From Pseudonocardia nigra (lineage in GTDB: Bacteria > Actinomycetota > Actinomycetes > Mycobacteriales > Pseudonocardiaceae): a stretch of 64,000 bases of DNA. The stretch covers positions 1 through 64,000 of the forward strand of contig NZ_JAHKRK010000013.1 in assembly GCF_019396355.1 (NCBI RefSeq). The letters run 5' to 3'. A model generated the notes under the pieces. That model was not told where the DNA came from. It did no database searches and saw only the letters and a list, made by a program, of their open reading frames with translations. Shown in pieces: positions 1-64,000 of this stretch. Both the position numbers and the translations under genes were made by a program. Every line of letters begins with the position of its first letter. Positions within the stretch are counted from its first letter, which is position 1.

Positions 1-86
1 GCCCCGCGAGTCGCCCAGTCCCGCCCCGCGAGTCGCCCAGTCCCGCCCCGGGCGACTCGCGGGCGGATTCCGGGCGACTCGCGGCG
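1..86. repeat. 22-bp tandem repeat plus inverted copies, likely terminator
   Basis: Positions 1-22 and 23-44 are identical 22-bp units containing the core GCGAGTCGCCC. They are followed at about 50-61 and 73-84 by the inverted core GGGCGACTCGCGG, so the stretch can fold into strong hairpins. It lies immediately downstream of the stop of the arabinofuranosidase gene, where a terminator would be expected. The same GCGAGTCG core with the same 22-bp period returns at 40,156-40,300. The array probably continues beyond the window edge. Confidence 0.75.
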
Positions 87-1601
87 TCAGGAGGGGCGGG
101 GGCCGAGCCGCAGCATGCTCCACGACACCGGCGGCAGCTCCATCCGCAGGTGCCCGTCGACGAGGTCGGCGCTGGCGTTGGGCCGGGGCACGACCCGATC
201 CGGCCGGTCCGCGGTGTTGCGCGCCGTGCGGTCCGCGTCGGCGAGCGTCACCGCCTCGAGCACCGCCGACACGCGCACCGCGCGCAGGTCGACGTCCAGC
301 ACGATCGGTTCGGCCTGGTCGCGGTTGACGGCGAACAGCACCGCCTCGCCCGTCTCGGCGTCCCACGTGCCGACGGCGGCCAGCACGGGGACCGGGCCGT
401 ACCGGGCCGTCTCGTAGGCCGGGGCCCGCGGCTCCACGCGCAGCACCTCGCCGCGCGCGTACCGCGACGTGAGCGCGAACGGGTGGAAGATCGTCTGCCG
501 CCACGCGGGCCCGCCGGGCTCGGTGCGGATCGGTGCGATGACGTTGACCAGCTGCGCCTGGGCCGCCGCCGTCACCCGGTCGCTGTGGCGCAGCAGCGAG
601 ATCAGCAGGCTGCCGACGACGACCGCGTCGGTGACGTCGTAGACGTCCTCCAGCAGCCGAGGGGCCACCGGCCAGTCGGACGGGAGACCGGCGGCCCGGT
701 GCCGGTCCTGGTACCAGACGTTCCACTCGTCGAACGACAGCATGATCTTCTTGCGGGACCGCAGCTTCGCTCCGACGTGGTCGGCCGTGGCGACCACCGC
801 GTCGATCATCGTGTCCATGTCCACCGCCGCGGCGAGGAAGCTGCCGACGTCGCCGTCCACCGGGTGGTGGTAGGCGTGCAGCGACACGAAGTCGACGTCG
901 TCATAGGCCTCCGCGAGGACCGTGGCCTCCCATTCGGCGAACGTCGGCATCCGGGAGTGCGAGCTGCCGCAGACGACGAGCTCGAGGTCCGGGTCGAGCT
1001 TGCGCATCGCCCTGGCCGTCTCGGCGGCGAGCCTGCCGTACTCGGCCGCGGTCTTGTGCCCGATCTGCCACGGGCCGTCCATCTCGTTGCCCAGGCACCA
1101 CATCCGTACGCCGTAGGGCTCCCGCGCGCCGTTCGCCACCCGTCGGTCGGCGAGGGCGGTGCCGGGCGGGAGGTTCGCGTACTCGAGCAGGTCCAGGGCG
1201 TCGGCCATGCCCCGGGTGCCCAGGTTGACGGCGAGCATGGGCTCGGCGCCGGCCTTGCCGGCCCAGCGCACGAACTCGTCGAGGCCGACGGTGTTCGGCT
1301 CCGTGGAGTGCCAGGCCAGGTCGCGGCGGCGCGGGCGCTGCTCCACCGGGCCGACGCCGTCCTCCCACCGGTACCCGGACACGAAGTTGCCGCCCGGGTA
1401 GCGCACGGTGGACACGCCCAGCTCGCGCGTCAGCGCCAGCACGTCACCGCGGAAGCCGTCCTCGTCGGCGCTCGGATGGTCCGGTTCGTGGATCCCGGTG
1501 TAGACGCAGCGACCGAGGTGCTCGACGAACGAGCCGAAGGTGCGGCGGTGGACCGGGGCGACCGCGAAGGCGGGATCGAGGGTGACGACGGCACGGTGCA
1601 C
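87..1601 (-). CDS. abfA: GH51 alpha-L-arabinofuranosidase
   Basis: The 504-aa product hydrolyses terminal alpha-L-arabinofuranosyl groups of arabinan or arabinoxylan, by a retaining mechanism in this family. The N-terminal motif RTFGSFVEHLGR (residues 20-31) and VRYPGGNF (67-74) are GH51 signatures. The acid/base is Glu173 in WCLGNEMDGPW and the nucleophile is Glu292 in MLSFDEWNVWY. There is no signal peptide, so the enzyme is probably cytosolic and acts on imported oligosaccharides. Length is normal for the family. It stands alone here: no transporter or regulator of arabinose use is adjacent inside the window, but the gene lies at the edge. A short inverted repeat at 1678-1693 sits upstream. 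Confidence 0.93.
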   Translation of the reverse strand: MHRAVVTLDPAFAVAPVHRRTFGSFVEHLGRCVYTGIHEPDHPSADEDGFRGDVLALTRELGVSTVRYPGGNFVSGYRWEDGVGPVEQRPRRRDLAWHSTEPNTVGLDEFVRWAGKAGAEPMLAVNLGTRGMADALDLLEYANLPPGTALADRRVANGAREPYGVRMWCLGNEMDGPWQIGHKTAAEYGRLAAETARAMRKLDPDLELVVCGSSHSRMPTFAEWEATVLAEAYDDVDFVSLHAYHHPVDGDVGSFLAAAVDMDTMIDAVVATADHVGAKLRSRKKIMLSFDEWNVWYQDRHRAAGLPSDWPVAPRLLEDVYDVTDAVVVGSLLISLLRHSDRVTAAAQAQLVNVIAPIRTEPGGPAWRQTIFHPFALTSRYARGEVLRVEPRAPAYETARYGPVPVLAAVGTWDAETGEAVLFAVNRDQAEPIVLDVDLRAVRVSAVLEAVTLADADRTARNTADRPDRVVPRPNASADLVDGHLRMELPPVSWSMLRLGPRPS

Positions 1602-1677
1602 GAGCGGCTCCCCCCACCCCCGAGCCCGGACCGGCTACCCGCACCCCGTCCGAGTGATCCAGCCACTCGATTGTGGT

Positions 1678-1693
1678 GCTCAGGCTACTGAGC
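1678..1693. promoter_or_regulatory. inverted repeat upstream of arabinofuranosidase gene
   Basis: GCTCAG-gcta-CTGAGC is a perfect 6+6 inverted repeat about 77 bp upstream of the GH51 start. It could be an operator for a sugar-responsive repressor. It lies between two genes on the same strand, so it could equally be part of a weak terminator for the upstream gene. Confidence 0.35.
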
Positions 1694-1731
1694 GTCAACA
1701 GCTGCTTACTCAGGTGCGCGCGCAGGTCCCT

Positions 1732-2526
1732 TCAGAAGGCTGGCCAGGGGATGGCGGGCCCATACCCGGACGGCTCCGGGTAGCAGGGGTTGGCGAGCAG
1801 CGCGTCGACGCGCGCGGTGAGCATCCGCATCTCCCGCAGGGTGATGTGCTCGTTCAGCGCATCGGGCAGCCCGTCGTCGAGCTCGGAACGCAGCCGCTTC
1901 AGCGCCTCGACGACGTCCTCGGGCAGCGGCCTGCCGACCCAGCCCCACAGCACCGTCCGGAGCTTGTCCTCGGTGTGGAGGCACAGCCCGTGGTCGACGC
2001 CGTAGACGTTGCCGTCGAGGCCGGCGAGGACGTGGCCACCCTTGCGGTCGGCGTTGTTCGTGACGATGTCGAATGCGGCCATCGCCTGCAGCGGCGGGAC
2101 GTCGGCGTGCACGAGCACGGCGGGCTCGCCGCGGGACCCGCGGGCGCGCAGCACCCCGAGCCAGCCGGGCGGCACGTCGGCGGGTGCGCAGACGTCGACC
2201 AGCTCCCGCTCGTCGTCGGTGTCGACCCAGACCTGCACCATCCCCGGCCCGAACGGCCCGTCGCGCAGCACGGTGGGCGGGACGACGTGGAAGCCGGCCG
2301 CCTCGGACACCAGGTAGGCCGCGACCTCCCGCCCGGCGAGGGTGCCGTCGGGGAAGTCCCACAGCGGGCGCTCCCCGCGCACTGGCTTGTAGACGCACTG
2401 CACCTGCGCCCCGTCGGCCGTCACGGTGCCGAACAGCGTGGCGTTCGACGCGTCGACGAGCCTGCCGGTGATCTCGATGCGGCCGTGGCGCAGCAGCGCC
2501 GGCACGGCCGGGTCGCGGGGGTCCAC
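1732..2526 (-). CDS. SCO1664-family kinase-like protein
   Basis: 264 aa. It matches the actinobacterial SCO1664 family, which has remote resemblance to phosphatidylinositol 3/4-kinase-like folds; no substrate is established. Visible features are the CVYKPVRGERPLWDFPDGTL segment (about residues 44-63), an AAFDIVTNNADRKGGH segment (about 150-165) and a YGVDHGLCLH segment (about 175-184). These correspond to the Lys, catalytic-loop Asn/Asp and metal-binding Asp positions of that fold. It lies 10 bp downstream of the DUF3090 gene, as in other actinobacteria where these two genes and a histidine-phosphatase gene travel together. Confidence 0.8.
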   Translation of the reverse strand: MDPRDPAVPALLRHGRIEITGRLVDASNATLFGTVTADGAQVQCVYKPVRGERPLWDFPDGTLAGREVAAYLVSEAAGFHVVPPTVLRDGPFGPGMVQVWVDTDDERELVDVCAPADVPPGWLGVLRARGSRGEPAVLVHADVPPLQAMAAFDIVTNNADRKGGHVLAGLDGNVYGVDHGLCLHTEDKLRTVLWGWVGRPLPEDVVEALKRLRSELDDGLPDALNEHITLREMRMLTARVDALLANPCYPEPSGYGPAIPWPAF

Positions 2527-2536
2527 GTGTACGGGA

Positions 2537-3103
2537 TCAGTCCCCGACCGGGGAACGCTCGCGGTAGCCGTTCAACCGGGCGCAGACGTGGCCTCCGGAG
2601 TCGAGCGGCGCGGCGCACAGCGGACACGGCGGCCTGCCCGCGGAGACGACCCGCTCGGCCCGGTCGGCGAACGCCTTGGCCTGCGTGGGGGTGAGGAACA
2701 CCCGCAGCGCGTCGGGCCCCTCCTCGGTGTCGTCGAGGACGACCGACTCGTCGATCTCCTCCTCGGTGACCGCGAGGAGCTCGACCACGATCGAGCGCGA
2801 GTCGGCGTCCCAGCCCAGGCCCATCGTGCCGACGCGGAACTCCTCCTCGAGCGGCACCGCGAGCGGATCCAGGTCGGTGCCCTCGGCCTCCTCCGGCAGG
2901 TCGGAGCCGAAGCGGCGGGCCACCTCCTGCAGCAGCGCGCTGATGCGATCGGCCAGCACGGAGACCTGCTGCTTCTCCAGCAGGACGCTGATCGTGCGGG
3001 CGTCCTGGATGGCCTGGAGGTAGAAGGAGCGGTCGCCGGGCTCGCCGACGGTGCCGGCGACGAAGCGCTCCGGCTGACGGAAGACATGGATGACGCGTGA
3101 CAT
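2537..3103 (-). CDS. DUF3090 family protein
   Basis: The start is taken at MSRVIHVFRQPERF, the usual N-terminus of this family (188 aa), rather than at the longer in-frame extension to 3142. The family is actinobacterial and of unknown function. A C-terminal CPLCAAPLDSGGHVC segment looks like a small zinc-binding knuckle (CxxC...HxC). Middle of a three-gene row with the histidine-phosphatase gene upstream and the SCO1664-family gene downstream, all on the minus strand. The conserved trio is known from genome context, but its shared biochemical role is not. Confidence 0.85.
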   Translation of the reverse strand: MSRVIHVFRQPERFVAGTVGEPGDRSFYLQAIQDARTISVLLEKQQVSVLADRISALLQEVARRFGSDLPEEAEGTDLDPLAVPLEEEFRVGTMGLGWDADSRSIVVELLAVTEEEIDESVVLDDTEEGPDALRVFLTPTQAKAFADRAERVVSAGRPPCPLCAAPLDSGGHVCARLNGYRERSPVGD

Positions 3104-3154
3104 GGCGATATCGAGAGTAGGCCTTCCCGGCCGTCGAAGCACGTCCGCTCGGCG

Positions 3155-3859
3155 TTACGAGCCCGTATCGCCCCCGACGACCGCGTCCGAGCTGCGCGCC
3201 GGCGCCCTGCGCCTGCGCCGCGGCTTCGGCGGGATCAACCCGGCCACGTCGCCGCCCAGGTCGTTCACGCGCGCGACGAACGGGCGCGTCTCGGTGTAGT
3301 GCACCACGCTGATCGAGCCGGGGTCGACGACGATCCGCTGGAAGTTGTCCAGGTGCGTTGCGAGGGCGTCGGCGAGCAGGGCCTTGATCACGTCACCGTG
3401 GCTGCAGGCCAGCCAGACCGCCTGCGGCCCGTGCGCATCCGCGATCCGCGCCGAGTGCCTGCGGACCGCGGCGACCGCGCGGGCCTGCATCCCGGCGAGG
3501 CCCTCCCCACCGGGGAACACCGCGGCGGACGGGTGCGCCTGCACCACCTTCCACAGCGGCTCCTTGGCGAGCTTCTTGAGCTCACCCCCGGTCCACGAGC
3601 CGTAGTCGACCTCGGCGAGGTCGGGCTCCCCGGCCGGGTCGAGCCCGCGGTCGGCGGCCAGCGGGGCCACGGTCTGCTCGCAGCGCAACATGGGCGAGCA
3701 CACGATCTCGGCGATCGGGACGCCCACGAGCCGCTCGACCACCTTCCGGGCCTGGGCCTGGCCCGTGTCGTCGAGCTCGACGCCCGGCGTGCGCCCGGCG
3801 AGGACGCCGCCGGCGTTGGCGGCCGACCGCCCGTGGCGGAGCAGGATCAGGGTGGTCAC
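3155..3859 (-). CDS. histidine phosphatase family protein (MSMEG_4193-type phosphomutase)
   Basis: 234 aa from GTG at 3859; the longer open frame to 4258 overlaps the Fic gene and is not used. LILLRHGRSAANAGG at the N-terminus carries the catalytic RHG motif, and ACSHGDVIKALLADAL carries the second catalytic His. This is the phosphoglycerate-mutase-like fold with acid/phosphatase activity; the substrate is unknown. A basic C-terminal tail ([15 protein letters not shown]) is present. First gene of the DUF3090 trio, 51 bp upstream of the DUF3090 gene. Confidence 0.85.
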   Translation of the reverse strand: MTTLILLRHGRSAANAGGVLAGRTPGVELDDTGQAQARKVVERLVGVPIAEIVCSPMLRCEQTVAPLAADRGLDPAGEPDLAEVDYGSWTGGELKKLAKEPLWKVVQAHPSAAVFPGGEGLAGMQARAVAAVRRHSARIADAHGPQAVWLACSHGDVIKALLADALATHLDNFQRIVVDPGSISVVHYTETRPFVARVNDLGGDVAGLIPPKPRRRRRAPARSSDAVVGGDTGS

Positions 3860-3897
3860 GTCGGGCGAGCCTACGGGCCCGCCGTCGAGCGGGAACA

Positions 3898-5085
3898 TCA
3901 CCCGTCGCGGCCTGCAGCGCGGCAGGCCGGCGGGGCCTCGATGACGTCGAACACGTCGCGGGCGACCCAGTAGGTGCGCCCTCCCCTCCCCACCACGTCG
4001 AACACCTGCAGCCATCCTCGCGCCTCGGCATCGCGGATCAGGTTCCGCGCGCCCTGGTTCGTCAACGTCAAGTCGGCCTCGACGCGTTTCACGGTGACGA
4101 ACGGATTGGCGAACAGCAGCTTGATCAGCTCGCCGATCCGAGACCGGGCGCGGGCGGCCTCCGCCAGATACCGCTCGCGCAGTCGAACCAGGGCAGTGGC
4201 ACGGTCGACACCGTCGGTGGCCTGCCTTCGCACCGCGGTCAGGAAGAACTGGACCCACTGCTGGATCTCGCCGCGCTCCCTGACTGCCTGCAGCCGCTCG
4301 TAGTACTCGCGGCGGCGGCTCTCCAGGTAGCCGGACAGGTACAGCAACGGGTGGGTGAGCCGCCCCTCCTGATGCAGCAGCAACCCGATGAGCAGTCGCC
4401 CGATCCGCCCGTTGCCATCAAGGAAGGGGTGGATCGTCTCGAACTGGTAGTGCATCAGCGCGCACCGGACGAGCACAGGCATGCGGCCCGGCTCGTTGAC
4501 GAACCGTTCCCAGTCCTGCAGGAGATCACCCAACAGCTCGGGAATCGGCGGAACGTAGACGGCGGTGTCCGGACTGTCGGTCGGCGAACCCACCCACACC
4601 GGACCCCGCCGTAATTGCCCCGGCAGGCGGTCCTGACCGCGCAAGCCGGACAGCAGCACGTGATGGACGTCGAGGACGAGGCGCTGCGTGATCGGCAGCG
4701 TTCGGATGAGATCGAGTCCGCGGTAGGTCGCCGCGATGTATCGCTCGACCTCCGCGACGTCCTCCGTGCGCGACTCCTCGCCATCGCCTGCACCTGCCTG
4801 CAACACCTCTGCCAGCGATGCACGCGTCCCCTCGATCCGCGAGCTCGCCAACGCCTCACGAGATACATACGGGCCGACCAGGAGCTGTGGATCGGTGATC
4901 AGGTGCCCCAGCCCCTCGAGGTGCCCCAGCGCGGCGTCGGCCTCCGAGAGCGCCAGGATCGTCGCGGCGTCCAGCGGGAGTTCGCGCGGGATCGGGGCCG
5001 GGTGGAAGAACCAGAAGCCGTGAGGATCCCCTGGCCGGCGCGTGGCGTTCCCGAAGGCCGGGGCCTGGAACTCAGTTGGATCCAC
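3898..5085 (-). CDS. Fic family protein (AMP-transferase type)
   Basis: 395 aa, GTG start. The Fic catalytic motif HPFLDGNGRIGR runs from about residue 219 to 230, with His219 as the base. An inhibitory-helix motif SSRIEGT lies near residues 81-87 (Glu85), as in class II Fic enzymes that self-inhibit through an N-terminal helix. A winged-helix-like C-terminus follows (VKRVEADLTLTNQGARNLI). Likely activity is transfer of AMP from ATP to a Ser, Thr or Tyr hydroxyl of a target protein; the target is unknown. The gene sits 38 bp downstream of no operon partner. Its promoter region carries repeated GTTGGAATGAA boxes (separate entry), which suggests autoregulation or a dedicated repressor. Confidence 0.9.
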   Translation of the reverse strand: MDPTEFQAPAFGNATRRPGDPHGFWFFHPAPIPRELPLDAATILALSEADAALGHLEGLGHLITDPQLLVGPYVSREALASSRIEGTRASLAEVLQAGAGDGEESRTEDVAEVERYIAATYRGLDLIRTLPITQRLVLDVHHVLLSGLRGQDRLPGQLRRGPVWVGSPTDSPDTAVYVPPIPELLGDLLQDWERFVNEPGRMPVLVRCALMHYQFETIHPFLDGNGRIGRLLIGLLLHQEGRLTHPLLYLSGYLESRRREYYERLQAVRERGEIQQWVQFFLTAVRRQATDGVDRATALVRLRERYLAEAARARSRIGELIKLLFANPFVTVKRVEADLTLTNQGARNLIRDAEARGWLQVFDVVGRGGRTYWVARDVFDVIEAPPACRAAGRDG

Positions 5086-5115
5086 AACCCCACGCTACAA
5101 GACAAGGGCCCCTCA

Positions 5116-5188
5116 GTTGGAATGAATGCCTGCGCGACCCACTTCCGTTGGAATGAAGCGAGGAAGACCCACGCCGTTGTGGGATGAA
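5116..5188. promoter_or_regulatory. repeated operator-like boxes upstream of fic
   Basis: GTTGGAATGAA occurs at 5116-5126 and 5147-5157, and a relaxed form GTTGtgGGATGAA at 5176-5188. The spacing is about three helical turns (31 and 29 bp). The boxes lie between the fic start (5085) and the end of uppP (5215). Regular spacing and location suggest binding sites for a regulator, perhaps the Fic protein's own winged-helix domain. That is inference. Confidence 0.45.
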
Positions 5189-5214
5189 ACAGTCGCGCTC
5201 CCGGCCGCGCCACC

Positions 5215-6036
5215 TCAGGTCGCGGAGATCCAGCCCACGCCCAGTGCCAGGAACAGCAGCGCACCCAGCGCGATGCGGTACCAGACGAAGACGTAGACGC
5301 TGTGCCGCTCGACGTAGCGCAGCAGCCACGCGATCGCGGCGTAGCCGATGGCGAACGCGATCAGCGTCGCCACGATCATCTGCAGCCCGCTCGGGCCGTC
5401 ACCGGCGAAGACGTCGGGGATCTGGAAGATGCCCGACGCGACGACCGCCGGGATCGCGAGCAGGAACGAGTAGCGCACCGCGGCGGGCCGGGTGAACCCG
5501 AGGAACAGCCCCGCGGTGATCGTCCCGCCGGACCGGGAGACCCCCGGGATCAGGGCCATCGCCTGGGCGAAGCCGAGCAGGATCCCGTCCATCGGCTTCA
5601 TCTGATGCAGCTCGATGCGCTGCCTGCCCACCCGCTCGGCGAGCCCGAGCAGCAGCCCGAACGCGACGAGCGTGGTCGCGATCAGCCAGAGGTTGCGGGC
5701 CGCGGTCTGGATCTGGTCCTCGAACAGCAGCCCGAGCACCCCGATCGGGATCGTGCCGATGATCACCAGCCAGGCGATCCGGTAGTCCGGGGTCGCACGC
5801 ACGGCCGCGTCGCGGAAGCCGCGGAACCAGGTCGCGATCAGGTGGCCGATGTCCCGGGCGAAGTAGACGATCACTGCGGCCTCGGTGCCGAGCTGGGTGA
5901 CCGCGGTGAACGCGGCGCCCGCGTCGCGGCCGAAGAAGACCTCCGAGGTGATCCGGAGGTGGGCGGAGGACGAGATCGGCAGGAACTCCGTCAACCCCTG
6001 CACGACACCCAGAACGAGCACTTCGAGCCAAGTCAC
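5215..6036 (-). CDS. uppP: undecaprenyl-diphosphate phosphatase
   Basis: The 273-aa integral membrane enzyme dephosphorylates undecaprenyl diphosphate to recycle the lipid carrier for peptidoglycan and other wall polymers. Family motifs are visible: [14 protein letters not shown] (residues 14-27) and PGVSRSGGT near 160. About eight hydrophobic segments alternate with short loops. Overproduction of this family gives bacitracin resistance. It is divergent from the aldo/keto reductase gene with only 50 bp between the starts, so the two promoters probably overlap. Confidence 0.95.
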
Positions 6037-6086
6037 GGCGGGACCGTATCGAGGGGGCCGGAGGGGCCCGGCTTAGGCTCGGCGGC

Positions 6087-7031
6087 GTGCGGCGGCGACG
6101 GGTCGGAACGAGCGGTCTGGAGGTGTCGCAGATCGGGATCGGCACCATGACGTGGGGCGCGGACACCGACGTCGAGGGCGCAACCGCCCAGCTCACGACG
6201 TTCGTCGACGCCGGAGGCACCCTCGTGGAGACCGCTGACGGCTACGGCGACGGCGCCGCCCAGGAGGTCCTCGGCGAGGTGCTCGCGACCACGGTGCCGC
6301 GCGAGGACCTCGTGATCGCCGGACGCGGCACCCTGCCCGGCGGCCCGCTCGGCGACGGCGCCGCCCGCGGCGCGCTGCTCGCGGGCCTCGACGCCACACT
6401 GAAGCGACTCGGCGTCGACCACCTCGACCTGTGGCAGCTCCCCGGCTTCGACGCCACCGTTCCGCTGGACGAGACGCTGTCCGCCGTGCAGGTCGCCGTG
6501 CTGGCCGGCAAGGCGCGCTACGCCGGGCTCGTCGCGCCGCAGGGCTGGCAGCTCGCCACCGTGGCCGAACGCGCCCGCGTGGTGGGCAACATCACCGTCC
6601 CGATCTCGGCGCAGGTGGAGTACTCGCTGCTGGCCAGGGACGTCGAGAAGGAGCTGCTGCCCGCGGCCACCCACCACGGCGTCGGGCTGCTGGCCTGGGC
6701 CCCGCTCGGGCGCGGCGTGCTCACCGGCAAGTACGCCGGCGGCACCCCCGCCGACTCCCGCGCGGCCTCCGCCGCGCTCGCCTCGTACGTCGAGGCACGC
6801 CGCAACGAACGCTCCGCGCGGATCGTGCAGGCCGTACTCACCGCGGCCGACGGGCTGGGCACCTCCCCCCTCTCCGTCGCGCTGGCATGGGTGCGGGACC
6901 GGCCCGGCGTGGCCGCCGCCGTCGTCGGGGCGCGGGACTCCGCCCAGCTCGCGGCGTCGACCGCCGCGGACTCGGTGGTGCTGCCCGCCGAGATCCGGGC
7001 CGCGCTGGACGACGTGAGTGCCACGACCTGA
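6087..7031 (+). CDS. aldo/keto reductase
   Basis: 314 aa from GTG at 6087. The N-terminus RRRRVGTSGLEVSQIGIGTMTWG is typical of the AKR superfamily (TIM barrel, NADPH-dependent carbonyl reduction). GYGDGAAQEVLGEVL supplies the catalytic-loop region with Tyr, and HLDLWQLPGFD follows. The usual catalytic Lys region is AGRGTLPGG, where the Lys seems replaced, so activity may be altered. A TAGGCT box at 6074-6079 lies about 7 nt before GTG, which suggests a leaderless transcript. Substrate unknown. Confidence 0.88.
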   Translation: MRRRRVGTSGLEVSQIGIGTMTWGADTDVEGATAQLTTFVDAGGTLVETADGYGDGAAQEVLGEVLATTVPREDLVIAGRGTLPGGPLGDGAARGALLAGLDATLKRLGVDHLDLWQLPGFDATVPLDETLSAVQVAVLAGKARYAGLVAPQGWQLATVAERARVVGNITVPISAQVEYSLLARDVEKELLPAATHHGVGLLAWAPLGRGVLTGKYAGGTPADSRAASAALASYVEARRNERSARIVQAVLTAADGLGTSPLSVALAWVRDRPGVAAAVVGARDSAQLAASTAADSVVLPAEIRAALDDVSATT

Positions 7032-7141
7032 ACGCGTCGCCGACCTGGCACGCCATTCGTGGCGCGCCTATCGTGTGGGGATTCCACCCGGTGTTCACGC
7101 GCGCGCCGGGTGCTGCAGTCGAGCTGGCGGGAGGTGAGCCG

Positions 7142-7381
7142 GTGAAGTCGAGCGGCCCGACCGGCGCGGTCGAGGGGGATTCGGTCGACGGGGATTGGGA
7201 GTACCGCCCGGTCCAGCTGCCCGGGGACGTGTCCCGGATGACCGCGGCGGTACGCCTGGCGATCCAGGCCGAGTTCGGTGGGTGGGAGCTTTCCCGGGTG
7301 CGGCTCTACCCCGGCGGTGTCCGCAAGGTGTGGCTGCGCAGGCGCCGCACCTCGCACATGCTCCCCGAGCTCTCGGTCTAG
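7142..7381 (+). CDS. DUF5703 family small protein
   Basis: 79 aa from GTG at 7142. The core DWEYRPVQLPGDVSRMTAAV and GGWELSRVRLYPGGVRKVWL match DUF5703, a small actinobacterial protein of unknown function. No signal peptide or membrane segment. The region before the start (7032-7141) shows no other gene. In other actinomycetes this gene occurs close to an M20 peptidase and an aldo/keto reductase, as here; the meaning of that neighbourhood is unknown. Confidence 0.7.
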   Translation: MKSSGPTGAVEGDSVDGDWEYRPVQLPGDVSRMTAAVRLAIQAEFGGWELSRVRLYPGGVRKVWLRRRRTSHMLPELSV

Positions 7382-7397
7382 CCGTGCACGGCCGGCC

Positions 7398-8159
7398 TCA
7401 GTGGTCGGACCAGGACACCCCGGGCGGCGGTGTGCTGCCCTTCGGCCCCGGCACCCCCCGGAAGCCGTAGGGGCCGGGCTCCCGCCCGGGCTGGACGAAC
7501 CAGCACTCCCCCGGCTCGCCGCGCTCGAGGATCGCCTCGATCCCGTCGACGACGGCATCCGCCGTGAGCAGCGGGAAGTCGCCGAACTGCGCCTTGGCCC
7601 GCGCGATGAGCGGGGTGTCGGCGAAGCCGGGGCACACGGCGTTGACGCGGATGCCCTCGAGCGCCAGCGTCGGCGCGGCGGCCCGTACGTACCCGACCAC
7701 GGCGTGCTTGCTCAGCGTGTAGAGCGCGTCGCCCGGCATCCCGATCAGGCCCGCCAGCGAGGCGGTGGCCACGATGTTCCCACCGCCCGCGCGGCGCAGC
7801 GCGGGCACCGCCGCCGTGAGCCCGAACACGACGTGGTCGACGTTCACACCCATGATCCGGCGGTAGCCGTCCAGGTCGAGGTCCTCCACGCCCGACTGCC
7901 CCGCGGTGACACCCGCGTTGAGCAGCACCGTGTCGAGCCTGCCGAACGCCTCCTCGGCCGCGGCGACGGCCCGCGGCATCGTCCCCGGGTCGGCCGCGTC
8001 GCCCGGCAGGGCCAGGCCGCCAACCTCGTCGGCGAGGGCACGGGCGCCCGCCTCGTCCCGGTCGGCGACGGCGACGCGCCCACCCGCCGCGGCGAGCCTG
8101 CGCACCGCCGCGGCCCCGATCCCGGACGCTCCACCCGTCACGAGCACCGCACGGCTCAT
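7398..8159 (-). CDS. SDR family NAD(P)-dependent oxidoreductase
   Basis: 253 aa. Classical short-chain dehydrogenase: VTGGASGIGAAAV (cofactor glycine motif, residues 7-19), LNAGVTAG (NAG motif), ASLAGLIG with Ser, and YTLSKHAVVGY with the catalytic YxxxK. Asp at the end of beta-2 (AVADRDE) suggests NAD preference. The ATG overlaps the stop of the upstream M20 peptidase gene by one base, so the two are probably co-transcribed and coupled. Convergent with the DUF5703 gene, with 16 bp between their ends. Substrate unknown. Confidence 0.9.
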   Translation of the reverse strand: MSRAVLVTGGASGIGAAAVRRLAAAGGRVAVADRDEAGARALADEVGGLALPGDAADPGTMPRAVAAAEEAFGRLDTVLLNAGVTAGQSGVEDLDLDGYRRIMGVNVDHVVFGLTAAVPALRRAGGGNIVATASLAGLIGMPGDALYTLSKHAVVGYVRAAAPTLALEGIRVNAVCPGFADTPLIARAKAQFGDFPLLTADAVVDGIEAILERGEPGECWFVQPGREPGPYGFRGVPGPKGSTPPPGVSWSDH

Positions 8160-9475
8160 CAGCAGCTCCTGAGGAAGCGATCGAGCACCCGGGTGCCGAA
8201 CTTCAGCGCGTCGACCGGCACCCGCTCGTCGATGCCGTGGAACAGCGAGGCGAAGTCGAGGTCCGGGGGCAGCCGCAGCGGCGCGAAGCCGTAGCAGCGC
8301 ATCCCCAGCTCGGCGAACGACTTGGCGTCGGTGCCCCCGGACAGCATGTAGGGGACGGTGTGCGCGGTCGGGTCCTCCTCGCGCAGCGCGGCGAGCATCG
8401 CGTCGGTGATGTCGGCCTCGAACGGCGTCTCGACGGCGGGCAGGTGGGTGACCCACTCCCGTTCCACGTCCGGCCCGATGAGCTCGTCGACCTCGCGCAG
8501 GAACGCCTCCTCCCGGCCCGGCAGCACCCGGCAGTCGACGACCGCCTCGGCCGAGGACGGGATGACATTCGCCTTGTAGCCGGCCGAGAGCATGGTGGGG
8601 TTCGCCGTGTCGCGCACGGTCGCCCCGATGATCCGCGACAGCGGCCCGAGCTTGCGCAGCGCGCCCTCGAGGTCCTCCTCCGGGAACTCCAGCCCCGTCA
8701 GCTCCCGCATCCGCTCGATGAACGCGCGCACGGTGTCGGTGACCACCATCGGGAACGTGTGGTTGCCCAGCCGCGCCACGGCCTCCGCGACCTTCGTCAC
8801 GGCGTTGTCGTCGTGCAGGAACGACCCGTGCCCGGGACGCCCGCGCGCCCGCAGCCGCATCCAGGCGATCCCCTTCTCGGCGGCCTCGATCAGGTAGACG
8901 CGCTCGTCCTCGCCGACCGTGAGGGAGAACCCGCCGACCTCGCCGACGGCCTCCGTGCAGCCCTCGAAGAGATCCGGCCGGTGCTGCACCAGCCACTGCG
9001 CCCCGTACTTGCCGCCCGCCTCCTCGTCGGCGACGAACGCGAACACGATGTCGCGCGGCGGCACCACCCCGTCGCGCTTGAAGCGGCGGGCGACCGCGAT
9101 CGTCATCGCGACCATGTCCTTCATGTCGACCGCGCCCCGGCCCCACACGTAGCCGTCCTGCACCGCACCCGAGAACGGGTGCACCGACCACTCCGTCGGA
9201 TCGGCCGGCACGACGTCGAGGTGGCCGTGCACGAGCAGCGCACCGCGTTCCGGGTCGGCCCCCTTCAGCCGACAGACCACGTTCTCCCGCCGCGGCGCCC
9301 CCGACTCGACCACCTCGACCTCGTAGCCGACCTCGGAGAGCTTCGCCGCGACGAAGGCCGCGGCCTCCCGCTCGCCCGTCACCGTCTCGGGGTCGCCGGT
9401 GTTGGTGGTGTCGATCCGGATGAGCTCGGAGGCCAGCTCGACGACCTCGTCCTCGGCTGCTTCTACGCGGGTCAC
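8159..9475 (-). CDS. M20/M25/M40 family metallo-hydrolase
   Basis: 438 aa, di-zinc peptidase/deacylase of the ArgE/DapE/carboxypeptidase G2 superfamily. Zinc-site motifs are LLVHGHLDVVP (His, Asp), WGRGAVDMKDM (Asp), VFAFVADEEAGGKYG (catalytic Glu and Glu ligand), plus a His near the C-terminus (SLFHGIDE). Insert domain for dimerisation in the middle. Likely cleaves an N-acyl or peptide bond in the cytoplasm; many actinobacterial members are annotated as dipeptidase or succinyl-diaminopimelate desuccinylase-like without proof. First gene of a two-gene operon with the SDR. Confidence 0.9.
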   Translation of the reverse strand: MTRVEAAEDEVVELASELIRIDTTNTGDPETVTGEREAAAFVAAKLSEVGYEVEVVESGAPRRENVVCRLKGADPERGALLVHGHLDVVPADPTEWSVHPFSGAVQDGYVWGRGAVDMKDMVAMTIAVARRFKRDGVVPPRDIVFAFVADEEAGGKYGAQWLVQHRPDLFEGCTEAVGEVGGFSLTVGEDERVYLIEAAEKGIAWMRLRARGRPGHGSFLHDDNAVTKVAEAVARLGNHTFPMVVTDTVRAFIERMRELTGLEFPEEDLEGALRKLGPLSRIIGATVRDTANPTMLSAGYKANVIPSSAEAVVDCRVLPGREEAFLREVDELIGPDVEREWVTHLPAVETPFEADITDAMLAALREEDPTAHTVPYMLSGGTDAKSFAELGMRCYGFAPLRLPPDLDFASLFHGIDERVPVDALKFGTRVLDRFLRSC

Positions 9476-9547
9476 GCGGGCCTTCCTACCATCACCCGGT
9501 ACCCCGCGCGGCGGCCCGGAAGGCGTCGGCTATCCTCGTTCCAGCAA

Positions 9548-9634
9548 GTCCGAGTGGCGGAATGGCAGACGCGCTAGCTTGAGGTGCTAGTCCCCGTGTA
9601 GGGGGTGGGGGTTCAAGTCCCCCCTCGGACACCA
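9548..9634 (+). tRNA. tRNA-Leu(GAG)
   Basis: 87 nt including an encoded CCA. Acceptor stem GTCCGAG (9548-9554) pairs with CTCGGAC (9624-9630). The anticodon stem CTAGC/GCTAG encloses the loop TTGAGGT, giving anticodon GAG. A long variable arm typical of tRNA-Leu (CCCCGTGTAGGGG) and a T-arm with GTTCAAGT are present. The 3' end serves as the attachment site of the integrated element that follows. Confidence 0.97.
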
Positions 9635-9635
9635 G
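9611..9635 (+). repeat. attL: tRNA-Leu 3' end
   Basis: GTTCAAGTCCCCCC followed by TCGGACACCAG; the T-arm and acceptor 3' strand of the tRNA. The copy at the other end of the island differs at only two positions. Integration keeps the tRNA intact at this side. Confidence 0.85.
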
Positions 9636-9784
9636 TTGTGGTGGAACGTCACCAGCCGTGTGACAGCTCGCCGGGGCTCCCGGATGCGGTCACCGTGGCG
9701 TCCCTGGGCATCAAACCCGATCAGGCGGCACCCGCGCAGAGGTGATCGTGATCGAGACCTACAGCGCGGCACGAGGATCGCTCG

Positions 9785-10282
9785 ATGAGCATCCGCGCCC
9801 ACGAACCGCATCTCGGCACCCATGAGCAGCTGATCGCCGCCGTCCTGCCCGACGTCACCGCCCCGCGGCCGACGCCTCGGCCGGTTTCGCTGCCGTCTCT
9901 GCCCGCACCGGACCTGCCCAGCCTCGACGATCCGGACACCCTCCTCGTCGGCACCGCACGTGTCGATCGTTCCGGTCGCGTCCACGAACGGGCGCTGCTC
10001 CATGCACTGGGTTGGGAGCCGGGCCACGAGCTGGAGCTGGACACGGGCAGCGGCGTGATCGCCGTCACCTCCGTTCCCGGCGGCCGGTACCGCGTCGACG
10101 GCCGAGGAGCGCTGGCCCTACCGGCCGCGGCGCGCCGGATGTGCGGCATCACGATCGGCCCGCCGGTCGTCCTCGTCGCGGCTGCACACGAGCAGATTCT
10201 CCTCGTCCACCCCGCTGCGACCGTGGCTCGGCTGCTGGCCGGGCACTATGCCACGGTGATCGGTACCCGCGATGGCCGCTGA
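9785..10282 (+). CDS. AbrB/MazE/SpoVT-like DNA-binding protein of the island
   Basis: 165 aa. A Pro-rich N-terminal stretch (residues 25-50) precedes a swapped-hairpin-like region: RVDRSGRVHERALLHALGWEPG (about 58-79), then GRGALALPAAARRMCGI (about 103-119). The latter has the look of an AbrB-type element with a conserved Pro and hydrophobic pattern. It overlaps the integrase start by 11 bp, so the two are co-translated. Proteins of this type often precede integrase in actinobacterial elements and may control its expression; that role is inference. Confidence 0.6.
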   Translation: MSIRAHEPHLGTHEQLIAAVLPDVTAPRPTPRPVSLPSLPAPDLPSLDDPDTLLVGTARVDRSGRVHERALLHALGWEPGHELELDTGSGVIAVTSVPGGRYRVDGRGALALPAAARRMCGITIGPPVVLVAAAHEQILLVHPAATVARLLAGHYATVIGTRDGR

Positions 10283-11285
10283 CCCGTCTCGGATCGCGAT
10301 CGCGCGCGATCTCCTGGCCCAGCTCGGGGTCACCCTCGCCGACCTGCGCGACGGCGAGACGCCGGCCGCTGTCGTGCCGACGCTGGCCGACTACCTGCCC
10401 TGCGTTATCGCGGCAGCTGGACCTGGCGCGAACCGTACCTACGGCAGCTACTGGATCAGAATGGCGGCCGTCTGGGGCACCAGGCCGCTGGACCAGATCT
10501 CGGCCAGCGACATCGAGGCCATGCAGCACCAGATGGCCGCGACCGCGCGGTCGCGGCGCAACAGCCGCCACGGCCGGCACGCCGGCGAGCACGTGATCGC
10601 CGCCGCCCGCGCCATCTACAACAGGGCCATCGCCGACGGGCTCATCGAGCGGGGCGCGAGCCCGGCGCACCGCGTCGCCAAGCCGCGCCGACTCCCGAGC
10701 GCCCGTAGGGCCCTGACCGCCCACGAGCTCGACCAGATCAACACCGCCGCCCGCACCAGCGGCAACGACGTCGTCCTCGACGCGTTGCTGCTGCGGCTGC
10801 ACACCGAAACCGCGTGCCGCCGCGGCGGCGCGCTTGCCCTCCGCCTCGCCGACCTCGACACCGACAACTGCCTGATCCAGCTCCACGAGAAAGGCAGCAC
10901 CACCCGGTGGCAACCGGTCAGCCCGGCCCTCGCGGCGAGCCTGGCCGAGCATGCCGCCTGCCGTGGCGCGATCCTGCCCACCGACGCCCTGCTCCGCTAC
11001 CGCGAGGGCCGCGCACTGACCAGCCGCCGCTACGACCACCTCTGGACCCGCCTCGGCCAACAACTCCCCTGGGTCTCCGCACAGGGCATCTCCACCCACT
11101 GGCTCCGCCACACCACCCTGACCTGGGTCGAACGCCACTACGGCTACGGCATCGCCCGCGCATATGCCGGCCACACCGACAGCACCGGCGCGGCGACGAC
11201 CACCTATATCAAGGCCGACCTCCAAGCCGTCGCCACCGCCTTGTCGGCCATGACCGGCCAACCGCACGCACTGACACGGCCATGA
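10272..11285 (+). CDS. int: tyrosine recombinase / site-specific integrase
   Basis: 337 aa. Catalytic residues of the tyrosine recombinase family can be read: Arg183/184 in TACRRGGAL, His276 and Arg279 in THWLRHT, His301 in YAGHTD and nucleophile Tyr312 in TTTYIKA. The N-terminal SAM-like core-binding domain runs to about residue 145. It should catalyse recombination between the tRNA-Leu site and the circular form. It overlaps the AbrB-like gene and is followed by the toxin-antitoxin pair. No excisionase gene is recognised nearby. Confidence 0.92.
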   Translation: MAADPSRIAIARDLLAQLGVTLADLRDGETPAAVVPTLADYLPCVIAAAGPGANRTYGSYWIRMAAVWGTRPLDQISASDIEAMQHQMAATARSRRNSRHGRHAGEHVIAAARAIYNRAIADGLIERGASPAHRVAKPRRLPSARRALTAHELDQINTAARTSGNDVVLDALLLRLHTETACRRGGALALRLADLDTDNCLIQLHEKGSTTRWQPVSPALAASLAEHAACRGAILPTDALLRYREGRALTSRRYDHLWTRLGQQLPWVSAQGISTHWLRHTTLTWVERHYGYGIARAYAGHTDSTGAATTTYIKADLQAVATALSAMTGQPHALTRP

Positions 11286-11346
11286 ACAGAGGTCACGGTC
11301 ATTCCGCAACCGGGGAACGAGCGGGCGGAAGAGATCCTGCCGGGGT

Positions 11347-11365
11347 GTATACCTACCGCTATACT
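11347..11365 (+). promoter_or_regulatory. promoter/operator of toxin-antitoxin pair
   Basis: GTATAC (11347-11352) and TATACT (11360-11365) place two TATAC boxes 12 bp apart. TATACT fits a -10 element and ends 6 nt before the GTG of the toxin, which implies a leaderless mRNA. The repeated box is a plausible binding site for the Xre-type antitoxin, giving the usual autorepression. Confidence 0.5.
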
Positions 11366-11371
11366 GCCGGT

Positions 11372-11734
11372 GTGGACGTAGGTGGGTGGCAGATCTACAT
11401 CGCCAACGAGGTCCGCGACTGGCTCGATCGCCTCGACGGCGCCACCCACACGCGGGTGGTCCACGCCATCGACACCCTCGCCGAGGCCGGGCCCGGCCTC
11501 GGCCGTCCACTCGTCGACACGATCCACGGCTCCTCGATCGCCAACCTCAAAGAGCTCAGACCCGGCACCGTGCGGATCTTGTTCGCGTTCGACCCCTGGC
11601 GCTCGAGCATCCTCCTCGTCGCCGGGGACAAGGCGGGCCACTGGAACACCTGGTACCGCGACGCGATACCGCTGGCCGAGCAGCGGTACGAGCGCTACCT
11701 CAAGGAACGCACTCAGGAGGAGGAACAGCGATGA
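11372..11734 (+). CDS. higB: RelE/HigB-family toxin (Gp49-like)
   Basis: 120 aa from GTG at 11372. The fold signature is visible: WLDRLDGATHTRVVHAIDTL helix pair, LKELRPGTVRILFAFDP strand core with Arg residues, then AGDKAGHWNTWYRDAIPLAE, typical of Gp49-like HigB toxins. These are ribosome-dependent mRNA interferases. Unusually for classic type II systems, but normally for HigBA, the toxin gene comes first. Its stop overlaps the antitoxin ATG by 4 bp. It probably stabilises the island. Confidence 0.85.
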   Translation: MDVGGWQIYIANEVRDWLDRLDGATHTRVVHAIDTLAEAGPGLGRPLVDTIHGSSIANLKELRPGTVRILFAFDPWRSSILLVAGDKAGHWNTWYRDAIPLAEQRYERYLKERTQEEEQR

Positions 11735-12048
11735 ACAACTTCGTGAGCTGGAACGACATCCGCACCGAGCACGTCGAACGGGCTGGCGGCGAGGCCGCCG
11801 TCGAAGCCGGCAAGCGCGAGCTGATCGCCGAAGTGATCGGTCATCGCCTCGCCGACATCCGTCGGGCGCGCAGCATGACCCAGCAGCAGGTCGCCGACAA
11901 GATGGGTGTCACCAAGGGCCGTGTGTCCCAGATCGAACAGGGCAAGGTCTCCGGACACGACGTCCTCGCTCGCTACGCCGCCGCGCTCGGCGGACGACTG
12001 CACCAGGCGATCTACTTCGACGACGGCGATATCACAGCCATCGCATGA
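11731..12048 (+). CDS. higA: Xre-family antitoxin
   Basis: 105 aa. The helix-turn-helix lies at about residues 35-90, with MTQQQVADKMGVTKGRVSQIEQGK as its recognition region (read as consecutive helices), and a C-terminal segment follows. It neutralises the toxin encoded just upstream and represses the operon. The ATG lies inside the toxin's stop (ATGA) with an AGGAGGAGG ribosome site in the toxin's 3' end, a strong site that should favour excess antitoxin. Confidence 0.88.
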   Translation: MNNFVSWNDIRTEHVERAGGEAAVEAGKRELIAEVIGHRLADIRRARSMTQQQVADKMGVTKGRVSQIEQGKVSGHDVLARYAAALGGRLHQAIYFDDGDITAIA

Positions 12049-12214
12049 ACCCGGCATGAACCCGAGGTCACCGAAGCTGCGAGTTCGCACTGCCTGCCAC
12101 CCCGGTTCGACGCCGTCCGGGTGGGTCATCAACGCGGGGTGGCGGTCGCAGGAAAACGGACGAGGTCCCGCAGGCAAGCCAGATCTCCGCCCCGGCGCCC
12201 TTCGCACGCGGCGA

Positions 12215-13075
12215 CTACACGAAGTCTGTTGCAGAGGCGTCGTCGATCTCGGCAGGAAGGGCTGGCCGAGGCGCGCGCAGGTAACCGATCCCAGCCCAGA
12301 CAAGCCAATCGGCTGACTCAGGATCGAGCGACCATGGTCGGTACATCAGGACTCGCCTCAAACCAGTCCGATCCATCACCTGGGCCGGTTCCGGCGGCAA
12401 CCGCGCCCGCCGATCGCCGTCTGCCCCCCAATGCGCATGAACCGGATCATCGAGCACCCACAGCAACGTGTCGACGAGCTGCGGCCACGTGGGTGTGCCC
12501 CACCAGTGCGGACACGCCAGTCCACCATGTGCGGAAGCCCGCCACGACGCGTAGCGGCCGCCCCGGTGCTCCGCCGTGGCGGCGAACAACCCGAGCGTGG
12601 CGTCCACGTGGTCGGAGAACTCGTCGAGGCCGGCACCGGCCAGCTCGGCGAGCGTGGTGCCGATCGGGAGTCGACGTCCCGGATTCACCAGCCAACGCCA
12701 GATCCGCACAGCGAGTCGATCCGTCGCCTCGACATCGAGATCATCGAGCGTCGCGGTTGGCGCGTCGGGCGTGAGGCCGGTCTCGGCGCGCCAGCGCCTC
12801 ATGATCTCCCGGATGCGCCACGTGGTGTGCGCATTGATGCGCAACATCGCCCCGTCGGTCAGCGGACCGTCCGCGGCGTGCCAGTCCTCGACCGGGCTGT
12901 TGCGCCACGCGCTGTTGACGATCCCGACCGCGGCGAGGTCCAGCACCTGCCCGAGGTGACGAGGATCGATTCCGGCTTGGTGGCGAAGCACTCTCTCCAC
13001 CAAGACCGCCTCCTCCTGGCGCGTGAACTCATCACCATCCGAGTCAGAGTCCCTGTCCTCCACGTCGGCGAGCAT
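12215..13075 (-). CDS. hypothetical island protein
   Basis: 286 aa, start chosen at the ATG MLADVEDRDSDSDGDEF because the longer open frame upstream overlaps the next gene. I do not recognise the family. The N-terminus is acidic. A helical middle (VERVLRHQAGIDPRHLGQVLD; TWRIREIMRRWRAETGL) and a C-terminus rich in Trp and Pro (CPHWWGTPTWPQLVDTLLWVL; WSLDPESADWLVWAGIGYL) suggest a folded, soluble protein. No membrane segments. It is the only clear minus-strand gene on the island, divergent from the pRiA4b-type gene. The 166 bp between the antitoxin stop and this gene's stop hold nothing recognised. Confidence 0.6.
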   Translation of the reverse strand: MLADVEDRDSDSDGDEFTRQEEAVLVERVLRHQAGIDPRHLGQVLDLAAVGIVNSAWRNSPVEDWHAADGPLTDGAMLRINAHTTWRIREIMRRWRAETGLTPDAPTATLDDLDVEATDRLAVRIWRWLVNPGRRLPIGTTLAELAGAGLDEFSDHVDATLGLFAATAEHRGGRYASWRASAHGGLACPHWWGTPTWPQLVDTLLWVLDDPVHAHWGADGDRRARLPPEPAQVMDRTGLRRVLMYRPWSLDPESADWLVWAGIGYLRAPRPALPAEIDDASATDFV

Positions 13076-13315
13076 GCCAGCACGTATCGACCTCCAGATC
13101 GACGAGCAACCCGATCGCAACGGCGCGACTGTCCGCAGGACTCGCCGAGCGCATCGCGGGCTGCGGCGAGCTCGCAACGGCAGCATCGTGCGGACGTTGC
13201 GGGTCCAGCTCGCCGAGACGCGGTCGGGACGTGATCGAGCGCATCGACATGTATCGACGAGTCGTGGATCTTCCCCACGGTGCCGCCCCAGGATTCGCTT
13301 ACGGGGGCGGCTAAC

Positions 13316-14953
13316 GTGCGCCCCGTGGTTTCTCTCCCCGCGTCCGCCATCGAGGTCACCGCCGCGGCACGCGAGTGCGCCGCGTTCCGCGCGGCGCATC
13401 GTCTGGCCATCTGGGTGGGCGAGGGTCGCCGCGTCACGCCACGACACGTCCTTCGTCCAGCGGACGTGTCGGCTGCCGCCCGGGCCTTGGGTATCGCGGC
13501 CCCTGCGCGGGTGCGCACGGCAGGCGATGTCGTCGCCCTGCATCGCCCGTGGCGGATCGCCATGACCGTCGGATTTCTGGACATCGTCGACAGCCACGCC
13601 CGGCCCGGCCCCGCCCTCGTCAGCTGGCCCGACGCGGACGACGAGACCGTCCGTGGGATGTGGCTGGCCGCGCTGCCCGCAGCGCTCGCCGCGACGGCCC
13701 CCGACGTGGACGAAGCCGAAGCGACCATCTGCGCTCGTGTGCTCCTCACCAAGCTCGCCGCGGACCCGGAAGCCGCGCCTGACGAGTTGCGCAGGTTCGG
13801 CCGCGAGGCCGTCGCCGAGGAGCACTCGGAGGCGGTGTTCCGGTTCTTCGCCGGCTGGTACCACCTGACCAGCCCCATCCCCAAAACCCTGGACTGCCTG
13901 GCCGAGCTCGGTGCCGTGCAGCTCGGCCACGCCGGAGCGGCGCTGACCCCGCTGGGCCGCTGGGGGCTGGACGAGCTGCTGGCCCGGGCGCCCCGCCCGA
14001 TCAGCAGCGAGCTCACGGTAGGCGAGCTGATCGCGCGGCTCGCGGAGGTCGAGCCGGACGAGCAGTGGCGAGCGGCACAGCCCTGGCTCGCGGCCCGGGA
14101 TCCGCTGGCGGCCGCGCACGACCTTCTCGCCGCCGCCGCCACCGCACCTGCGGACCAGCGAGTCGCCGCGGTAGAGCTCGTCGACGCCCTCGGGCCGCCC
14201 GCCGACCCAGCCTGGGCGGCTGCGGCCACGGACCAGACCCTCGGCCCGCACGTCCGGACCCGGCACCGCTCGGTGCCCAACGAGCCGGACGCGGCCTGGC
14301 TCGCCGTCGAGTACGCGGCCGCCGCCCTGCGACGCGAAGGCCCTGACGAAGCGCACTCCTGGCTTGACGAGTGCCTGCCGGGCGACGGCATCGACTCCCG
14401 GCTACGGGTCGTCGAGCGCACCGGCCACCCCGCGGCCTCCGAACTGGCTGCCGGCATCACCGCGTTCCTCGCCACCGGCGTCACCCCGACGAGCACACGA
14501 ACCGTCCAGCTCAAGATCTCCCTGGACCGCATGCGGCCTCCCGTATGGCGCCGCGTACTGCTGCCCGCGGCCGCCCCCCTCAGCCTGCTGCACCGGGTGA
14601 TCCAGATCGTCATGAACTGGGACGATGACCACCTGCATGCGTTCACCGTCGGCCGCAACCGCTACGGCGATCCCTCCTACACGCCAGACCTCGGCGACGA
14701 GGAACGGCTGCGGCTGAGTGCCGCTTTCGCCGCCACCGACACGATCACCTATCGCTACGACTTCGGGGACTGCTGGGACCACACCGTGCGGTGCGAGACA
14801 ATCCTCGATCCCCCCGCGGGCGCGGCAGTTCCCGTCTGCGTCACCGGCCGGGGCGACGCTCCCGTCGAGGACTGGATCGGCGGCGCCGCCTGCGTCGCGT
14901 TCGACCTCGAGGGCATCAATCGACGGCTGGCCCGGTACGGGGCGGACCGTTGA
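13316..14953 (+). CDS. plasmid pRiA4b ORF-3 family protein
   Basis: About 545 aa if started at GTG 13316 (an upstream GTG at 13280 is also possible). The C-terminal ~170 residues carry the pRiA4b ORF-3 domain: TVQLKISLDRMRPPVWRRVL, MNWDDDHLHAFTVG and YRYDFGDCWDHTV, with the typical His-x-His and YDFGDxWxH signatures. The N-terminal ~370 residues are alpha-helical and not recognised. The domain occurs on plasmids and mobile elements and its biochemical role is unknown. The stop overlaps the next gene's start by one base (TGATG), so the two proteins are made together. Confidence 0.75.
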   Translation: MRPVVSLPASAIEVTAAARECAAFRAAHRLAIWVGEGRRVTPRHVLRPADVSAAARALGIAAPARVRTAGDVVALHRPWRIAMTVGFLDIVDSHARPGPALVSWPDADDETVRGMWLAALPAALAATAPDVDEAEATICARVLLTKLAADPEAAPDELRRFGREAVAEEHSEAVFRFFAGWYHLTSPIPKTLDCLAELGAVQLGHAGAALTPLGRWGLDELLARAPRPISSELTVGELIARLAEVEPDEQWRAAQPWLAARDPLAAAHDLLAAAATAPADQRVAAVELVDALGPPADPAWAAAATDQTLGPHVRTRHRSVPNEPDAAWLAVEYAAAALRREGPDEAHSWLDECLPGDGIDSRLRVVERTGHPAASELAAGITAFLATGVTPTSTRTVQLKISLDRMRPPVWRRVLLPAAAPLSLLHRVIQIVMNWDDDHLHAFTVGRNRYGDPSYTPDLGDEERLRLSAAFAATDTITYRYDFGDCWDHTVRCETILDPPAGAAVPVCVTGRGDAPVEDWIGGAACVAFDLEGINRRLARYGADR

Positions 14954-15741
14954 TGGACGATGACGTCGCCGCCGACGACCTCGCCGAGCTCCGGGCCGCC
15001 GCATCCGTCGCGGACCTGCACCGACTCCTGGTCACGCGCCAAGTGAGCGGACGCAGCACCCGGCACCAGGAGGCGGTCGAACTGTTCGTGCTCCATCACC
15101 GGGAGGATCCGGTCGGCGCCGTCGACACCGCCGTGCTGCTGTGCACCGAATGGCGGTGGAACCGGTGCACGGCGAAACTCATCGCCGACATCTGCGCCGC
15201 CGGCATCCTCGACGACGACGCGCTCGACGCGCTCGCGGACCGGCTGCTGTGGGCGGATCAACCGTCGGTCCGCCATCCCCTGTCCTGGCTCGGGCTGGGA
15301 TGGATGTCGATCGACCCGGCAAGCGGCCACGTCGTCGGCCGCGGCACCGACCGCGACCGGCTCATCGACCATCAGCGCTCACCCGCCGAGCCGCCGTTGC
15401 TGCGCTGGGCCGCGGGACACCTGCTATGCCGCAAGCGGACCACCGTCGACCGGCTGCGCAGCCGGGCCGCGTCACTCGACTCCCGGCGCGGCCCAGCCGT
15501 TCTCGCGGGCGCCCTCGACGCGGCGGACTCGCTGACCCACCCCGACCTCCAGGCCGCAATCGACCTCGGCCTGACAAGCGGGCGCGCACAGGTCCGTAAG
15601 CTGGCGCTGCACGTCATGGCCGACCGGATCGACCCCGCCGAAGCCGTCCGCCTGGCCCGGATCGATCCGGACGCCTCAATCCGCCGCTGGGCGCCGATTC
15701 TGGAGACCGAGAGCAGCCTCACGCCCGCGACGTTGTTCTGA
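14953..15741 (+). CDS. hypothetical island protein, HEAT-like helical repeats
   Basis: 262 aa. The protein is built of paired helices: DDALDALADRLLWADQPSVRHPL, DLQAAIDLGLTSGRAQVRKLAL and AEAVRLARIDPDASIRRWAPIL (each read as consecutive helices), a pattern like HEAT repeats. No catalytic motif seen. Translationally coupled to the pRiA4b ORF-3-type gene (TGATG overlap), which suggests the two form one functional unit. A small hairpin follows its stop. Confidence 0.65.
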   Translation: MDDDVAADDLAELRAAASVADLHRLLVTRQVSGRSTRHQEAVELFVLHHREDPVGAVDTAVLLCTEWRWNRCTAKLIADICAAGILDDDALDALADRLLWADQPSVRHPLSWLGLGWMSIDPASGHVVGRGTDRDRLIDHQRSPAEPPLLRWAAGHLLCRKRTTVDRLRSRAASLDSRRGPAVLAGALDAADSLTHPDLQAAIDLGLTSGRAQVRKLALHVMADRIDPAEAVRLARIDPDASIRRWAPILETESSLTPATLF

Positions 15742-15748
15742 CTGCGCC

Positions 15749-15765
15749 CCGCCTGAACGAGGCGG
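15749..15765 (+). terminator. short hairpin after the HEAT-like gene
   Basis: CCGCCT-gaacg-AGGCGG, 8 nt after the stop codon. The stem is only 6 bp and no T-run follows, so this is at most a weak intrinsic terminator, as is common in high-GC actinobacteria. Confidence 0.4.
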
Positions 15766-15930
15766 CCGCAACGTCAACGGGTGTTGACCGGAGCACAAAC
15801 CCGCACCGGGATCCCGGCCCGGGTCGCGGCCACGCCGATCACGACCTGGAGCCGGTCGTCGCGGGAATCCTTCGGCTTGCCACTACGGTCTGGCTGCGGA
15901 AAGAACAGGGACGAGCGCGAGTGAGGACAC

Positions 15931-18234
15931 ATGGCAAAGACGGCGCGGGAACGGCTGGCGCGGCTACTCGACGACTCCGAGCCAGCCGGGTCGTTCGCTG
16001 CTCAGCTGCTGGCGCCCGCGCATTTGCTCCAGCTCGAGGTGTCTGGCGTCGGACCAGTGCGCCTTCCGGTCCGCGCACCCCTAGCGAAGAAGCTGATCGC
16101 AGTGGCGCGGTCAGCGATGTTCGGGCGAGGGGAACAGACGCTGTCCGACACCAACGTTCGCGACACGTGGGAACTCACCCCGGATCAGATCACGCTCGGC
16201 GGACCCGACTGGACAGCGCTGATGAATCACGCGCTGGAACACTTTCGCGACGAGCTCGGACTCCCGCAGACGTCACGCCTGCGGGCCGAGCCGCACTCGA
16301 TGCTGGTATACGGCAAGGGACAGTTCTTTCTCCCCCACCAGGACTCGGAGAAAGACGACGCTATGGTCGGCACGCTAGTGGTGTCACTACCTTCGGCGCA
16401 CACCGGTGGGGAACTGGTCATCGACCACGCCGGGGAGAGCACCGCCTACCGAGCGTCGAAGGAGGAGTTGACCTTCGTCGCGTTCTACGCCGACTGTCGT
16501 CACCAGGTCACACCGGTCAGATCCGGGTACCGGGTGACGCTCACGTTCAACCTGCTCGCCAGCCCCGCGACCCCGGCTCCGGAGGCGAGCCCCGCAACCG
16601 AGCTGGCGCACTGCCTGAGCGAACACTTCATCACCACGCCGGCCACCACGCGATACGGAACCCGCGACGTCGGCCTGCCGAACCGGCTGGTCTTCCTCCT
16701 CGACCACGAGTACACCCAGCGAGGGCTGAACTGGCGTCGGCTCAAGGGCGGCGACGTGGAGCGGGCCAAGCTGGTGCGCGCCGCGGCGGAGCAAGCCGGG
16801 TGTGAGACGGTGCTCGCACTCGCCCAGGTGAAGGAGACCTGGGACGCCCTGCCATCCGACAGCGACCCGTGGGACGGCTACTCCTACTACGAGGACGAGG
16901 ACGAGGACGAGGACGACGGTCACAGCAGCCCGAATGAGGACCCCAGCGACTTTCAGCTCAATGAGTTGATCGACGACGAGATCACCCTCGGCTGGTGGAC
17001 CAGCCCGGACGGCACCGGCGGCGAGCCGATCTCGCTGCACGTCCCCGACTACGAGGTGTGCGCCACCACTCCGAGCGTGGGCCTGGCCCCCTACCAGTCC
17101 GAGTACGAGGGCTACATGGGCAACTACGGCAACACGCTGGATCGGTGGTACCGGCGAGCCGCGGTTGTCGTATGGCCGCAGGACAAGGCGTTCGCGGCGC
17201 GTGCCGAGGCCGGATCGCAGTGGGCTCTGCACGAGCTGCGTGACCGCATCGAGGCCGGAGACCTGGAGGGCGCACGTGCCGCGGCAGAGTCGCTCACGCC
17301 GTTCTGGAAACGGATAGGAACGCAGGCGGGACTGCTCGGTGCGGCACTGGATGTGGCGGCGAGCCTCGACGTCGCCGGGACGGCGGCGATGCTGCTGGAA
17401 CCATTCCGGGTGGAAACGGTCACGCAGGAGCATGCGGGCGGGTTGGCGGCGACGGCCGGCCGGTACGGCGAGGACTGGACGCGAAGCGTCATCGACGGGT
17501 GGTTCGGGCCGACGAACCACTTCGGAACCGACCTGTCCGAGTGGGTCGGCAACAGCCTGCCTGGGCTGTGCGAGACGCTGCGCACCACCGGGAGGCCGGA
17601 GGTGGCACAGCTACTGGCCGCCAGAGCCTGGCGCTGGATGGGCGGCCGACTCCGCCTCTGGACTACCACCGCGCGAAGCGAGGTCCGCCAGCCACAGCTG
17701 GAGATGATGAGCTCGCCGTTGGTGGGGCTGCTGGAGGCGGCCGACGACAAGCTATGCGACGAGATCACCGGAGCACTGCGCGAGTGCGGGGACAACGTAC
17801 TGGAGTGCCTGATGCCTGCGCTGCGTCTTGCGGACGCGCGCCAGGCGGCGGGGCTCGACACGGTCGCGCGGGACTGCGTGGAGCGGCTCGGCACGATCAT
17901 CGCGCGGCCGCTGCGCGACGAAGACGACTGGTCGATCGAATGGACCGGCTGCGGGTGCGGCCTCTGTGACACGTTGGGGACGTTTCTCGTCTCCCGATCA
18001 CAGCGGATCTTCGAGTGGCCGCTGGCGACAGACGGACGCCGGCACGTGCACACCCAGATCGACTCCGGAGGGCTGCCGGTGCGACACCAGACCCGGCGGC
18101 AGGGGCGGCCATACACGCTGACGCTGACGAAAACCAACGAGCTGTTCACACGCGCCACGAACGCGCGGCACAAGGCTGTGACCGACCTGGCGTGGCTGAC
18201 GTCGACGCGAGGTGCCCCATCGACGCGAACGTAA
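15931..18234 (+). CDS. 2OG-Fe(II) oxygenase with long C-terminal domain
   Basis: 767 aa. Residues about 100-210 form a prolyl-4-hydroxylase-like 2-oxoglutarate/Fe(II) dioxygenase core: HxD at His136/Asp138 (FFLPHQDSE), distal His191 (CRHQVTPVRSGYRVTL) and the 2OG-binding Arg just after. A polyacidic tract (EDEDEDEDDGH) lies near residue 315. The following ~450 residues are helical, contain a CGCGLCDTLGTFL segment and are not recognised. Such cores hydroxylate protein side chains or other substrates; the substrate here is unknown. It is by far the largest cargo gene of the island and starts 190 bp after the HEAT-like gene, probably from its own promoter. Confidence 0.78.
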   Translation: MAKTARERLARLLDDSEPAGSFAAQLLAPAHLLQLEVSGVGPVRLPVRAPLAKKLIAVARSAMFGRGEQTLSDTNVRDTWELTPDQITLGGPDWTALMNHALEHFRDELGLPQTSRLRAEPHSMLVYGKGQFFLPHQDSEKDDAMVGTLVVSLPSAHTGGELVIDHAGESTAYRASKEELTFVAFYADCRHQVTPVRSGYRVTLTFNLLASPATPAPEASPATELAHCLSEHFITTPATTRYGTRDVGLPNRLVFLLDHEYTQRGLNWRRLKGGDVERAKLVRAAAEQAGCETVLALAQVKETWDALPSDSDPWDGYSYYEDEDEDEDDGHSSPNEDPSDFQLNELIDDEITLGWWTSPDGTGGEPISLHVPDYEVCATTPSVGLAPYQSEYEGYMGNYGNTLDRWYRRAAVVVWPQDKAFAARAEAGSQWALHELRDRIEAGDLEGARAAAESLTPFWKRIGTQAGLLGAALDVAASLDVAGTAAMLLEPFRVETVTQEHAGGLAATAGRYGEDWTRSVIDGWFGPTNHFGTDLSEWVGNSLPGLCETLRTTGRPEVAQLLAARAWRWMGGRLRLWTTTARSEVRQPQLEMMSSPLVGLLEAADDKLCDEITGALRECGDNVLECLMPALRLADARQAAGLDTVARDCVERLGTIIARPLRDEDDWSIEWTGCGCGLCDTLGTFLVSRSQRIFEWPLATDGRRHVHTQIDSGGLPVRHQTRRQGRPYTLTLTKTNELFTRATNARHKAVTDLAWLTSTRGAPSTRT

Positions 18235-18288
18235 GGTACGCCAGGTAGCCTGCGCTCGGGCAGTCCGCCTTGTACCCGACGGACAGGA

Positions 18289-18447
18289 TCACCGCGACGG
18301 TCCGGTGGCGGCGAAGATCAGCCCGATCAGCCCGTTCGCGACGTAGTGGAGCTCAACGTCACGCAGCGGGCGACGTGGCCCGGTGAGCCGTCGCGGTGGA
18401 CGCTCGAAGCGCGCCTCGGACTGCACGCGATCGGTGGTGGTCGTCAT
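18289..18447 (-). CDS. possible small island protein
   Basis: 52 aa from ATG (MTTTTDRVQSEARFERPPRR), with a hydrophobic C-terminal stretch VANGLIGLIFAATG. No family recognised and no strong ribosome site judged. It lies between the oxygenase gene and the right attachment site, where small excisionase-type genes sometimes sit, but it does not look like one. Otherwise 18,235-18,573 shows nothing recognisable. Confidence 0.25.
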   Translation of the reverse strand: MTTTTDRVQSEARFERPPRRLTGPRRPLRDVELHYVANGLIGLIFAATGPSR

Positions 18448-18573
18448 GCGGCACGTCCCCCGCTCGGGCGCGACTACCTCGAGCCGTGGATCGAGCAACG
18501 TTGAGACCCGGGCGTTGATCGAGGTGCTGCTGCCAGCGTCCTGCATAGCGTTTACCGACCCCGGCTACAATGG

Positions 18574-18610
18574 GCCACGTGAACACCTGCCACGTGCAGG
18601 TATGCCACGT
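18574..18610 (+). repeat. three GCCACGT direct repeats at 15-bp period beside attR
   Basis: GCCACGT at 18574-18580, 18589-18595 and 18604-18610, each exactly 15 bp apart, ending 6 bp before the right attachment repeat. They look like arm-type binding sites for integrase or an excision factor. Confidence 0.6.
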
Positions 18611-18616
18611 TCTCGT

Positions 18617-18641
18617 GTTCGATTCCCCCCTCGGACACCAG
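18617..18641 (+). repeat. attR: duplicated tRNA-Leu 3' end
   Basis: Copy of the tRNA 3' end, GTTCGATTCCCCCC plus TCGGACACCAG. 18 bp exact and 25 bp with two mismatches to 9611-9635. No tRNA body precedes it, so it is the target-site copy left by integration. Confidence 0.85.
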
Positions 18642-19184
18642 ATCAAGTCTCTGATCAGCAGGTTCTCGCAGCTTCTGCTCGCGTTTGATCTGTATGCGCT
18701 GGGCACGGACGTGGGGGTGCACGTCCCACTGGGACGTGCCCGTGCCGCGGGGCGCACGAGTCCGGAACGGTTGCTTCTCGGAGTGGTTCGGTCGCGCGCG
18801 AGTTGTTCCATCGTCTCGGCCGCTTCGGCGGGATCCTCGTGCTCCCAGATCCTGACTACGAGCCAGTCCCGACTGCAACCTGCGCCGCAGTCCTCACACC
18901 GCCCGCCAGGCGCTAGAATCAACCGGAGAACCGACCCCGGACGCCGCTCGTCTGGCGACGGCTGGCCCTGTGCGGTGGGTGCCGCGGCCGTCTACCGGTG
19001 GTCGATCAGTGGCCATGCCTTCCCGCCGTATGCGGGCGGGCTGTCCGGCCCGCGGATCCGTGGGTCCGCTCGCGTCTCGGAGGAGCCACCTCGGCCTCTC
19101 CCCGCGACGCCCATCGCCCGACCGCAGCACTGTACGCGGCACGGCTGCCACGGCGGCCGTGCCGGGCACGAGGAGGAGGAGTCA
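18642..19184. other. intergenic stretch, no convincing gene
   Basis: About 540 bp of original chromosome to the right of the island. It holds several GC-rich inverted repeats (for example CCGCC-gtatgcg-GGCGG near 19,024 and a GCACGG/CCGTGC pair near 19,139-19,162) and a TAGAAT box near 18,915. These may be a leader region for the helicase gene. A minus-strand open frame starting with TTG has a Cys-rich N-terminus but no recognised family, and I do not call it. Confidence 0.4.
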
Positions 19185-21323
19185 GTGGCTCGACGAGGCC
19201 GGCCCCAGACCAGGGCTCGCCGTACCGCCCCGCGCGACCGTCGTCACGGCCGCCGCCGCGACGACGTCAACTCGGTGCTCGCCCGCGCCGTCCGGGAGGT
19301 CGAGGCAGCCCTCCGGAGCGGTCGGGTCACGCCCGCGACGCGCACGAAGTTCCAGGCCCTCGCACTGCTGCTGCGCGATGAGCGCGCCCGGGTCCGGGCG
19401 GAGGAGAACAGCAGCGACACGCACCGGGCTGAGCAGCTCAAGCGCCTCGACGGCATCGCGACGATCCTCGCGAAGAGCGCCGTGCGTGATTCCGAACTCC
19501 TGGCGCTCCTCGCCGAGGACGCCGTCGTCTCCGACGAGGCCCGGTCGCTCAAGCGGGACATGCTGAGGACCGCGGGCATCGAGTCGGGCGCCGACGAGCT
19601 CCCGCCGGTGGAGCCCCCGGCCGCCGCCACCGAGGACCGGGTGGTGCCGCGGTCGGTCGTCTCGCGGCGACTGGCCAACCCCTTCCTCGCCCCCGACGTC
19701 TCCGCCGTCCGGCCGAGCGCACCCCGTCCGACGCGGTTGGCCACTTGGGAGCTGATCGGCCCGCTGCTCAGCTCGTTCGAGCGCGCCGGAGGCGGAGCCG
19801 CGGCGTGCATGGCCCTCCCCGCGCCGACCTCCCGGTACACGCCGCGCGGCCTGGAGCTGATGCCGCACCAGGCCCGGCTGGTCGCCGCGGCCGCGGCCGG
19901 CCACCGGACCTTCCTGCTCGCCGACGAGCCGGGGCTGGGCAAGACGGCCCAGGCGCTGCTCGCCGCGGAGGCGGCGAACGCCTACCCGCTGCTCGTCGTC
20001 GTGCCGAACGTCGTCAAGACGAACTGGGCGCGCGAGGCCGGGATGTGGACGCCCCACCGCTCGGCCACCGTGATCCACGGCAACGGTGACTCGATCGACG
20101 GATTCGCCGACATCGTCGTCGTCAACTACGAGGTGCTCGACCGCCACGTGGGATGGCTCGGCGGCTTCGGCCTGCGCGGCATGGTCGTCGACGAGGCGCA
20201 CTTCATCAAGAACAAGTCCTCCCAACGCTCGCGGCACGTCCTGGCGCTCTCCGAGCGAATCCGGTCCTTCACCGCGCGCCCGCTGCTGATGGCCCTCACC
20301 GGCACCCCGCTGATCAACGACATCGAGGACTTCCGGGCGATCTGGCAGTTCCTCGGCTGGATCGACGAGACGAAGCCGCTCGCCGAGCTGATGAACGCGC
20401 TCGACGAGACCGGCCTGACACCCGCCGACCCGGGGTTCTACGCCGCGGCCCGCCAATGCGTCGTCGATCTCGGCATCGTCCGTCGCCGCAAGGTCGACGT
20501 GGCCGCCGACATCCCGGCGTGCCGCATCGCCGACCTCCCCGTCGAGCTGGACGGGCCGGCCGGTCGGTCGATCCGAGCGGCCGAGCGCGAACTCGCTCGC
20601 CGCATGGTGTCGCGGTACGAGGAGGCACTGGCCGGCCGCCGGTCCGGTGCCGTCGTCGAGGGCGTCGACCACGACCTCGTGCGCCAGGTGGCCAGGTGGG
20701 AGCAGAAGGACGCGACCACCTCGACGACCGGCGAGAACGTCTTCAGCATGATGCGGCGCATCGGTCGGGCGAAGGCCGGCCTCGCCGCCGACTACGCGGT
20801 CCAGCTCGCGCGCAGCGCGGGCAAGGTGGTCTTCTTCGCCAAGCACGTCGACGTGATGGACGTCGCCGAGGAGACGTTCGCCGAGCAGGGGGTCCGCTTC
20901 TCGTCGATCCGCGGCGACCAGACGCCCACGTCGAGGCAGCGGAACATCGACGCCTTCACAGGCGACCCCGACGTGGCCATCGCGGTCTGCTCGCTGACCG
21001 CGGCCGGCGTGGGCCTCAACCTCCAGGTCGCCTCCGACCTCGTGCTCGCCGAGCTCTCCTGGACCGCCGCAGAGCAGACCCAGGCGATCGACCGCAGCCA
21101 CCGCATCGGCCAGGCGCAGCCCGTCACCGCGTGGCGCATCATCGCCGCGCAGACGATCGACGCCCGGATCGCCGAACTGATCGACAGCAAGGCCGGCCTC
21201 GCCGCCCAAGCGCTCGACGGCTCGGAGGAGGAGGTCGGGTCGTCGGCCGACGTGCAACACGAGGCGCTCGTCGCGTTGCTGACCGACGCGCTGTCGGCGG
21301 CCCCGACGCGCCTCGTGAGCTGA
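19185..21323 (+). CDS. SNF2-family DNA-dependent ATPase/helicase
   Basis: 712 aa from GTG at 19185, preceded by the strong ribosome site AGGAGGAGGAG; the open frame upstream is not coding. Helicase motifs in order: LADEPGLGKTAQAL (I), VVPNVVKTNW (Ia), VVDEAHFIKN (II), LLMALTGTPLIN (III), then AAGVGLNLQVASDLVLAEL (V) and QAIDRSHRIGQ (VI). The N-terminus is basic (ARRGRPQTRARRTAP). Arrangement is that of SMARCAL1/HARP-like SNF2 proteins that anneal or remodel DNA; the cellular role is not known. It stands alone with no methylase, nuclease or other defence gene beside it. Confidence 0.9.
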   Translation: MARRGRPQTRARRTAPRDRRHGRRRDDVNSVLARAVREVEAALRSGRVTPATRTKFQALALLLRDERARVRAEENSSDTHRAEQLKRLDGIATILAKSAVRDSELLALLAEDAVVSDEARSLKRDMLRTAGIESGADELPPVEPPAAATEDRVVPRSVVSRRLANPFLAPDVSAVRPSAPRPTRLATWELIGPLLSSFERAGGGAAACMALPAPTSRYTPRGLELMPHQARLVAAAAAGHRTFLLADEPGLGKTAQALLAAEAANAYPLLVVVPNVVKTNWAREAGMWTPHRSATVIHGNGDSIDGFADIVVVNYEVLDRHVGWLGGFGLRGMVVDEAHFIKNKSSQRSRHVLALSERIRSFTARPLLMALTGTPLINDIEDFRAIWQFLGWIDETKPLAELMNALDETGLTPADPGFYAAARQCVVDLGIVRRRKVDVAADIPACRIADLPVELDGPAGRSIRAAERELARRMVSRYEEALAGRRSGAVVEGVDHDLVRQVARWEQKDATTSTTGENVFSMMRRIGRAKAGLAADYAVQLARSAGKVVFFAKHVDVMDVAEETFAEQGVRFSSIRGDQTPTSRQRNIDAFTGDPDVAIAVCSLTAAGVGLNLQVASDLVLAELSWTAAEQTQAIDRSHRIGQAQPVTAWRIIAAQTIDARIAELIDSKAGLAAQALDGSEEEVGSSADVQHEALVALLTDALSAAPTRLVS

Positions 21324-21479
21324 CGGGGGGCGCGCCGCGTCTCGTGCGGTGGCGGGTAAGGACGGACCCGATTCGCCCGGCGCTGCCCGGTTGCATTCCG
21401 TGTCCTCAGGAAAGGTCGGGAACGGCAGCGGTCGGCCGCGGCGACGGCACCGCTGTCGGACCAGGCGCACATGGCCCAG

Positions 21480-21854
21480 TCAGCCGGTGCGGCGGGAGCG
21501 GGCCAGACCCAACCCACCGAGGTTCATGCCGATCAGCCCCACCACCAGGGCCACGATCGCCCCGGCTCGCCCGTTGCCGGTACCGAAGCCACCGGTGGAG
21601 CCGGCCAGATGCAGCACACTGAGGACCATGCCGATCAGCCCCACCACCAGGGCCACGATGGCCCCGGCTCGCCCGTTGCCGGTGCCGATACGACCGGCGG
21701 AGCGGGCCAGAGCCAGCCCACCGATGACCACGCTGATCAGCCCCACCACGGCGGCCACGACGGCGCCGAGTCGCCCGGAGCCGGTGCCGATACCACCGGC
21801 GGCGACGGAGAGCTCCGCGGCCGCCGGTGCGACAAGCAAATGACGGACGGACAT
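21480..21854 (-). CDS. DUF6223 family membrane protein with triplicated repeat
   Basis: 124 aa, ATG with an AAAGGAT ribosome site 7 nt upstream. The N-terminus resembles a signal anchor. Three tandem units of about 39 residues follow, each containing [22 protein letters not shown] and then a short arm; each unit encodes one hydrophobic helix. At DNA level the second and third units are nearly identical, which points to recent internal duplication. The [19 protein letters not shown] pattern is that of DUF6223. It is divergent from the two-component genes, whose sensor may control it. The plus-strand open frame over the same bases is a His-rich shadow and is not called. Confidence 0.75.
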   Translation of the reverse strand: MSVRHLLVAPAAAELSVAAGGIGTGSGRLGAVVAAVVGLISVVIGGLALARSAGRIGTGNGRAGAIVALVVGLIGMVLSVLHLAGSTGGFGTGNGRAGAIVALVVGLIGMNLGGLGLARSRRTG

Positions 21855-22246
21855 TGAGGATCCTTTCGGTCGAATGACGGGTAGGCGCCCGGGAAACCGG
21901 CCGACCACCACGGCTTGGGCGAACACCCCGTGCAGGTGCACGGTGACCACCGCGCGCAGTGCCCACCGCATCGGCCGGACCACCAGATCCGGCACCTCTG
22001 ATCAGCTCCCCTCCTGGCGACGGCTTTCTGGGAGCGATCGTGGTTGCCGGGGTGGTGCCCGCGCGTCGGGCAACGGAGGTGTCTTCGGGCTGAGGCCCGC
22101 GGCGTACGGTCGGCCGCCGGTAGTAGACGCTCTCAACCCGTGCGGTAGTGCCGAGGCACCACACCCGGTGGATGCGCACCCCCGGCGGCACACGCAACAT
22201 GGGACCGGGCGGCGTGCCCGGTCGAGCCCGGATCGAGGGCGGGGGA
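21855..22246. other. divergent intergenic region
   Basis: About 390 bp between the DUF6223 gene and the sensor kinase gene, which are transcribed away from each other. It must hold both promoters. No clear gene, array or strong inverted repeat is seen. Confidence 0.4.
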
Positions 22247-23461
22247 ATGGTCAGCACCATGCGTGAGGCGGCGCGCCGCGGCGCGCTGTCGCCGGTTGTG
22301 GCCGACGCGAGTCTCGGCGTCTGCGTGGCGGTTGGTCTCCTCGCTGCCGCTCTCGCCGGGGTCGGCCCGGCGGTGGTGAGCCCCCGCCCGCTGGACGCCG
22401 GAGCGGTCGCGCTGGCCGCGACCGTCGCCGCCGCGGTCGCGGTGCGCCGCCGCTACCCGATTGCGGCGCTGGTCGTGCTCAACGCGGTCCCCCTCGCCTG
22501 GTTCGTCAGCGCCTATCCCGGGCGGCTGATCACGCTCGCCCCGCTGATCGCCTGCTACACCCTCGCGGCCTACCGGGGCTGGCGGTGGGGTCTCGCGGGC
22601 GCCGTGCTCACCGCGCTGACCCAGATCATCGCGATCCGGATCGTGCTCGCCGACGCCGAGACCGCCGGGGTGGTTCCCAACCTGGTGCTGTCGGCGGCCA
22701 CCGCGGGCAGCGCCGGCGCGGCCGTGGGCTACTACCGGGCGGTGCTCGCGGCCACCCGCGCCCAGCTCGCCCGGGAAACCCGGACCCGCGAGGAGCGGGC
22801 GCGCCGGCTCGCGGTCGAGGAACGGCTACGCATCGCCCGCGAGCTGCACGACGTCTTCGGGCACACCATGGCCACCATCAGCGTGCAGGCCGGTGTCGGT
22901 CTGCACGTCATCGAACAACGCCCCGGGCAAGCCCGCGAGGCACTCACCACGATCAAGAAGATCTGCGACGACGGCCTCATCGACGTCAAGACCATCCTCG
23001 GCATCCTGCGCGCCGACACCTCCACAGAGGAGGAGCCCGGGCAACCGCGTGCGCCCCGAGGCGGGCTCGACCGGCTCACCGAGCTGCTCGACACGGCCGA
23101 GGCCGCAGGCCTACGGGTCGAGCTGAACGTCGACGGCGACCTGCGGCCGCTGCCCGCGCCGGTCGATCTGGCCGCCTACCGGATCATCCAGGAAGCGCTG
23201 ACCAACGTGCTACGCCACGCCGACGCGCACGCCGTGAGGCTCGCGCTGACGCACGAACCGTCGCGGTTGCTCATCCGGATCCGCGACGACGGGCCCACTA
23301 CCAGCGCGGACACCCGGCACACCGCGGCGGGGCATCACGGGCACGGCATCGACGGGATGCGCGAGCGTGCCCGCGCGTTGTCAGGTCAGCTCACAGCAGC
23401 CCCACACCCCGAGGGCGGCTTCGAGGTGTGCGCCGAGCTGCCCGTCCCGCACCCGCGATGA
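22247..23461 (+). CDS. NarL-type sensor histidine kinase
   Basis: 404 aa from ATG at 22247 (a second ATG follows at 22259). The N-terminal ~165 residues hold five or six hydrophobic segments with short loops. The HisKA_3 dimerisation helix follows with ERLRIARELHDVFGH (phospho-acceptor His201), then the HATPase domain with EALTNVLRHADA and DDGPT plus GHGIDGMRERA. It autophosphorylates and passes phosphate to the response regulator encoded 81 bp downstream. The absence of a large extracytoplasmic domain suggests it senses a membrane or wall signal. Confidence 0.93.
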   Translation: MVSTMREAARRGALSPVVADASLGVCVAVGLLAAALAGVGPAVVSPRPLDAGAVALAATVAAAVAVRRRYPIAALVVLNAVPLAWFVSAYPGRLITLAPLIACYTLAAYRGWRWGLAGAVLTALTQIIAIRIVLADAETAGVVPNLVLSAATAGSAGAAVGYYRAVLAATRAQLARETRTREERARRLAVEERLRIARELHDVFGHTMATISVQAGVGLHVIEQRPGQAREALTTIKKICDDGLIDVKTILGILRADTSTEEEPGQPRAPRGGLDRLTELLDTAEAAGLRVELNVDGDLRPLPAPVDLAAYRIIQEALTNVLRHADAHAVRLALTHEPSRLLIRIRDDGPTTSADTRHTAAGHHGHGIDGMRERARALSGQLTAAPHPEGGFEVCAELPVPHPR

Positions 23462-23542
23462 TGTCCACGTGCGCCCACCCGACCCGCTCCTGAGCCACCA
23501 GTGCGCCACGGCCGCGACCGGCGAGACTCAGGGTGCTGTGCG

Positions 23543-24223
23543 GTGACCGAGCCCATCCGCGTGCTCATCGCCGACGACGAAGCCCTCGTCCGGGGCGGCT
23601 TCCGGGTACTCGTCGACAATGAACCCGGCATGATCGTGGTCGGCGAAGCCGGCGACGGAGCCACCGCGGTGGACCTGGCCCGGCAAACCCGCCCCGACGT
23701 CGTGCTCATGGACATCAGGATGCCCGGCGTCGACGGACTGAGCGCCACCCACCAGATCGCCGCCGACCCCGACCTCACCGACGTCCACGTACTCATCCTC
23801 ACCACCTTCGACCACGACGAATACGTCATCGAAGCACTCGGTGCCGGCGCCGCCGGCTTCCTGATCAAAAACACCGAACCCCGCCAGCTGCTGCACGGCA
23901 TCCGCATCGTCACCGGCGGGGAGGCCCTCCTGTCCCCTGGGCTGACCCGACGACTCATCGCCCGACTGACCAGCCGAACCACAACTCCACGACTCGACAC
24001 CGACGTCCTGGCCCAACTCACCACCCGGGAGAAGCAGATCGTCGGACTCGTCGCCCACGGCCTGAGCAACACCGACATCGCCACCGCCCTCACCATCAGC
24101 CACGCCACCGCCAAGACCCACGTCAGCCGCGCCATGACCAAACTCGGCGCCCACGACCGCGCACAGCTGGTCGTCCTGGCCTACCAACACCGCCTCGTCG
24201 AACCACCCGACCCCACCCCGTGA
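23543..24223 (+). CDS. NarL/FixJ-family response regulator
   Basis: 226 aa from GTG at 23543. Receiver domain: acidic pocket DDE at residues 11-13, phospho-acceptor Asp57 in VVLMDIRMPG, and Lys in FLIKNTEP. C-terminal LuxR-type HTH: LTTREKQIVGLVAHGLSNTD and ATAKTHVSRAMTKLGA. Partner of the sensor kinase upstream; a likely target is the divergent DUF6223 gene or the pair itself. Convergent with the ROK gene, 32 bp between ends. Confidence 0.93.
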   Translation: MTEPIRVLIADDEALVRGGFRVLVDNEPGMIVVGEAGDGATAVDLARQTRPDVVLMDIRMPGVDGLSATHQIAADPDLTDVHVLILTTFDHDEYVIEALGAGAAGFLIKNTEPRQLLHGIRIVTGGEALLSPGLTRRLIARLTSRTTTPRLDTDVLAQLTTREKQIVGLVAHGLSNTDIATALTISHATAKTHVSRAMTKLGAHDRAQLVVLAYQHRLVEPPDPTP

Positions 24224-24255
24224 CGTGGTTGCGCGGCGTGCTCGCCGACGTGGTC

Positions 24256-25422
24256 CTACAGGTTGTCCCGGGCGTGGCGCCGCGCCAGCTCGAGAGCGCC
24301 CTGCAAGGGTGCGCTCTCACCGAGGGCACTCGCGGCCACCGGTGTCGGCGCCGGGGCGAGGTCGTCGAGCGTGCGCTGGAGCTCATCGCGCAGCAACGCG
24401 TTCGTGCCGATCGGGCCGCCGAGGACGATCAGCCCGGGGTCGAGGATCGCGCAGATCGCCGTCGCCGCCTCGCCGAGTGCGCGTGCGGCGTGCGCGACCG
24501 CGTCGAGTGCGTGCCGGTCCCCGTCCTCCGCAGCCCGTAGCAGCGAGCGCGCCTCGGCGACGGTGTCGAGATACCAGGCGTCACGACGCCGAGGCCCGAG
24601 CCCGAACCCCGACACCGCACGCGCCAGCCCGTGCTGCTCGCCCGAGGTGTCCGCCCGGCTCGGGAGGTAACCGATCTCGCCCGCGAGCCCGCGGGAGCCC
24701 CGGACGAGCCGGCCGTCGACGACGACGCCGAGCCCGAGGCCGGCGCCCACGTAGAGGTAGGCGAAGTCGTCGACGTCCTTCGCGACACCATTGCGCTGCT
24801 CCCCCAATGCCGCCAGGTTCACGTCGTTGTCGACGAGCAGCGGTGCGGAGATCCGCGCGGCCAGGATCTCCGCAGGCTGGACGAGACCTTCCGGGTAGGG
24901 CGTGTCCGGAAGTTCGATCACCGACAGGGTGCGTGGATCGACCGGCTTGGCCACCGAGATCGCGGCGGCACGCAGGAGTGTCCGCTCGCGGCGCGCGTGC
25001 TCACCGGCCTCGACGACGATCCGCTCGAGCTGATCGGCCACGTCCTCGGGGCTCCGCGGCGGGTCGAACCGGTCCACGCTGACCTGCCGGCCCAGGAGAT
25101 CGCTGACCGCGACGCGGATGACGCCGGGGTTGAGCTCGACGGCCACGACGGCACCCGCCGTGTCGGCGAGCTCGTAGAGCGTCGCCACGCGACCCTGCCG
25201 GCCGGTCTGCAGCCCCGCGGGGGCCAGCACACCCTCGTGCTCGAGGCGACGGACGGCGGCGTTGACCGTGGGCTTGGACAGGCCGGTGCGACCGGCGATG
25301 TCGACCCGGGTCACCGGACCGGGCTCGGCGAACACGACATCGAGGACGGCCTGCTCCGTGCGGTCACGGAGAGCCGTCGGGCCGGCGACCCGTTGCACCT
25401 CGTCACTCGTGCCGGCCGTCAT
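24256..25422 (-). CDS. ROK family transcriptional regulator
   Basis: 388 aa. N-terminal winged helix (TRVDIAGRTGLSKPTVNAAV, about residues 38-57), then a ROK sugar-kinase-like domain with VAVELNPGVIRVAV, LLVDNDVNLAALGEQ and GAGLGLGVVVDGRLVRG...GLAGEIGYLP. The zinc-binding CxCGxxGC motif of active ROK kinases is not evident, so it should sense a ligand rather than phosphorylate it. It is divergent from the DUF1479 gene with a 103-bp gap that carries a clear inverted repeat (25471-25489). Confidence 0.9.
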   Translation of the reverse strand: MTAGTSDEVQRVAGPTALRDRTEQAVLDVVFAEPGPVTRVDIAGRTGLSKPTVNAAVRRLEHEGVLAPAGLQTGRQGRVATLYELADTAGAVVAVELNPGVIRVAVSDLLGRQVSVDRFDPPRSPEDVADQLERIVVEAGEHARRERTLLRAAAISVAKPVDPRTLSVIELPDTPYPEGLVQPAEILAARISAPLLVDNDVNLAALGEQRNGVAKDVDDFAYLYVGAGLGLGVVVDGRLVRGSRGLAGEIGYLPSRADTSGEQHGLARAVSGFGLGPRRRDAWYLDTVAEARSLLRAAEDGDRHALDAVAHAARALGEAATAICAILDPGLIVLGGPIGTNALLRDELQRTLDDLAPAPTPVAASALGESAPLQGALELARRHARDNL

Positions 25423-25470
25423 CGCCCTCCTTGTGTGGTCGAGGCGCCGATGCTACCTTCACTCGGCCTA

Positions 25471-25489
25471 GTTAGGTAGCTTTACTAAC
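25471..25489. promoter_or_regulatory. ROK-type operator
   Basis: GTTAGGTAGCTTTACTAAC: inverted GTTAG/CTAAC half-sites with a 9-bp AT-rich centre, rare in this GC-rich sequence. The position is 37 bp before the DUF1479 ATG and 49 bp before the ROK gene start. The form resembles NagC/ROK family operators. Confidence 0.7.
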
Positions 25490-25525
25490 AAAAGATCCGG
25501 AACCTCCGGTCGGAGAGGACCTGAG

Positions 25526-26788
25526 ATGACTGCAGCGCTCCACGGCACCGAGACACCCACGGACATCTCCGCTGCGATCCGCGCCGCCAAGACCGAACTG
25601 CGGGCGCGGATCGGCGACTACACCGGCGTGTTCGCCGAGGTCGAGGACGCGATGAAGCGCGCCGTCGCCGAGATCGTCGCCCTCCGCGAACGCGGCGAGG
25701 AGGTGTGGCCCGTCGTCCGGTTCGCCGACATCGCGGCCGGGACCGTGCCGGGCGAGACGGTCGAGGCGATCCGGCGCCGCGGCTGCGCGATCGTACGCGG
25801 CACGTTCCCCCGCGAGCGGGCCGAGGCGTGGGACGCCGAGCTGGTGTCCTACCTCGAGGACAACGACTTCATGGGCCGCTACACCTACCTCGACGACGGC
25901 ATCTTCGGCGGGCTGGCCGCCGGGAAGCCGTCGATCTTCCCGATTTACTGGTCACGCCCGCAGATGCAGGCCCGCGAGGACGCGAACATGGTCGCCGTCC
26001 GCGGGTTCCTCAACAGCTTCTGGAAGCACGAGTCCGAGGGCCGCGTCTGGTTCGACCCGGACCGCGACACCGCCTACCCGGACCGCGTCCGCCGCCGCGC
26101 TCCCGGCGCCGACTCCGACGGCCTGTCCCCGCACACCGACTCCGGCTCGGTCGAACGCTGGCTGCTGCCCGCCTACCAGAAGGTGTTCCGGCACGTCTTC
26201 GACGGCAACTGGACCGAGTACGACCCGTGGGACGGCGCCTACCGCACCGACGTCCACGAGTACCGGTCCACCGTGATGTGCTCGGCCTTCCGCACGTTCC
26301 AGGGTTGGACCGCGCTTTCGGACATGGCCCGCACCGCGGGCGTGCTCAACGTCCTGCCGATCCCTGATGCGATGGTCTACCTGCTGCTGCGGGCCCTGCA
26401 GGACGACATCGCCGACGACGACCTGTGCGGCGCCGCGAACGGCCAGGCGTTGCCCATCAACGAGAAGTACCACTCGATCCTGCTCCCGGGCATGAGCCCG
26501 ATCCCGGACGTCGAGCCCGGTGACACGGTCTGGTGGCACGCCGACGTGGTGCACGCGGTGGACCCGGTGTCCGACCAGAAGGGCTGGGGCAACGTCATGT
26601 ACATCCCGGCCGCGCCCCACTGCGCCAAGAACGCGGCGTACGCCACCGAGTGCGGCAAGGCGTTCCTGACCGGCGAGAGCCCGTCGGACTTCGCCCCGGA
26701 GCACTACGAGATCGGCTGGTCGGGCCGCCCGGGCCGCGACGACCTGAGCCCGACCGGGCTTCGCCAGCTCGGCCTCCAGGACCGGTGA
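25526..26788 (+). CDS. DUF1479 family protein (YbiU-like, 2OG-dioxygenase fold)
   Basis: 420 aa. Matches DUF1479: FMGRYTYLDDGIFGGLAAGKPSIFPIYWS region near residues 112-140. An iron site is suggested by SPHTDSGS (HxD near 206-208) and a distal His in VWWHADVVHAVDPV near 338-346. A role in oxidising a small molecule is inferred from the fold; no substrate is established. The ROK operator upstream suggests induction by a sugar or sugar-derived ligand. Stop is followed by a strong hairpin shared with the convergent pirin gene. Confidence 0.82.
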   Translation: MTAALHGTETPTDISAAIRAAKTELRARIGDYTGVFAEVEDAMKRAVAEIVALRERGEEVWPVVRFADIAAGTVPGETVEAIRRRGCAIVRGTFPRERAEAWDAELVSYLEDNDFMGRYTYLDDGIFGGLAAGKPSIFPIYWSRPQMQAREDANMVAVRGFLNSFWKHESEGRVWFDPDRDTAYPDRVRRRAPGADSDGLSPHTDSGSVERWLLPAYQKVFRHVFDGNWTEYDPWDGAYRTDVHEYRSTVMCSAFRTFQGWTALSDMARTAGVLNVLPIPDAMVYLLLRALQDDIADDDLCGAANGQALPINEKYHSILLPGMSPIPDVEPGDTVWWHADVVHAVDPVSDQKGWGNVMYIPAAPHCAKNAAYATECGKAFLTGESPSDFAPEHYEIGWSGRPGRDDLSPTGLRQLGLQDR

Positions 26789-26811
26789 TCCGCTCCTCGC
26801 CGAACGTCACC

Positions 26812-26847
26812 CGCTCCTCGGCGAGCTCCGTTGCTCGCCGAGGAGCG
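26812..26847. terminator. bidirectional terminator hairpin
   Basis: Perfect 15-bp stem CGCTCCTCGGCGAGC (26812-26826), loop TCCGTT, and its complement 26833-26847. It lies between the convergent DUF1479 and pirin genes. No T-run is needed for such hairpins to act in actinobacteria. Confidence 0.8.
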
Positions 26848-26870
26848 AGACGTCATCTCCCGGCGCTCCG

Positions 26871-27632
26871 TCAAGCGAGCGACGCGTGCATCTCCCAGAC
26901 CAGGATCTCGGCCGGGGAGGCGGCGGTGAGCTTCTGCCCGCCGCCCGCGGTGAACCGCACCGCGTCGCCGGCGGCGAGGCTGCCGGCCCCCTCCAGCACG
27001 ACCTCGCCGCGCGGCACGAACAGGTGCAGGAACGGCGCTTCCGGCAGGGTCGCCTCCTGGCCCGGCTGCAGCCGCGCGGCGTGCAGGGCCGCGTACCGGT
27101 TCGCGATCCGGATCGCGCTGTCGTGGCCCGCCATGCCGGACGCGACGGGCACGAGCGCACCGGAGAGCAGCTCGCCGTCGATCTCGCGCTGCTCGTAGCC
27201 CGGGGTGATGCCCTGCTCGTCCGGGACGACCCACATCTGCACGAAGTGGACGGGGTCGATGTGCGGGTCACCGCCCTGCAGGCGCCAGGAGTCGTTCTTC
27301 TCCGAGTGCAGGATCCCGGTGCCCGCGCTCATCCGCTGCGCCAGGCCCGGGTAGATCACGCCGGAGTGGCCGGTGGAGTCCTGGTGCACGAGCGAGCCCT
27401 GCAGCACCCAGGTCACGATCTCCATGTCCCGGTGCGGGTGGGTCTCGAAGCCGCGCCCGGGCTGCAGGATGTCGTCGTTGTTGACCAGCAGCAGCCCGTG
27501 GTGGGTGTTGCCCGCGTCGTAGTGCCCCCCGAAGGAGAACGAGTGGTGCGAGTCGAGCCACGCGATCTTCGTGGCGAACCGGTCGTCCGCCCGCCGGACG
27601 TCGATCTGCGGGACCAGCATCGTCTCGGTCAT
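26871..27632 (-). CDS. pirin family protein
   Basis: 253 aa from ATG at 27632; the longer open frame is not used. Bicupin with the pirin N-terminal metal site: HHGLLLVNNDD, FETHPHRDMEIVTWVL and LHSEKN, giving three His and a Glu. Bacterial pirins bind iron or another metal and some have quercetinase activity; the physiological role here is unknown. No operon partner. Confidence 0.92.
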   Translation of the reverse strand: MTETMLVPQIDVRRADDRFATKIAWLDSHHSFSFGGHYDAGNTHHGLLLVNNDDILQPGRGFETHPHRDMEIVTWVLQGSLVHQDSTGHSGVIYPGLAQRMSAGTGILHSEKNDSWRLQGGDPHIDPVHFVQMWVVPDEQGITPGYEQREIDGELLSGALVPVASGMAGHDSAIRIANRYAALHAARLQPGQEATLPEAPFLHLFVPRGEVVLEGAGSLAAGDAVRFTAGGGQKLTAASPAEILVWEMHASLA

Positions 27633-27709
27633 GCCCCCATCCTTCCGAGAAGTTGCTCCCGCAACAACAGCGTGCCCGCGGGCATTCCGCCGCCGCCACC
27701 AGGGTCCGG

Positions 27710-28318
27710 TCAGGCGTCGTCCCCCGCACCCCGGGCCGCGAGCGCCTCGCCGAGCTCGTCGGCATGGCGCAGGGTGCGCACGAGGAACGGCACGGCGAAG
27801 GCGACGACGGAGCGGTCCACCCCGCGGGCGCGGGCGGCCTCCCGGACGGACCGGGCGATCTCGGACAGCGTGCTCACGGCCTGGAGCGTGAGCCCGACGA
27901 GCAGACCGACCCGCTCCGGCCGGACGCCGAAGCGGCGCAGCGGCCGGAGTCCGCGCTCGACGGCGGAGATCACGGCCTCGATGCGGGTGGTGAGGGTGAA
28001 CAGGGTCGCGGCGCCGATCGCGGCGACCAGCCGCAGGCTGGTCAGCGCCGCCTCCCGCGGGCTCAGCAGCCACGCCTGCAGCGCGAACACCAGCGCGACG
28101 ACCACGAGCAGGCCGCGCACCAGCGGCACGACCCGGCGGGCCGGGATCCGCGCCACCGCGTAGCCGGCGGCGACCACGACGCAGGCGGCGGCGGGCCACG
28201 CGAGCGAACCCGGCACGAACGGGACCGCGGCGAGCACCAGCACGCCGAGGAACTTCAGCGTCGTCGGCGCGCGGTGCAGCGGGCTCGTACCCGGCTCGTA
28301 GAGGCCGAGCGGGCTCAC
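27710..28318 (-). CDS. bioN: energy-coupling factor transporter transmembrane subunit
   Basis: 202 aa from GTG, overlapping the upstream ATPase stop by 4 bp. EcfT fold with four or five hydrophobic segments, and the coupling motifs ARSVREAARARGV and a preceding Ala-Arg-Gly-like helix. It joins the ATPase to the substrate-binding BioY. Last gene of a five-gene operon bioY - ligase - thiolase - ATPase - EcfT. The missing dedicated EcfA2 suggests a BioM homodimer. Confidence 0.88.
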   Translation of the reverse strand: MSPLGLYEPGTSPLHRAPTTLKFLGVLVLAAVPFVPGSLAWPAAACVVVAAGYAVARIPARRVVPLVRGLLVVVALVFALQAWLLSPREAALTSLRLVAAIGAATLFTLTTRIEAVISAVERGLRPLRRFGVRPERVGLLVGLTLQAVSTLSEIARSVREAARARGVDRSVVAFAVPFLVRTLRHADELGEALAARGAGDDA

Positions 28319-28989
28319 TCGACCAGCTTCCGGTAGTACTGCACGGCGGCGCGCGGCTCGTCGTCGGCCACCACCCGGCCCTCGTCGAGCACGACCACGC
28401 GGTCGAAGTCGTCGAGCAGGTCGAGGTCGTGGGTCACGAGCACCACCTGCTGCCGCAGCCGGGTGAGCACCTCGGCGAAGCGCCGCTTGTTGCGCAGGTC
28501 GAGCAGGGTCGTCGGCTCGTCGCACACCAGGACGTCGGGGTCGAGTGCGAGCATCCCGCACAGCGCGAGCAGCTGCTTCTGCCCGCCGGAGAGCTGGTGT
28601 GCCGGGTGGTCGGCGTAGCCCGCGAGCCCGTGCTCGGCGAGCACCTCCGCGGCCCGCCGGGCCCGGTCGGCGCGACCGAGCCCACTGCGGCGCAGGGAGA
28701 ACGCCACGTCCTCCCCGGCGGTGGGCATCACGATCTGGCTGTCCGGATTGGTGAAGACGAAACCGACCCGGCGCCGGACCGCACGGCCCTGCGCCACGGG
28801 GTCGAGGCCGTCCACGCGCACGCGGCCCTCGGTCGGGAGCACCAGCCCGTTGATCATCCGGGCCAGGGTGGACTTGCCCGACCCGTTCGCGCCGACGAAC
28901 GCCACCCGCTGCTCGGACAGCGCGAGGTGCACCTCGGCGAGCACCACCCGCTCGCCGAAGCGGTGCCCGACACCGTCGAACTCGATCAC
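28315..28989 (-). CDS. bioM: ECF transporter ATPase subunit
   Basis: 224 aa. Walker A GANGSGKST (about residues 33-41), Q-loop region FTNPDSQIV typical of ECF ATPases (NPDxQ), signature LSGGQKQLL, Walker B DVLVCDEPT and H-loop VLVTHDLDLL. It drives vitamin uptake with BioY and EcfT. Its start overlaps the thiolase stop by 4 bp. Confidence 0.92.
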   Translation of the reverse strand: MIEFDGVGHRFGERVVLAEVHLALSEQRVAFVGANGSGKSTLARMINGLVLPTEGRVRVDGLDPVAQGRAVRRRVGFVFTNPDSQIVMPTAGEDVAFSLRRSGLGRADRARRAAEVLAEHGLAGYADHPAHQLSGGQKQLLALCGMLALDPDVLVCDEPTTLLDLRNKRRFAEVLTRLRQQVVLVTHDLDLLDDFDRVVVLDEGRVVADDEPRAAVQYYRKLVE

Positions 28990-30116
28990 GCCAGGCCCTC
29001 CCCCTCAACCGCCTCCCACAGCGTCGCAATGCCCAGGCCCCCGCCCGCGGAGAGTGCGGCGAGGCCCATGCGCGCGCCGGCGGAGCGGACCAGCCGGGCG
29101 AACAGCCGGACCACCAGCACCGCCCCCGAGGCGCCCCACGGATGGCCCAGCGCGATCGCCCCGCCGTCCGGGCTCACCGTGTCCTCGTCGATCCCGGCGG
29201 CGTCGAGGCAGGCCAGCGCCTGCCCAGCGAAGGCCTCGTTGAACTCGACGACCTCGGGCACCCGCCCGGCGAGCACCTGCCGCATCGCGGGGACCGCGCC
29301 GAGCCCGAGCCGGTTCGGGTCGAGCGCCGACGTCGCCGCCGCGACCAGCCGCAGGCCCGCCAGCCCGCGCTCCCGCCGCAGCCGCTCGCTCACGACGAGC
29401 ACTGCCGCGGCGCCGTCGTTGATGCCGCAGGAGTTGGCGGCGGTCGCGGTCCCGCCGGGCGTGAACGCCGGGCGGAAGCGGGCGAGCCGTTCGACGGTGA
29501 ACCCCGCGCGCGGCCGTTCGTCGGCCGGCACGCCCCCGACCGGGACGAGCTCGGCGGCGAACCGCCCGGCCCGCTGCGCCGCCACCGCGCGCTCGTGGCT
29601 GCGCGCCGCGAACCGGTCCTGCCGCTCGCGGGAGATCCCCGCCTCCGCGGCCACGAGGTCGGCGGCCGCACCCATCTCCGGGTCGCCGATCTCGGCGGGG
29701 GCGAACGGCGCCCGGGTGTACGGGGTGGGCGGATCGGTGCGCCACGCGCGGTGCGGTGCGGTGGAGGCGCTCTCCACCCCGCCCGCGAGGTAGGCCTCGC
29801 CCTCGCCGGCGCGGATCAGCGCCGCCGCCAGGGTGATCGCGGCCAGGCCGCTCGCGCACTGCCGGTCCACGGTCACGCCGGGCACGGCCGGGCCGAGCCC
29901 CGCCCGCAGCGCCGCCACCCGCGCCGGGTTGCCCCCCGGCCCGAACACGTTGCCCAGCACGACGTCGTCGACCGTGGCGAGCCCGGCGTCGTCGAGCAGG
30001 GCCCGCAGCACCGGTGCGGCGAGCGCGTCGACCGGGAGCGCCCGCAGCGCACCGCCGGCATTGCCGATCGGTGTACGGCGGGCCGCGACGACGACCGGCG
30101 CGAGATCGCCCGTCAC
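28986..30116 (-). CDS. thiolase family protein (acyl-CoA C-acyltransferase)
   Basis: 376 aa from GTG, overlapping the ligase stop by 4 bp. Thiolase signatures: active-site Cys in VTVDRQCASGLAAI (about residue 84), NSCGINDGAAAVLV and GHPWGASGAVLVVRL with the catalytic His. The second Cys normally found in CxGGGxG near the C-terminus is replaced (LSAGGGLG), which questions normal thiolytic chemistry. Located inside a biotin-transport operon; it may act in making or breaking a pimelate-type acyl-CoA, but this is only inferred from context. Confidence 0.85.
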   Translation of the reverse strand: MTGDLAPVVVAARRTPIGNAGGALRALPVDALAAPVLRALLDDAGLATVDDVVLGNVFGPGGNPARVAALRAGLGPAVPGVTVDRQCASGLAAITLAAALIRAGEGEAYLAGGVESASTAPHRAWRTDPPTPYTRAPFAPAEIGDPEMGAAADLVAAEAGISRERQDRFAARSHERAVAAQRAGRFAAELVPVGGVPADERPRAGFTVERLARFRPAFTPGGTATAANSCGINDGAAAVLVVSERLRRERGLAGLRLVAAATSALDPNRLGLGAVPAMRQVLAGRVPEVVEFNEAFAGQALACLDAAGIDEDTVSPDGGAIALGHPWGASGAVLVVRLFARLVRSAGARMGLAALSAGGGLGIATLWEAVEGEGLA

Positions 30117-31405
30117 CGGAGGGGCTCCGCCGGGAACGTGCCGGCCGCCAGCTGCTCGGCGACGGCGGCGCGGGCCGGTTTCCCGGACGCGGTGCGCGGG
30201 AGGGCCGCCGTCACCAGCCAGCGGCGCGGCCGCTTGCCCGGGGCCAGGCCGGCCCGGGCGGCGGCACACAGCTCGCGCAGGGCGGGCGGCGAACCGGCCT
30301 GGACGACGGCGGTGACGACGGCGCCGAGCGTCGCGTGCGGAGTGCCGCTGACCAGGACGTCGTCGACGCCGGGAACGCCGCGCAGCACCGACTCGACCTC
30401 CTCGGCCGCGACGAGCCGGCCCCCGCTGGAGATCGTCGCCGAGCCCCGCCCGAGCACGACCAGCTCGCCGGAGTCCGTCAGCTCCGCCCGGTCACCCACG
30501 GTGGACCAGCCGGATCCGCTCGCCACGACCGCGCCCGAGCGCAGGTGGCCGTCGAACGCGAGCGGCGACCGCACCCACAGCTCGCCGTCGCGGACCGCGA
30601 CCTCGACCCCGGGCACCGGGCGCAGCGCGGGCCCGCCGCGCCGGACCGCGATCAGCGAGTGCTCGGCCGACCCGTAGTACTCCATGAGCTCGGCGCCCGG
30701 GAGCACCCGGGCGAACCGCGCGCGCAACCCGTCCCCGACGTGGGCGCCGCCGCAGACGACCGTCCGCAGCGCGCACGGTCCGGGCGTGCGTTCCAGCTCG
30801 GCGAGCAGGTCGGCGAGCATCGCGGGCACGACGTGCAGGCTCGCGACCTCCCGCGCGTCCGCGGCGCGCAGCCGCGGCCGGACCCGCAGCTCCGCGCCAC
30901 ACCACAGGGCGTGCAGCGCCCCGAACAGGAACAGCGACGAGCTGAGCGGCCCCGGGACGAGCACGGGCCCGGGCAGCGGACCGAGCGCGGCGAAGCTGCG
31001 CAGCCACGACGCCCGGGAGCGCACGAGGACCGCGGGCCGCCCGCTGCTCCCGGAGGTCGTGGGGAGGTAGAAGCGCGTGCTCTCGTCGCCGTGGGGCACG
31101 ACCGGGGTCGTGGTCGGTGCCGGCGCGCCGGTGACGACCACGTGCGGCCGCGCGTCGCCGAGGACCGCGGCGCGCTCCCGGTCCGTCCAGCCCGGCTCCA
31201 CGACGAGCGTGGCCGCGCCCAGCAGGTCGGCGCCGAGCAACCACGCCAGCACGTCCACCGGCCTGCCTGCCGGGCCGGGGTCGACGGCGACCCGAGACCC
31301 CGCGCGGACAGCCCGGCCGGTCAGCTCCCGGGCCGCCCCCTGGGCGAGCGCGAGCAGGTCGGCGGGGACGTCCGCGGACCCGAGGACCGGCGGGTTGGGC
31401 GTCAC
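30113..31405 (-). CDS. compact AMP-binding acyl-CoA synthetase
   Basis: 430 aa, short for the ANL superfamily (usually 500-600). Motifs present: P-loop TTSGSSGRPAVLV, the A5-type MEYYGSAEHS, STVGDRAEL (A7), GRGSATISSGG and the A10 Lys in RTASGKPAR. It should activate a carboxylate as acyl-AMP and pass it to CoA. It lies between bioY and the thiolase gene with 4-bp overlaps on both sides, so the substrate may be a biotin precursor acid or a product of biotin salvage. Confidence 0.85.
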   Translation of the reverse strand: MTPNPPVLGSADVPADLLALAQGAARELTGRAVRAGSRVAVDPGPAGRPVDVLAWLLGADLLGAATLVVEPGWTDRERAAVLGDARPHVVVTGAPAPTTTPVVPHGDESTRFYLPTTSGSSGRPAVLVRSRASWLRSFAALGPLPGPVLVPGPLSSSLFLFGALHALWCGAELRVRPRLRAADAREVASLHVVPAMLADLLAELERTPGPCALRTVVCGGAHVGDGLRARFARVLPGAELMEYYGSAEHSLIAVRRGGPALRPVPGVEVAVRDGELWVRSPLAFDGHLRSGAVVASGSGWSTVGDRAELTDSGELVVLGRGSATISSGGRLVAAEEVESVLRGVPGVDDVLVSGTPHATLGAVVTAVVQAGSPPALRELCAAARAGLAPGKRPRRWLVTAALPRTASGKPARAAVAEQLAAGTFPAEPLR

Positions 31406-31971
31406 CGCATCGCCGCGCTGGTGAGCCGGTCGGGCAGGGCACGGTGCACCACGGCGGCGACGACCGCGGCGAGCACGACCTTCACGAGGTCGCCGGGCAC
31501 GAACACCAGCGAGCCGACGACGGCCGTGCGGAGGTCACCCGTGTAGGCCCAGAGCCACGGGACGCCGACGGCGTAGTCCGCGAGCAGGCCCGCGGCGGTC
31601 GCGAGCAGCAGCACGGGCAGCCGCGGCCGGGCGGCGCGCTGCACGATCAGGCCCGCGACCAGCGCGGACAGGATGAAGCCGAGCAGGAAACCGCCGCTGG
31701 GACCGAGGAACGGGGCGATGCCGCCCCGGCCGCCGGAGAGCAGCGGCAGCCCGATCGCGGTCAGGCCGAGGAACAGCACGACCGCGCCCGTCCCCCGCCG
31801 GGCGCCGAGCACGGCGCCGGCGAGCAGCGGGCCGATGTTCTGCACCACGATCGGCACCCCGGACAGGCCCACGTAGAGGCCCGGGAAGATGCCGAGCACC
31901 GCGATGAACGCGGCGAACACGACCGCGGTCGCGAGATCCGCCGCTGACGATGACCCTCGGGACGCCGGCAC
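31402..31971 (-). CDS. bioY: biotin transporter BioY (ECF S-component)
   Basis: 189 aa, GTG start. BioY fold: six hydrophobic helices with LSGVPIVVQNIGPLLAGAVLG, GGRGGIAPFLGPSGGFLLGF and a YAVGVPWLWAY segment, all near-invariant in the family. Binds biotin in the membrane and associates with the ATPase and EcfT encoded downstream. First gene of the operon. A TAACCT box about 8 nt before the start suggests a leaderless promoter. No biotin-repressor site is clear, though GTTAAC lies in the same place. Confidence 0.93.
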   Translation of the reverse strand: MPASRGSSSAADLATAVVFAAFIAVLGIFPGLYVGLSGVPIVVQNIGPLLAGAVLGARRGTGAVVLFLGLTAIGLPLLSGGRGGIAPFLGPSGGFLLGFILSALVAGLIVQRAARPRLPVLLLATAAGLLADYAVGVPWLWAYTGDLRTAVVGSLVFVPGDLVKVVLAAVVAAVVHRALPDRLTSAAMR

Positions 31972-32059
31972 GACGAGCAGGTTAACTCCGCGTCCGCCGG
32001 GTGGCGGCCCCTCCGCGGTGGACCGTCGCCGGGCTCACACCACCGCCGGCCGCCGCGGC

Positions 32060-33261
32060 CTACCGGAGGGTCCTCCTGCGGGCCCGGCGGGCCTTCAGCG
32101 CGAGGTGCACGTCGAGACGGACGAGCCCGTCGCCCAGGTCGCGGCCGAGCAGCGCGGCGATGCGGTCGAGGCGGTAGTAGAGGCTGCTGCGGTGCAGGCG
32201 AAGCCGCGCGGAGGTGGCCCGGACGTCTCCGGCCAGGTCGAGGAACACCTCGAGTGTCTCGAGGAGCATCCGTCCGGACGCGCCGGCGCCGTCGAGCGGT
32301 GCGAGGGCGTCGTCGACCAGGACGTCCGCGGTGATGAGGCTGCGGTAAGGGCCGAGGTCCGCCCAGCGACAGCGGCGGGGCAGCGCCGGGTCGAGCGCGG
32401 CGAGCTCGGCGGCGGCGAGCGCCTGGCGGCGGAGGCCGCGGACGGCGTCCATCCCGAAGGGTGCGGGCTCGCTGAGCCCGAGGGTGGGTTCGTCGCCTGC
32501 GGCGAGGCAGCGTGCGACGACCTGTTCGATCTCGCCGAGGACCCGGTCGTCGGTGTCACGTCCGGTGCGGTGGCGGAGAAGGGTCAGCGCACAGGCGGCC
32601 AACACGGAGGAGCCGACGTGGCTCGCGCCGGTGCGCAGGATCGGGGTCAGCGCCGCGGACAACGCGCCGAACTCCGAGGCGCGCAGCGGGCGCACGCCCC
32701 CGCCGTCGCGGTGCGCGGCGATCGCGGCGACCAGTTGCACCGAGCCCTCCACCAACCCCGGCACGGCGGCGACGAGCTGTCGTAGGCCTCGGCCTGCCCG
32801 TCCTCCACCAGCCTGCGGACCAGCCGGTCCACCTCCCGGCCCGGCGCGTGCGCGCGCGGTTGCGGCGGGATGTCGAGCAGGTCCGCCAGCGCCTGGGCGC
32901 CGCGCCTCAGCGCGGACGTCTCGACCGGTGACAGGGTCGCGCCCGACCCCAGCATCCACAGGTAACCGAGGGTGCGGTCGTGCCGGCGCAGCGGCACGCA
33001 GAGCCGGGCGTTCATGCCGAGGTCCGGGTTGGCCGGGATCGACACCGGTCCGGTGGCGTCGGCGACCCGGTGCCGCTCCTCCCACCGGCGGACCTCGGGG
33101 GCGACGTGCCGAAGCAGGATCGACGAGACCCGGGCCTCGTCGGCGTCGTCGCGCTGCGTGCTGTAGGCGAGCAGGTCGCCGTCGACACCGTCGATGGTCA
33201 GGCTCCGCCCGAGCCGGACGGCGAGCGCGTCCAGCTCGTCCTGCACCTGGTCGACGACCAC
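32060..33261 (-). pseudogene. PucR-family transcriptional regulator, frameshifted
   Basis: Two frames carry one protein. From 33261 down to about 32785 the N-terminal half is read (GAF-like part with VHxx-type core and RTLGYLWMLG). From about 32785 to 32060 a second frame carries the rest, ending in the PucR-type HTH (RLRLHRSSLYYRLDRIAALLG). Joining them needs one extra base near 32785, so there is a 1-bp deletion or a sequence error. Without it the protein would stop after about 200 aa. It is divergent from the SHMT-like gene, which it would be expected to control. Confidence 0.8.
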
Positions 33262-33318
33262 ACCCGCTCCTCAGCCGCGCTGACTCTCCGACAAGTGTAG
33301 GAACGGGCGCGCACGACT

Positions 33319-33334
33319 CCGGGCTTTCGCCCGG
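33319..33334. promoter_or_regulatory. hairpin/inverted repeat in the PucR-SHMT divergent region
   Basis: CCGGGC-tttc-GCCCGG, perfect 6-bp stem, flanked by the further complementary GCGCGCAC/GTGCGCG. It lies 79 bp before the SHMT-like ATG. Could be an operator for the PucR protein or a leader hairpin. Confidence 0.45.
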
Positions 33335-33412
33335 TGCGCGGGCGGCTCGTACGCCTCTACCGTCCGGCGGAACGACCGGCCACCAACGCGCACGAGAAAA
33401 GGGGCTTCGAAC

Positions 33413-34750
33413 ATGACCGCAGCTCTCGCCCACCGGCCCTGGGTTCCCGAGCAGCCCGAGCACCGCGTGCAGACCGTGGCGACGGCTGCGGCGAGCGCCA
33501 CCCCGGCCGCCCTGCTCACCGAACTGGACCGGCTCGTCGCCGAGAACCGGCAGATCCACGACGTCGACTCCGTGAACCTCAACCCGGCGACGAACATCAT
33601 GAACCCGCGGGCCGAGGCGATGCTGTCGGCGAACCTCGGATCGCGCCCGTCGCTGGGCTACCCCGGCGACAAGTACGAGATGGGCCTGGAGGCGATCGAG
33701 CAGATCGAGGTCATCGCCGCCGAGCTCGTCGCGGAGGTCTTCGGCGTCCGCTACGCGGAGATCCGGGTGGCCTCCGGCGCGATCGCGAACCTGTACGCCT
33801 TCATGGCGACCTGCGAGCCGGGCGACACGATCATCGCGCCGCCGCCCTCGATCGGCGGGCACGTCACCCACCACGCCGGCGGCTCGGCGGGCCGGTACCG
33901 GCTCACCACCGTGCCCGCACCGGTCGCGGCCGACGGCTACACCGTCGACGTCGCGGCACTGCGCGATCTGGCCCGCGAGGTCCGGCCCAAACTGATCACG
34001 ATCGGCAGCAGCCTCAACCTCTACCCGCACCCCCTCGGCGCGATTCGCGAGATCGCCGACGAGGTGGGCGCAAAGGTTCTCTTCGACGCCGCCCACCTCT
34101 GCGGGCTGATCGCCGGACGGGCCTGGCAGCAGCCCCTCGACGAGGGCGCCCACCTGATGACGTTCAGCACCTACAAGAGCCTCGGCGGCCCCGCCGGCGG
34201 CGCGGTGGTGACCGATGACCCGGAGCTCGCCGAGCGCATCGACGCGATCGCCTTCCCCGGCCTGACCGCCAACTTCGATGCCGCCAAGGCCGCCGCGCTC
34301 GCGGTGACGATGGTCGACTGGAAGGTCGCCGGGGCCGCCTACGCCACGGCGATGGTCGACACCGCCGCCCGGCTGGCCGAGGAACTGGGCGCGGCCGGGC
34401 TGCCGGTCTTCACCGGTACGCACGGCCCGACCCGCTCGCACCAGTTCGCCCTCCGCGCCCACCGGTGGGGCGGCGGCCAGCACGCCGCCCGCCGACTGCG
34501 GCGGGCGAACCTGCTCGCCTGCGGGATCGGGCTGCCCGAGGCGCCGGTCGACGGCGACGTCAACGGCCTGCGCATGGGGACGCCGGAGCTCGTCCGCCTC
34601 GGCATGCAGCCTGCCGACATGCCCGGCCTGGCCGAACTCATCACCCGCGGCCTCGACACCGACGGCGACCCGGCCGCGGTGGCCCCGGACGTCACGGCGT
34701 GGCGCAAGCAGTTCTCCGGCGTGCACTACACGGCCGACCGGCCGCAGTGA
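33413..34750 (+). CDS. SHMT-like PLP-dependent enzyme
   Basis: 445 aa, ATG with AAAAGGGG upstream. Fold type I PLP enzyme close to serine hydroxymethyltransferase: SGAIANLYAF, VLFDAAHLCGLIAG (PLP-ring Asp) and the Schiff-base Lys in FSTYKSLGGPAGG. The classical SHMT sequence TTHKTLRGPRGG is changed, and a divergent dedicated regulator is present. It is therefore probably not the housekeeping GlyA but acts on another beta-hydroxy amino acid (threonine-type aldolase or 2-methylserine-type reaction). This is inference. Confidence 0.82.
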   Translation: MTAALAHRPWVPEQPEHRVQTVATAAASATPAALLTELDRLVAENRQIHDVDSVNLNPATNIMNPRAEAMLSANLGSRPSLGYPGDKYEMGLEAIEQIEVIAAELVAEVFGVRYAEIRVASGAIANLYAFMATCEPGDTIIAPPPSIGGHVTHHAGGSAGRYRLTTVPAPVAADGYTVDVAALRDLAREVRPKLITIGSSLNLYPHPLGAIREIADEVGAKVLFDAAHLCGLIAGRAWQQPLDEGAHLMTFSTYKSLGGPAGGAVVTDDPELAERIDAIAFPGLTANFDAAKAAALAVTMVDWKVAGAAYATAMVDTAARLAEELGAAGLPVFTGTHGPTRSHQFALRAHRWGGGQHAARRLRRANLLACGIGLPEAPVDGDVNGLRMGTPELVRLGMQPADMPGLAELITRGLDTDGDPAAVAPDVTAWRKQFSGVHYTADRPQ

Positions 34751-34862
34751 GCACGCGGAGATCGTCCGCTCCCCGCTGCCCGTGCACCCCGTACAGCCGC
34801 TTGCCCTTCCTCGGTGAGACGGTGAGAGCGGTTGCGGCAGCGGATCGTGTGTCGTCGGCCGG

Positions 34863-35048
34863 CTACTCGTCGCTCGGCCAGCGCACTGCCTGCGCGACGA
34901 TCACCCGGCTCCCGTCGAACGTGATCGCCGGGCTGCCGTACAGCTCGTAGCCGAGGCCGAGGGCGTCGCTGACGCGCCGGCAGAACGCCGGGTCGTCGGG
35001 GCCGGTGAGCACGCGGTAGACCGGGAGACCGTCGGGTGGTGGCGCCAC
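34863..35048 (-). CDS. DUF1737 small protein
   Basis: 61 aa from GTG at 35048. LPVYRVLTGPDDPAFCRRVSDALGLGYELYGSPAITFDG is the DUF1737 core. Function unknown. It is convergent with the SHMT-like gene, 112 bp between ends. Confidence 0.75.
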   Translation of the reverse strand: MAPPPDGLPVYRVLTGPDDPAFCRRVSDALGLGYELYGSPAITFDGSRVIVAQAVRWPSDE

Positions 35049-35053
35049 GGACC

Positions 35054-35236
35054 CCAGTCTGCCCGCCCACGATCTGCACGGCCGCGGAGAGGAAGCAGAA
35101 GCTCGGTCGCCGGGTGAAGGGGCTCTACGCCCCGGCCGACCCGCCGCGACTGTGGCTGCGGGATCTGCCCCTGCGGATGGCCGCGCTGCCCCCGATGGGA
35201 CGGCTCTTGCAGCGCAGACTCCAGCTGAAGGGCTGA
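35054..35236 (+). pseudogene. possible fragment of a flavin-dependent monooxygenase C-terminus
   Basis: An open frame ending LRDLPLRMAALPPMGRLLQRRLQLKG resembles the C-terminal helix of FAD monooxygenases of the hydroxybenzoate-hydroxylase fold. No upstream part of such a gene is present. Weak call. Confidence 0.25.
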
Positions 35237-35323
35237 CGGCAACGGTCGGGGCACACCCGCGCATCCCCCGAGGACGCGTGGGTATCCCCGCCGCATGCCC
35301 CGCAGCCGGACACCCGTCGACCC

Positions 35324-36633
35324 ATGCAGCTGAGGCTGACCGCGGCGGCCGACCGGCTGCGCACGAGCTAGTTCGTCGTCCCGATGTTCGGGGTGCTCTT
35401 CGGCGTGGTGCTGGGCGAGCTGATGCTCGCGGTCGACCGGTCCATCGGCACGGGCGTCGAGCTGCCGCTGATCCTCACCTCGACCGTGGAGAACGCGCGC
35501 GCGGTGCTCAGCACCATCGCGACGGCGACGATCTCGGTGGCCGGCATCACGTTCTCGGTCTCCCTGCTGATCATTCAGCAGGCCTCGGCGCAGTACTCGC
35601 CGCGGGTGGTCCACGGGCTGTTCCGTGACCCGTTCAACCGCCGGATCATGGCGGTGGCCGTCGGGCGTTCGCCTACGACCTCGTGGTGCTCCGCGCCGTC
35701 CGGGCCCCGGAGGACACCGGAGCCGAGGTCGTCGTCCCCAACCTCTCGGTCGCGGTGGCGGTCCTGCTCGGAATCGCGGCGATCCTCGCCATCGTCGCGT
35801 TCATCGACCACAACGCCCACACCATGGAGGTCAGCGAGGTGCTGAACCGGGTGCTGACCGAGGCGTTGGCGGCGACGCCCGAGGCCGACGACGGGCGGGC
35901 CGAGGGCGCCGGGAGCATCGCGGACCCGCCCGGGACGGAGGGGTACCTCGTGCGGTGCGAGCGGGACGGGTGGGTGCAGCACCTGGACGTCGCCGGGATG
36001 CTCGGCGCGGTGGGCGACCGCGGGACCGTGCGGCTGGAGACCGGCGTGGGGCAGTTCGTGTTCGCAGGCAGCCCGCTGTGCACGCTCTGGCCGATCCCGC
36101 CGGACCGCCGGCGCGCCGAGGGGTGCGTGCACGCCGCGGTCCGCGTCGGCAACAGCCGGACGGTGCACGGCGATCCGGCGTACGGGATCCGCCAGCTCGT
36201 CGACGTCGCCCTCATCGCACTGTCCTCCGGCGTCAACGACGCCACGACCGCCCGCGACGCCGTGCTGCACGCGGCCGCCCTGCTGACCCGGCTCGTCGCC
36301 ACGCCACCACGGCGGGCGCACCGGGACGAGTGCGGGCGGGTGCTGCTCGTGCCGCACGCGCCGACGCCCGCCGATCTCGTGGCGCTCACCTTCGGCGAGG
36401 TGCGCCGGTCCGCCGCGCCGCTGCCCGACGTGTCCGTGCAGTTGCTGGAGACCATGCACATGGTGTGCCGGGCGCTCGAGGGCCGCCGGCTGGACCCCGC
36501 CGTGCGTCCCGCGATCCACGAGCAGGCCCGCCTCGTCGTCGCCGGGGTGGAGCAGGCGGACCTGCTACCCGCGGATGCCTCCAGGGTGCGGCGGGTCTAC
36601 AAGCGGTACTTCGCGGACGGCGCGGAGCTCTGA
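35324..36633 (+). pseudogene. DUF2254 membrane protein, nonsense plus frameshift
   Basis: Read-through from ATG at 35324 gives the family's N-terminus but meets TAG at 35369-35371, where the family usually has an aromatic residue before FVVP; a TGG to TAG change would explain it. The TM segment MFGVLFGVVLGELM and ISVAGITFSVSLLIIQQASAQYSPRVV follow. Near 35,660 the frame must shift by one base (VG to TFAYDLVVLRAVR). The remaining ~310 residues are typical of DUF2254, including GIRQLVDVALIALSSGVNDATTA. Two independent lesions make real decay likely. Confidence 0.82.
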
Positions 36634-36649
36634 TATCGAAATCAACGTC

Positions 36650-37414
36650 TCATAACTCGGGCGCATTCAGGTGTCGGTAGACCGTGGCCCGGGAGACACC
36701 CAGCTCCTGCGCGATCCGCTCGACCGGCTCGCCCGACCGGTAGCGCTCCCGCGCACGGTCGACCGCCCCCTGCCCGAGCGCGCGTGGCCGCCCACCCGCG
36801 CGACCGCGGGGCCGGCCCCGGGGAGCCGGGGGCGCCTCGTCGGCGGCCGGGAGGCCCGCCAGCACGACCCGTGCGCCGTCGAGCAGGTGCACCCGCAGCA
36901 CCTCGGCCGGCACGTCGGCGAACCGCGTGATCGTGTTCGCCAGCCCCGACGTGAGCTGGAACGCCCTGATCCGCTGTCCGAGCCCGGCATCGGGACCGGC
37001 CAGGAGATCCTGGCCGCGGACCATGACCGCGGCGAGCCGCGCCCCGACCGCGGTCTCCGACAGCAGCGCCAGATCGCGCAGCAGCATCGTGAGCACGTCA
37101 CGGTGGGCGAGCATCGCGGCGACCGAGCCGTCGACCACGTGCCGACGAACCCGCGCGAGGCCGCGCTCGGCGGCCGCGGCGTCGAGCGCGGCATCGAGCG
37201 CATCGAGCAGCGGGGCGGTCAGGCACTGGAGGATCTCGTCCTTCGAGCGGAAGTGGTAGTAGAGCGCCGCCTTGGTGACCCCGAGCCGCTCGCCGATCTG
37301 ACGCATCGACGTGGCCCGGTAGCCGCCGGGCCGCGCGAAGAGCTCCCGCGCGGCGTCCAGGACGCGCTGACGCGTGTCCCGCCGGAATTCCTCCGGCGCC
37401 TGCCGACCGTCCAC
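36650..37414 (-). CDS. TetR-family regulator with additional C-terminal HTH
   Basis: About 254 aa from GTG at 37414 (a GTG at 37420 or TTG at 37459 are alternatives). N-terminal TetR HTH: QRVLDAARELFARPGGYRAT and GVTKAALYYHF. Middle ligand domain of the usual helical type. After an Arg/Pro-rich linker (PPAPRGRPRGRAGGRPRALG) a resolvase-like HTH ends the protein: RARERYRSGEPVERIAQELGVSRATVYRHL. Two DNA-binding domains in one TetR protein are unusual. Divergent from the glycosyltransferase gene. Confidence 0.88.
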   Translation of the reverse strand: MDGRQAPEEFRRDTRQRVLDAARELFARPGGYRATSMRQIGERLGVTKAALYYHFRSKDEILQCLTAPLLDALDAALDAAAAERGLARVRRHVVDGSVAAMLAHRDVLTMLLRDLALLSETAVGARLAAVMVRGQDLLAGPDAGLGQRIRAFQLTSGLANTITRFADVPAEVLRVHLLDGARVVLAGLPAADEAPPAPRGRPRGRAGGRPRALGQGAVDRARERYRSGEPVERIAQELGVSRATVYRHLNAPEL

Positions 37415-37513
37415 GTGGACACCGCCCCTCCGTCTCGGGAACTCTCTACCACCGGTCAATTGCTGCTACGGTTCCTGACCGCCGGTAAGTACGAGGCAGT
37501 CGCGGAGGCGCTC

Positions 37514-38779
37514 GTGAAGCTCGTGATCATGACCGTGGGGTCGTACGGCGACGTCGCGCCGTTCCTCGGCCTGGGGACGCGGCTCCGGGGCAGCGGCCAC
37601 CACGTGACCCTCGCGACGCAGGAGTCGTTCGCGGACGTCGTGCGGGAGCACGGCCTGGGGTTCGCGCCGCTCCCCGGTAACACCCGCGAGGTGATGGCCT
37701 CCGACGAGGGCCGGAGCTGGACCCGGTCCGGGAGCGGGCTGCGGGCGATGAAGGCCCAGTCCGCGATCTACCAGCAGTTCATGCGCGCCCTCGCCGAGCC
37801 GGTGATCGCGGCTGCCGACGGGGCCGACGCCCTGCTGCTGCAGGCCGTGCCCGCCACGCACGGCTATCTCGTCGCGAAGGCGATGGGGATCCCCGGCGTC
37901 CTGTTGGGCCTGACACCGAGCGTGCCCACCGAGGAGTTCCTCCCCGCCATGTTCGGCGACCGCTCGCTGGGTCGCTGGGGAAACCGCGCACTGATGCGAC
38001 TCGGCCCCGCGATGCTGAAGTCCCTCGACGGCGTGGTCGACGACCTCCAGACCCGCCTGGGCCTGCCGACCACCGGGATGGCCGCCGTCCGCCGCGAGAT
38101 GTTCTTCGACGACGCCGACCTGCCGATCCTCGACGGCTACAGCCCGCTCGTCTCGCCCCGGCCCCGCGACTGGCGCCCGGGAGCGAACGTGGTCGGCTAC
38201 TGGTGGCCGCCCCACCCACCCCGTTGGGAGCCACCCGCCGAGCTGACCGAGTTCCTGGCGGCCGGGCCGGCACCGGTCTTCGTCGGCTTCGGCAGCCACG
38301 GCCACGGCGACGCCGAGCGGCTCGGCGAGATCGTCGCCGCCGCCACCCGCCGGGCCCGGGTCCGCGCGGTCGTCCAGGCCGGGTGGGCCGGCCTGCCCGG
38401 GACCGACGGCGACGTGCTGACGGTCGGCAGCGTCCCGCACGACTGGCTGTTCCCGCGCATGGCCGCGGTCGTCCACCACGCCGGGGCCGGCACCACCGGG
38501 GCCGGGCTTCGGGCGGGCGTCCCGGCGGTCCCGGTCCCGGTGCTCGCCGACCAGCCGTTCTGGGCCGCCCGGCTCGTCCGGCTGGGCGTCGCCCCTGGCG
38601 CGGTCCGCCTGAAGCGGCTCACGGCCGACCGGCTGGCGGAGCTGATCCGGCAGGCCGTGTCCGAACCGGGCTACCGCAGCCGTGCCACCGCAGTGGCCGA
38701 GCGGGTGCGAGCCGAGGACGGCGCCGGCCGCGTCGCCGAGACGCTGCATCGGCTCGGCTCCACCTCACGCCATCACTGA
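37514..38779 (+). CDS. GT1-type glycosyltransferase
   Basis: 421 aa from GTG at 37514. UDP-glucosyltransferase/MGT-like: N-terminal VIMTVGSYGDVAPFLGLGTRL with the acceptor-domain start, and the donor-binding signature VHHAGAGTTGAGLRAGVPAVPVPVLADQPFWA near residues 315-347. Transfers a sugar, probably from a nucleotide donor, to a lipophilic acceptor such as an antibiotic or sterol-like compound. The divergent TetR gene suggests induction by the acceptor, i.e. detoxification. An imperfect ACCGGTCA...TGACCGCCGGT repeat lies between the two genes (37451-37487). Confidence 0.88.
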   Translation: MKLVIMTVGSYGDVAPFLGLGTRLRGSGHHVTLATQESFADVVREHGLGFAPLPGNTREVMASDEGRSWTRSGSGLRAMKAQSAIYQQFMRALAEPVIAAADGADALLLQAVPATHGYLVAKAMGIPGVLLGLTPSVPTEEFLPAMFGDRSLGRWGNRALMRLGPAMLKSLDGVVDDLQTRLGLPTTGMAAVRREMFFDDADLPILDGYSPLVSPRPRDWRPGANVVGYWWPPHPPRWEPPAELTEFLAAGPAPVFVGFGSHGHGDAERLGEIVAAATRRARVRAVVQAGWAGLPGTDGDVLTVGSVPHDWLFPRMAAVVHHAGAGTTGAGLRAGVPAVPVPVLADQPFWAARLVRLGVAPGAVRLKRLTADRLAELIRQAVSEPGYRSRATAVAERVRAEDGAGRVAETLHRLGSTSRHH

Positions 38780-38794
38780 CCGGGCAGCATCGAC

Positions 38795-39425
38795 GTGTCC
38801 AGCCGCGGGTGGTGGAGGTCATGGCCACCTCCGCCCCGCCGCCCGCGCGCCCCGGGGACGACGCTGCCCGCGCTCGCCACGCCCGTGCACCGCCTCCAGG
38901 ACGCCGCTTCGCTCGACCGCCCGGCCGGTGTCCTCGACCGGGTCGCGGACACCGCGCTGCCCTCGCCGCGGGCGCGCTCGGTGCTGCGCGGCGACCAGTT
39001 GGGGCAGGCGCTGCACCCGCTGCTCACCGACTTCCCGCTCGGCGCCTGGACGTGCACCTCGCTGCTGGACCTGTTCGGCGGCCGCCGGGCCCGCGGCGCG
39101 GCCACCGGGCAGCTGGCCTTCGGGCTCGCCGCGGCCGTCCCGACCGTGCTCGCCGGACTCGCCGAGTGGCAGACGGCGAGCGGCGCGGCGCGGCGCGTCG
39201 GCCTCGTGGTACGCGGTCGTGAACAAGCACCGCGCTGGCCCTGTACGCGTCCTCGCTGGCGCTCGGCTCACCGGTAGGCACGCCAGGGCCGTCGCGCTGG
39301 GCGTGACCGGCGGCGTGGCCGCCACCGCAGGCGGATACCTGGGCGGGCACCTGAGCCTGACGCTGAAGATGGGACCAGCGACCCCGGCGCTCGTGCCGGA
39401 CGGTCAGGCGCCCGCACCGCGCTGA
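38795..39425 (+). pseudogene. DUF2231 membrane protein, multiply frameshifted
   Basis: DUF2231 sequence (LGQALHPLLTDFPLGAWTCTSLLDLFGG) is clear in one frame up to about 39,206. It then continues as AVVNK in another, as STALALYASSLALG in a third (39,226-39,265), and as RHARAVALGVTGGVAATAGGYLGGHLSL back in the second. Three small indels are needed, near 39,208, 39,225 and 39,266. Clearly non-functional as it stands. Confidence 0.75.
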
Positions 39426-39462
39426 CCTGCGCCGCTCCCGCTTCCCGTTCCGCCGACCAGCA

Positions 39463-39538
39463 GAAGCGCATCTCGCGGCGATCTTCACCGGCCGCCGCCG
39501 ACGGCCACGCCCTCGCTCGCGTTCCGCGGAACACCCGC
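39463..39538 (+). repeat. ~76-bp dispersed repeat, copy 1
   Basis: Begins GAAGCGCATCTCGCGG and contains the perfect palindrome GTTCCGCGGAAC at 39521-39532. Nearly identical to 39750-39826, differing by about two positions including a 1-bp indel. A partial third copy lies near 39,592-39,610. Probably a genome-wide intergenic repeat. Confidence 0.75.
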
Positions 39539-39749
39539 CGCATGGCCCCTACGAGAGGGCACCTTCCGCCGACGGGACGACGCGAAAGCGCACCTCACGG
39601 CGATCTTGCCCCTGTCGCGACCCGGACTCCCCCGTGATCGCCGCGAGCGTGCGGTTATCGCCGCCGCGGCGACAACAACCGCCACCTCACGACGATCACC
39701 ACCACCCCGGGCACCACGAGAGCGCACTTCCCGTCCCGTCGGCAACACG

Positions 39750-39826
39750 GAAGCGCATCTCGCGGCGATCTTCACCGGCCGCCGCCGACGGCCACGCCCT
39801 CGCCCCGCGTTCCGCGGAACACCCGC
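39750..39826 (+). repeat. ~77-bp dispersed repeat, copy 2, at breakpoint of a broken gene
   Basis: Second copy, with the palindrome GTTCCGCGGAAC at 39809-39820. Its right edge lies directly at the point where the flavin monooxygenase gene loses homology (about 39,835), so the repeat may mark the break. Confidence 0.75.
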
Positions 39827-39829
39827 GGG

Positions 39830-40091
39830 TGGCGGCGTAGCGGCGGAGGTACTCGACGACCTCGTCGCGGTGCGGGTAGCGCTCCGGATCCCCGGGGAAC
39901 GGCAGTCCGAGCAGCGCGCTGTAACGGGCGGGGGAGAAGAGCGTGAGGCTGTCGTAGTAGTTGGGCCAGGAGCCGACCGGCTCGGGTCCGGCCTCCAGCA
40001 CGACGGGCCGGAGGCCGTGCGCGCGCAGGGCATGTGCGGCGGCGAGACCGGACTGACCGGCGCCGACGACGATCGCGTCAGGGCTGTTCAT
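39830..40091 (-). pseudogene. N-terminal fragment of a flavin-containing monooxygenase
   Basis: From ATG at 40091 the first ~85 residues are a clear FAD/NAD(P)-binding oxidoreductase: AIVVGAGQSGLAAAHALRA and GSWPNYYDSLTLFSPARYS, then YPHRDEVVEYLRRYAATR. Homology ends there, and the frame runs on into the repeat unit. The remainder (~300 residues) is missing, so this is a 3'-truncated remnant. Confidence 0.8.
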
Positions 40092-40155
40092 GGGTACCTC
40101 GGAGCTCGGGCCCTCCCCGGGGAGGACGAATGGGCAGGATCGGGCGACCGACACC

Positions 40156-40300
40156 GCGCGAGTCGGGGCCTACGAGTGCGCGAGTCGGGGCCTACGAGTG
40201 CGCGAGTCGCGGACTACGAGTGCGCGAGTCGCGGACTACGAGTGCGCGAGTCGCGGACTACGAGTGCGCGAGTCGCGGCCTACGGGCGCGCGAGTCGGCG
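40156..40300 (+). repeat. 22-bp tandem array, 6.6 copies
   Basis: Six full 22-bp units starting at 40156, 40178, 40200, 40222, 40244 and 40266 plus 13 bp of a seventh. Each starts GCGCGAGTCG, then a variable GGGCC/CGGAC/CGGCC and TACGAGT. It ends directly at the stop codon of the ArsR-GNAT gene. Same core and period as the array at 1-44. Confidence 0.9.
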
Positions 40301-41158
40301 TCAGGCGTCGGCGCGCCGGCGTTCCAGGAAGACCGTGTCGCGCCAGACGCCGTGGTGCCGGCCGATCCGTTCCCGCATCCCGAGGGTGCGGAACCCGGCG
40401 GACCGGTGCAGGGCGACGGCTGCGCGGTTCTCCGGGAAGATCGACGTCTGGAGCGTCCACAGCCCGGCGTCGTCGGCGGCGGTGACCTGCCGGTGGATCA
40501 GTGCCTTGCCCACTCCGCGGCCCCGGAACCCGTCGCCGACGTAGATCGCGGTCTCCGCCACGCCCGCGTAGGCGGGCCGGGACGACACCGGCGCTGCGGC
40601 GGCCCAGCCCACGACCCGGCCGTCGAGCTCGGCGACCCAGCGGTGCTCGGGCAGCCACGCGGCGTCCAGGTCGTCCCGGTCGGGCACCTCGGTCTCGAAC
40701 GTCGCGTGTCCGGTGGCGATGCCCTCGGCGTAGATCCGCCGCACGTCGGCCCAGTCATCGGCCCCGAGTGCCCGGACGGTGACGTCGGCGGGGAGGTCGT
40801 CCGGGCAGCACGGGCGCGGGCCGAGCATCCCCATCACCGCGTCGGCGGCGTGCGGCAGCCCGGTGCAGCAGGCAGCGTTGATCGAGACCAGCGTCGAGGT
40901 CCCCTCCTTGCGCAGCCGGACGAACCCGACGTCGGCGAGCTTCCGCAGGTGGTGGGAACACGTGGACTGGCTGACGCGCAGGCGCTCGGTCAGCTCCCCC
41001 ACCGTCGTCTCCCGGCCTGCGACCGCCACCGCGTGCAGCAGTCGCACCCGCATCGGCTCGGCCAGGCAGGCGAACCACTCCGCGTAGGTCGCGGCGTCGC
41101 GGGGCGCCAGCTGGGCGGGCGGCGACGGCAGGACGGTGAGGGACAGGGGCTCGCTCAT
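40301..41158 (-). CDS. ArsR-GNAT fusion regulator/acetyltransferase
   Basis: 285 aa. Residues about 25-115 are an ArsR/SmtB winged helix (FACLAEPMRVRLLHAVAVAG; RVSQSTCSHHLRKLADVGFV; with CC near residue 97 and CC near 117 that could bind trivalent arsenic). Residues about 125-285 are a GNAT acetyltransferase of the ArsN/phosphinothricin type (YVGDGFRGRGVGKALIHRQV acetyl-CoA loop; ENRAAVALHRSAGF). Start taken at MSEPLSL. Divergent from the flavoprotein and MFS genes. A single protein may both sense and modify arsenicals. Confidence 0.88.
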   Translation of the reverse strand: MSEPLSLTVLPSPPAQLAPRDAATYAEWFACLAEPMRVRLLHAVAVAGRETTVGELTERLRVSQSTCSHHLRKLADVGFVRLRKEGTSTLVSINAACCTGLPHAADAVMGMLGPRPCCPDDLPADVTVRALGADDWADVRRIYAEGIATGHATFETEVPDRDDLDAAWLPEHRWVAELDGRVVGWAAAAPVSSRPAYAGVAETAIYVGDGFRGRGVGKALIHRQVTAADDAGLWTLQTSIFPENRAAVALHRSAGFRTLGMRERIGRHHGVWRDTVFLERRRADA

Positions 41159-41167
41159 GCCAACCAG

Positions 41168-41240
41168 TATCGACACACATCGATGGTTGCGTCAATCGAT
41201 GCCCGTCGATACAGTTCGGCCATCAATCGACTCGGATCGA
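41168..41240. promoter_or_regulatory. ATCGA-rich operator region of the ars-type cluster
   Basis: Six TCGA cores in 73 bp, several as ATCGAT: at about 41169, 41179, 41195, 41206, 41226 and 41236. Located in the 93-bp divergent gap. The pairs 41195-41210 form ATCGAT-gcccg-TCGAT, an ArsR/SmtB-like arrangement. Confidence 0.65.
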
Positions 41241-41251
41241 TGGAGGATTCG

Positions 41252-42586
41252 GTGAGTGACGTGACCGAGCTGCCCGTGGTCGTGATCGGTGCCGGACCGG
41301 CCGGGCTGGCCGCCGCGGCGCACCTGGTCGACCGGGGCCTGACCCCGCTCGTGCTGGAGGCCGGGCTCGCGGCGGGCGCGGCCGTGCGCGAGTGGCACCA
41401 CGTGCGACTGTTCTCGCGGTGGGGCGAGCTCGTCGACGCCGCCGCGGAGAAGCTGCTCGCCCCCACCGGATGGCAGGCCCCCGACTCGGACGCCTACCCC
41501 ACCGGCGCGGAGTGGGCGGAGCACTACCTCCAGCCGCTGGCCGACACGCTCGGCGACCGGGTCCGCTACGGCGCCCGGGTCGTCGGGGTGGCCCGCCGGG
41601 GCTGGGACCGCGTGGTCGACGCGGCTCGCGGGACGGAACCGCTCACCGTCCGCGTGGACACCGCGGGCGGCGAAGAGCGGATCGACGCCCGCGCCGTGAT
41701 CGACGCGTCCGGGACGTGGACGTCACCCAACCCCCTGGGCGGGGACGGGCTCCCCGCCCTCGGCGAGCGGGCCGCGGTCGACCGGATCCGCTACCGGGTG
41801 CCGAACCTGACCGACCCGGCCGAGCAGGCGCGCTACGGCGGCAGGCGCATCGCCGTCGCCGGCAGCGGCCACTCGGCACTGACCGCACTGGTCGCGTTCG
41901 CCGAGCTGGCGCAGGCCGTCCCCGGGACGCACGTCGAGTGGCTGCTGCGCCGCGGCGAGATCGGCACGACCTTCGGCGGCGGCGACGCCGACCAGCTTCC
42001 CGCGCGCGGGGCGCTCGGGAAGCGCGCCGCGGAGGCCGTCGCCGCCGGGCACATCACCACCGTCACCCGGTTCCGCACCGCCGCCGTCGAGCGCGACAGC
42101 GCGGGCCGGCTCGTGCTGGAGTCCTTCGCCGGGACCCGGCTCGACCCGGTCGACGAGGTCGTCGTACTCACGGGCTTCCGCCCCGACCTGGGCTTCCTGT
42201 CCGAGGTCCGCCTGGACCTGGACCCGGTGCTGCAGGCCCCGCGCGCGCTGGCCCCGCTGGTCGACCCCAACGTGCACTCCTGCGGCACCGTCTACCCGCA
42301 CGGCGCCGTCGAGCTCGCCCAGCCGGAGCCGGACGTCTACCTGGTCGGGATGAAGAGCTACGGCCGGGCGCCGACGTTCCTCGCGCTGACCGGGTACGAG
42401 CAGGTCCGTTCGGTCGTCGCCGCGATCGCAGGCGACCGGGCGGCCGCGGAGCGGGTGGAGCTCGTGCTGCCCGAGACCGGCGTCTGCAGCGGCGGTGGGC
42501 TGCTCGAGGAGACGTCGGCGGAGTCGGCGGGCGGATGCTGCGGGCCCGCCGAGCCGGTGGCGGTGCCGATCGGCGGCCAGGCCTGA
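41252..42586 (+). CDS. FAD/NAD(P)-binding flavoprotein of arsenical cluster (ArsO-like)
   Basis: 444 aa from GTG at 41252, which has GGAGG 5 nt upstream; an ATG at 41240 in frame is less well placed. VVVIGAGPAGLAAAAHLVDRGL binds FAD; a second glycine motif IAVAGSGHSALTALVAF binds NAD(P)H. The C-terminal tail is Cys-rich (GVCSGGG...GGCCGP), which would suit a metalloid-handling protein. Related genes sit beside arsR and MFS genes in actinobacterial arsenic clusters, where a flavin monooxygenase (ArsO) is proposed. Substrate not proven. Confidence 0.85.
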   Translation: MSDVTELPVVVIGAGPAGLAAAAHLVDRGLTPLVLEAGLAAGAAVREWHHVRLFSRWGELVDAAAEKLLAPTGWQAPDSDAYPTGAEWAEHYLQPLADTLGDRVRYGARVVGVARRGWDRVVDAARGTEPLTVRVDTAGGEERIDARAVIDASGTWTSPNPLGGDGLPALGERAAVDRIRYRVPNLTDPAEQARYGGRRIAVAGSGHSALTALVAFAELAQAVPGTHVEWLLRRGEIGTTFGGGDADQLPARGALGKRAAEAVAAGHITTVTRFRTAAVERDSAGRLVLESFAGTRLDPVDEVVVLTGFRPDLGFLSEVRLDLDPVLQAPRALAPLVDPNVHSCGTVYPHGAVELAQPEPDVYLVGMKSYGRAPTFLALTGYEQVRSVVAAIAGDRAAAERVELVLPETGVCSGGGLLEETSAESAGGCCGPAEPVAVPIGGQA

Positions 42587-42602
42587 GAACGGCGCCGCCC
42601 TG

Positions 42603-43826
42603 ATGCACCCTGTCGGGATGAGCGCAGGGCAGCCCGGGACGTTGAGCGCGTCCGGGCTGCGCCGCGTGCTCGTGGTCCTCTGCGTCACCGAGATCACCAG
42701 CTGGGGCGTGCTCTACTACGCATTCCCCGTGCTCGCGCCGAGCATCGCCGCCGACAGCGGCTGGTCGATCAGTGCCGTCACGGCGGCGTTCTCCGCCGGG
42801 CTGCTGGTCTCCGCGATCGTCGGGATACCCGTCGGGCGGCTGCTGGACCGGATCGGTCCGCGCGCTGTCATGACCACCGGCTCCGTGCTGGCGCTCCCGG
42901 CGGTACTGGGCATCGCGTGGGCGCCGACGCTACCGGTGTTCGTCGCCGCGTGGCTCCTCGCGGGCGTCGCCATGGCCGGCACGCTGTACGCGCCCGCCTT
43001 CGCCGCACTCACCCGCTGGTGGGGTCCTCGACGCGTCACCGCGCTGACTGCGGTGACGCTGCTGGCCGGGCTGGCGAGCACGGTCTTCGCCCCGCTGACC
43101 GCGGCACTGCTCGGCCCGCTCGGGTGGCGGCAGACCTACGTCGTGCTCGCCGTGGTGCTCGCCGTCGTCACGGTCCCGGCGCACCTGTTCGGGCTGCGGG
43201 GCCACTGGCCCGCGCCGGACCCGGCCGAGCACGCCGAGCACGTGGACCGGACGCCGGCCGCGATCGTCCGCAGCCGCCCGTTCGTCCTGCTGGTCATGGC
43301 GGTCGGGCTCGCGTCGTTCGCCGCGTTCGCGGTCGTGGTCAACCAGGTGCCGCTGTTCATTGAGCGGGGGATGTCGACCAGCGCAGCCGCCTGGGCACTC
43401 GGGCTCGGCGGCGTCGGGCAGGTGCTGGGCAGGCTCGGGTACCGGCGGCTGGCGGCCGCCACCGGAGTGCGCTCGCGGGGCGTCGTCGTGCTGACCAGCG
43501 CTGCCGCCGCCACCGCGATGCTCGCCGCCCTGCCCGGGCCCGCGGTGCTGCTCGTCGGGGCCGCGATGCTCGCAGGCGCGGCCCGCGGGGTGTTCACGCT
43601 GCTGCAGGCCACCGCGATCAGCGACCGCTGGGGCGCCACGCACTACGGACGCCTCAACGGCCTGCTCTCCGCCCCGGCCATGGTCGCCACTGCGGTCGCG
43701 CCGTGGGCGGGCGCCGCCGTCGCCCAGGCGCTCGGCGGCTACCCGGGTCTCTTCGGGCTGCTCGCGGGGCTGGCCGCCGTCGCGGCGATCCTCATGGCCG
43801 GGAGCGTTCCGCGCCGGCCCGAGTGA
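42603..43826 (+). CDS. MFS transporter of arsenical cluster
   Basis: 407 aa (402 if ATG 42618 is used). Twelve hydrophobic segments; the MFS loop motif GRLLDRIGPRAV follows TM2. It starts 16 bp after the flavoprotein gene, so the two form an operon controlled by the divergent ArsR-GNAT. Likely exports the oxidised or acetylated product. Its stop is followed by a bidirectional hairpin. Confidence 0.88.
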   Translation: MHPVGMSAGQPGTLSASGLRRVLVVLCVTEITSWGVLYYAFPVLAPSIAADSGWSISAVTAAFSAGLLVSAIVGIPVGRLLDRIGPRAVMTTGSVLALPAVLGIAWAPTLPVFVAAWLLAGVAMAGTLYAPAFAALTRWWGPRRVTALTAVTLLAGLASTVFAPLTAALLGPLGWRQTYVVLAVVLAVVTVPAHLFGLRGHWPAPDPAEHAEHVDRTPAAIVRSRPFVLLVMAVGLASFAAFAVVVNQVPLFIERGMSTSAAAWALGLGGVGQVLGRLGYRRLAAATGVRSRGVVVLTSAAAATAMLAALPGPAVLLVGAAMLAGAARGVFTLLQATAISDRWGATHYGRLNGLLSAPAMVATAVAPWAGAAVAQALGGYPGLFGLLAGLAAVAAILMAGSVPRRPE

Positions 43827-43828
43827 CT

Positions 43829-43879
43829 GCGCGAACGGCACTTTCGACCAAACCTGTTGACCGAGAGTGCCGTTCGCGC
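43829..43879. terminator. bidirectional terminator with 18-bp arms
   Basis: Arms GCGCGAACGGCACTTTCG (43829-43846) and CGAGAGTGCCGTTCGCGC (43862-43879) pair at 17 of 18 positions around a 15-nt loop. Located 2 bp after the MFS stop and 4 bp from the convergent ArsR-rhodanese stop. Confidence 0.85.
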
Positions 43880-43883
43880 GTGG

Positions 43884-44555
43884 TCACGAGGCCGCGACGA
43901 CGGGCTCCCCGGCCAGCTGCCATTCGAGCATCCCCTCGGCCAGGCGCACCGCCCGGCGGCCCTCGGCGGCGAGCAGCCGCACCGCCTCGTGCGCGAAGAC
44001 GCAGTAGGCGCCGCGACAATAGGCGACGACGTCGAGCTCGGGCGGGAGGTCGGACAGCCGCGCGGGAAGCTCGTCGATCGGGATGGAGACCGCGCCGGGG
44101 ATGTGGCCGGCGGCGAACTCGGGCGCGGGCCGCACGTCCAGGACGACCACCTCTCCGGCCTGCGCGCGCCGCAGCAGCTCCTCCCGGCCGATCTGCTCGA
44201 CGTCCTCACCGTCGTGCGTGCCCAGGTACCGGGCCCGAGCCGCATCGACGTCGGGGAGGTGCGCGGCGGCGACATCGCGCAGCTGCGCGTAGAGCGCGGC
44301 GACATCGCCGTCCGCGAGCCGGTAGAAGATCGTGGTGCCCTCACGGCTGGTGGCGACGAGCCCCGCCTGCCGGAGGGTCTGCAGGTGCGCCGAGGCCGTG
44401 GTCAGCCCGAGGCCGGCCGCCCCTGCGAGGTCGGCGACACTGCGCGTCCCCTGCGCGAGCAGGTCGAGCAGCTCGAGGCGCTTCCCGTTGCCCAGCGCCT
44501 TGCCCACCCGGGCCAGCTGCTCGAACAGCTCCGACTTCCGCGTCGCGTCACCCAT
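43884..44555 (-). CDS. ArsR-family regulator with rhodanese domain
   Basis: 223 aa. Residues 1-100 are an ArsR HTH (GKRLELLDLLAQGTRSVADL; GLTTASAHLQTLRQAGLV). Residues about 120-215 are a rhodanese with active-site Cys in VAYCRGAYCVFA. Such fusions act as sulfane-sulfur sensors: the rhodanese Cys forms a persulfide that releases DNA binding. It is divergent from the persulfide dioxygenase-like gene, its likely target. Confidence 0.9.
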   Translation of the reverse strand: MGDATRKSELFEQLARVGKALGNGKRLELLDLLAQGTRSVADLAGAAGLGLTTASAHLQTLRQAGLVATSREGTTIFYRLADGDVAALYAQLRDVAAAHLPDVDAARARYLGTHDGEDVEQIGREELLRRAQAGEVVVLDVRPAPEFAAGHIPGAVSIPIDELPARLSDLPPELDVVAYCRGAYCVFAHEAVRLLAAEGRRAVRLAEGMLEWQLAGEPVVAAS

Positions 44556-44562
44556 AGACTCC

Positions 44563-44578
44563 TCCAATGCTCCGTGGA
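44563..44578. promoter_or_regulatory. operator-like repeat between ArsR-rhodanese and MBL-rhodanese genes
   Basis: TCCA-n8-TGGA in a 60-bp divergent gap, 8 bp upstream of the ArsR-rhodanese start. Half-site form fits ArsR-type operators. Confidence 0.4.
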
Positions 44579-44615
44579 ATAGTGTAGCAGCAACGCCGGA
44601 CCCCGGGAGGGCGAG

Positions 44616-45998
44616 ATGGGCGACACCACGACGGGACTCGCGCCGACCGCGGTCGCCGACGAGGGCCTGGGCAACTCCTGCCACCTGCTCGACCTCGGCG
44701 ACGGCGGCGCCCTGGTCGTCGACCCACCACGGGACCTGCGCGCCGTGCGCGCGGCCGCCGAGCGGGCCGGCCTGCGCATCCGGTTCGTCGCCGACACCCA
44801 CCTGCACGCCGACTTCCTCTCCGGCGCCGTGCAACTGGCCCACGACGACGCCGCCACCGTGCTCGCCGCGGCGGCGGGTGAGCGCCGGTTCGACCACCGC
44901 GGGCTGCGCGACGGCGACGAGGTCGATCTCGGCGGGCCGACGCTGACCGCGCTCGAGACACCGGGGCACACCGACGAACACCTGGCGTTCCTGCTGCGGG
45001 ACGGCGCCCGGCCGGTCGGGGTCTTCAGCGGCGGTTCACTGATCGTCGGGTCGGCGGCGCGCACGGACCTGCTCGGCGCCGACCGTGCCGAGAGCCTGGC
45101 GCGCGCCCAGTTCGGCTCGCTGCGCCGGCTGGCAGCGCTGCCGCCTGCGACGGCCCTGTGGCCCACGCACGGCGCCGGTTCGTTCTGCTCGGCCCCGCCC
45201 GGCGCCGACCGGACGTCGACGATCGGGCGGGAGCTGGCCGCCAACCCCCTGCTGGCCATCGACGACGAGGATCGGTTCGTCGAGCACCTGCTCGGTTCGC
45301 TGGGCAGCTACCCGCCCTACTTCCTCCGACTGGCCGAGATCAACCGGCGCGGCCCTGCGGTGCTCGACCCCGGTGCGACGGGGCGGCTCGACGCGCTGCC
45401 GGTGGCCGCGGTCCGGCGGCTGCTCGCCGACGGCGCCGTCCTCGTCGACGCGCGTCCGGTCGCCGACTACACCCGCGGCCACGTCCCCGGCGCGGTGTCG
45501 ATCCCGCTGCGCGCCCAGTTCGCCACCTGGCTGGGCTGGCTGGTCCCCGCCGACACCCCCGTCGTGGTGCTGCGCAACCCGGACCAGGACCTCGCCGACC
45601 TCGTCTGGCGCGCCCTGAACATCGGCGTCGAACGGCTCGCCGGCGAGCTCGACGGCGGGATCGACGCGTGGATCGCGGCCGGGCACCCGACCGCGAACAC
45701 GCCGCTGCTGCGGCCCGGGGAGGTCGACGGGCGGTACCGGGTGCTCGACGTCCGCCAGGAGGCGGAGTTCAGCGCGGGGCACCTGCCCGGCGCCCTCCAC
45801 GTCGAGCTCGGCGCGCTCGGCCCGGCCGCGGGCCGGCTCCCCGACGCACCGACGCTGGTCATGTGCGGGCACGGGGAACGCGCCGCCGGTGCCGTCGGCC
45901 TGCTCGAACGCGCCGGGCACCGGGATCTGGCGGTCCTGGCCGGCGGGCCCGGTGACTGGGCCGAGGCCGCCGGGCGCGACTTGGCCACGGGCCGATGA
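44616..45998 (+). CDS. persulfide dioxygenase-like MBL protein fused to two rhodanese domains
   Basis: 460 aa. MBL domain (1-~230): metal motif THLHADFLSG (His62, His64, Asp66), HTDEHLAF and PTHGAGSFC. First rhodanese domain (~275-355) lacks an active-site Cys (VVVLRNPDQD), the second (~365-455) has it (VMCGHGER). This architecture matches proteins that oxidise glutathione- or low-molecular-weight-thiol persulfide to sulfite and then transfer sulfur. Actinobacteria use mycothiol, so the thiol here is probably mycothiol. 4-bp overlap with the MFS gene. Confidence 0.88.
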   Translation: MGDTTTGLAPTAVADEGLGNSCHLLDLGDGGALVVDPPRDLRAVRAAAERAGLRIRFVADTHLHADFLSGAVQLAHDDAATVLAAAAGERRFDHRGLRDGDEVDLGGPTLTALETPGHTDEHLAFLLRDGARPVGVFSGGSLIVGSAARTDLLGADRAESLARAQFGSLRRLAALPPATALWPTHGAGSFCSAPPGADRTSTIGRELAANPLLAIDDEDRFVEHLLGSLGSYPPYFLRLAEINRRGPAVLDPGATGRLDALPVAAVRRLLADGAVLVDARPVADYTRGHVPGAVSIPLRAQFATWLGWLVPADTPVVVLRNPDQDLADLVWRALNIGVERLAGELDGGIDAWIAAGHPTANTPLLRPGEVDGRYRVLDVRQEAEFSAGHLPGALHVELGALGPAAGRLPDAPTLVMCGHGERAAGAVGLLERAGHRDLAVLAGGPGDWAEAAGRDLATGR

Positions 45999-47266
45999 GC
46001 ACCCCTGCCACCCGCGCCCCGCTGCGGCTGGGGCTGCGGGCGAACCTCGCCCAGTTCGTCCTGCTCGTCGCGGTCAACGCCCTCGTCGGCGGCATGTACG
46101 GGCAGGAACGGACGGTGCTGCCGCTGCTCGCGGAGCAGGAGTTCGGGCTCACCGCCTACACCGGCGTGCTGACCTTCATCCTCGCATTCGGGGCGACGAA
46201 GGCGGTGGCGAACTACGCCGCCGGGACGCTGTCGGACCGATACGGGCGCAAGCCCGTGCTGGTCGCCGGCTGGCTGATCGCCGTCCCCGTCCCGCTGCTG
46301 CTGATCTGGGCGCCCAGCTGGGGCTGGGTGATCGCGGCGAACGTGCTGCTCGGGCTCAACCAGGGGCTGACCTGGTCGACCACGGTCGTCATGAAGATCG
46401 ACCTCGTGGGCCCGCAGCGGCGCGGGCAGGCGATGGGGCTCAACGAGGCCGCCGGGTACCTCGCCGTCGCGGCCACGGCGATGGCCACCGGGTACATCGC
46501 CGCCCGAGCCGGGCTGCGACCGGAGCCGTTCCTCCTCGGGATCGCCTACGCCGCACTGGGCCTCGGCCTGTCGACCCTGGCCGTGCGCGAGACCCGCGAC
46601 CACGCCCGGCTCGAAGCCGCAGGCCACACCACTCGCGGGCACCTGCACGCCGGCCTCGGCAGCCGCGAGATCTTCGCCCAGAGCAGCTTCCGCGAACCCG
46701 CGCTGTCGGCTGCCAGCCACGCCGGCATGGTCAACAACCTGATGGACGGGCTGGCCTGGGGGCTGTTCCCGCTGCTGTTCGCCGCCGCCGGGCTGTCGGT
46801 CGCGCAGATCGGCGTGCTCACCGCCCTCTACCCCGCCGTCTGGGGGCTCGGGCAGCTCGGCACCGGCGCGCTGTCCGACCGCACCGGCCGCAAACCGCTC
46901 ATCGTGGGTGGCCAGCTCCTGCAGGCCGTCGCCCTCGTGCTCGTCGCCACCGGGGGATCCTTCGGGGTGTGGGCGGTGGCGATGGTGCTGCTCGGCGCCG
47001 GCACCGCGCTCGTCTACCCGACCCTGCTCGCCGCGGTCGGCGACGTCGCCCACCCCGCGTGGCGCGCCCGCGCGGTCGGCGTCTACCGGCTGTGGCGCGA
47101 CGGCGGCTTCGTCGTCGGCGCGCTGGTCGCCGGGCTGGTCGCCGACGCCTACGGCCTCCCGGTCGCCGTGGCGGTCGTGGCCGCGGTGACCACCGCCTCC
47201 GGGCTCGCCGTCGCCGTGCGGATGTACGAGACGCACACCTCGGCCTCCCCCAGGAGCCCGCGTTGA
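45995..47266 (+). CDS. MFS transporter of sulfur cluster
   Basis: 423 aa, twelve hydrophobic segments. Two MFS loop motifs, GTLSDRYGRKPV and GALSDRTGRKPL, mark the symmetric halves. Overlaps its neighbours on both sides (ATGA with the upstream gene, GTTGA with the downstream one), so it is co-translated with the persulfide dioxygenase-like and desulfurase genes. Possibly exports sulfite or thiosulfate; inferred. Confidence 0.88.
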   Translation: MSTPATRAPLRLGLRANLAQFVLLVAVNALVGGMYGQERTVLPLLAEQEFGLTAYTGVLTFILAFGATKAVANYAAGTLSDRYGRKPVLVAGWLIAVPVPLLLIWAPSWGWVIAANVLLGLNQGLTWSTTVVMKIDLVGPQRRGQAMGLNEAAGYLAVAATAMATGYIAARAGLRPEPFLLGIAYAALGLGLSTLAVRETRDHARLEAAGHTTRGHLHAGLGSREIFAQSSFREPALSAASHAGMVNNLMDGLAWGLFPLLFAAAGLSVAQIGVLTALYPAVWGLGQLGTGALSDRTGRKPLIVGGQLLQAVALVLVATGGSFGVWAVAMVLLGAGTALVYPTLLAAVGDVAHPAWRARAVGVYRLWRDGGFVVGALVAGLVADAYGLPVAVAVVAAVTTASGLAVAVRMYETHTSASPRSPR

Positions 47267-48488
47267 CCCACCCCGGCCTGGCCGACGGCCCGATCTACCT
47301 GGACTACAACGCGACCACCCCGGTCGACCCCGCGGTCCTGGAGGCCGCCCTGCCGTTCCTCGCCGCGCACTTCGGCAACCCCTCCAGCAGCCACCGGTAC
47401 GCCGACGCCCCGCGGTCGGCGGTCGACCGCGCCCGTGCGCAGCTCGCCGCGCTGCTCGGCGCCCGCCCCGACGAGATCGTGTTCACCGGTGGCGGGTCGG
47501 AGGCCGACACGCTCGCCGTCCGCGGCGCCGCGAGGGCCGCGCCAGCCGGCCGCCGGCATGTGATCACCCTGCCCACGGAGCATCCGGCCGTCCTGCAGGC
47601 GTGCCGCGGCCTGCAGGACGAGGGCTTCACGGTCACCCACCTCCCGGTCGACGGGTTCGGCCGCGTGCGGCCCGCCGATCTGGAGGCAGCAATCAGCGAC
47701 CAGACGGCGCTGGTGTCGGTCGCCTTCGGCAACAGCGAGACGGGCACCCTGCAGCCGGTAACCGAGCTGGCGGCCGTCGCCCGGGCACACGGCGCGGTGT
47801 TCCACACCGACGCCGCACAGGCCGCAGGGAAAGTGGACATCGACGTGGCCGCGCTCGGCGTGGACCTGCTGACCGTGGTCGGCCACAAGATGTACGCGCC
47901 CAAGGGGGTCGGCGCCCTCTACGTCCGCGACGGCGTCCCGATCCGGCCGGTCGTCCACGGCGGCGGGCAGGAGCGTGGCCTGCGCGCGGGCACCGAGAAC
48001 GTCGCGTTCATCGCCGCCATCGGGCAGGCCGGCGTCATCGCCCGCGCCGAGCTGCCCGGCGGCACCGTGCGGCTGACGGGGCTGCGCGACCTCCTGCACC
48101 GGGAGCTGGAGCGGCTCCTCCCGGGGCGGGTGCACCTCAACGGCCATCCCGTCCACCGGCTCCCGGGCACCCTCAACGTCAGCATCGACGGCGTCCGCGG
48201 GCGCGACCTGCTCGCCGCCCTGCCCGAGATCGCCGCGGCCACGGGCTCGGCGTGTCACGAAGGCATCGACAGCCCCTCGGAGGTCCTGCTCGCCATGGGC
48301 ATCAGCGCCGAGCGGGCGAACGCCGCACTGCGGCTGTCCCTCGGCCGGTGGACCACCGAGGACGAGCTCCGCGCGCCGCCGGGCTCATCGCGCGGCAGGT
48401 CGAGCGGACCGCGCCGTGGCGAGGACGTGCCACGAGAACGGCGCCCGGGTGTCTGGGAACAGGAAGCGGTCCAGTCGATCCAGGGTGA
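47263..48488 (+). CDS. cysteine desulfurase (class V aminotransferase), frameshift near 3' end
   Basis: TTG start at 47263 overlaps the MFS stop. Family motifs: YLDYNATTP near the N-terminus, FTGGGSEADTLAVRG, EHPAVLQACRG, HTDAAQAAGKVDID, VGHKMYAPKGVGALYV (PLP Lys) and GTENVAFIAA. Active-site Cys is in TGSACHEGIDSPSEVL. After WTTEDELRA at about 48,372 the frame is lost; the expected tail AGLIARQVERTAPW appears one base off and stops at 48,488. In the unshifted frame translation runs to 49,197 over the convergent methyltransferase gene. Catalytic core is complete. Confidence 0.78.
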
Positions 48489-49041
48489 AGCCCGCCTGCT
48501 CGATCGCCGCGACGGTGTCGCGGCCGGTGTGGCACCCACCCGCGAGCCTCGGCCAGATCGTGGCATCGAGCAGCCGCTGCACCCGGGCCACGCCCGGGGC
48601 GTCGGCGCGCCCGTGCTCCAGGACGCGCAGCTGCCCGCCGGGCCGCAGCACCCGACGCGCCTCGGCCAGCGCGGCGGCCGGACCGGGCACCGAGCAGAGC
48701 ACCAGGCAACACACGACGGCGTCGGCGGTGTGGTCGGCGACGGGCAGCCGATCGGCCAGGCCGTCGACGACCTCGACCGGGACGGGGGCGGCCGCCGCGG
48801 CGCTGCGCGCGAGTGCCCGCAGCCGCGGTTCGGGCTCCACCGCCAGCACCCGGGTGACCGTGGGCGGGTAGTGCGGGAAGGTGCCGCCCGGGCCCGCGCC
48901 GATCTCGACGACCTCGCCGCGCAGCCCGGACAGCAACTGCCGCCGGTGCTCGGTGAGGCCGCCCTCGTCCATCGCCCGGGCCATCCGCGGGTACAGGCGC
49001 GCGAAGACCGGGTGCCGCACTCCGGACACGGCCGTCACCAC
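48385..49041 (-). CDS. class I SAM-dependent methyltransferase
   Basis: 218 aa from GTG at 49041. SAM motif I VVEIGAGPGGTFPHYP, motif II VEPEPRLRALA, then ADAVVCCLVLCSV and LRPGGQLRVLEHGRA. Resembles phosphatidylethanolamine- or arsenite-type small-molecule methyltransferases; substrate unknown. The GTG overlaps the end of the P450 gene, so it is translated after it. Its 3' end overlaps the end of the desulfurase gene on the other strand. Confidence 0.85.
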   Translation of the reverse strand: MVTAVSGVRHPVFARLYPRMARAMDEGGLTEHRRQLLSGLRGEVVEIGAGPGGTFPHYPPTVTRVLAVEPEPRLRALARSAAAAAPVPVEVVDGLADRLPVADHTADAVVCCLVLCSVPGPAAALAEARRVLRPGGQLRVLEHGRADAPGVARVQRLLDATIWPRLAGGCHTGRDTVAAIEQAGFTLDRLDRFLFPDTRAPFSWHVLATARSARPAAR

Positions 49042-50222
49042 GTCACCGGGATCTCGCGCAGGCCGCCGGTGAGCGTCCCGGTGTGGACGGCCAGTCCGTC
49101 GACGCCGACGGCGAGCCGCATCTCGGGGAAGCGCGGCACCAGCCGGGAGAAGACGGCCTGCAGCTCGATCCGGGCCAGCGGCGCGCCGATGCAGTAGCGG
49201 GCCCCGTGCCCGAACGTGACGTGCCCGGCGTCGCGCCTGCTCACGTCGAACCGGTCCGGCTCGGGGAAGACCGCGCCGTCGTGGTTGGCGGAGCCGGTGT
49301 CGAGCAGCACCAGCTCCCCCGCGCGGACCGTGACGCCGGCGATCTCCAGATCGGTGCGCGCGTACCGCGGGATGCCGCCCCCGCCCGTGCCCTGCGCCCG
49401 CAGGATCTCGTCGACCGCCGACCCAATCCGGTCGGGGTCGGCGAGCAGGGCCTGCCACTGGGCCGGGTTCGACAGCAGCAGCACGGCCCCCATGCCGATC
49501 GCCACCACCGTGGTCTCGTGCCCGGCGAACAGCAGGAACATCCCCATCGCGGCGGCTTCGCCGTCACTGACGCCCTCGGTCGCGCAGAGCTGGGAGATCA
49601 CGTCGTCGCCCGGCTCGCGGCGCTTGCGCGCCACCAGCTCCTGGCCGTAGCGGAACAGGTCGGCCAGGCCCTGCTGGGAGCGCGCCCCGTCCTGCACGTC
49701 GGCGGCCGCCCGCGTCCACGTCCGGAACTGCGCCCGGTCCTCGAACGGCACCCCGAGAAGCTCGCAGATCACGGCGATCGGCAGCGGCAGCGCCAGCGCC
49801 TCGACCAGGTCGGCGGGCGAGCCGTGCTCGGCGAGCTCGTCGAGCAGGCGGGCGGTGAGGGCCTCGACCCGTGGGCGCAGGGCGCGCATCCGCTTCGGTG
49901 AGAAGTGCGGCTGCAGCAGCGCCCGCATCCGCGCGTGATCGGTGTGTTCGGTGGTGAAGTCGCCCACGGGCCCGCCGAACAGCGCCGACTCCCCCGTGCG
50001 CGCCGCGGAGGCCGGGTCCGGGTGGGACCGCCCGAGCCGGTCGTCGTCCAGCAGGCTGCGCACCTGCTCGTACCCGGTGACCAGCCACGCCTCGTCGCCG
50101 ACCGCGGTGCGGATGCGGTGGACGGGCCCCGCGGCCTGCAGCGTCCGCAGCAGTGGGGCCGCCTGCAGGGGATGCGGCTTCTCGAACGGCAGCTGGATGT
50201 CAACATCTCGTTGTACACTCAC
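49035..50222 (-). CDS. cytochrome P450
   Basis: 395 aa from GTG at 50222. Oxygen-binding helix LLFAGHETTVV, ExxR in VDEILRA, and the haem loop FGHGARYCIGAPLAR with the ligand Cys. Normal length for soluble bacterial P450. Operon with the methyltransferase gene, suggesting hydroxylation followed by methylation of the same compound. Divergent from the TetR gene. Confidence 0.93.
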   Translation of the reverse strand: MSVQRDVDIQLPFEKPHPLQAAPLLRTLQAAGPVHRIRTAVGDEAWLVTGYEQVRSLLDDDRLGRSHPDPASAARTGESALFGGPVGDFTTEHTDHARMRALLQPHFSPKRMRALRPRVEALTARLLDELAEHGSPADLVEALALPLPIAVICELLGVPFEDRAQFRTWTRAAADVQDGARSQQGLADLFRYGQELVARKRREPGDDVISQLCATEGVSDGEAAAMGMFLLFAGHETTVVAIGMGAVLLLSNPAQWQALLADPDRIGSAVDEILRAQGTGGGGIPRYARTDLEIAGVTVRAGELVLLDTGSANHDGAVFPEPDRFDVSRRDAGHVTFGHGARYCIGAPLARIELQAVFSRLVPRFPEMRLAVGVDGLAVHTGTLTGGLREIPVTW

Positions 50223-50276
50223 GAGTAAACAAGCTACTTTTAGACTCCGGCGTACACAAGAGGGAAGCGGGTGAGC

Positions 50277-50855
50277 ATGAGCGACGGCAACGCTGCAACG
50301 CCGGTGCGCCGGATGCGCCGCGCCGACCGGCGCGAGCAGATCCTCGGCGCGGCCACGCGCGCGTTCGCCCGCACCGGGTTCGCCGGCACGGGCCTGGACG
50401 ACGTCGCCGCCGAGGCCGGGATCACGCGCGTGCTGCTCTACCGGCACTTCGACTCGAAGGCCGACATGTACCGCGCCGCCCTCGACCGCGCGTGCGGCCG
50501 CCTGCAGGAGCGCGTCGGCGACGACGACTTCGACGACCGGTCGATCCCGGCGCTGCTCCGCGCCGCCGCGACCGATTGCGACGCGTTCCGCCTGCTGTTC
50601 CACCACGCCGCCCGGGAGCCGGAGTTCCGCGACGTCGTCGACGACCTGACCGCCGCATCGACCGATGTCGCCCGGCGCAACCTCGCCCCGCTGATCCCCG
50701 ATGGCCCCTGGCTGGACTGGGCCGCCCGGCTGATCCCGGCGCTCACCGTCGAGGCCGTCATCGCCTGGCTCGACGCCGGTCAGCCCGACCCCGAGCACGC
50801 CGCCGAACGGATCGGGCAAGCCGTGCACGGGGTCATCCGCGCCGCCGCACAGTAG
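50277..50855 (+). CDS. TetR-family regulator
   Basis: 192 aa from ATG at 50277 (GTG at 50271 is possible). HTH: REQILGAATRAFARTGFAGTG and GITRVLLYRHF. Divergent from the P450 gene with a 54-bp gap carrying related TTGTACAC (50211-50218) and GTACACAA (50252-50259) sequences, candidate operator halves. Likely represses the P450-methyltransferase pair. Confidence 0.88.
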   Translation: MSDGNAATPVRRMRRADRREQILGAATRAFARTGFAGTGLDDVAAEAGITRVLLYRHFDSKADMYRAALDRACGRLQERVGDDDFDDRSIPALLRAAATDCDAFRLLFHHAAREPEFRDVVDDLTAASTDVARRNLAPLIPDGPWLDWAARLIPALTVEAVIAWLDAGQPDPEHAAERIGQAVHGVIRAAAQ

Positions 50856-50902
50856 TGCGACCCGGGCGTGTTCATGGCGCCGATGCGCCCCGTCGTGGCC
50901 CG

Positions 50903-50924
50903 TGCGCCCCGTCGACGGGGCGCA
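50903..50924. terminator. palindromic terminator between convergent genes
   Basis: Perfect 22-nt palindrome centred on GTCGAC (arms TGCGCCCCGTC/GACGGGGCGCA), between the TetR and RpiR stops. Further GCGCCCC/GGGGTGC copies surround it. Confidence 0.7.
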
Positions 50925-50953
50925 TCCGCCGAAACGGGGTGCATGAGGAACCG

Positions 50954-51835
50954 TCAGGGGCTGCGCCGGGAGCGCACCGCCCGGTAGGTGCGGTCGAGCG
51001 CGGTCATCGTCCGGTCGTAGGACTGCTGCGCCACCCCGACGAAGAGGCAGTCGATCACCGCGAGCTGGGCGATCCGGCTCGCCATCGCGCCGGAGCGGAA
51101 CGTCGTCTCCCGGGCCGCGGTGGTGAGCACCAGGTCGGCGCACTCGGTCAGGGGCGACGGCGCGAAGTTGGTGATCGCGATCGTGCGGGCGCCGGACTCG
51201 CGGGCGACCCGGAGGGCGTCGACGGTGTCCGTGGTGGTGCCGGTGTGCGAGATCGCGATCGCCACGCAGCTGCCGTCGAGGAGCGCGGCCGAGGTGAGCG
51301 CGGCGTGCGGGTCCGGCCACGCGAAGGCGAGCAGGCCGATGCGGTGCAGCTTCTGGTGCAGGTCCTGGCCGACGAAACCGCTCGCGCCCAGCCCGTAGAT
51401 GTCGATCCGCCGGGCACTCGCCACCGCCTCGACGGCCCGCCCGAGCGCGGCCAGGTCCAACGTGGCCGCGGTGTCCTCCACGGCCTTCGCGTCGCTGAAC
51501 GCGATCTTGGCGACGACGTCGGCGAGCGTGTCGCTGCGGTCGATGTCCGAGGAGAGCACCGCGCCGTCGGGGCTGCCGGCGGCCTCGCGGCCGGTCTCGC
51601 GCGCGAGGGCGAGCCGCAGTTCGGGATAGCCGTGGAAGCCCGCCGACCGGCAGAACCGCATCACCGTCGCCACCGAGGTGGAGCACTCCTGCGCGAGCCT
51701 GCCGATCGACAGCTCCGCGGTGCCGTCCGGGTCGCGCAGCACGGCCTCGGCCACGCGCCGCTGCGCGGGCCGCAGCGACGGCAGCACGGCGCGGATCCGC
51801 ACCAGCACGCCGCGGGCCACAGGCGATGACGTCAT
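50954..51835 (-). CDS. murR: MurR/RpiR family regulator
   Basis: 293 aa. N-terminal HTH_6 (SIGRLAQECSTSVATVMRFCRSAGF, in two helices), C-terminal SIS phosphosugar-binding domain (RIDIYGLGASGFVGQDL; AIAISHTGTTTDTVDAL). Expected to sense a phosphosugar such as MurNAc-6-P. Divergent from the peptide-ABC/murQ/anmK operon with a 161-bp gap. The symbol is by context. Confidence 0.85.
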   Translation of the reverse strand: MTSSPVARGVLVRIRAVLPSLRPAQRRVAEAVLRDPDGTAELSIGRLAQECSTSVATVMRFCRSAGFHGYPELRLALARETGREAAGSPDGAVLSSDIDRSDTLADVVAKIAFSDAKAVEDTAATLDLAALGRAVEAVASARRIDIYGLGASGFVGQDLHQKLHRIGLLAFAWPDPHAALTSAALLDGSCVAIAISHTGTTTDTVDALRVARESGARTIAITNFAPSPLTECADLVLTTAARETTFRSGAMASRIAQLAVIDCLFVGVAQQSYDRTMTALDRTYRAVRSRRSP

Positions 51836-51861
51836 GCAGCGGAGCGTATCCGCACCGTCGA

Positions 51862-51871
51862 TAACTTGTTA
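51862..51871. promoter_or_regulatory. possible MurR-type operator
   Basis: TAAC-tt-GTTA inverted repeat, 27 bp upstream of the regulator start and AT-rich against the background. A TTGACC box lies at 51899-51904 for the divergent operon. Confidence 0.4.
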
Positions 51872-51996
51872 CATCTGGATGCGAGTCTGCGACAACTCTT
51901 GACCACCGCTCGGCGCTGTGGTCCTGTAGCCGCCAACAGCAGCGGCGCAGCCCAACAGGCCGCACCCGATCCCGCGCGAGTGGAGGTCCAGGCGAG

Positions 51997-53562
51997 ATGC
52001 TTCGAGACGTGTTGAGGAGCCGGCGGGGGGTGCGGCTCGGTGCGTTCGCGGTGGCGGGGGCGGTGCTGCTCAGCGCGTGCTCGGGCTCCGGTGGCGGCGA
52101 CGCGCCCGCGGGCGGCGGCACTGCCGGGCCCGGCGGCCTCGTCATCGGCGCCACCTCCGACCCCGACACCCTCTTCCCCTGGAAGGCCACGCAGTTCCAG
52201 GCCGTCAACGTGCTGGAACAGCTCTACGGCACGCTCACCGAGCTGGACGAGGACCTCGAGGTCGTGCCCGGGCTCACGGAGTCGTGGCAGCTCTCCGAGG
52301 ACGGCACCACCCTCACCCTGACGCTGCGCCAGGGCGTCACGTTCGCCGACGGCAGCACGTTCGACTCCGCCGACGTCAAGTCCTCCCTCGACCGGATCCG
52401 CGAGGAGGCGACGGGTGCCGTCGCGGCCGCGAGCCTGGCCTCGGTCACCGCGGTGGAGGCGCCCGACCCCTCCACGGTCGTGCTCACGCTGTCCGGCCCC
52501 GACGCCGGCATCCTCGCCGCGCTGGCGTCGGTGAACCTCGCGATGCTCTCCAGCGAGGACACCGAGGAGACCCTCGCCGAGACGTCGAACGGCACCGGCG
52601 CGTTCACGTTCGCCGAGCGCTCGCCGAACGAGTCGATCACCCTCACGGCCAACGAGTCCTTCTGGGGCGGCGCGCCCGCGCTGTCCTCGCTCGAGTTCCG
52701 GGTGATCCCGGACGAGACGTCGATCGTCTCGGCGCTGCAGTCCGGCAACGTGCAGTTCGCGGTGTTCGACGACCCGCTGGTCGCGCAGAGCGCGGAGGCC
52801 TCCGGGGTGCAGATCACGAAGACTCCGCAGCTGTCGTACCACGCCCTGCAGCTCAACGCCCGCAAGGCGCCACTGGACGACGTCGACGTGCGGCTGGCGA
52901 TCCAGTGCGCCATCGACCGCCAGCAGGTGCTCGACACCGCGGCGCTCGGCGAGGGGGAGGTGACCGGGCCGATCACCTCCCCGGCCTACCGCTCCGACCC
53001 GGCGGCGCGCCCGTGCCCACAGCGCGACGTCGCGAAGGCGAAGGAGTACCTCGCGCAGGCCGGCCACGCGGGCGGTCTGACGATCTCGACGATCGTCTCC
53101 CAGGGCGAGTACGCCACGTCGGTCAACGAGGCCACGAACATCCAGGCGCAGCTGGCCGAGGCCGGTATCACGATGAACCTCGAGGTGCTGGAGTCCGGCG
53201 CCTACGTCGACCGCTGGGTGGCCGCCGACTTCCAGAGCGCCGTGGCGCTCAACGGCGGCCGGCCGGACCCGGACGGCATGTACGGGCGGTACTTCACGAG
53301 CACGGGCAACCTCAACGAGGTCGCGGGCTACAGCTCGCCCACACTGGACGGGCTGTTCGCCCAGGGCAAGGCCACCGCCGACCCCGCCGAGCGCAAGGCG
53401 ATCTACGAGCAGGTCTCGGCCGAGCTGGAGAACAACGCGGCCTGGGTGTGGCTCTTCACCAGCTTCACCTACACCGCCACGACCCCCGACGTCAGCGGCT
53501 TCACGCCGATGGCCAACGGCTCGCTGAAGTTCCTGCGCGAGACCACCGTCAGCGGGTCATGA
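51997..53562 (+). CDS. ABC transporter substrate-binding lipoprotein (family 5)
   Basis: 521 aa. Signal peptide with lipobox LLSAC, Cys28 being the lipidated residue, and SRR in the n-region. SBP family 5 core: WQLSEDGTTLTLTLRQGVTF and FADGSTFDSADV near residues 100-130. Family members bind oligopeptides, nickel or glycoconjugates. Context with MurQ and AnmK suggests muropeptides. First gene of an operon with 4-bp overlaps throughout. Confidence 0.92.
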   Translation: MLRDVLRSRRGVRLGAFAVAGAVLLSACSGSGGGDAPAGGGTAGPGGLVIGATSDPDTLFPWKATQFQAVNVLEQLYGTLTELDEDLEVVPGLTESWQLSEDGTTLTLTLRQGVTFADGSTFDSADVKSSLDRIREEATGAVAAASLASVTAVEAPDPSTVVLTLSGPDAGILAALASVNLAMLSSEDTEETLAETSNGTGAFTFAERSPNESITLTANESFWGGAPALSSLEFRVIPDETSIVSALQSGNVQFAVFDDPLVAQSAEASGVQITKTPQLSYHALQLNARKAPLDDVDVRLAIQCAIDRQQVLDTAALGEGEVTGPITSPAYRSDPAARPCPQRDVAKAKEYLAQAGHAGGLTISTIVSQGEYATSVNEATNIQAQLAEAGITMNLEVLESGAYVDRWVAADFQSAVALNGGRPDPDGMYGRYFTSTGNLNEVAGYSSPTLDGLFAQGKATADPAERKAIYEQVSAELENNAAWVWLFTSFTYTATTPDVSGFTPMANGSLKFLRETTVSGS

Positions 53563-54527
53563 CCACGATCCTCCGGCATCCACTGGCCAGGCGGCTCCTC
53601 GAGGCCGTCCTCACCCTCCTCGGCGTGGCCGTCCTGGTCTTCGTCATGCTCCGGGCGATCCCCGGCGACCAGATCACGGCCGGCCTCGGCACCGAGGCCG
53701 CTGCGCTCACCCCCGCGCAGCGCGCGGCACTGGAGGCCTACTACGGGCTCGACCAGCCCCTGGTGGTGCAGTTCTTCACCTGGCTCGGCGCCGTCCTCGC
53801 GGGCAACCTGGGCGCGTCGGAGCGCAGCGGCCAGTCGGTGCTGGAGATGACCGCGGCGGCCCTGCCGATCACGCTCGAGCTGGCGGTGTTGTCGCTGGTC
53901 GTCGGGCTGGTCCTCGGGGTCGCCGCGGCCATGCTGTCGGCGTCGCGGCCGAACTCCGCCCGCGACGCCGTCGGCCAGACGTTCGGCCTGGCCGGGCTGT
54001 CGATCCCGGCGTTCCTGCTGGGCTCGGCGCTGCTGGCGGCGTCGGCGCGGTTCCTCGGCTACAACCCCAACGCCGAGCAGTTCGCGCCGCTCTTCACGAA
54101 TCCGGCGCTCAACCTCCAGCAGATGCTCATGCCGGCGCTGGTGCTCGGGTTCGGGCTCGCCGCCCCGATCATGCGGACGGCCCGCTCGGCGTTGCTGGAG
54201 GTCCGGTCCCAGGACTTCGTGCGCACCGCCCGAGGCAAGGGCGTGGGACCGCGGCGGATCCAGTACCGGCACGTGCTGCGCGGCGCACTCGTGCCGATCG
54301 TGACGATGACCGGCCTGCAGTTCGGCTACCTGCTCGGCGGGGCCGTCGTCGTCGAGCAGATCTTCTCCGTGCCGGGGATCGGCCGCCAGGTGCTCCTCGG
54401 GATCCAACAGAAGGAGTACGCCGTCGTGCAGAGCACGGTGCTCGTCATCGCGCTGACGTTCGTGCTGGTCAACCTGGCGACGGACCTGCTGTACCGCGTC
54501 ATCGACCCACGGGTGCGTGCGGCATGA
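53559..54527 (+). CDS. ABC transporter permease (DppB-like)
   Basis: 322 aa. Six hydrophobic segments; the N-terminal VFVMLRAIPGD and the ATPase-contact EAA loop LLEVRSQDFVRTARGKGVGP are typical of DppB/OppB. 4-bp overlaps with both neighbours. Confidence 0.93.
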   Translation: MTTILRHPLARRLLEAVLTLLGVAVLVFVMLRAIPGDQITAGLGTEAAALTPAQRAALEAYYGLDQPLVVQFFTWLGAVLAGNLGASERSGQSVLEMTAAALPITLELAVLSLVVGLVLGVAAAMLSASRPNSARDAVGQTFGLAGLSIPAFLLGSALLAASARFLGYNPNAEQFAPLFTNPALNLQQMLMPALVLGFGLAAPIMRTARSALLEVRSQDFVRTARGKGVGPRRIQYRHVLRGALVPIVTMTGLQFGYLLGGAVVVEQIFSVPGIGRQVLLGIQQKEYAVVQSTVLVIALTFVLVNLATDLLYRVIDPRVRAA

Positions 54528-55411
54528 CGGCCGACGTCGCCACCGGGGTCGGGCCGGCTGCGGCCCCGGGCCGGAGGGGTCTGCTGCGGCGGACGCTCGC
54601 GAGCCGCAGCGGGCTGGTCGGCGCCGTGCTCGTCGGGATCGTGGTGCTCGCCGCACTGGCCGCCGCCGTCGGTGCGCTGCCGTTCGACGCCATCAGCCAG
54701 AACCCCGCCGACCGCCTGCAGGGGCCGTCGGCGACGCACTGGTTCGGCACCGACCAGTTCGGCCGGGACGTGTTCGCCCGCTCCGCGGCGGGCGCGGCGA
54801 ACTCGCTGCTCATCGCCGTGGTCGCCGTCGCGATCGCCACGGCCGTCGGCACCGTCTCCGGGGTGGTTGCCGGCTTCTTCGGCGGGTGGTCCGGCCGTTC
54901 GATCCTCGGGGTGACGAACGTGCTGTTCGCGTTCCCCCCGCTGCTGCTGGCGCTGGCGCTGGCGTCGGCGTTCCAGCGCAACTGGCTGACGGTGGCGATC
55001 GCCATCGCGATCGTCTACACCCCGATCTTCGTGCGGGTGACGCGCGGCCCGGTCCTGTCACTGCGCGAGGCCGACTTCGTCCGGGCCGCGACCGTCCTCG
55101 GGTTCTCCTCGCTGCGCACGCTGGCCCGGCACGTGCTGCCGAACATCGCCCCGATCGTGATCGTGCAGATCACGCTCTCGCTGTCCTGGGCGGTGCTGAC
55201 CGAGGCATCGCTGAGCTTCCTCGGGCTCGGCACCCCTCCCCCGGCCCCGTCCCTGGGCTCGATGGTGCTGGAGGCGCGGGTGCTGGTGAACGTCGCGTGG
55301 TGGACGATGGCCGCCCCCGGCGCCGTGATCGTCGCGCTCGTCGTGGGGCTCAACCTGCTCGGCGACGGGGTGCGCGACGCGCTCGACCCGAAGAACGGAG
55401 AGCGTGGATGA
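54524..55411 (+). CDS. ABC transporter permease (DppC-like)
   Basis: 295 aa. N-terminal extension, then [20 protein letters not shown] (a DppC signature) and EAA loop [16 protein letters not shown]. Six hydrophobic segments. Stop overlaps murQ by 4 bp (ATGA). Confidence 0.93.
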
Positions 55412-56463
55412 CCGGGTTCGCGGGCGAGCCGGACGAGCCGAACGGATTGCAGCAAAGCCACTTTGCTGCAACCACGTTGCGGGAAAGTGGCTTTGCTGCA
55501 ACGGCGGATGGGGCTGCAACGGCGGATGGGGCTGCAACGGCGGATGGGGCTGCAACCCCGGGTGGGGACCTCGGCGGGCTCGAGACCGAGCAGGCCGACC
55601 CGCGCTACGCGGGGATCGACACGGCGAGCGTCGGCGAGCTCGCCGCGCTGATGAACGAGGCCGACGCGGAGGTCCCGGCCGCCGTCCGCGCCGCGCTCCC
55701 GCAGATCGTGCCGGCGATCGAGGCCGTGGTCGAGCGGATGCGCTCGGGCGGACGGCTGCTCTACGTCGGCGCCGGGACGCCCGGCCGGATCGGGGTGCTC
55801 GACGCGTCGGAGTGCCCGCCCACCTTCGGCACTCCGCCCGAGCTGGTCCGCGGCGTCATCGCGGGCGGCCGGGACGCGGTGTTCGCCGCCCAGGAGGGCG
55901 TGGAGGACGACGAGGACGCCGGTCGCGCCGCGATCGCCGGCGAGGACGTCCGCCCGGTCGACTCGGTGGTGGGCCTCGCGGCGAGCGGGCGCACCTCGTT
56001 CGTCGTGGCCGCCGTCGCGGAGGCGCGGGCACGCGGGGCGCTGACCGTCGGGCTGTCGTGCAACGCCGACACCCCGCTCTCCGCCGCGGCCGAGTACGCC
56101 ATCGAGGTGCTGGTGGGCCGCGAGGTCGTCGCCGGGTCCACCCGGCTCAAGGCGGGCACCGCGCAGAAGCTGGTGCTCAACATGTTCTCGACGATCGTGA
56201 TGGTCCGGCTCGGCAAGACCTACGGGAACCTCATGGTCGATCTGCACGCCTCCAACGGCAAGCTGCGGGAGCGGGCGATCCGCATGGTCACGACGGTCAC
56301 GGGCGCTTCGCGGGACCGTGCCGCGGCCGCGCTCGAGGCGTCCGACATGCAGGTGAAGCTCGCGATCCTGCGCCTGGAGAGCGGGCTCGACGAGGCACAG
56401 GCCGAGGTCCGGCTCGCCGCCACCGGCGGCAGCCTGCGGGCGGCGATGGAGGGAGAGCGGTGA
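55408..56463 (+). CDS. murQ: N-acetylmuramic acid 6-phosphate etherase
   Basis: 351 aa. MurQ cleaves the lactyl ether of MurNAc-6-P to give GlcNAc-6-P and lactate. SIS-domain motifs: [41 protein letters not shown] and [16 protein letters not shown] (each read in parts). An odd N-terminal extension of about 60 residues is encoded by an inverted repeat and three exact 18-bp direct repeats (ATADGA x3). The usual family start would be near [15 protein letters not shown]. Upstream ATG at 55408 has GGAGAG and overlaps the permease stop, so it is probably the true start. Confidence 0.92.
55446..55553 (+). repeat. inverted plus tandem repeats inside the murQ 5' coding region
   Basis: TTGCAGCAAAGCCACTTTGC is repeated in related and inverted form from 55446 to 55499 (TTTGCTGCAAC ends at 55472 and again at 55502). 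Three exact 18-bp units AACGGCGGATGGGGCTGC follow at 55500-55517, 55518-55535 and 55536-55553. All keep the reading frame. Confidence 0.85.
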
Positions 56464-57641
56464 AGGTCCTCGGCATGATCTCCGGGACGTCGCACGACGG
56501 GATCGACGCCGCCGTCGTCGACTTCGGCTTGCACGGCGACGAGCTCCAGGGGCAGGTCACGGCCACGTCGAGCACGCCCTACGACCCGGCGCTGCGGGCC
56601 CGGATCCTCGCAGCACTCCCGCCCGCCTCGACGACGCTCGCCGAGGTCTGCGAGCTGGACACGCTCATCGGGCAGGCCTTCGCCGACGCGGCCGACAAGC
56701 TCGTGGCCGCGGCGTCCGTCGACGCGGTGTGCTCCCACGGGCAGACCGTCTTCCACTGGGTGGACGGCACCCATGCGCTCGGCACGCTGCAGCTGGGGCA
56801 GCCCGCGTGGATCGCGGAACGGCTCGGCGTGCCGGTGGTCGCCGACGTCCGGATCCGCGACATCGCCGTCGGCGGCCAGGGCGCGCCCCTGGTGTCCTAC
56901 CTCGACACCCTGTTGCTCGGGGCGCTGCCGGGCCGTCCCGCCGCGCTGAACCTCGGCGGCATCGCGAACATGACCGTGCCCGGTGCCGCCGGCGGGGCAC
57001 TGGCCTGGGACATCGGCCCGGCCAACGCGCTGGTCGACGCCGCGGTGCTGCGCACCGGCGCCCACCCCGCGGGCTACGACGCCAACGGCGCGATCGCCGC
57101 GCGCGGCCGGGTCGACGAGGACCTGCTCGCCGATCTGCTCACCGAGCCCTACTACCGGCTGCCCGCGCCGAAGAGCACCGGCAAGGAGCTGTTCCACGAC
57201 GGCTACGTCGCCGCCGCGCTCGCCCGGCACGGCCGTCCCGTCGAGCCGGCCGACCTCATCGCCACGCTCACCGCGCTCACCGCGCAGATGGTGGCCGACG
57301 CGGTGCGCGCCGCCGGCGTCGACACCCTCGTGGTCTCGGGCGGCGGCTGTGCCAACCCGACGATGATGCGGATGCTCGCCGACCGCCTCGCCGGCGTGCG
57401 GATCGTGACCTCGGCCGAGCTGGGGGCGCCGCCGTCGGACAAGGAGGCGATCGCGTTCGCGCTGATCGGCTGGCAGACGCTGCACGGGCTGCCCGCGACG
57501 CTGCCGACGTGCACCGGCGCGAGCGCCGCCCGCGTCCTCGGCGCGATCACCCCGGGGGCTGGCCCGCTGCGGCTGCCGGAGCCGCTGACCGGCGCGCCGA
57601 CCGCGCTGCGGCTCACGGTCGCCGAGGGGGTGGCGGTGTGA
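56460..57641 (+). CDS. anmK: anhydro-N-acetylmuramic acid kinase
   Basis: 393 aa from GTG. Phosphorylates and opens 1,6-anhydro-MurNAc to MurNAc-6-P. Motifs: [17 protein letters not shown] at the N-terminus (with Asp of the ATP-binding site), [29 protein letters not shown] and [13 protein letters not shown] overlaps murQ's stop. Supplies MurQ's substrate. Confidence 0.95.
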
Positions 57642-58648
57642 AGGGCGGCCCGGAGACCGTAACCGCTGCGACCGTGACTGCAGGCGCCCCCGTGCTCGAG
57701 GTCCACGACCTCGCCGTGGCCGCCGGTCGCCGCCGTCCCGTCGAGATCGTGCACGGGATCTACCTCACCCTGCGCCGCGGCGAGACCGTCGGGGTCGTCG
57801 GGGAGAGCGGGTCGGGCAAGTCGGTCACGATGCTCGCCCTGATGCGGTTGCTAGGCGACCCGCTGCGGATCACCCGCGGCAGCGTGCAGTTCCAGGGCCG
57901 CGACCTCGCCACGCTGAGCGAGCCGGAGATGCGCGGGCTGCGGGGCCGCGCGATCGCGATTGTCTACCAGGACCCGATGACCTCGCTGAACCCCTTCATG
58001 CGGGTGGGCGATCAGGTCATGGAGGCCCTGCGAGTGCACGGCGTCGACGCCGACGCGGCCCGCGCCCGCACGCTGGAGCTGTTCGCCCGGGTCGGGATCC
58101 CCGACCCGGAACGGACGAGCCGCTCCTATCCCCACGAGTTCTCCGGCGGGATGCGGCAGCGGGTCGTCATCGCGATGGCGCTCGCGCTGCGGCCAACCCT
58201 CCTCATCGCCGACGAGCCCACCACCGCGCTCGACGTCACCATCCAGCAGCAGATCCTCGCCCTCGTCGCCGAGCTGCAGCGCGAGATGGGCATGACGACG
58301 ATCTGGGTCACTCATGACCTCGGCGTCGTCGCGCGGCTGGTCGAGCGCGTGATCGTGATGTACGGCGGGCACGTCGTGGAGGACGCGCCGGTGCAGCAGG
58401 TCTTCGCCGCACCGCAGCACCCCTACACCGAGCGGCTGCTGGCGTCGCTGCCCAACCCCGCCGACGACGCCCGTCCGCCGCTCGCCCAGATCCCCGGCCG
58501 CCCGCCGCTGCCCACCGAGCAGGTGCAGGGGTGTGTGTTCCGGCCGCGCTGCCCACAGGCCCGCGAGGTGTGCCTGGAGCAGCCCCCGCTGCTGGAGCGC
58601 GCGGCCGGCCGGGCCGCGTGCTGGGTCCCCCCGGAGGAGTGGACGTGA
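57638..58648 (+). CDS. ABC transporter ATPase (DppD-like)
   Basis: 336 aa from GTG. Walker [10 protein letters not shown]-loop [11 protein letters not shown], signature FSGGMRQRV, Walker [13 protein letters not shown], and the C-terminal Cys-rich iron-sulfur-like motif [14 protein letters not shown] found in DppD/OppD. Energises the peptide-type uptake system with the next gene. 4-bp overlap with anmK. Confidence 0.93.
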
Positions 58649-59616
58649 TGCTCGAGGCGATCGACCTGGTCAAGCGCTTCCCGGTGCGCGAGTCGGATGC
58701 CGTCGTGCACGCCCTCAACGGCGTGTCGCTGACCCTGGCCGCCGGCGAGACGCTCGGCATCGTCGGCGAGTCCGGTTGCGGCAAGTCGACGCTGGCGAAG
58801 GTGCTGGTGCGCCTGGAGGACCCCACGTCGGGGCGCGTGGTGCTCGACGGCGTCGACCTCACCGCGCTGCGGGGCCGGAAACTCCGCGAGCAGCGGCGGC
58901 GGATCCAGATGGTGTTCCAGGACCCGTACTCGTCACTGGACCCGCGGCAGTCGGTCGGCAACGCGCTCGAGGAGGTGCTCACGGTCCACCGGATCGGCGC
59001 CTCGGCCCGCGACCGCGGCCGCCGGGTCGTGGAGCTGCTCGACCTCGTCGGGCTCTCCGAGGCCTTCGCCCAGCGGCTGCCGCACGAGATGTCCGGCGGG
59101 CAGCGCCAGCGCGTCGGGATCGCACGGGCGCTCGCCGTGGAGCCGCGGGTGCTGCTGCTCGACGAGCCGGTGTCCGCGCTGGACGTCTCGGTGCGCGCCG
59201 AGGTGATGAACCTGCTGGTGCACCTGCGCACGGAGCTGCAGCTGGCGTACGTCTTCATCAGCCACGACGTGGCGATGGTGCGCCAGATCAGCGACCGCGT
59301 CGCCGTCATGTACTTCGGACGCGTGGTTGAGGACGGCGGCTGGAAGGACGTGCTCGACTCGCCGTTGCACCCCTACACCTCCGGGCTGCGCGGCGCGGTC
59401 CCCGTGCCGGACCCGACGCTGGCCCAGCCGCTCGCGGCCACCGTCATCGGCGAGGTGCCCAACCCCGTCGCGCCGCCGTCGGGGTGCCCGTTCCACCCGC
59501 GCTGCCCGCTGGCCGAGGACGTCTGCCGCACCGACCTGCCGCCGCTCGAGGAGATCCGCTCCGGGCACCGGGCGGCCTGCCACGTGGCGGCCCGGTCGCT
59601 GTTCGCCACCCGATGA
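58648..59616 (+). CDS. ABC transporter ATPase (DppF-like)
   Basis: 322 aa. Walker [11 protein letters not shown]-loop [12 protein letters not shown], signature MSGGQRQRV, Walker [13 protein letters not shown]-terminal [14 protein letters not shown]. Second ATPase of the heterodimer. Start ATG overlaps the stop of the preceding gene. Confidence 0.93.
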
Positions 59617-60065
59617 TCCGGCCGGCGCGCGCCGACGACCTCGGCGGCGTCGTCGAGGTGTTCCTGGCCTGCTGGACGACGAGCTACGCCTCGTTCGACC
59701 TGCCCGCGATGGACCGCGACCGCGCCACCGGCCTGTGGCGAACGGCACTCGCGGACTCGGCGGCTTTCATCGCCGAGGACGGCGCCGTCCTCGGTGTCAC
59801 GCGCTGCACGGCGGCGGCCGGTCGGGTCGACAGCCTCTACGTGCACCCACGGGCCCAGGGCACCGGGTTGGGCGTGCGGCTGCTCGCCACGTGCACCGAA
59901 CACCTGCGGGAGGCCGGGGCGCGGACGGCCACGCTGTGGGTCTTCGCCCCGAACGCGCCCGCCCGCGCCTTCTACGAGCGGCAGGGGTGGCGGCCCACCG
60001 GACGCGAGCGCGTCGAGCCGGAGTACGGCGTGCCGGAGATCGAGCTCGAACGGTCGCTCGCGTGA
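59613..60065 (+). CDS. GNAT family N-acetyltransferase
   Basis: 150 aa. Acetyl-CoA loop [16 protein letters not shown] and the C-terminal [15 protein letters not shown]. Overlaps the ATPase gene by 4 bp, so part of the operon. It may acetylate a sugar or peptide product of wall recycling; inferred. Confidence 0.9.
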
Positions 60066-60249
60066 GGGTGCAGGTCGCGGGGCAACTGGTGCGCGAGCCG
60101 ACACGAGGTGCACCAGCGGCACCTTCCCCCCGTGATCGCTACAAACGGGACCAGAGCGACACATATGGCGCCCACGTCCCACAACCGACGATCACCGCCC
60201 CTGGGCCCCTCACATGCGGACTCGCCCCCCGCCGGCAGGCGGTCCTGTC

Positions 60250-61347
60250 ATGACCGGCCTCGACGCGGTCGTGCGCGCGCTCGTCTCCCATGCCGACGAC
60301 GGGTGTGCACCCCCGCCAGGGGCCTGTCTCGCGGTGCGGGCGCCGGACGTCGACAGGGTCGCCGTCGCGGGGCACCGGCAGGTGCTCGGCGTGCCCGATC
60401 CGCTCCCGATGACCGCCACCACCAGCCACGACCTGGCGTCCGTCACGAAGGTGGCGGGCACGACGAGTGCGTTGCTGGCCCTCGCCTCCGCGGGCGGGCT
60501 CGACCTCGCCGACCCGGTGCGCCGGTACCTGCCCGGCGCCGGCCCGATGACGATCGACGATCTGCTGCTGCACCGCGCCGGGCTGTGGGAGTGGTGGCCG
60601 ACGTACTGCGACGTCACCGACCCCGACGCGGGTCGGCAGCTGGTGCGGGAGCTGCCGCTGCGGTACGCCCCGGGGGCCGGGCGGCACTACTCGGACCTCG
60701 GTTTCATGCTGCTCGGTCAGGTCGTCGAGGCCGCTGCGGGAGCCGCGCTGCCGGTCGCCGTCCGGGAACTGGTGCTCGACCCGGCCGGGATGACGCACAC
60801 GGCGTTCGGCGCGCCCGTGGGCGGCGAGGTCGCGGCGGGCGGGCTCGGTGACGTGATCGAACGGCGGATGCTCGACACCGGCGACCCCTACCCCGTCCCG
60901 CGCTCGGCCGCCGACTTCGCCGGGTGGCGCGAGCACGTCCTCGTCGGCGAGGTGGACGACGGGAACGCGTTCCACACCTTCGGCGGCGCGTCCGGGCACG
61001 CCGGGCTGTTCTCGACGGTCGAGGACCTGCTGCGGCTCGGCGACGCGCTGTGCCGCAGCGCGTCCGGGGACGGGCCGTGGCCGGCGCTCGGCGCGTTCCT
61101 CGCGGGCGGCCCGGACGCGGGCCAGTCCCGTGGCTTCCGCTCGTGGTCGACGACGGCCGCGGGCTGCACGGTCACCGCCTTCGGGCACCCTGGCTTCACC
61201 GGCAGCACTTTCGCGGTGCTGCCCGAGCACGCCGCGACCGTCGTCCTGGCCACGAACCGGCTGCACGTCAGCGGGCCGCCGGTGCCGAACGAGGCCATGT
61301 GGCGCCCGGCGCTCGACGCCGCGCACGCGGTGCTGCACGCCGGCTGA
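60250..61347 (+). CDS. serine hydrolase, beta-lactamase class C-like
   Basis: 365 aa from ATG at 60250; no signal peptide. SVTK (SxxK, about residue 64) in [16 protein letters not shown] as the YxN equivalent, and HAG as the C-terminal box. Penicillin-recognising fold. A homologous AmiE-like hydrolase sits in the murQ cluster of Bacillus subtilis, so a role in muropeptide processing is likely. 184 bp separate it from the GNAT gene. That gap holds no gene. Confidence 0.87.
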
Positions 61348-61423
61348 TCCACATCGACCCGGGTCGAGCCTGCGCGGCAACGGCCTCCCGGACCGCCGGG
61401 ACGGCGGCCGCTAGCCTCTCGAC

Positions 61424-62403
61424 ATGGTCGACCCGGCCCTGCTCGACTGGTTGCTCGACTCCGACCCGGCGCTGCGCTGGCAGGTCGAGCGCGACCTCGC
61501 GGGCGCGCCGCAGGAGGCGTGGGGTGCGACTCGCGCCCGGATCGCCAGGGAGGGGTTCGGAGCGCGACTGCTCGCGCTGCAGGATCCCGACGGGCAGTGG
61601 GCCGGCGGACCGTTCTTCCCGAGCGACTTCGACTTCCACGGCCCCGAGGCGGCCGAGGGCGCGGGGCAGCCGTGGACCGCGACGACGTGGACGCTCAACA
61701 CCCTCCGCGACTGGGGCCTCGACGCCGCCGCGCTCGCCGGCACAGCCGACCTGCTCGCCGCGAACAGCCGGTGGGACTACGACGACCTGCCGTACTGGGG
61801 CGGCGAGGTCGACTGCTGCATCAACGCCTACACGCTCGCCAACGGCTCGTGGCTCGGGGCCGACGTCTCGGGAATCGCCGATGGTTCCTCGACCACCGCA
61901 TGGCCGACGGCGGCTGGAACTGCGAATGGGTCGAGGACTCGACCCGCTCCTCGTTCCATTCCACGCTCAACTCCCTGAAGGGGCTGTTGTACTTGGAGGC
62001 CGCCACCGGCGGCTCCGACGCGCTGCGCACCGCCCGTCGGGCCGGCGAGGAGTACCTGCTGCAGCGTCGACTGCTGCGCACCCTGTCGACCGGCGAGCTC
62101 GTCGGGCCGTGGGCCACCCGGTTCGCCTACCCGTTCCGCTGGATCTACAGCGTGCTGAACGCGGCGGAGCACTTCCGGGCGGCGGCGCTGCACGACGAGG
62201 TCGCGCCCGATCCTCGGTTGGCGGAAGCGATCGAGGTGATCCGCGCCGCCCGCCGACCCGACGGCACCTGGCTGCAGGAACGCCGCCACCCCGGCCGGGT
62301 CTGGTTCGAGGTCGACGTGGCGCCCGGCGAGCCGTCCAAATGGCTCTCGTTCTACGGCACACGCGTACTCGCGTGGTGGGACGGGCGGCTCACGCCTGGC
62401 TGA
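61424..62403 (+). pseudogene. prenyltransferase/squalene-cyclase-like protein, frameshifted
   Basis: Frame one gives MVDPALLDWLLDSDPALRWQ through QDPDGQWAGG and ANSRWDYDDLPYWGGEVDCCINAYTLANGSWLG to about 61,878. The other frame continues WFLDHRMADGGWNCEWVEDSTRSSFHSTL to the stop at 62403. One missing base near 61,880 links them. The repeated DGxW and alpha-alpha pattern is that of terpene cyclase or prenyltransferase beta-type toroids; function unknown. TAGCCT lies 7 nt before the ATG. Confidence 0.75.
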
Positions 62404-62546
62404 GCTCGGTCGGCAGTACCTGCGCGAACGCGAACCGGGAGTGATCGTCGACGGCCACGCGGTCGAAGCGGATTCGGGCGGTGCGGCGCCGGTCCGCGAT
62501 GTCGCGGCCGAGTAGCCGCCATCCGCCGCCCCCGGGGATGTGCGTG
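62390..62546 (-). pseudogene. IS481-like transposase remnant
   Basis: A minus-strand stretch reads VTHIPGGGGWRLLGRD then VAVDDHSRFAFAQVLP and stops at 62390. This is the IS481/rve transposase region with the catalytic VDDHSR Asp. Neither the DNA-binding part nor the C-terminus is present and no inverted repeats were found, so it is a scrap. Confidence 0.7.
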
Positions 62547-62695
62547 ACCTATCGACGATCGACTATGGGGGTCATCGCGAGGTGACACGTTCCGGTGATA
62601 TCGGTTCCACTGTTACACATTGCTCCAGTCCCATTCGGCGCGAACGGACCGCAGCACCCGCTACGGCCGTCGCTTCGATATTCCTGGAGGAATTG
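62547..62695. promoter_or_regulatory. upstream region of phnA
   Basis: About 150 bp between the transposase scrap and phnA. GGAGG at 62686-62690 serves the GTG. A TACACATT box near 62,614-62,621 may be part of a promoter. No operator is clear. Confidence 0.35.
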
Positions 62696-63973
62696 GTGCA
62701 GAACGATCGGAGCGCACTTCGCATCAACGGGCGGGAGTACCGGCATCCCGCCGAACCCGTCGTGGTGGTCTGCATCGACGGCAGCGAACCGGAGTACCAC
62801 GAGAAGGCCATCGCCAGTGGCCACATGCCCTACCTGGCCTCGGTCGTCGAGCGCGGCGGCAGCTTCGACGCCGAATGCGCGATGCCGTCGTTCACCAATC
62901 CGAACAACCTCTCGATCGCCACGGGAGTTCCGCCCGCGGTGCACGGGATCTGCGGGAACTACTTCTACGACAGCACCACCGACTCCGAGGTGCTGATGAA
63001 CGACCCGCGATTCCTGCGAGTTCCGACGCTCTTCGCCGAGTTCGAACGGGCCGGCGCCCGGGTGGCGGTGGTGACCGCCAAGGACAAGCTGCGCAGGCTG
63101 CTCGGTGCCGGCCTGCAGCACGGCGTCTGTTTCTCGGCGGAGTTCGCCGAGCGCGCCACCCGGGAGGAGAACCGGATCACCGGCCTGCTCGACCTCGTCG
63201 GGCAGCCGCAGCCCTCGGTCTACAGCGCCGAGCTCAGCGAGTTCGTGCTCGCGGCGGGCGTCCGGCTCCTGGAGCGTGACCGCCCCGATCTGATGTACCT
63301 CTCGCTCACCGACTACATCCAGCACAAGCACGCCCCGGGATCGCCGGTCGCCACCGAGTTCTACGCGATGATGGACAGCTACTTCGCGCAGCTCGACGCC
63401 CTGGGGCCCGCTGTGGTGATCACCGCCGATCACGGCATGAACGCGAAGTCCGACGAGCACGGTGAACCCCGGGTCGTCTTCCTGCAGCCCCACCTCGACG
63501 GTTGGCTCGGGGCGGGCACAGCCCGCGTGATCCTCCCGATCACCGATCCGTACACCGCCCACCACGGCGCGCTCGGCTCCTTCGCCACCGTGTATCTCCC
63601 CTCCGACGCCGACCGCGCGGCGACCGCGGCCCGGCTCGCAGAGCTGGCCGGTATCGACCGCGTCCTGGATCGCGAGACCGCATGTGTGACCTTCGAGCTG
63701 CCCGCGGACCGCGTCGGTGATCTGGTGCTGATCTCCGAGCGGAACACGGCCCTCGGCACCGAGCCCGCGCGCCACGACGTCTCGCAGCTGGACGAGCCGC
63801 TGCGCTCGCACGGCGGGCTCACCGAGCAGCGGGTGCCGTTCCTGGTGAACCGTGAGGTCGTCGGCCTGCCGGAGGCGCACCGCCTGCGCAACTTCGACGC
63901 CTACTGGGTGGCGCTGAACAACCTGGTGCCCGCGCGCGTTCCCGCCGCCCGGCCCGGGGAGGCGGTGACATGA
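62696..63973 (+). CDS. phnA: phosphonoacetate hydrolase
   Basis: 425 aa from GTG with GGAGG 5 nt upstream. Cleaves phosphonoacetate to acetate and phosphate; last step of 2-aminoethylphosphonate breakdown through phosphonoacetaldehyde. Alkaline-phosphatase superfamily: Asp29 in VVCIDGSEPEY, nucleophile Thr67 in MPSFTNPNN, LTDYIQHKH (Asp and His), TADHGMN (Asp-His) and a His in RSHGG. All metal ligands of the family seem present. Stop overlaps the next gene by 4 bp (ATGA). Confidence 0.93.
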   Translation: MQNDRSALRINGREYRHPAEPVVVVCIDGSEPEYHEKAIASGHMPYLASVVERGGSFDAECAMPSFTNPNNLSIATGVPPAVHGICGNYFYDSTTDSEVLMNDPRFLRVPTLFAEFERAGARVAVVTAKDKLRRLLGAGLQHGVCFSAEFAERATREENRITGLLDLVGQPQPSVYSAELSEFVLAAGVRLLERDRPDLMYLSLTDYIQHKHAPGSPVATEFYAMMDSYFAQLDALGPAVVITADHGMNAKSDEHGEPRVVFLQPHLDGWLGAGTARVILPITDPYTAHHGALGSFATVYLPSDADRAATAARLAELAGIDRVLDRETACVTFELPADRVGDLVLISERNTALGTEPARHDVSQLDEPLRSHGGLTEQRVPFLVNREVVGLPEAHRLRNFDAYWVALNNLVPARVPAARPGEAVT

Positions 63974-64000
63974 CCGAAACCGCACCCCGGCTGCAGACGG
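63970..64000 (+). CDS. start of next gene, partial
   Basis: ATG at 63970 overlaps the phnA stop; only MTETAPRLQT is visible. By context it could be another phosphonate-pathway gene, for example phosphonoacetaldehyde dehydrogenase or a transaminase. The sequence seen is too short to tell. Confidence 0.5.
   Translation, partial: MTETAPRLQT

Follow-up and report, generated by a model that had tools for sequence, protein, structure and literature searches.

A compact tRNA-Leu(GAG) island of Pseudonocardia nigra carries a large 2OG-Fe(II) oxygenase among exchangeable, candidate protective cargo

The window analysed here, a 64,000-nucleotide stretch of Pseudonocardia nigra contig NZ_JAHKRK010000013.1, contains a single tRNA gene according to ARAGORN, tRNA-Leu (GAG), followed by about 9 kb with the anatomy of an integrative element (Table 1). 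The tRNA is intact at one end and, as the original prediction stated, its 3′ end is repeated exactly at the other (18/18 bp identical, spacing 9,006 bp); a longer alignment, 9611–9635 against 18617–18641, is identical at 23/25 positions. The left arm of attR, ATTCCCCCC, is shared with the right-hand copies of elements in genomes G606 and G599. The predicted integrase was also recovered just inside the repeat, beginning 638 bp past the tRNA, and, judged by its oxygenase, the island is absent from this site in nearly all close relatives examined. All island genes are open frames, and their third-position GC is 0.855, compared with 0.941 in the left flank and 0.947 in the right flank beyond 25.5 kb. 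Together, these features indicate that the 9-kb stretch is, as read from its sequence, a tRNA-bounded integrative island of foreign DNA. A tRNA-Leu match of some kind was present in 62/62 genus genomes, the island's own included, with high identity (E < 1e-28) in 59 and a weaker match in the other three. The gene just past 18641 encodes an SNF2-type helicase; no match to it, and thus no empty site with both flanks, was found beside the tRNA in 19 stretches from the same genus (20 kb long in 17 cases, 10.4 kb and 3.1 kb in the other two). A restart of the chromosome at 42.5 kb, considered for a relative of the gene there that lies beside the tRNA in G026, was dropped because that gene is an MFS transporter.

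Table 1 Features of the island and its target tRNA (window coordinates).
Feature	Position	Strand	Basis
tRNA-Leu (GAG), predicted integration target	9548..9634	+	ARAGORN
attL core copy, 18 bp, tRNA 3′ end	9618..9635	+	identical to 18624-18641
AbrB/MazE-like protein, 165 aa, overlaps integrase start	9785..10282	+	weak family matches
Tyrosine integrase, 337 aa	10272..11285	+	PF00589 E 2e-13
Gp49/HigB-like toxin, 120 aa	11372..11734	+	PF05973 E 2.4e-19
HTH antitoxin, 105 aa	11731..12048	+	HTH_31 E 8.7e-10, HTH_3 E 7e-9
286-aa protein, no assigned family	12215..13075	-	homologues in G060, G456, G528, G479
542-aa protein: winged-helix region, helical repeats, C-terminal pRiA4b ORF-3 domain	13325..14953	+	PF07929
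262-aa protein, 'HEAT-like' in the original prediction	14953..15741	+	no Pfam family
2OG-Fe(II) oxygenase, 767 aa	15931..18234	+	PF13640 (2OG-FeII_Oxy_3) E 6e-11
attR core copy	18624..18641	+	exact repeat of 9618-9635

Between the tRNA and the integrase lies a gene that the earlier inventory of the island had missed, encoding an AbrB/MazE-like protein that matches PF04014 (E 0.007) and TIGR01439 (E 0.03), both under the curated cut-offs, and phrog_31174 (E 9e-10). Of 29 homologous integrases, 27 have a relative of this protein within their 1.5-kb flanks, and in 26 of these it lies upstream. The integrase itself occurs in 88/249 family genomes and 26/46 genera, its own included (E ≤ 1e-40). Among 51 integrase loci examined, 23 had an att-like core upstream, 20 of them at a spacing of 608–660 nt; the search pattern gave no upstream core at the other 28, six of which have a tRNA nonetheless. 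Within the stretch read, 47/51 loci were not closed by a second core. A right-hand pattern match in L237 was disregarded because the neighbours to its left are not the same, as were matches on the right that lacked a left-hand counterpart (L226, L227, L270, L283 and L290).

Three sister elements were found at this tRNA in other genomes, closed by 15–16 bp repeats (G060, 9.65 kb; G606, 10.7 kb; G599, 7.6 kb), with the same AbrB-like gene and an integrase 78–81% identical to that of the island. Their cargo comprises Ppl in G599 (PADLOC E 1e-48), a DitA-like protein in G606 (PADLOC E 5e-17) and HNH-helicase, HIRAN and NB-ARC/TPR proteins in G060, Ppl alone being a strong match and the G060 assignment a matter of domains. 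The AbrB-like and integrase pair beside tRNA-Leu(GAG) appears as a defined short vehicle whose closed compact elements differ in cargo at a single site, and the genes between its att copies offer a simple source of candidate protective genes in actinobacteria.

Family matches agree with the predicted toxin–antitoxin pair, whose genes overlap by ATGA (11731–11734). A pair 83–85% identical to both proteins lies ~1.6–2.3 kb past the same tRNA in G021, and the toxin has a PADLOC part-match to NsnC (E 2.7e-7). The 286-aa frame was passed over by the coding-score gene caller and has no match in Pfam, NCBIfam or PADLOC; we regard it as a gene because homologues exist in four other genomes, adjoining the integrase in G060 and an integrase fragment in G528, and lying in flanks without an integrase in G456 and G479. 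The 542-aa protein belongs to the pRiA4b ORF-3 family through its PF07929 domain at residues 393–518 (E 1.6e-38, above the curated cut-off), and its winged-helix and pRiA4b folds in an AlphaFold2 model (pLDDT 87.2) suggest nucleic-acid binding. The original prediction coupled this protein to a HEAT-like one. The coupling held, as the stop of the first gene and the start of the second overlap in TGATG (14951–14955) and the pair recurs in G196, G237 and G469, where the second adjoins a pRiA4b-domain match; the 'HEAT-like' label found no backing in Pfam, even at E ≤ 1. This 262-aa protein was present in 7/298 order genomes, its own included.

The 767-aa protein proved to be the 2OG oxygenase that had been predicted. 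In its structure model (pLDDT 86.8, pTM 0.69) a P4H/PKHD-type catalytic domain would be followed by a second beta-rich part, a helical part and a C-terminal alpha/beta part. Residues H136, D138, H191 and R201 are invariant across 45 aligned sequences; we take the first three to be the HxD...H iron ligands and R201 the 2OG-binding arginine, and this motif within a DSBH fold places the protein among P4H/PKHD-type 2OG-Fe(II) oxygenases. VIA-align comparisons scarcely bear on the model past residue 285, and we therefore make no claim on the fold of those parts. As modelled, the oxygenase is a prolyl-hydroxylase-type domain with an intact Fe/2OG motif joined to a helical solenoid.

Its distribution is patchy (5/397 order genomes, its own included), with 79 other loci found, also in other actinobacteria; their flanks span at most 10 kb a side and often end at contig borders. 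Another carrier is a Pseudonocardia MAG (L072). In 35 same-genus genomes there was no strong match and a single weak one, over 113 residues (G018, E 5.8e-4); among the 19 same-genus stretches beside the tRNA, one (G084) has the pRiA4b and oxygenase genes, which sit past a first att copy. A tRNA was present in 19/79 oxygenase loci (1.35 Mb) versus 5/60 control stretches (0.98 Mb). Analysis of tRNA-end repeats at 25 of 26 tRNAs beside the oxygenase (L136 was left out) revealed three tRNA-bounded mini-islands in which the oxygenase is nearly alone (L110, 5.2 kb; L124, 3.8 kb; L079, 4.2 kb), two of them (L110 and L124) with genes that look toxin–antitoxin-like by eye. In L069, L087 and L118 the tRNA-end repeat encloses a segment that does not include the oxygenase. 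Viral contigs gave only eight short 2OG-domain matches to the oxygenase. A phage origin was considered and rejected: phage records contained no match to the oxygenase, nor any to the integrase (50,697 records, E ≤ 1e-5).

On this basis we propose, with about even confidence, that the island is a non-autonomous site-specific element with a toxin–antitoxin stabiliser and exchangeable, probably host-protective cargo. Judging from the anatomy, the integrase would act on attP and the tRNA-Leu(GAG) 3′ end in a recombination that leaves the tRNA whole, and the AbrB-like protein, because of its near-constant pairing with the integrase, is a probable regulator of integrase expression or of integration or excision. 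In line with the predicted lack of transfer and phage genes, relaxase, transfer, replication and phage structural families were found for no island gene in Pfam, PADLOC, NCBIfam or PHROGs, save for cross-hits of the antitoxin HTH to other HTH-bearing families. Because transfer genes were not found, the element probably relies on transformation, or on a conjugative element or phage as helper, to move. The HigB/HTH-type pair, to judge from its family, would stabilise the island, and the remaining genes may be exchangeable cargo of two sources, the pRiA4b-type and HEAT-like pair and the oxygenase, the latter a putatively self-sufficient large protein hydroxylase travelling in tRNA-linked islands.

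Protection of the host from phages or competing mobile DNA is the most likely role of the cargo, one that the island's position alone suggests. PADLOC gave no system-specific match for any cargo protein and assigned the island to no known anti-phage system, its matches being generic 2OG models (the only ones for the oxygenase), HTH models and the partial toxin match. On this reading, the solenoid of the oxygenase would recognise a target protein for the enzyme to hydroxylate. More speculatively, and with real doubt on our part, the oxygenase could be the first of a class of stand-alone mobile immune effectors that use O2 and 2-oxoglutarate to modify a solenoid-held phage or host protein and spread by tRNA-linked mini-islands with toxin–antitoxin genes. 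Should the oxygenase prove to protect its host, hydroxylation of proteins would be a surprising chemistry for anti-phage defence.

The same element could instead carry the oxygenase as stress or metabolic cargo, an O2/2-oxoglutarate-dependent protein hydroxylase selected by habitat and acting apart from phage defence, on a translation factor or metal-uptake protein, for example; we consider this possible, though on the unlikely side. The closest solved folds fit such a role, being those of PiuC, PHD2 and a bacterial P4H for which a structure together with EF-Tu has been solved as well. Relatives of the oxygenase also occur on plasmids, at full length in Streptomyces and over about half the length in Bradyrhizobium, Microvirga and others. 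No conserved partner emerged when the 577 neighbour proteins called at the 79 loci were clustered, the top clusters being transporters and dehydrogenases by eye. Nor was PADLOC enrichment shown: 56 families matched 100 oxygenase neighbours and 75 matched 100 control genes (E ≤ 1e-15), in a comparison that counts models rather than genes and whose controls, drawn from 138 called genes in 20 arbitrary 9-kb stretches, included Cas1 and Cas3 genes. For this comparison the 577 neighbours were narrowed to 332 of 100–1200 aa lying no more than 3.5 kb away, and to 272 once 12 loci that looked like near-duplicates by eye had been dropped; from the nearest 150 of these, 100 were used, one near the top (L128) being left out and at least one (L093) being itself an oxygenase piece. 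Against this role, the patchy occurrence and the tRNA-island habit in toxin–antitoxin-like company suit mobile protective cargo better.

An improbable alternative is that the island is what decay has left of a bigger integrative conjugative element or prophage, with the transfer or virion genes gone and the cargo unselected. Other islands at this tRNA may indeed be large, with second att-like copies far off (G021, 52 kb; G071, 114 kb; G033, 119 kb; G004, 138 kb), and G084 has only an integrase fragment. However, the island's own frames are open, its three sisters are similarly compact with a common core, and its integrase has no relative among 50,697 phage records at E ≤ 1e-5.

The original prediction had treated the four cargo genes as a possible conserved set, and a single new multi-gene system now seems very improbable. 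The pRiA4b/HEAT-like gene overlap speaks for it, as does the joint presence of the pRiA4b and oxygenase genes in G084, L070 and L073. Co-occurrence, however, largely refutes it: across the 79 other oxygenase loci the HEAT-like protein was found in none, the 286-aa protein in one (L093, over 71 residues), and the pRiA4b protein over both parts in two (L070 and L073) and partially in three (L074, L083 and L119); its family cluster covers four loci, with the C-terminal domain alone in L083 and L119. In addition, the 286-aa gene adjoins the integrase or its fragment in G060 and G528, and pRiA4b fusion proteins, in 28/249 family genomes, are far commoner than the oxygenase. Only sub-pairs recur, so that from the predicted candidate for a defence, stress or mobilisation module there remain the tRNA-bounded island and its sisters with defence-like cargo, without the single four-gene module. 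Finally, a chance origin of the direct repeat, merely 18 bp long, is refuted by the identical anatomy of the sister elements and by a 17-mer of the core that has two exact copies in the 64 kb, none at one or two mismatches and one unrelated place at three, since shuffles average 0.43 matches at ≤3 mismatches and 0/100 gave three.

Among known elements, actinomycete integrative and conjugative elements (AICEs) are defined by a replication initiator and an FtsK-like transfer gene, and neither family was found among the island genes (Pfam, NCBIfam, PHROGs). PICI-like phage satellites are defined by packaging or capsid-interference genes; no structural or packaging PHROG was found among the island genes, a search that novel genes of this kind could escape. 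Tycheposons, described from Prochlorococcus, sit at tRNA genes, use a tyrosine recombinase and carry cargo that can be exchanged, features that the island appears to share. The catalytic fold of the oxygenase aligns with PiuC (9qn4_A; VIA-align Z 14.9, rmsd 2.7, 157 aligned) and with 4j25_E (Z 13.7, rmsd 3.6, 162 aligned), and P4H, PHD2 and PiuC share its HxD...H plus Arg; those chains have ~180–260 residues, whereas the 767-aa oxygenase has extra beta-rich, helical and C-terminal parts. The C-terminal domain of the 542-aa protein aligns with MM3350 of the pRiA4b ORF-3 family (2i1s; Z 20.8, rmsd 1.7, 142 aligned), from which the island protein differs by fusion to winged-helix and helical-repeat regions; we know of no established function for this family. 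Titles and abstract beginnings on oxygenases in phage defence, pRiA4b ORF-3, tRNA or defence integrative elements, tycheposons and AbrB–integrase pairs at tRNA-Leu contained nothing on the island's system. Hitchers, non-autonomous integrative elements that target tRNA genes (PMC11389934), differ from the island in its dedicated AbrB-like and integrase pair, its tRNA-Leu(GAG) site and the absence of any relaxase or terminase found. They resemble it in having an integrase, att repeats of a tRNA 3′ end and a small size, transfer genes not having been found here; many phage satellites are described as carrying anti-phage systems, and hitchers as rich in defence systems (PMC11389934).

The 3′-end bases of tRNA-Leu(GAG) at 9618–9635 recur exactly at 18624–18641, with agreement at 23 of 25 positions over 25 bp, confirming the original prediction of a tRNA-Leu island bounded by a repeat and carrying an integrase. 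Within the 64-kb window, the 17-mer of the repeat had no extra copies with 1 or 2 mismatches; shuffled sequence gave 0.43 matches to it at ≤3 mismatches. The region between the repeats encodes, in order, an AbrB/MazE-like protein, which we add to the inventory, a tyrosine integrase, a Gp49/HigB-type toxin with its HTH antitoxin, a 286-aa protein (opposite strand), a 542-aa protein with a pRiA4b ORF-3 domain at its C-terminal end, a 262-aa protein labelled HEAT-like and a 767-aa 2OG-Fe(II) oxygenase. Mean third-position GC was 0.855 for the island genes, 0.941 for the left flank (seven genes) and 0.947 beyond 25.5 kb (ten genes). Directly right of the island, 18642–24223 encodes a SNF2-type helicase plus a histidine kinase paired with a LuxR-type response regulator, with an intermediate value of 0.903 (three genes, 18.9–24.2 kb), and is perhaps a further foreign insertion, stacked with the island at this tRNA. 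The gene directly after 18641 had no match in 19 same-genus stretches beside tRNA-Leu(GAG), and no clean empty site was found there. The flanks also encode a Fic/DOC family protein (3898–5085, minus strand) and a Gig2-like protein (25526–26788, plus strand; PF07350, E = 1e-133). The source assembly comprises 8.49 Mb in 601 contigs (completeness 96.3%, contamination 5.6%).

Positions of island features in the window and of mini-islands holding the oxygenase at other loci
Feature	Position	Strand	Length	Remarks
tRNA-Leu(GAG)	9548–9634			sole tRNA of the window
286-aa protein	12215–13075	−	286 aa	
pRiA4b protein	13325–14953	+	542 aa	
HEAT-like protein	14953–15741	+	262 aa	
Oxygenase	15931–18234	+	767 aa	
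Mini-island L110	8475–13740 (locus)		5.2 kb	tRNA-Leu GAG, 16-bp repeat
Mini-island L124			3.8 kb	tRNA-Ala CGC, 21-bp repeat, only first bases tRNA
Mini-island L079			4.2 kb	tRNA-Ala TGC, 24-bp repeat

The integrase was present in 88 of 249 family genomes, representing 26 of 46 genera (own genome counted, E ≤ 1e-40). Among the 29 best-matching integrase loci, the window's own excluded, 1.5-kb flanks held an AbrB-like relative in 27 and tRNA-Leu(GAG) in 16. In a larger set of 51 loci, many picked for a nearby tRNA (52 stretches, that of genome G084 holding only an integrase fragment), an att-like core lay at most 1.6 kb upstream of the integrase in 23, 17 with the tRNA and 6 without it, the latter being expected of inner members in tandem arrays. 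In 20 of these 23 loci, the core and the integrase match are 608–660 nt apart; among the remaining 28, the tRNA was present with the core pattern unmatched in 6. Four elements were closed by a second att copy within their stretch: the window's (9.0 kb) and three sisters in relatives' genomes G060 (9.65 kb), G606 (10.7 kb) and G599 (7.6 kb), whose integrases are 78–81% identical to the window's. The right-hand copies read ATTCCCCCC in the window, G606 and G599 and ACTCCCCCC in G060, and the tRNAs read AGTCCCCCC at the same place, a difference expected if this arm derives from the attP of the element. Another AbrB-like and integrase match follows the right att copy in G606.

At three loci (L165, L178 and L182), two related integrases stand face to face directly after tRNA-Leu(GAG), and at L235, the same place as L178, the second integrase also has an AbrB-like match, which suggests paired or inverted elements. 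By eye, a serine recombinase frame (L225, 8364–9500 in reverse-complement coordinates) spans the right att copy of the G599 element. In further relatives, the 3′ end of tRNA-Leu(GAG) recurs downstream of the tRNA at ~14.7 kb (G024/G065), ~52 kb (G021), ~114 kb (G071), ~119 kb (G033) and ~138 kb (G004); the tRNA seems to be a hotspot at which islands differ widely in size.

The sister elements share integrase and site, but their cargo differs and is mostly defence-like. G599 carries one PHP plus SMC-type ATPase matching the anti-phage model Ppl of PADLOC (E = 1e-48), the sole strong PADLOC match among sister cargo. In G606 the cargo comprises a DUF5677 protein (DitA match, E = 5e-17), another protein whose resolvase match is sub-threshold and what by eye is a transposase. 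G060 carries the 286-aa homologue, an HNH plus ResIII helicase (best PADLOC model PbeA, E = 1.6e-14), and proteins of HIRAN and NB-ARC/TPR type.

The proposal that the four cargo genes form one set did not hold, as they occur apart. In G060, the 286-aa homologue directly adjoins the integrase, and the 20 kb searched gave no matches to the pRiA4b, HEAT-like or oxygenase proteins. This rare gene (4 of 249 family genomes, own counted, E ≤ 1e-10) adjoins an integrase fragment in G528 and has a flank without integrase in G456 and G479. Downstream of the same tRNA in G084, past a first att copy, lie pRiA4b (82%) and oxygenase (86%, gene cut by the contig end) relatives with no HEAT-like match between them. 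Seven of 298 order genomes, own counted, carry the HEAT-like gene, which is adjoined by a pRiA4b-domain match in two of the six other carriers, G196 and G237 (in pieces); the pair in G469 was found via the pRiA4b side. With 28 of 249 family genomes encoding it (own counted, E ≤ 1e-30), the pRiA4b fusion protein is common. Its relatives also occur in 2673 of 72,556 plasmid records (tblastn), over the pRiA4b end among the matches listed.

The oxygenase was detected in 5 of 397 order genomes (own counted, E ≤ 1e-20). It is present in G405, of the same family, and, in the named genome collection, in Saccharopolyspora spinosa NRRL 18395; at least 79 loci from this collection were kept, mostly from Actinomycetota. 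Relatives with 84–86% identity occur in an Actinophytocola MAG and Kibdelosporangium philippinense, and a partial one (85%) in a Pseudonocardia MAG (L072), whereas none of the 35 same-genus genomes searched had a strong match. This patchy distribution, read from sequence matches, speaks for lateral transfer. Proteobacterial plasmids (Bradyrhizobium, Microvirga, Acidiphilium and Thiodictyon) encode relatives of approximately the first half of the protein (32–36% identity, 49–59% of length).

A tRNA was found in 19 of the 79 oxygenase loci (26 tRNAs in 1.35 Mb) versus 5 of 60 control stretches (7 tRNAs in 0.98 Mb; 40 of 20 kb and 20 of 9 kb), the control coming from a single order and the oxygenase loci from several. 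The oxygenase lies 3′ of 18 of the 25 analysed tRNAs (five in one L073 cluster) and 5′ of 7, and at L101, L102, L110, L123 and L130 it is 108 to 3,987 bp 3′ of tRNA-Leu(GAG). Three loci hold it in mini-islands, which by eye also contain a serine recombinase and a YefM/YoeB-type pair (L110), a RelE/ParE-type gene (L124) or a Uma2 gene (L079). No relative of the window's integrase was found in the L110 island; its tRNA-Leu(GAG) repeat core is the same as that of the window's island. At L069, L087 and L118 the tRNA end is repeated with the oxygenase outside the bounded stretch, and at L109 and L133 a Gp49/HTH pair resembling the window's lies near the oxygenase.

Two cargo proteins were modelled. 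The oxygenase model (45 sequences, pLDDT 86.8, pTM 0.69) comprises a catalytic domain to residue ~212, a second beta-rich region to ~416, helices to ~660 and a C-terminal alpha/beta part, with borders read from the listed elements. Among solved structures, those that it matches best align with the catalytic domain; they are PiuC (Z 14.9, rmsd 2.7, 157 aligned), a bacterial P4H (Z 13.7, rmsd 3.6, 162 aligned) and a P4H from a structure that includes EF-Tu (Z 12.9, rmsd 5.0, 177 aligned). The catalytic motif is intact, and H136, D138, H191 and R201, whose roles we assign by analogy with the family, are invariant in all 45 aligned oxygenases (the window's and 44 of the 79 loci). In the 542-aa model (19 sequences, pLDDT 87.2), the pRiA4b domain matched MM3350 (Z 20.8, rmsd 1.7, 142 aligned) and, over residues 390–527, chain b of the SNAPc complex (Z 8.8, rmsd 2.8, 126 aligned), which we take to be the DNA-contacting SNAPC3 subunit; residues 117–221 matched the PadR-family winged helix 8ioi_B (Z 9.8, rmsd 2.2, 78 aligned). 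The winged-helix and SNAPc matches of this predicted structure point to possible nucleic-acid binding.

We suggest that the AbrB-like protein would exert control, a helper would move the element and the toxin–antitoxin pair would stabilise it, that the oxygenase may hydroxylate a protein and that the cargo would protect the host. The neighbourhood test counts against this protective role: enrichment of defence near the oxygenase was not demonstrated, with 56 PADLOC families matched among 100 neighbours versus 75 among 100 control genes (E ≤ 1e-15), figures that count models, not genes, and include Cas1 and Cas3 matches in the control. The most interesting cargo is the oxygenase, a stand-alone protein of prolyl-hydroxylase type that includes a large helical part. 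The element belongs to a known kind of integrative island; its AbrB-like and integrase core is distinct and widespread, and its cargo is uncharacterised.
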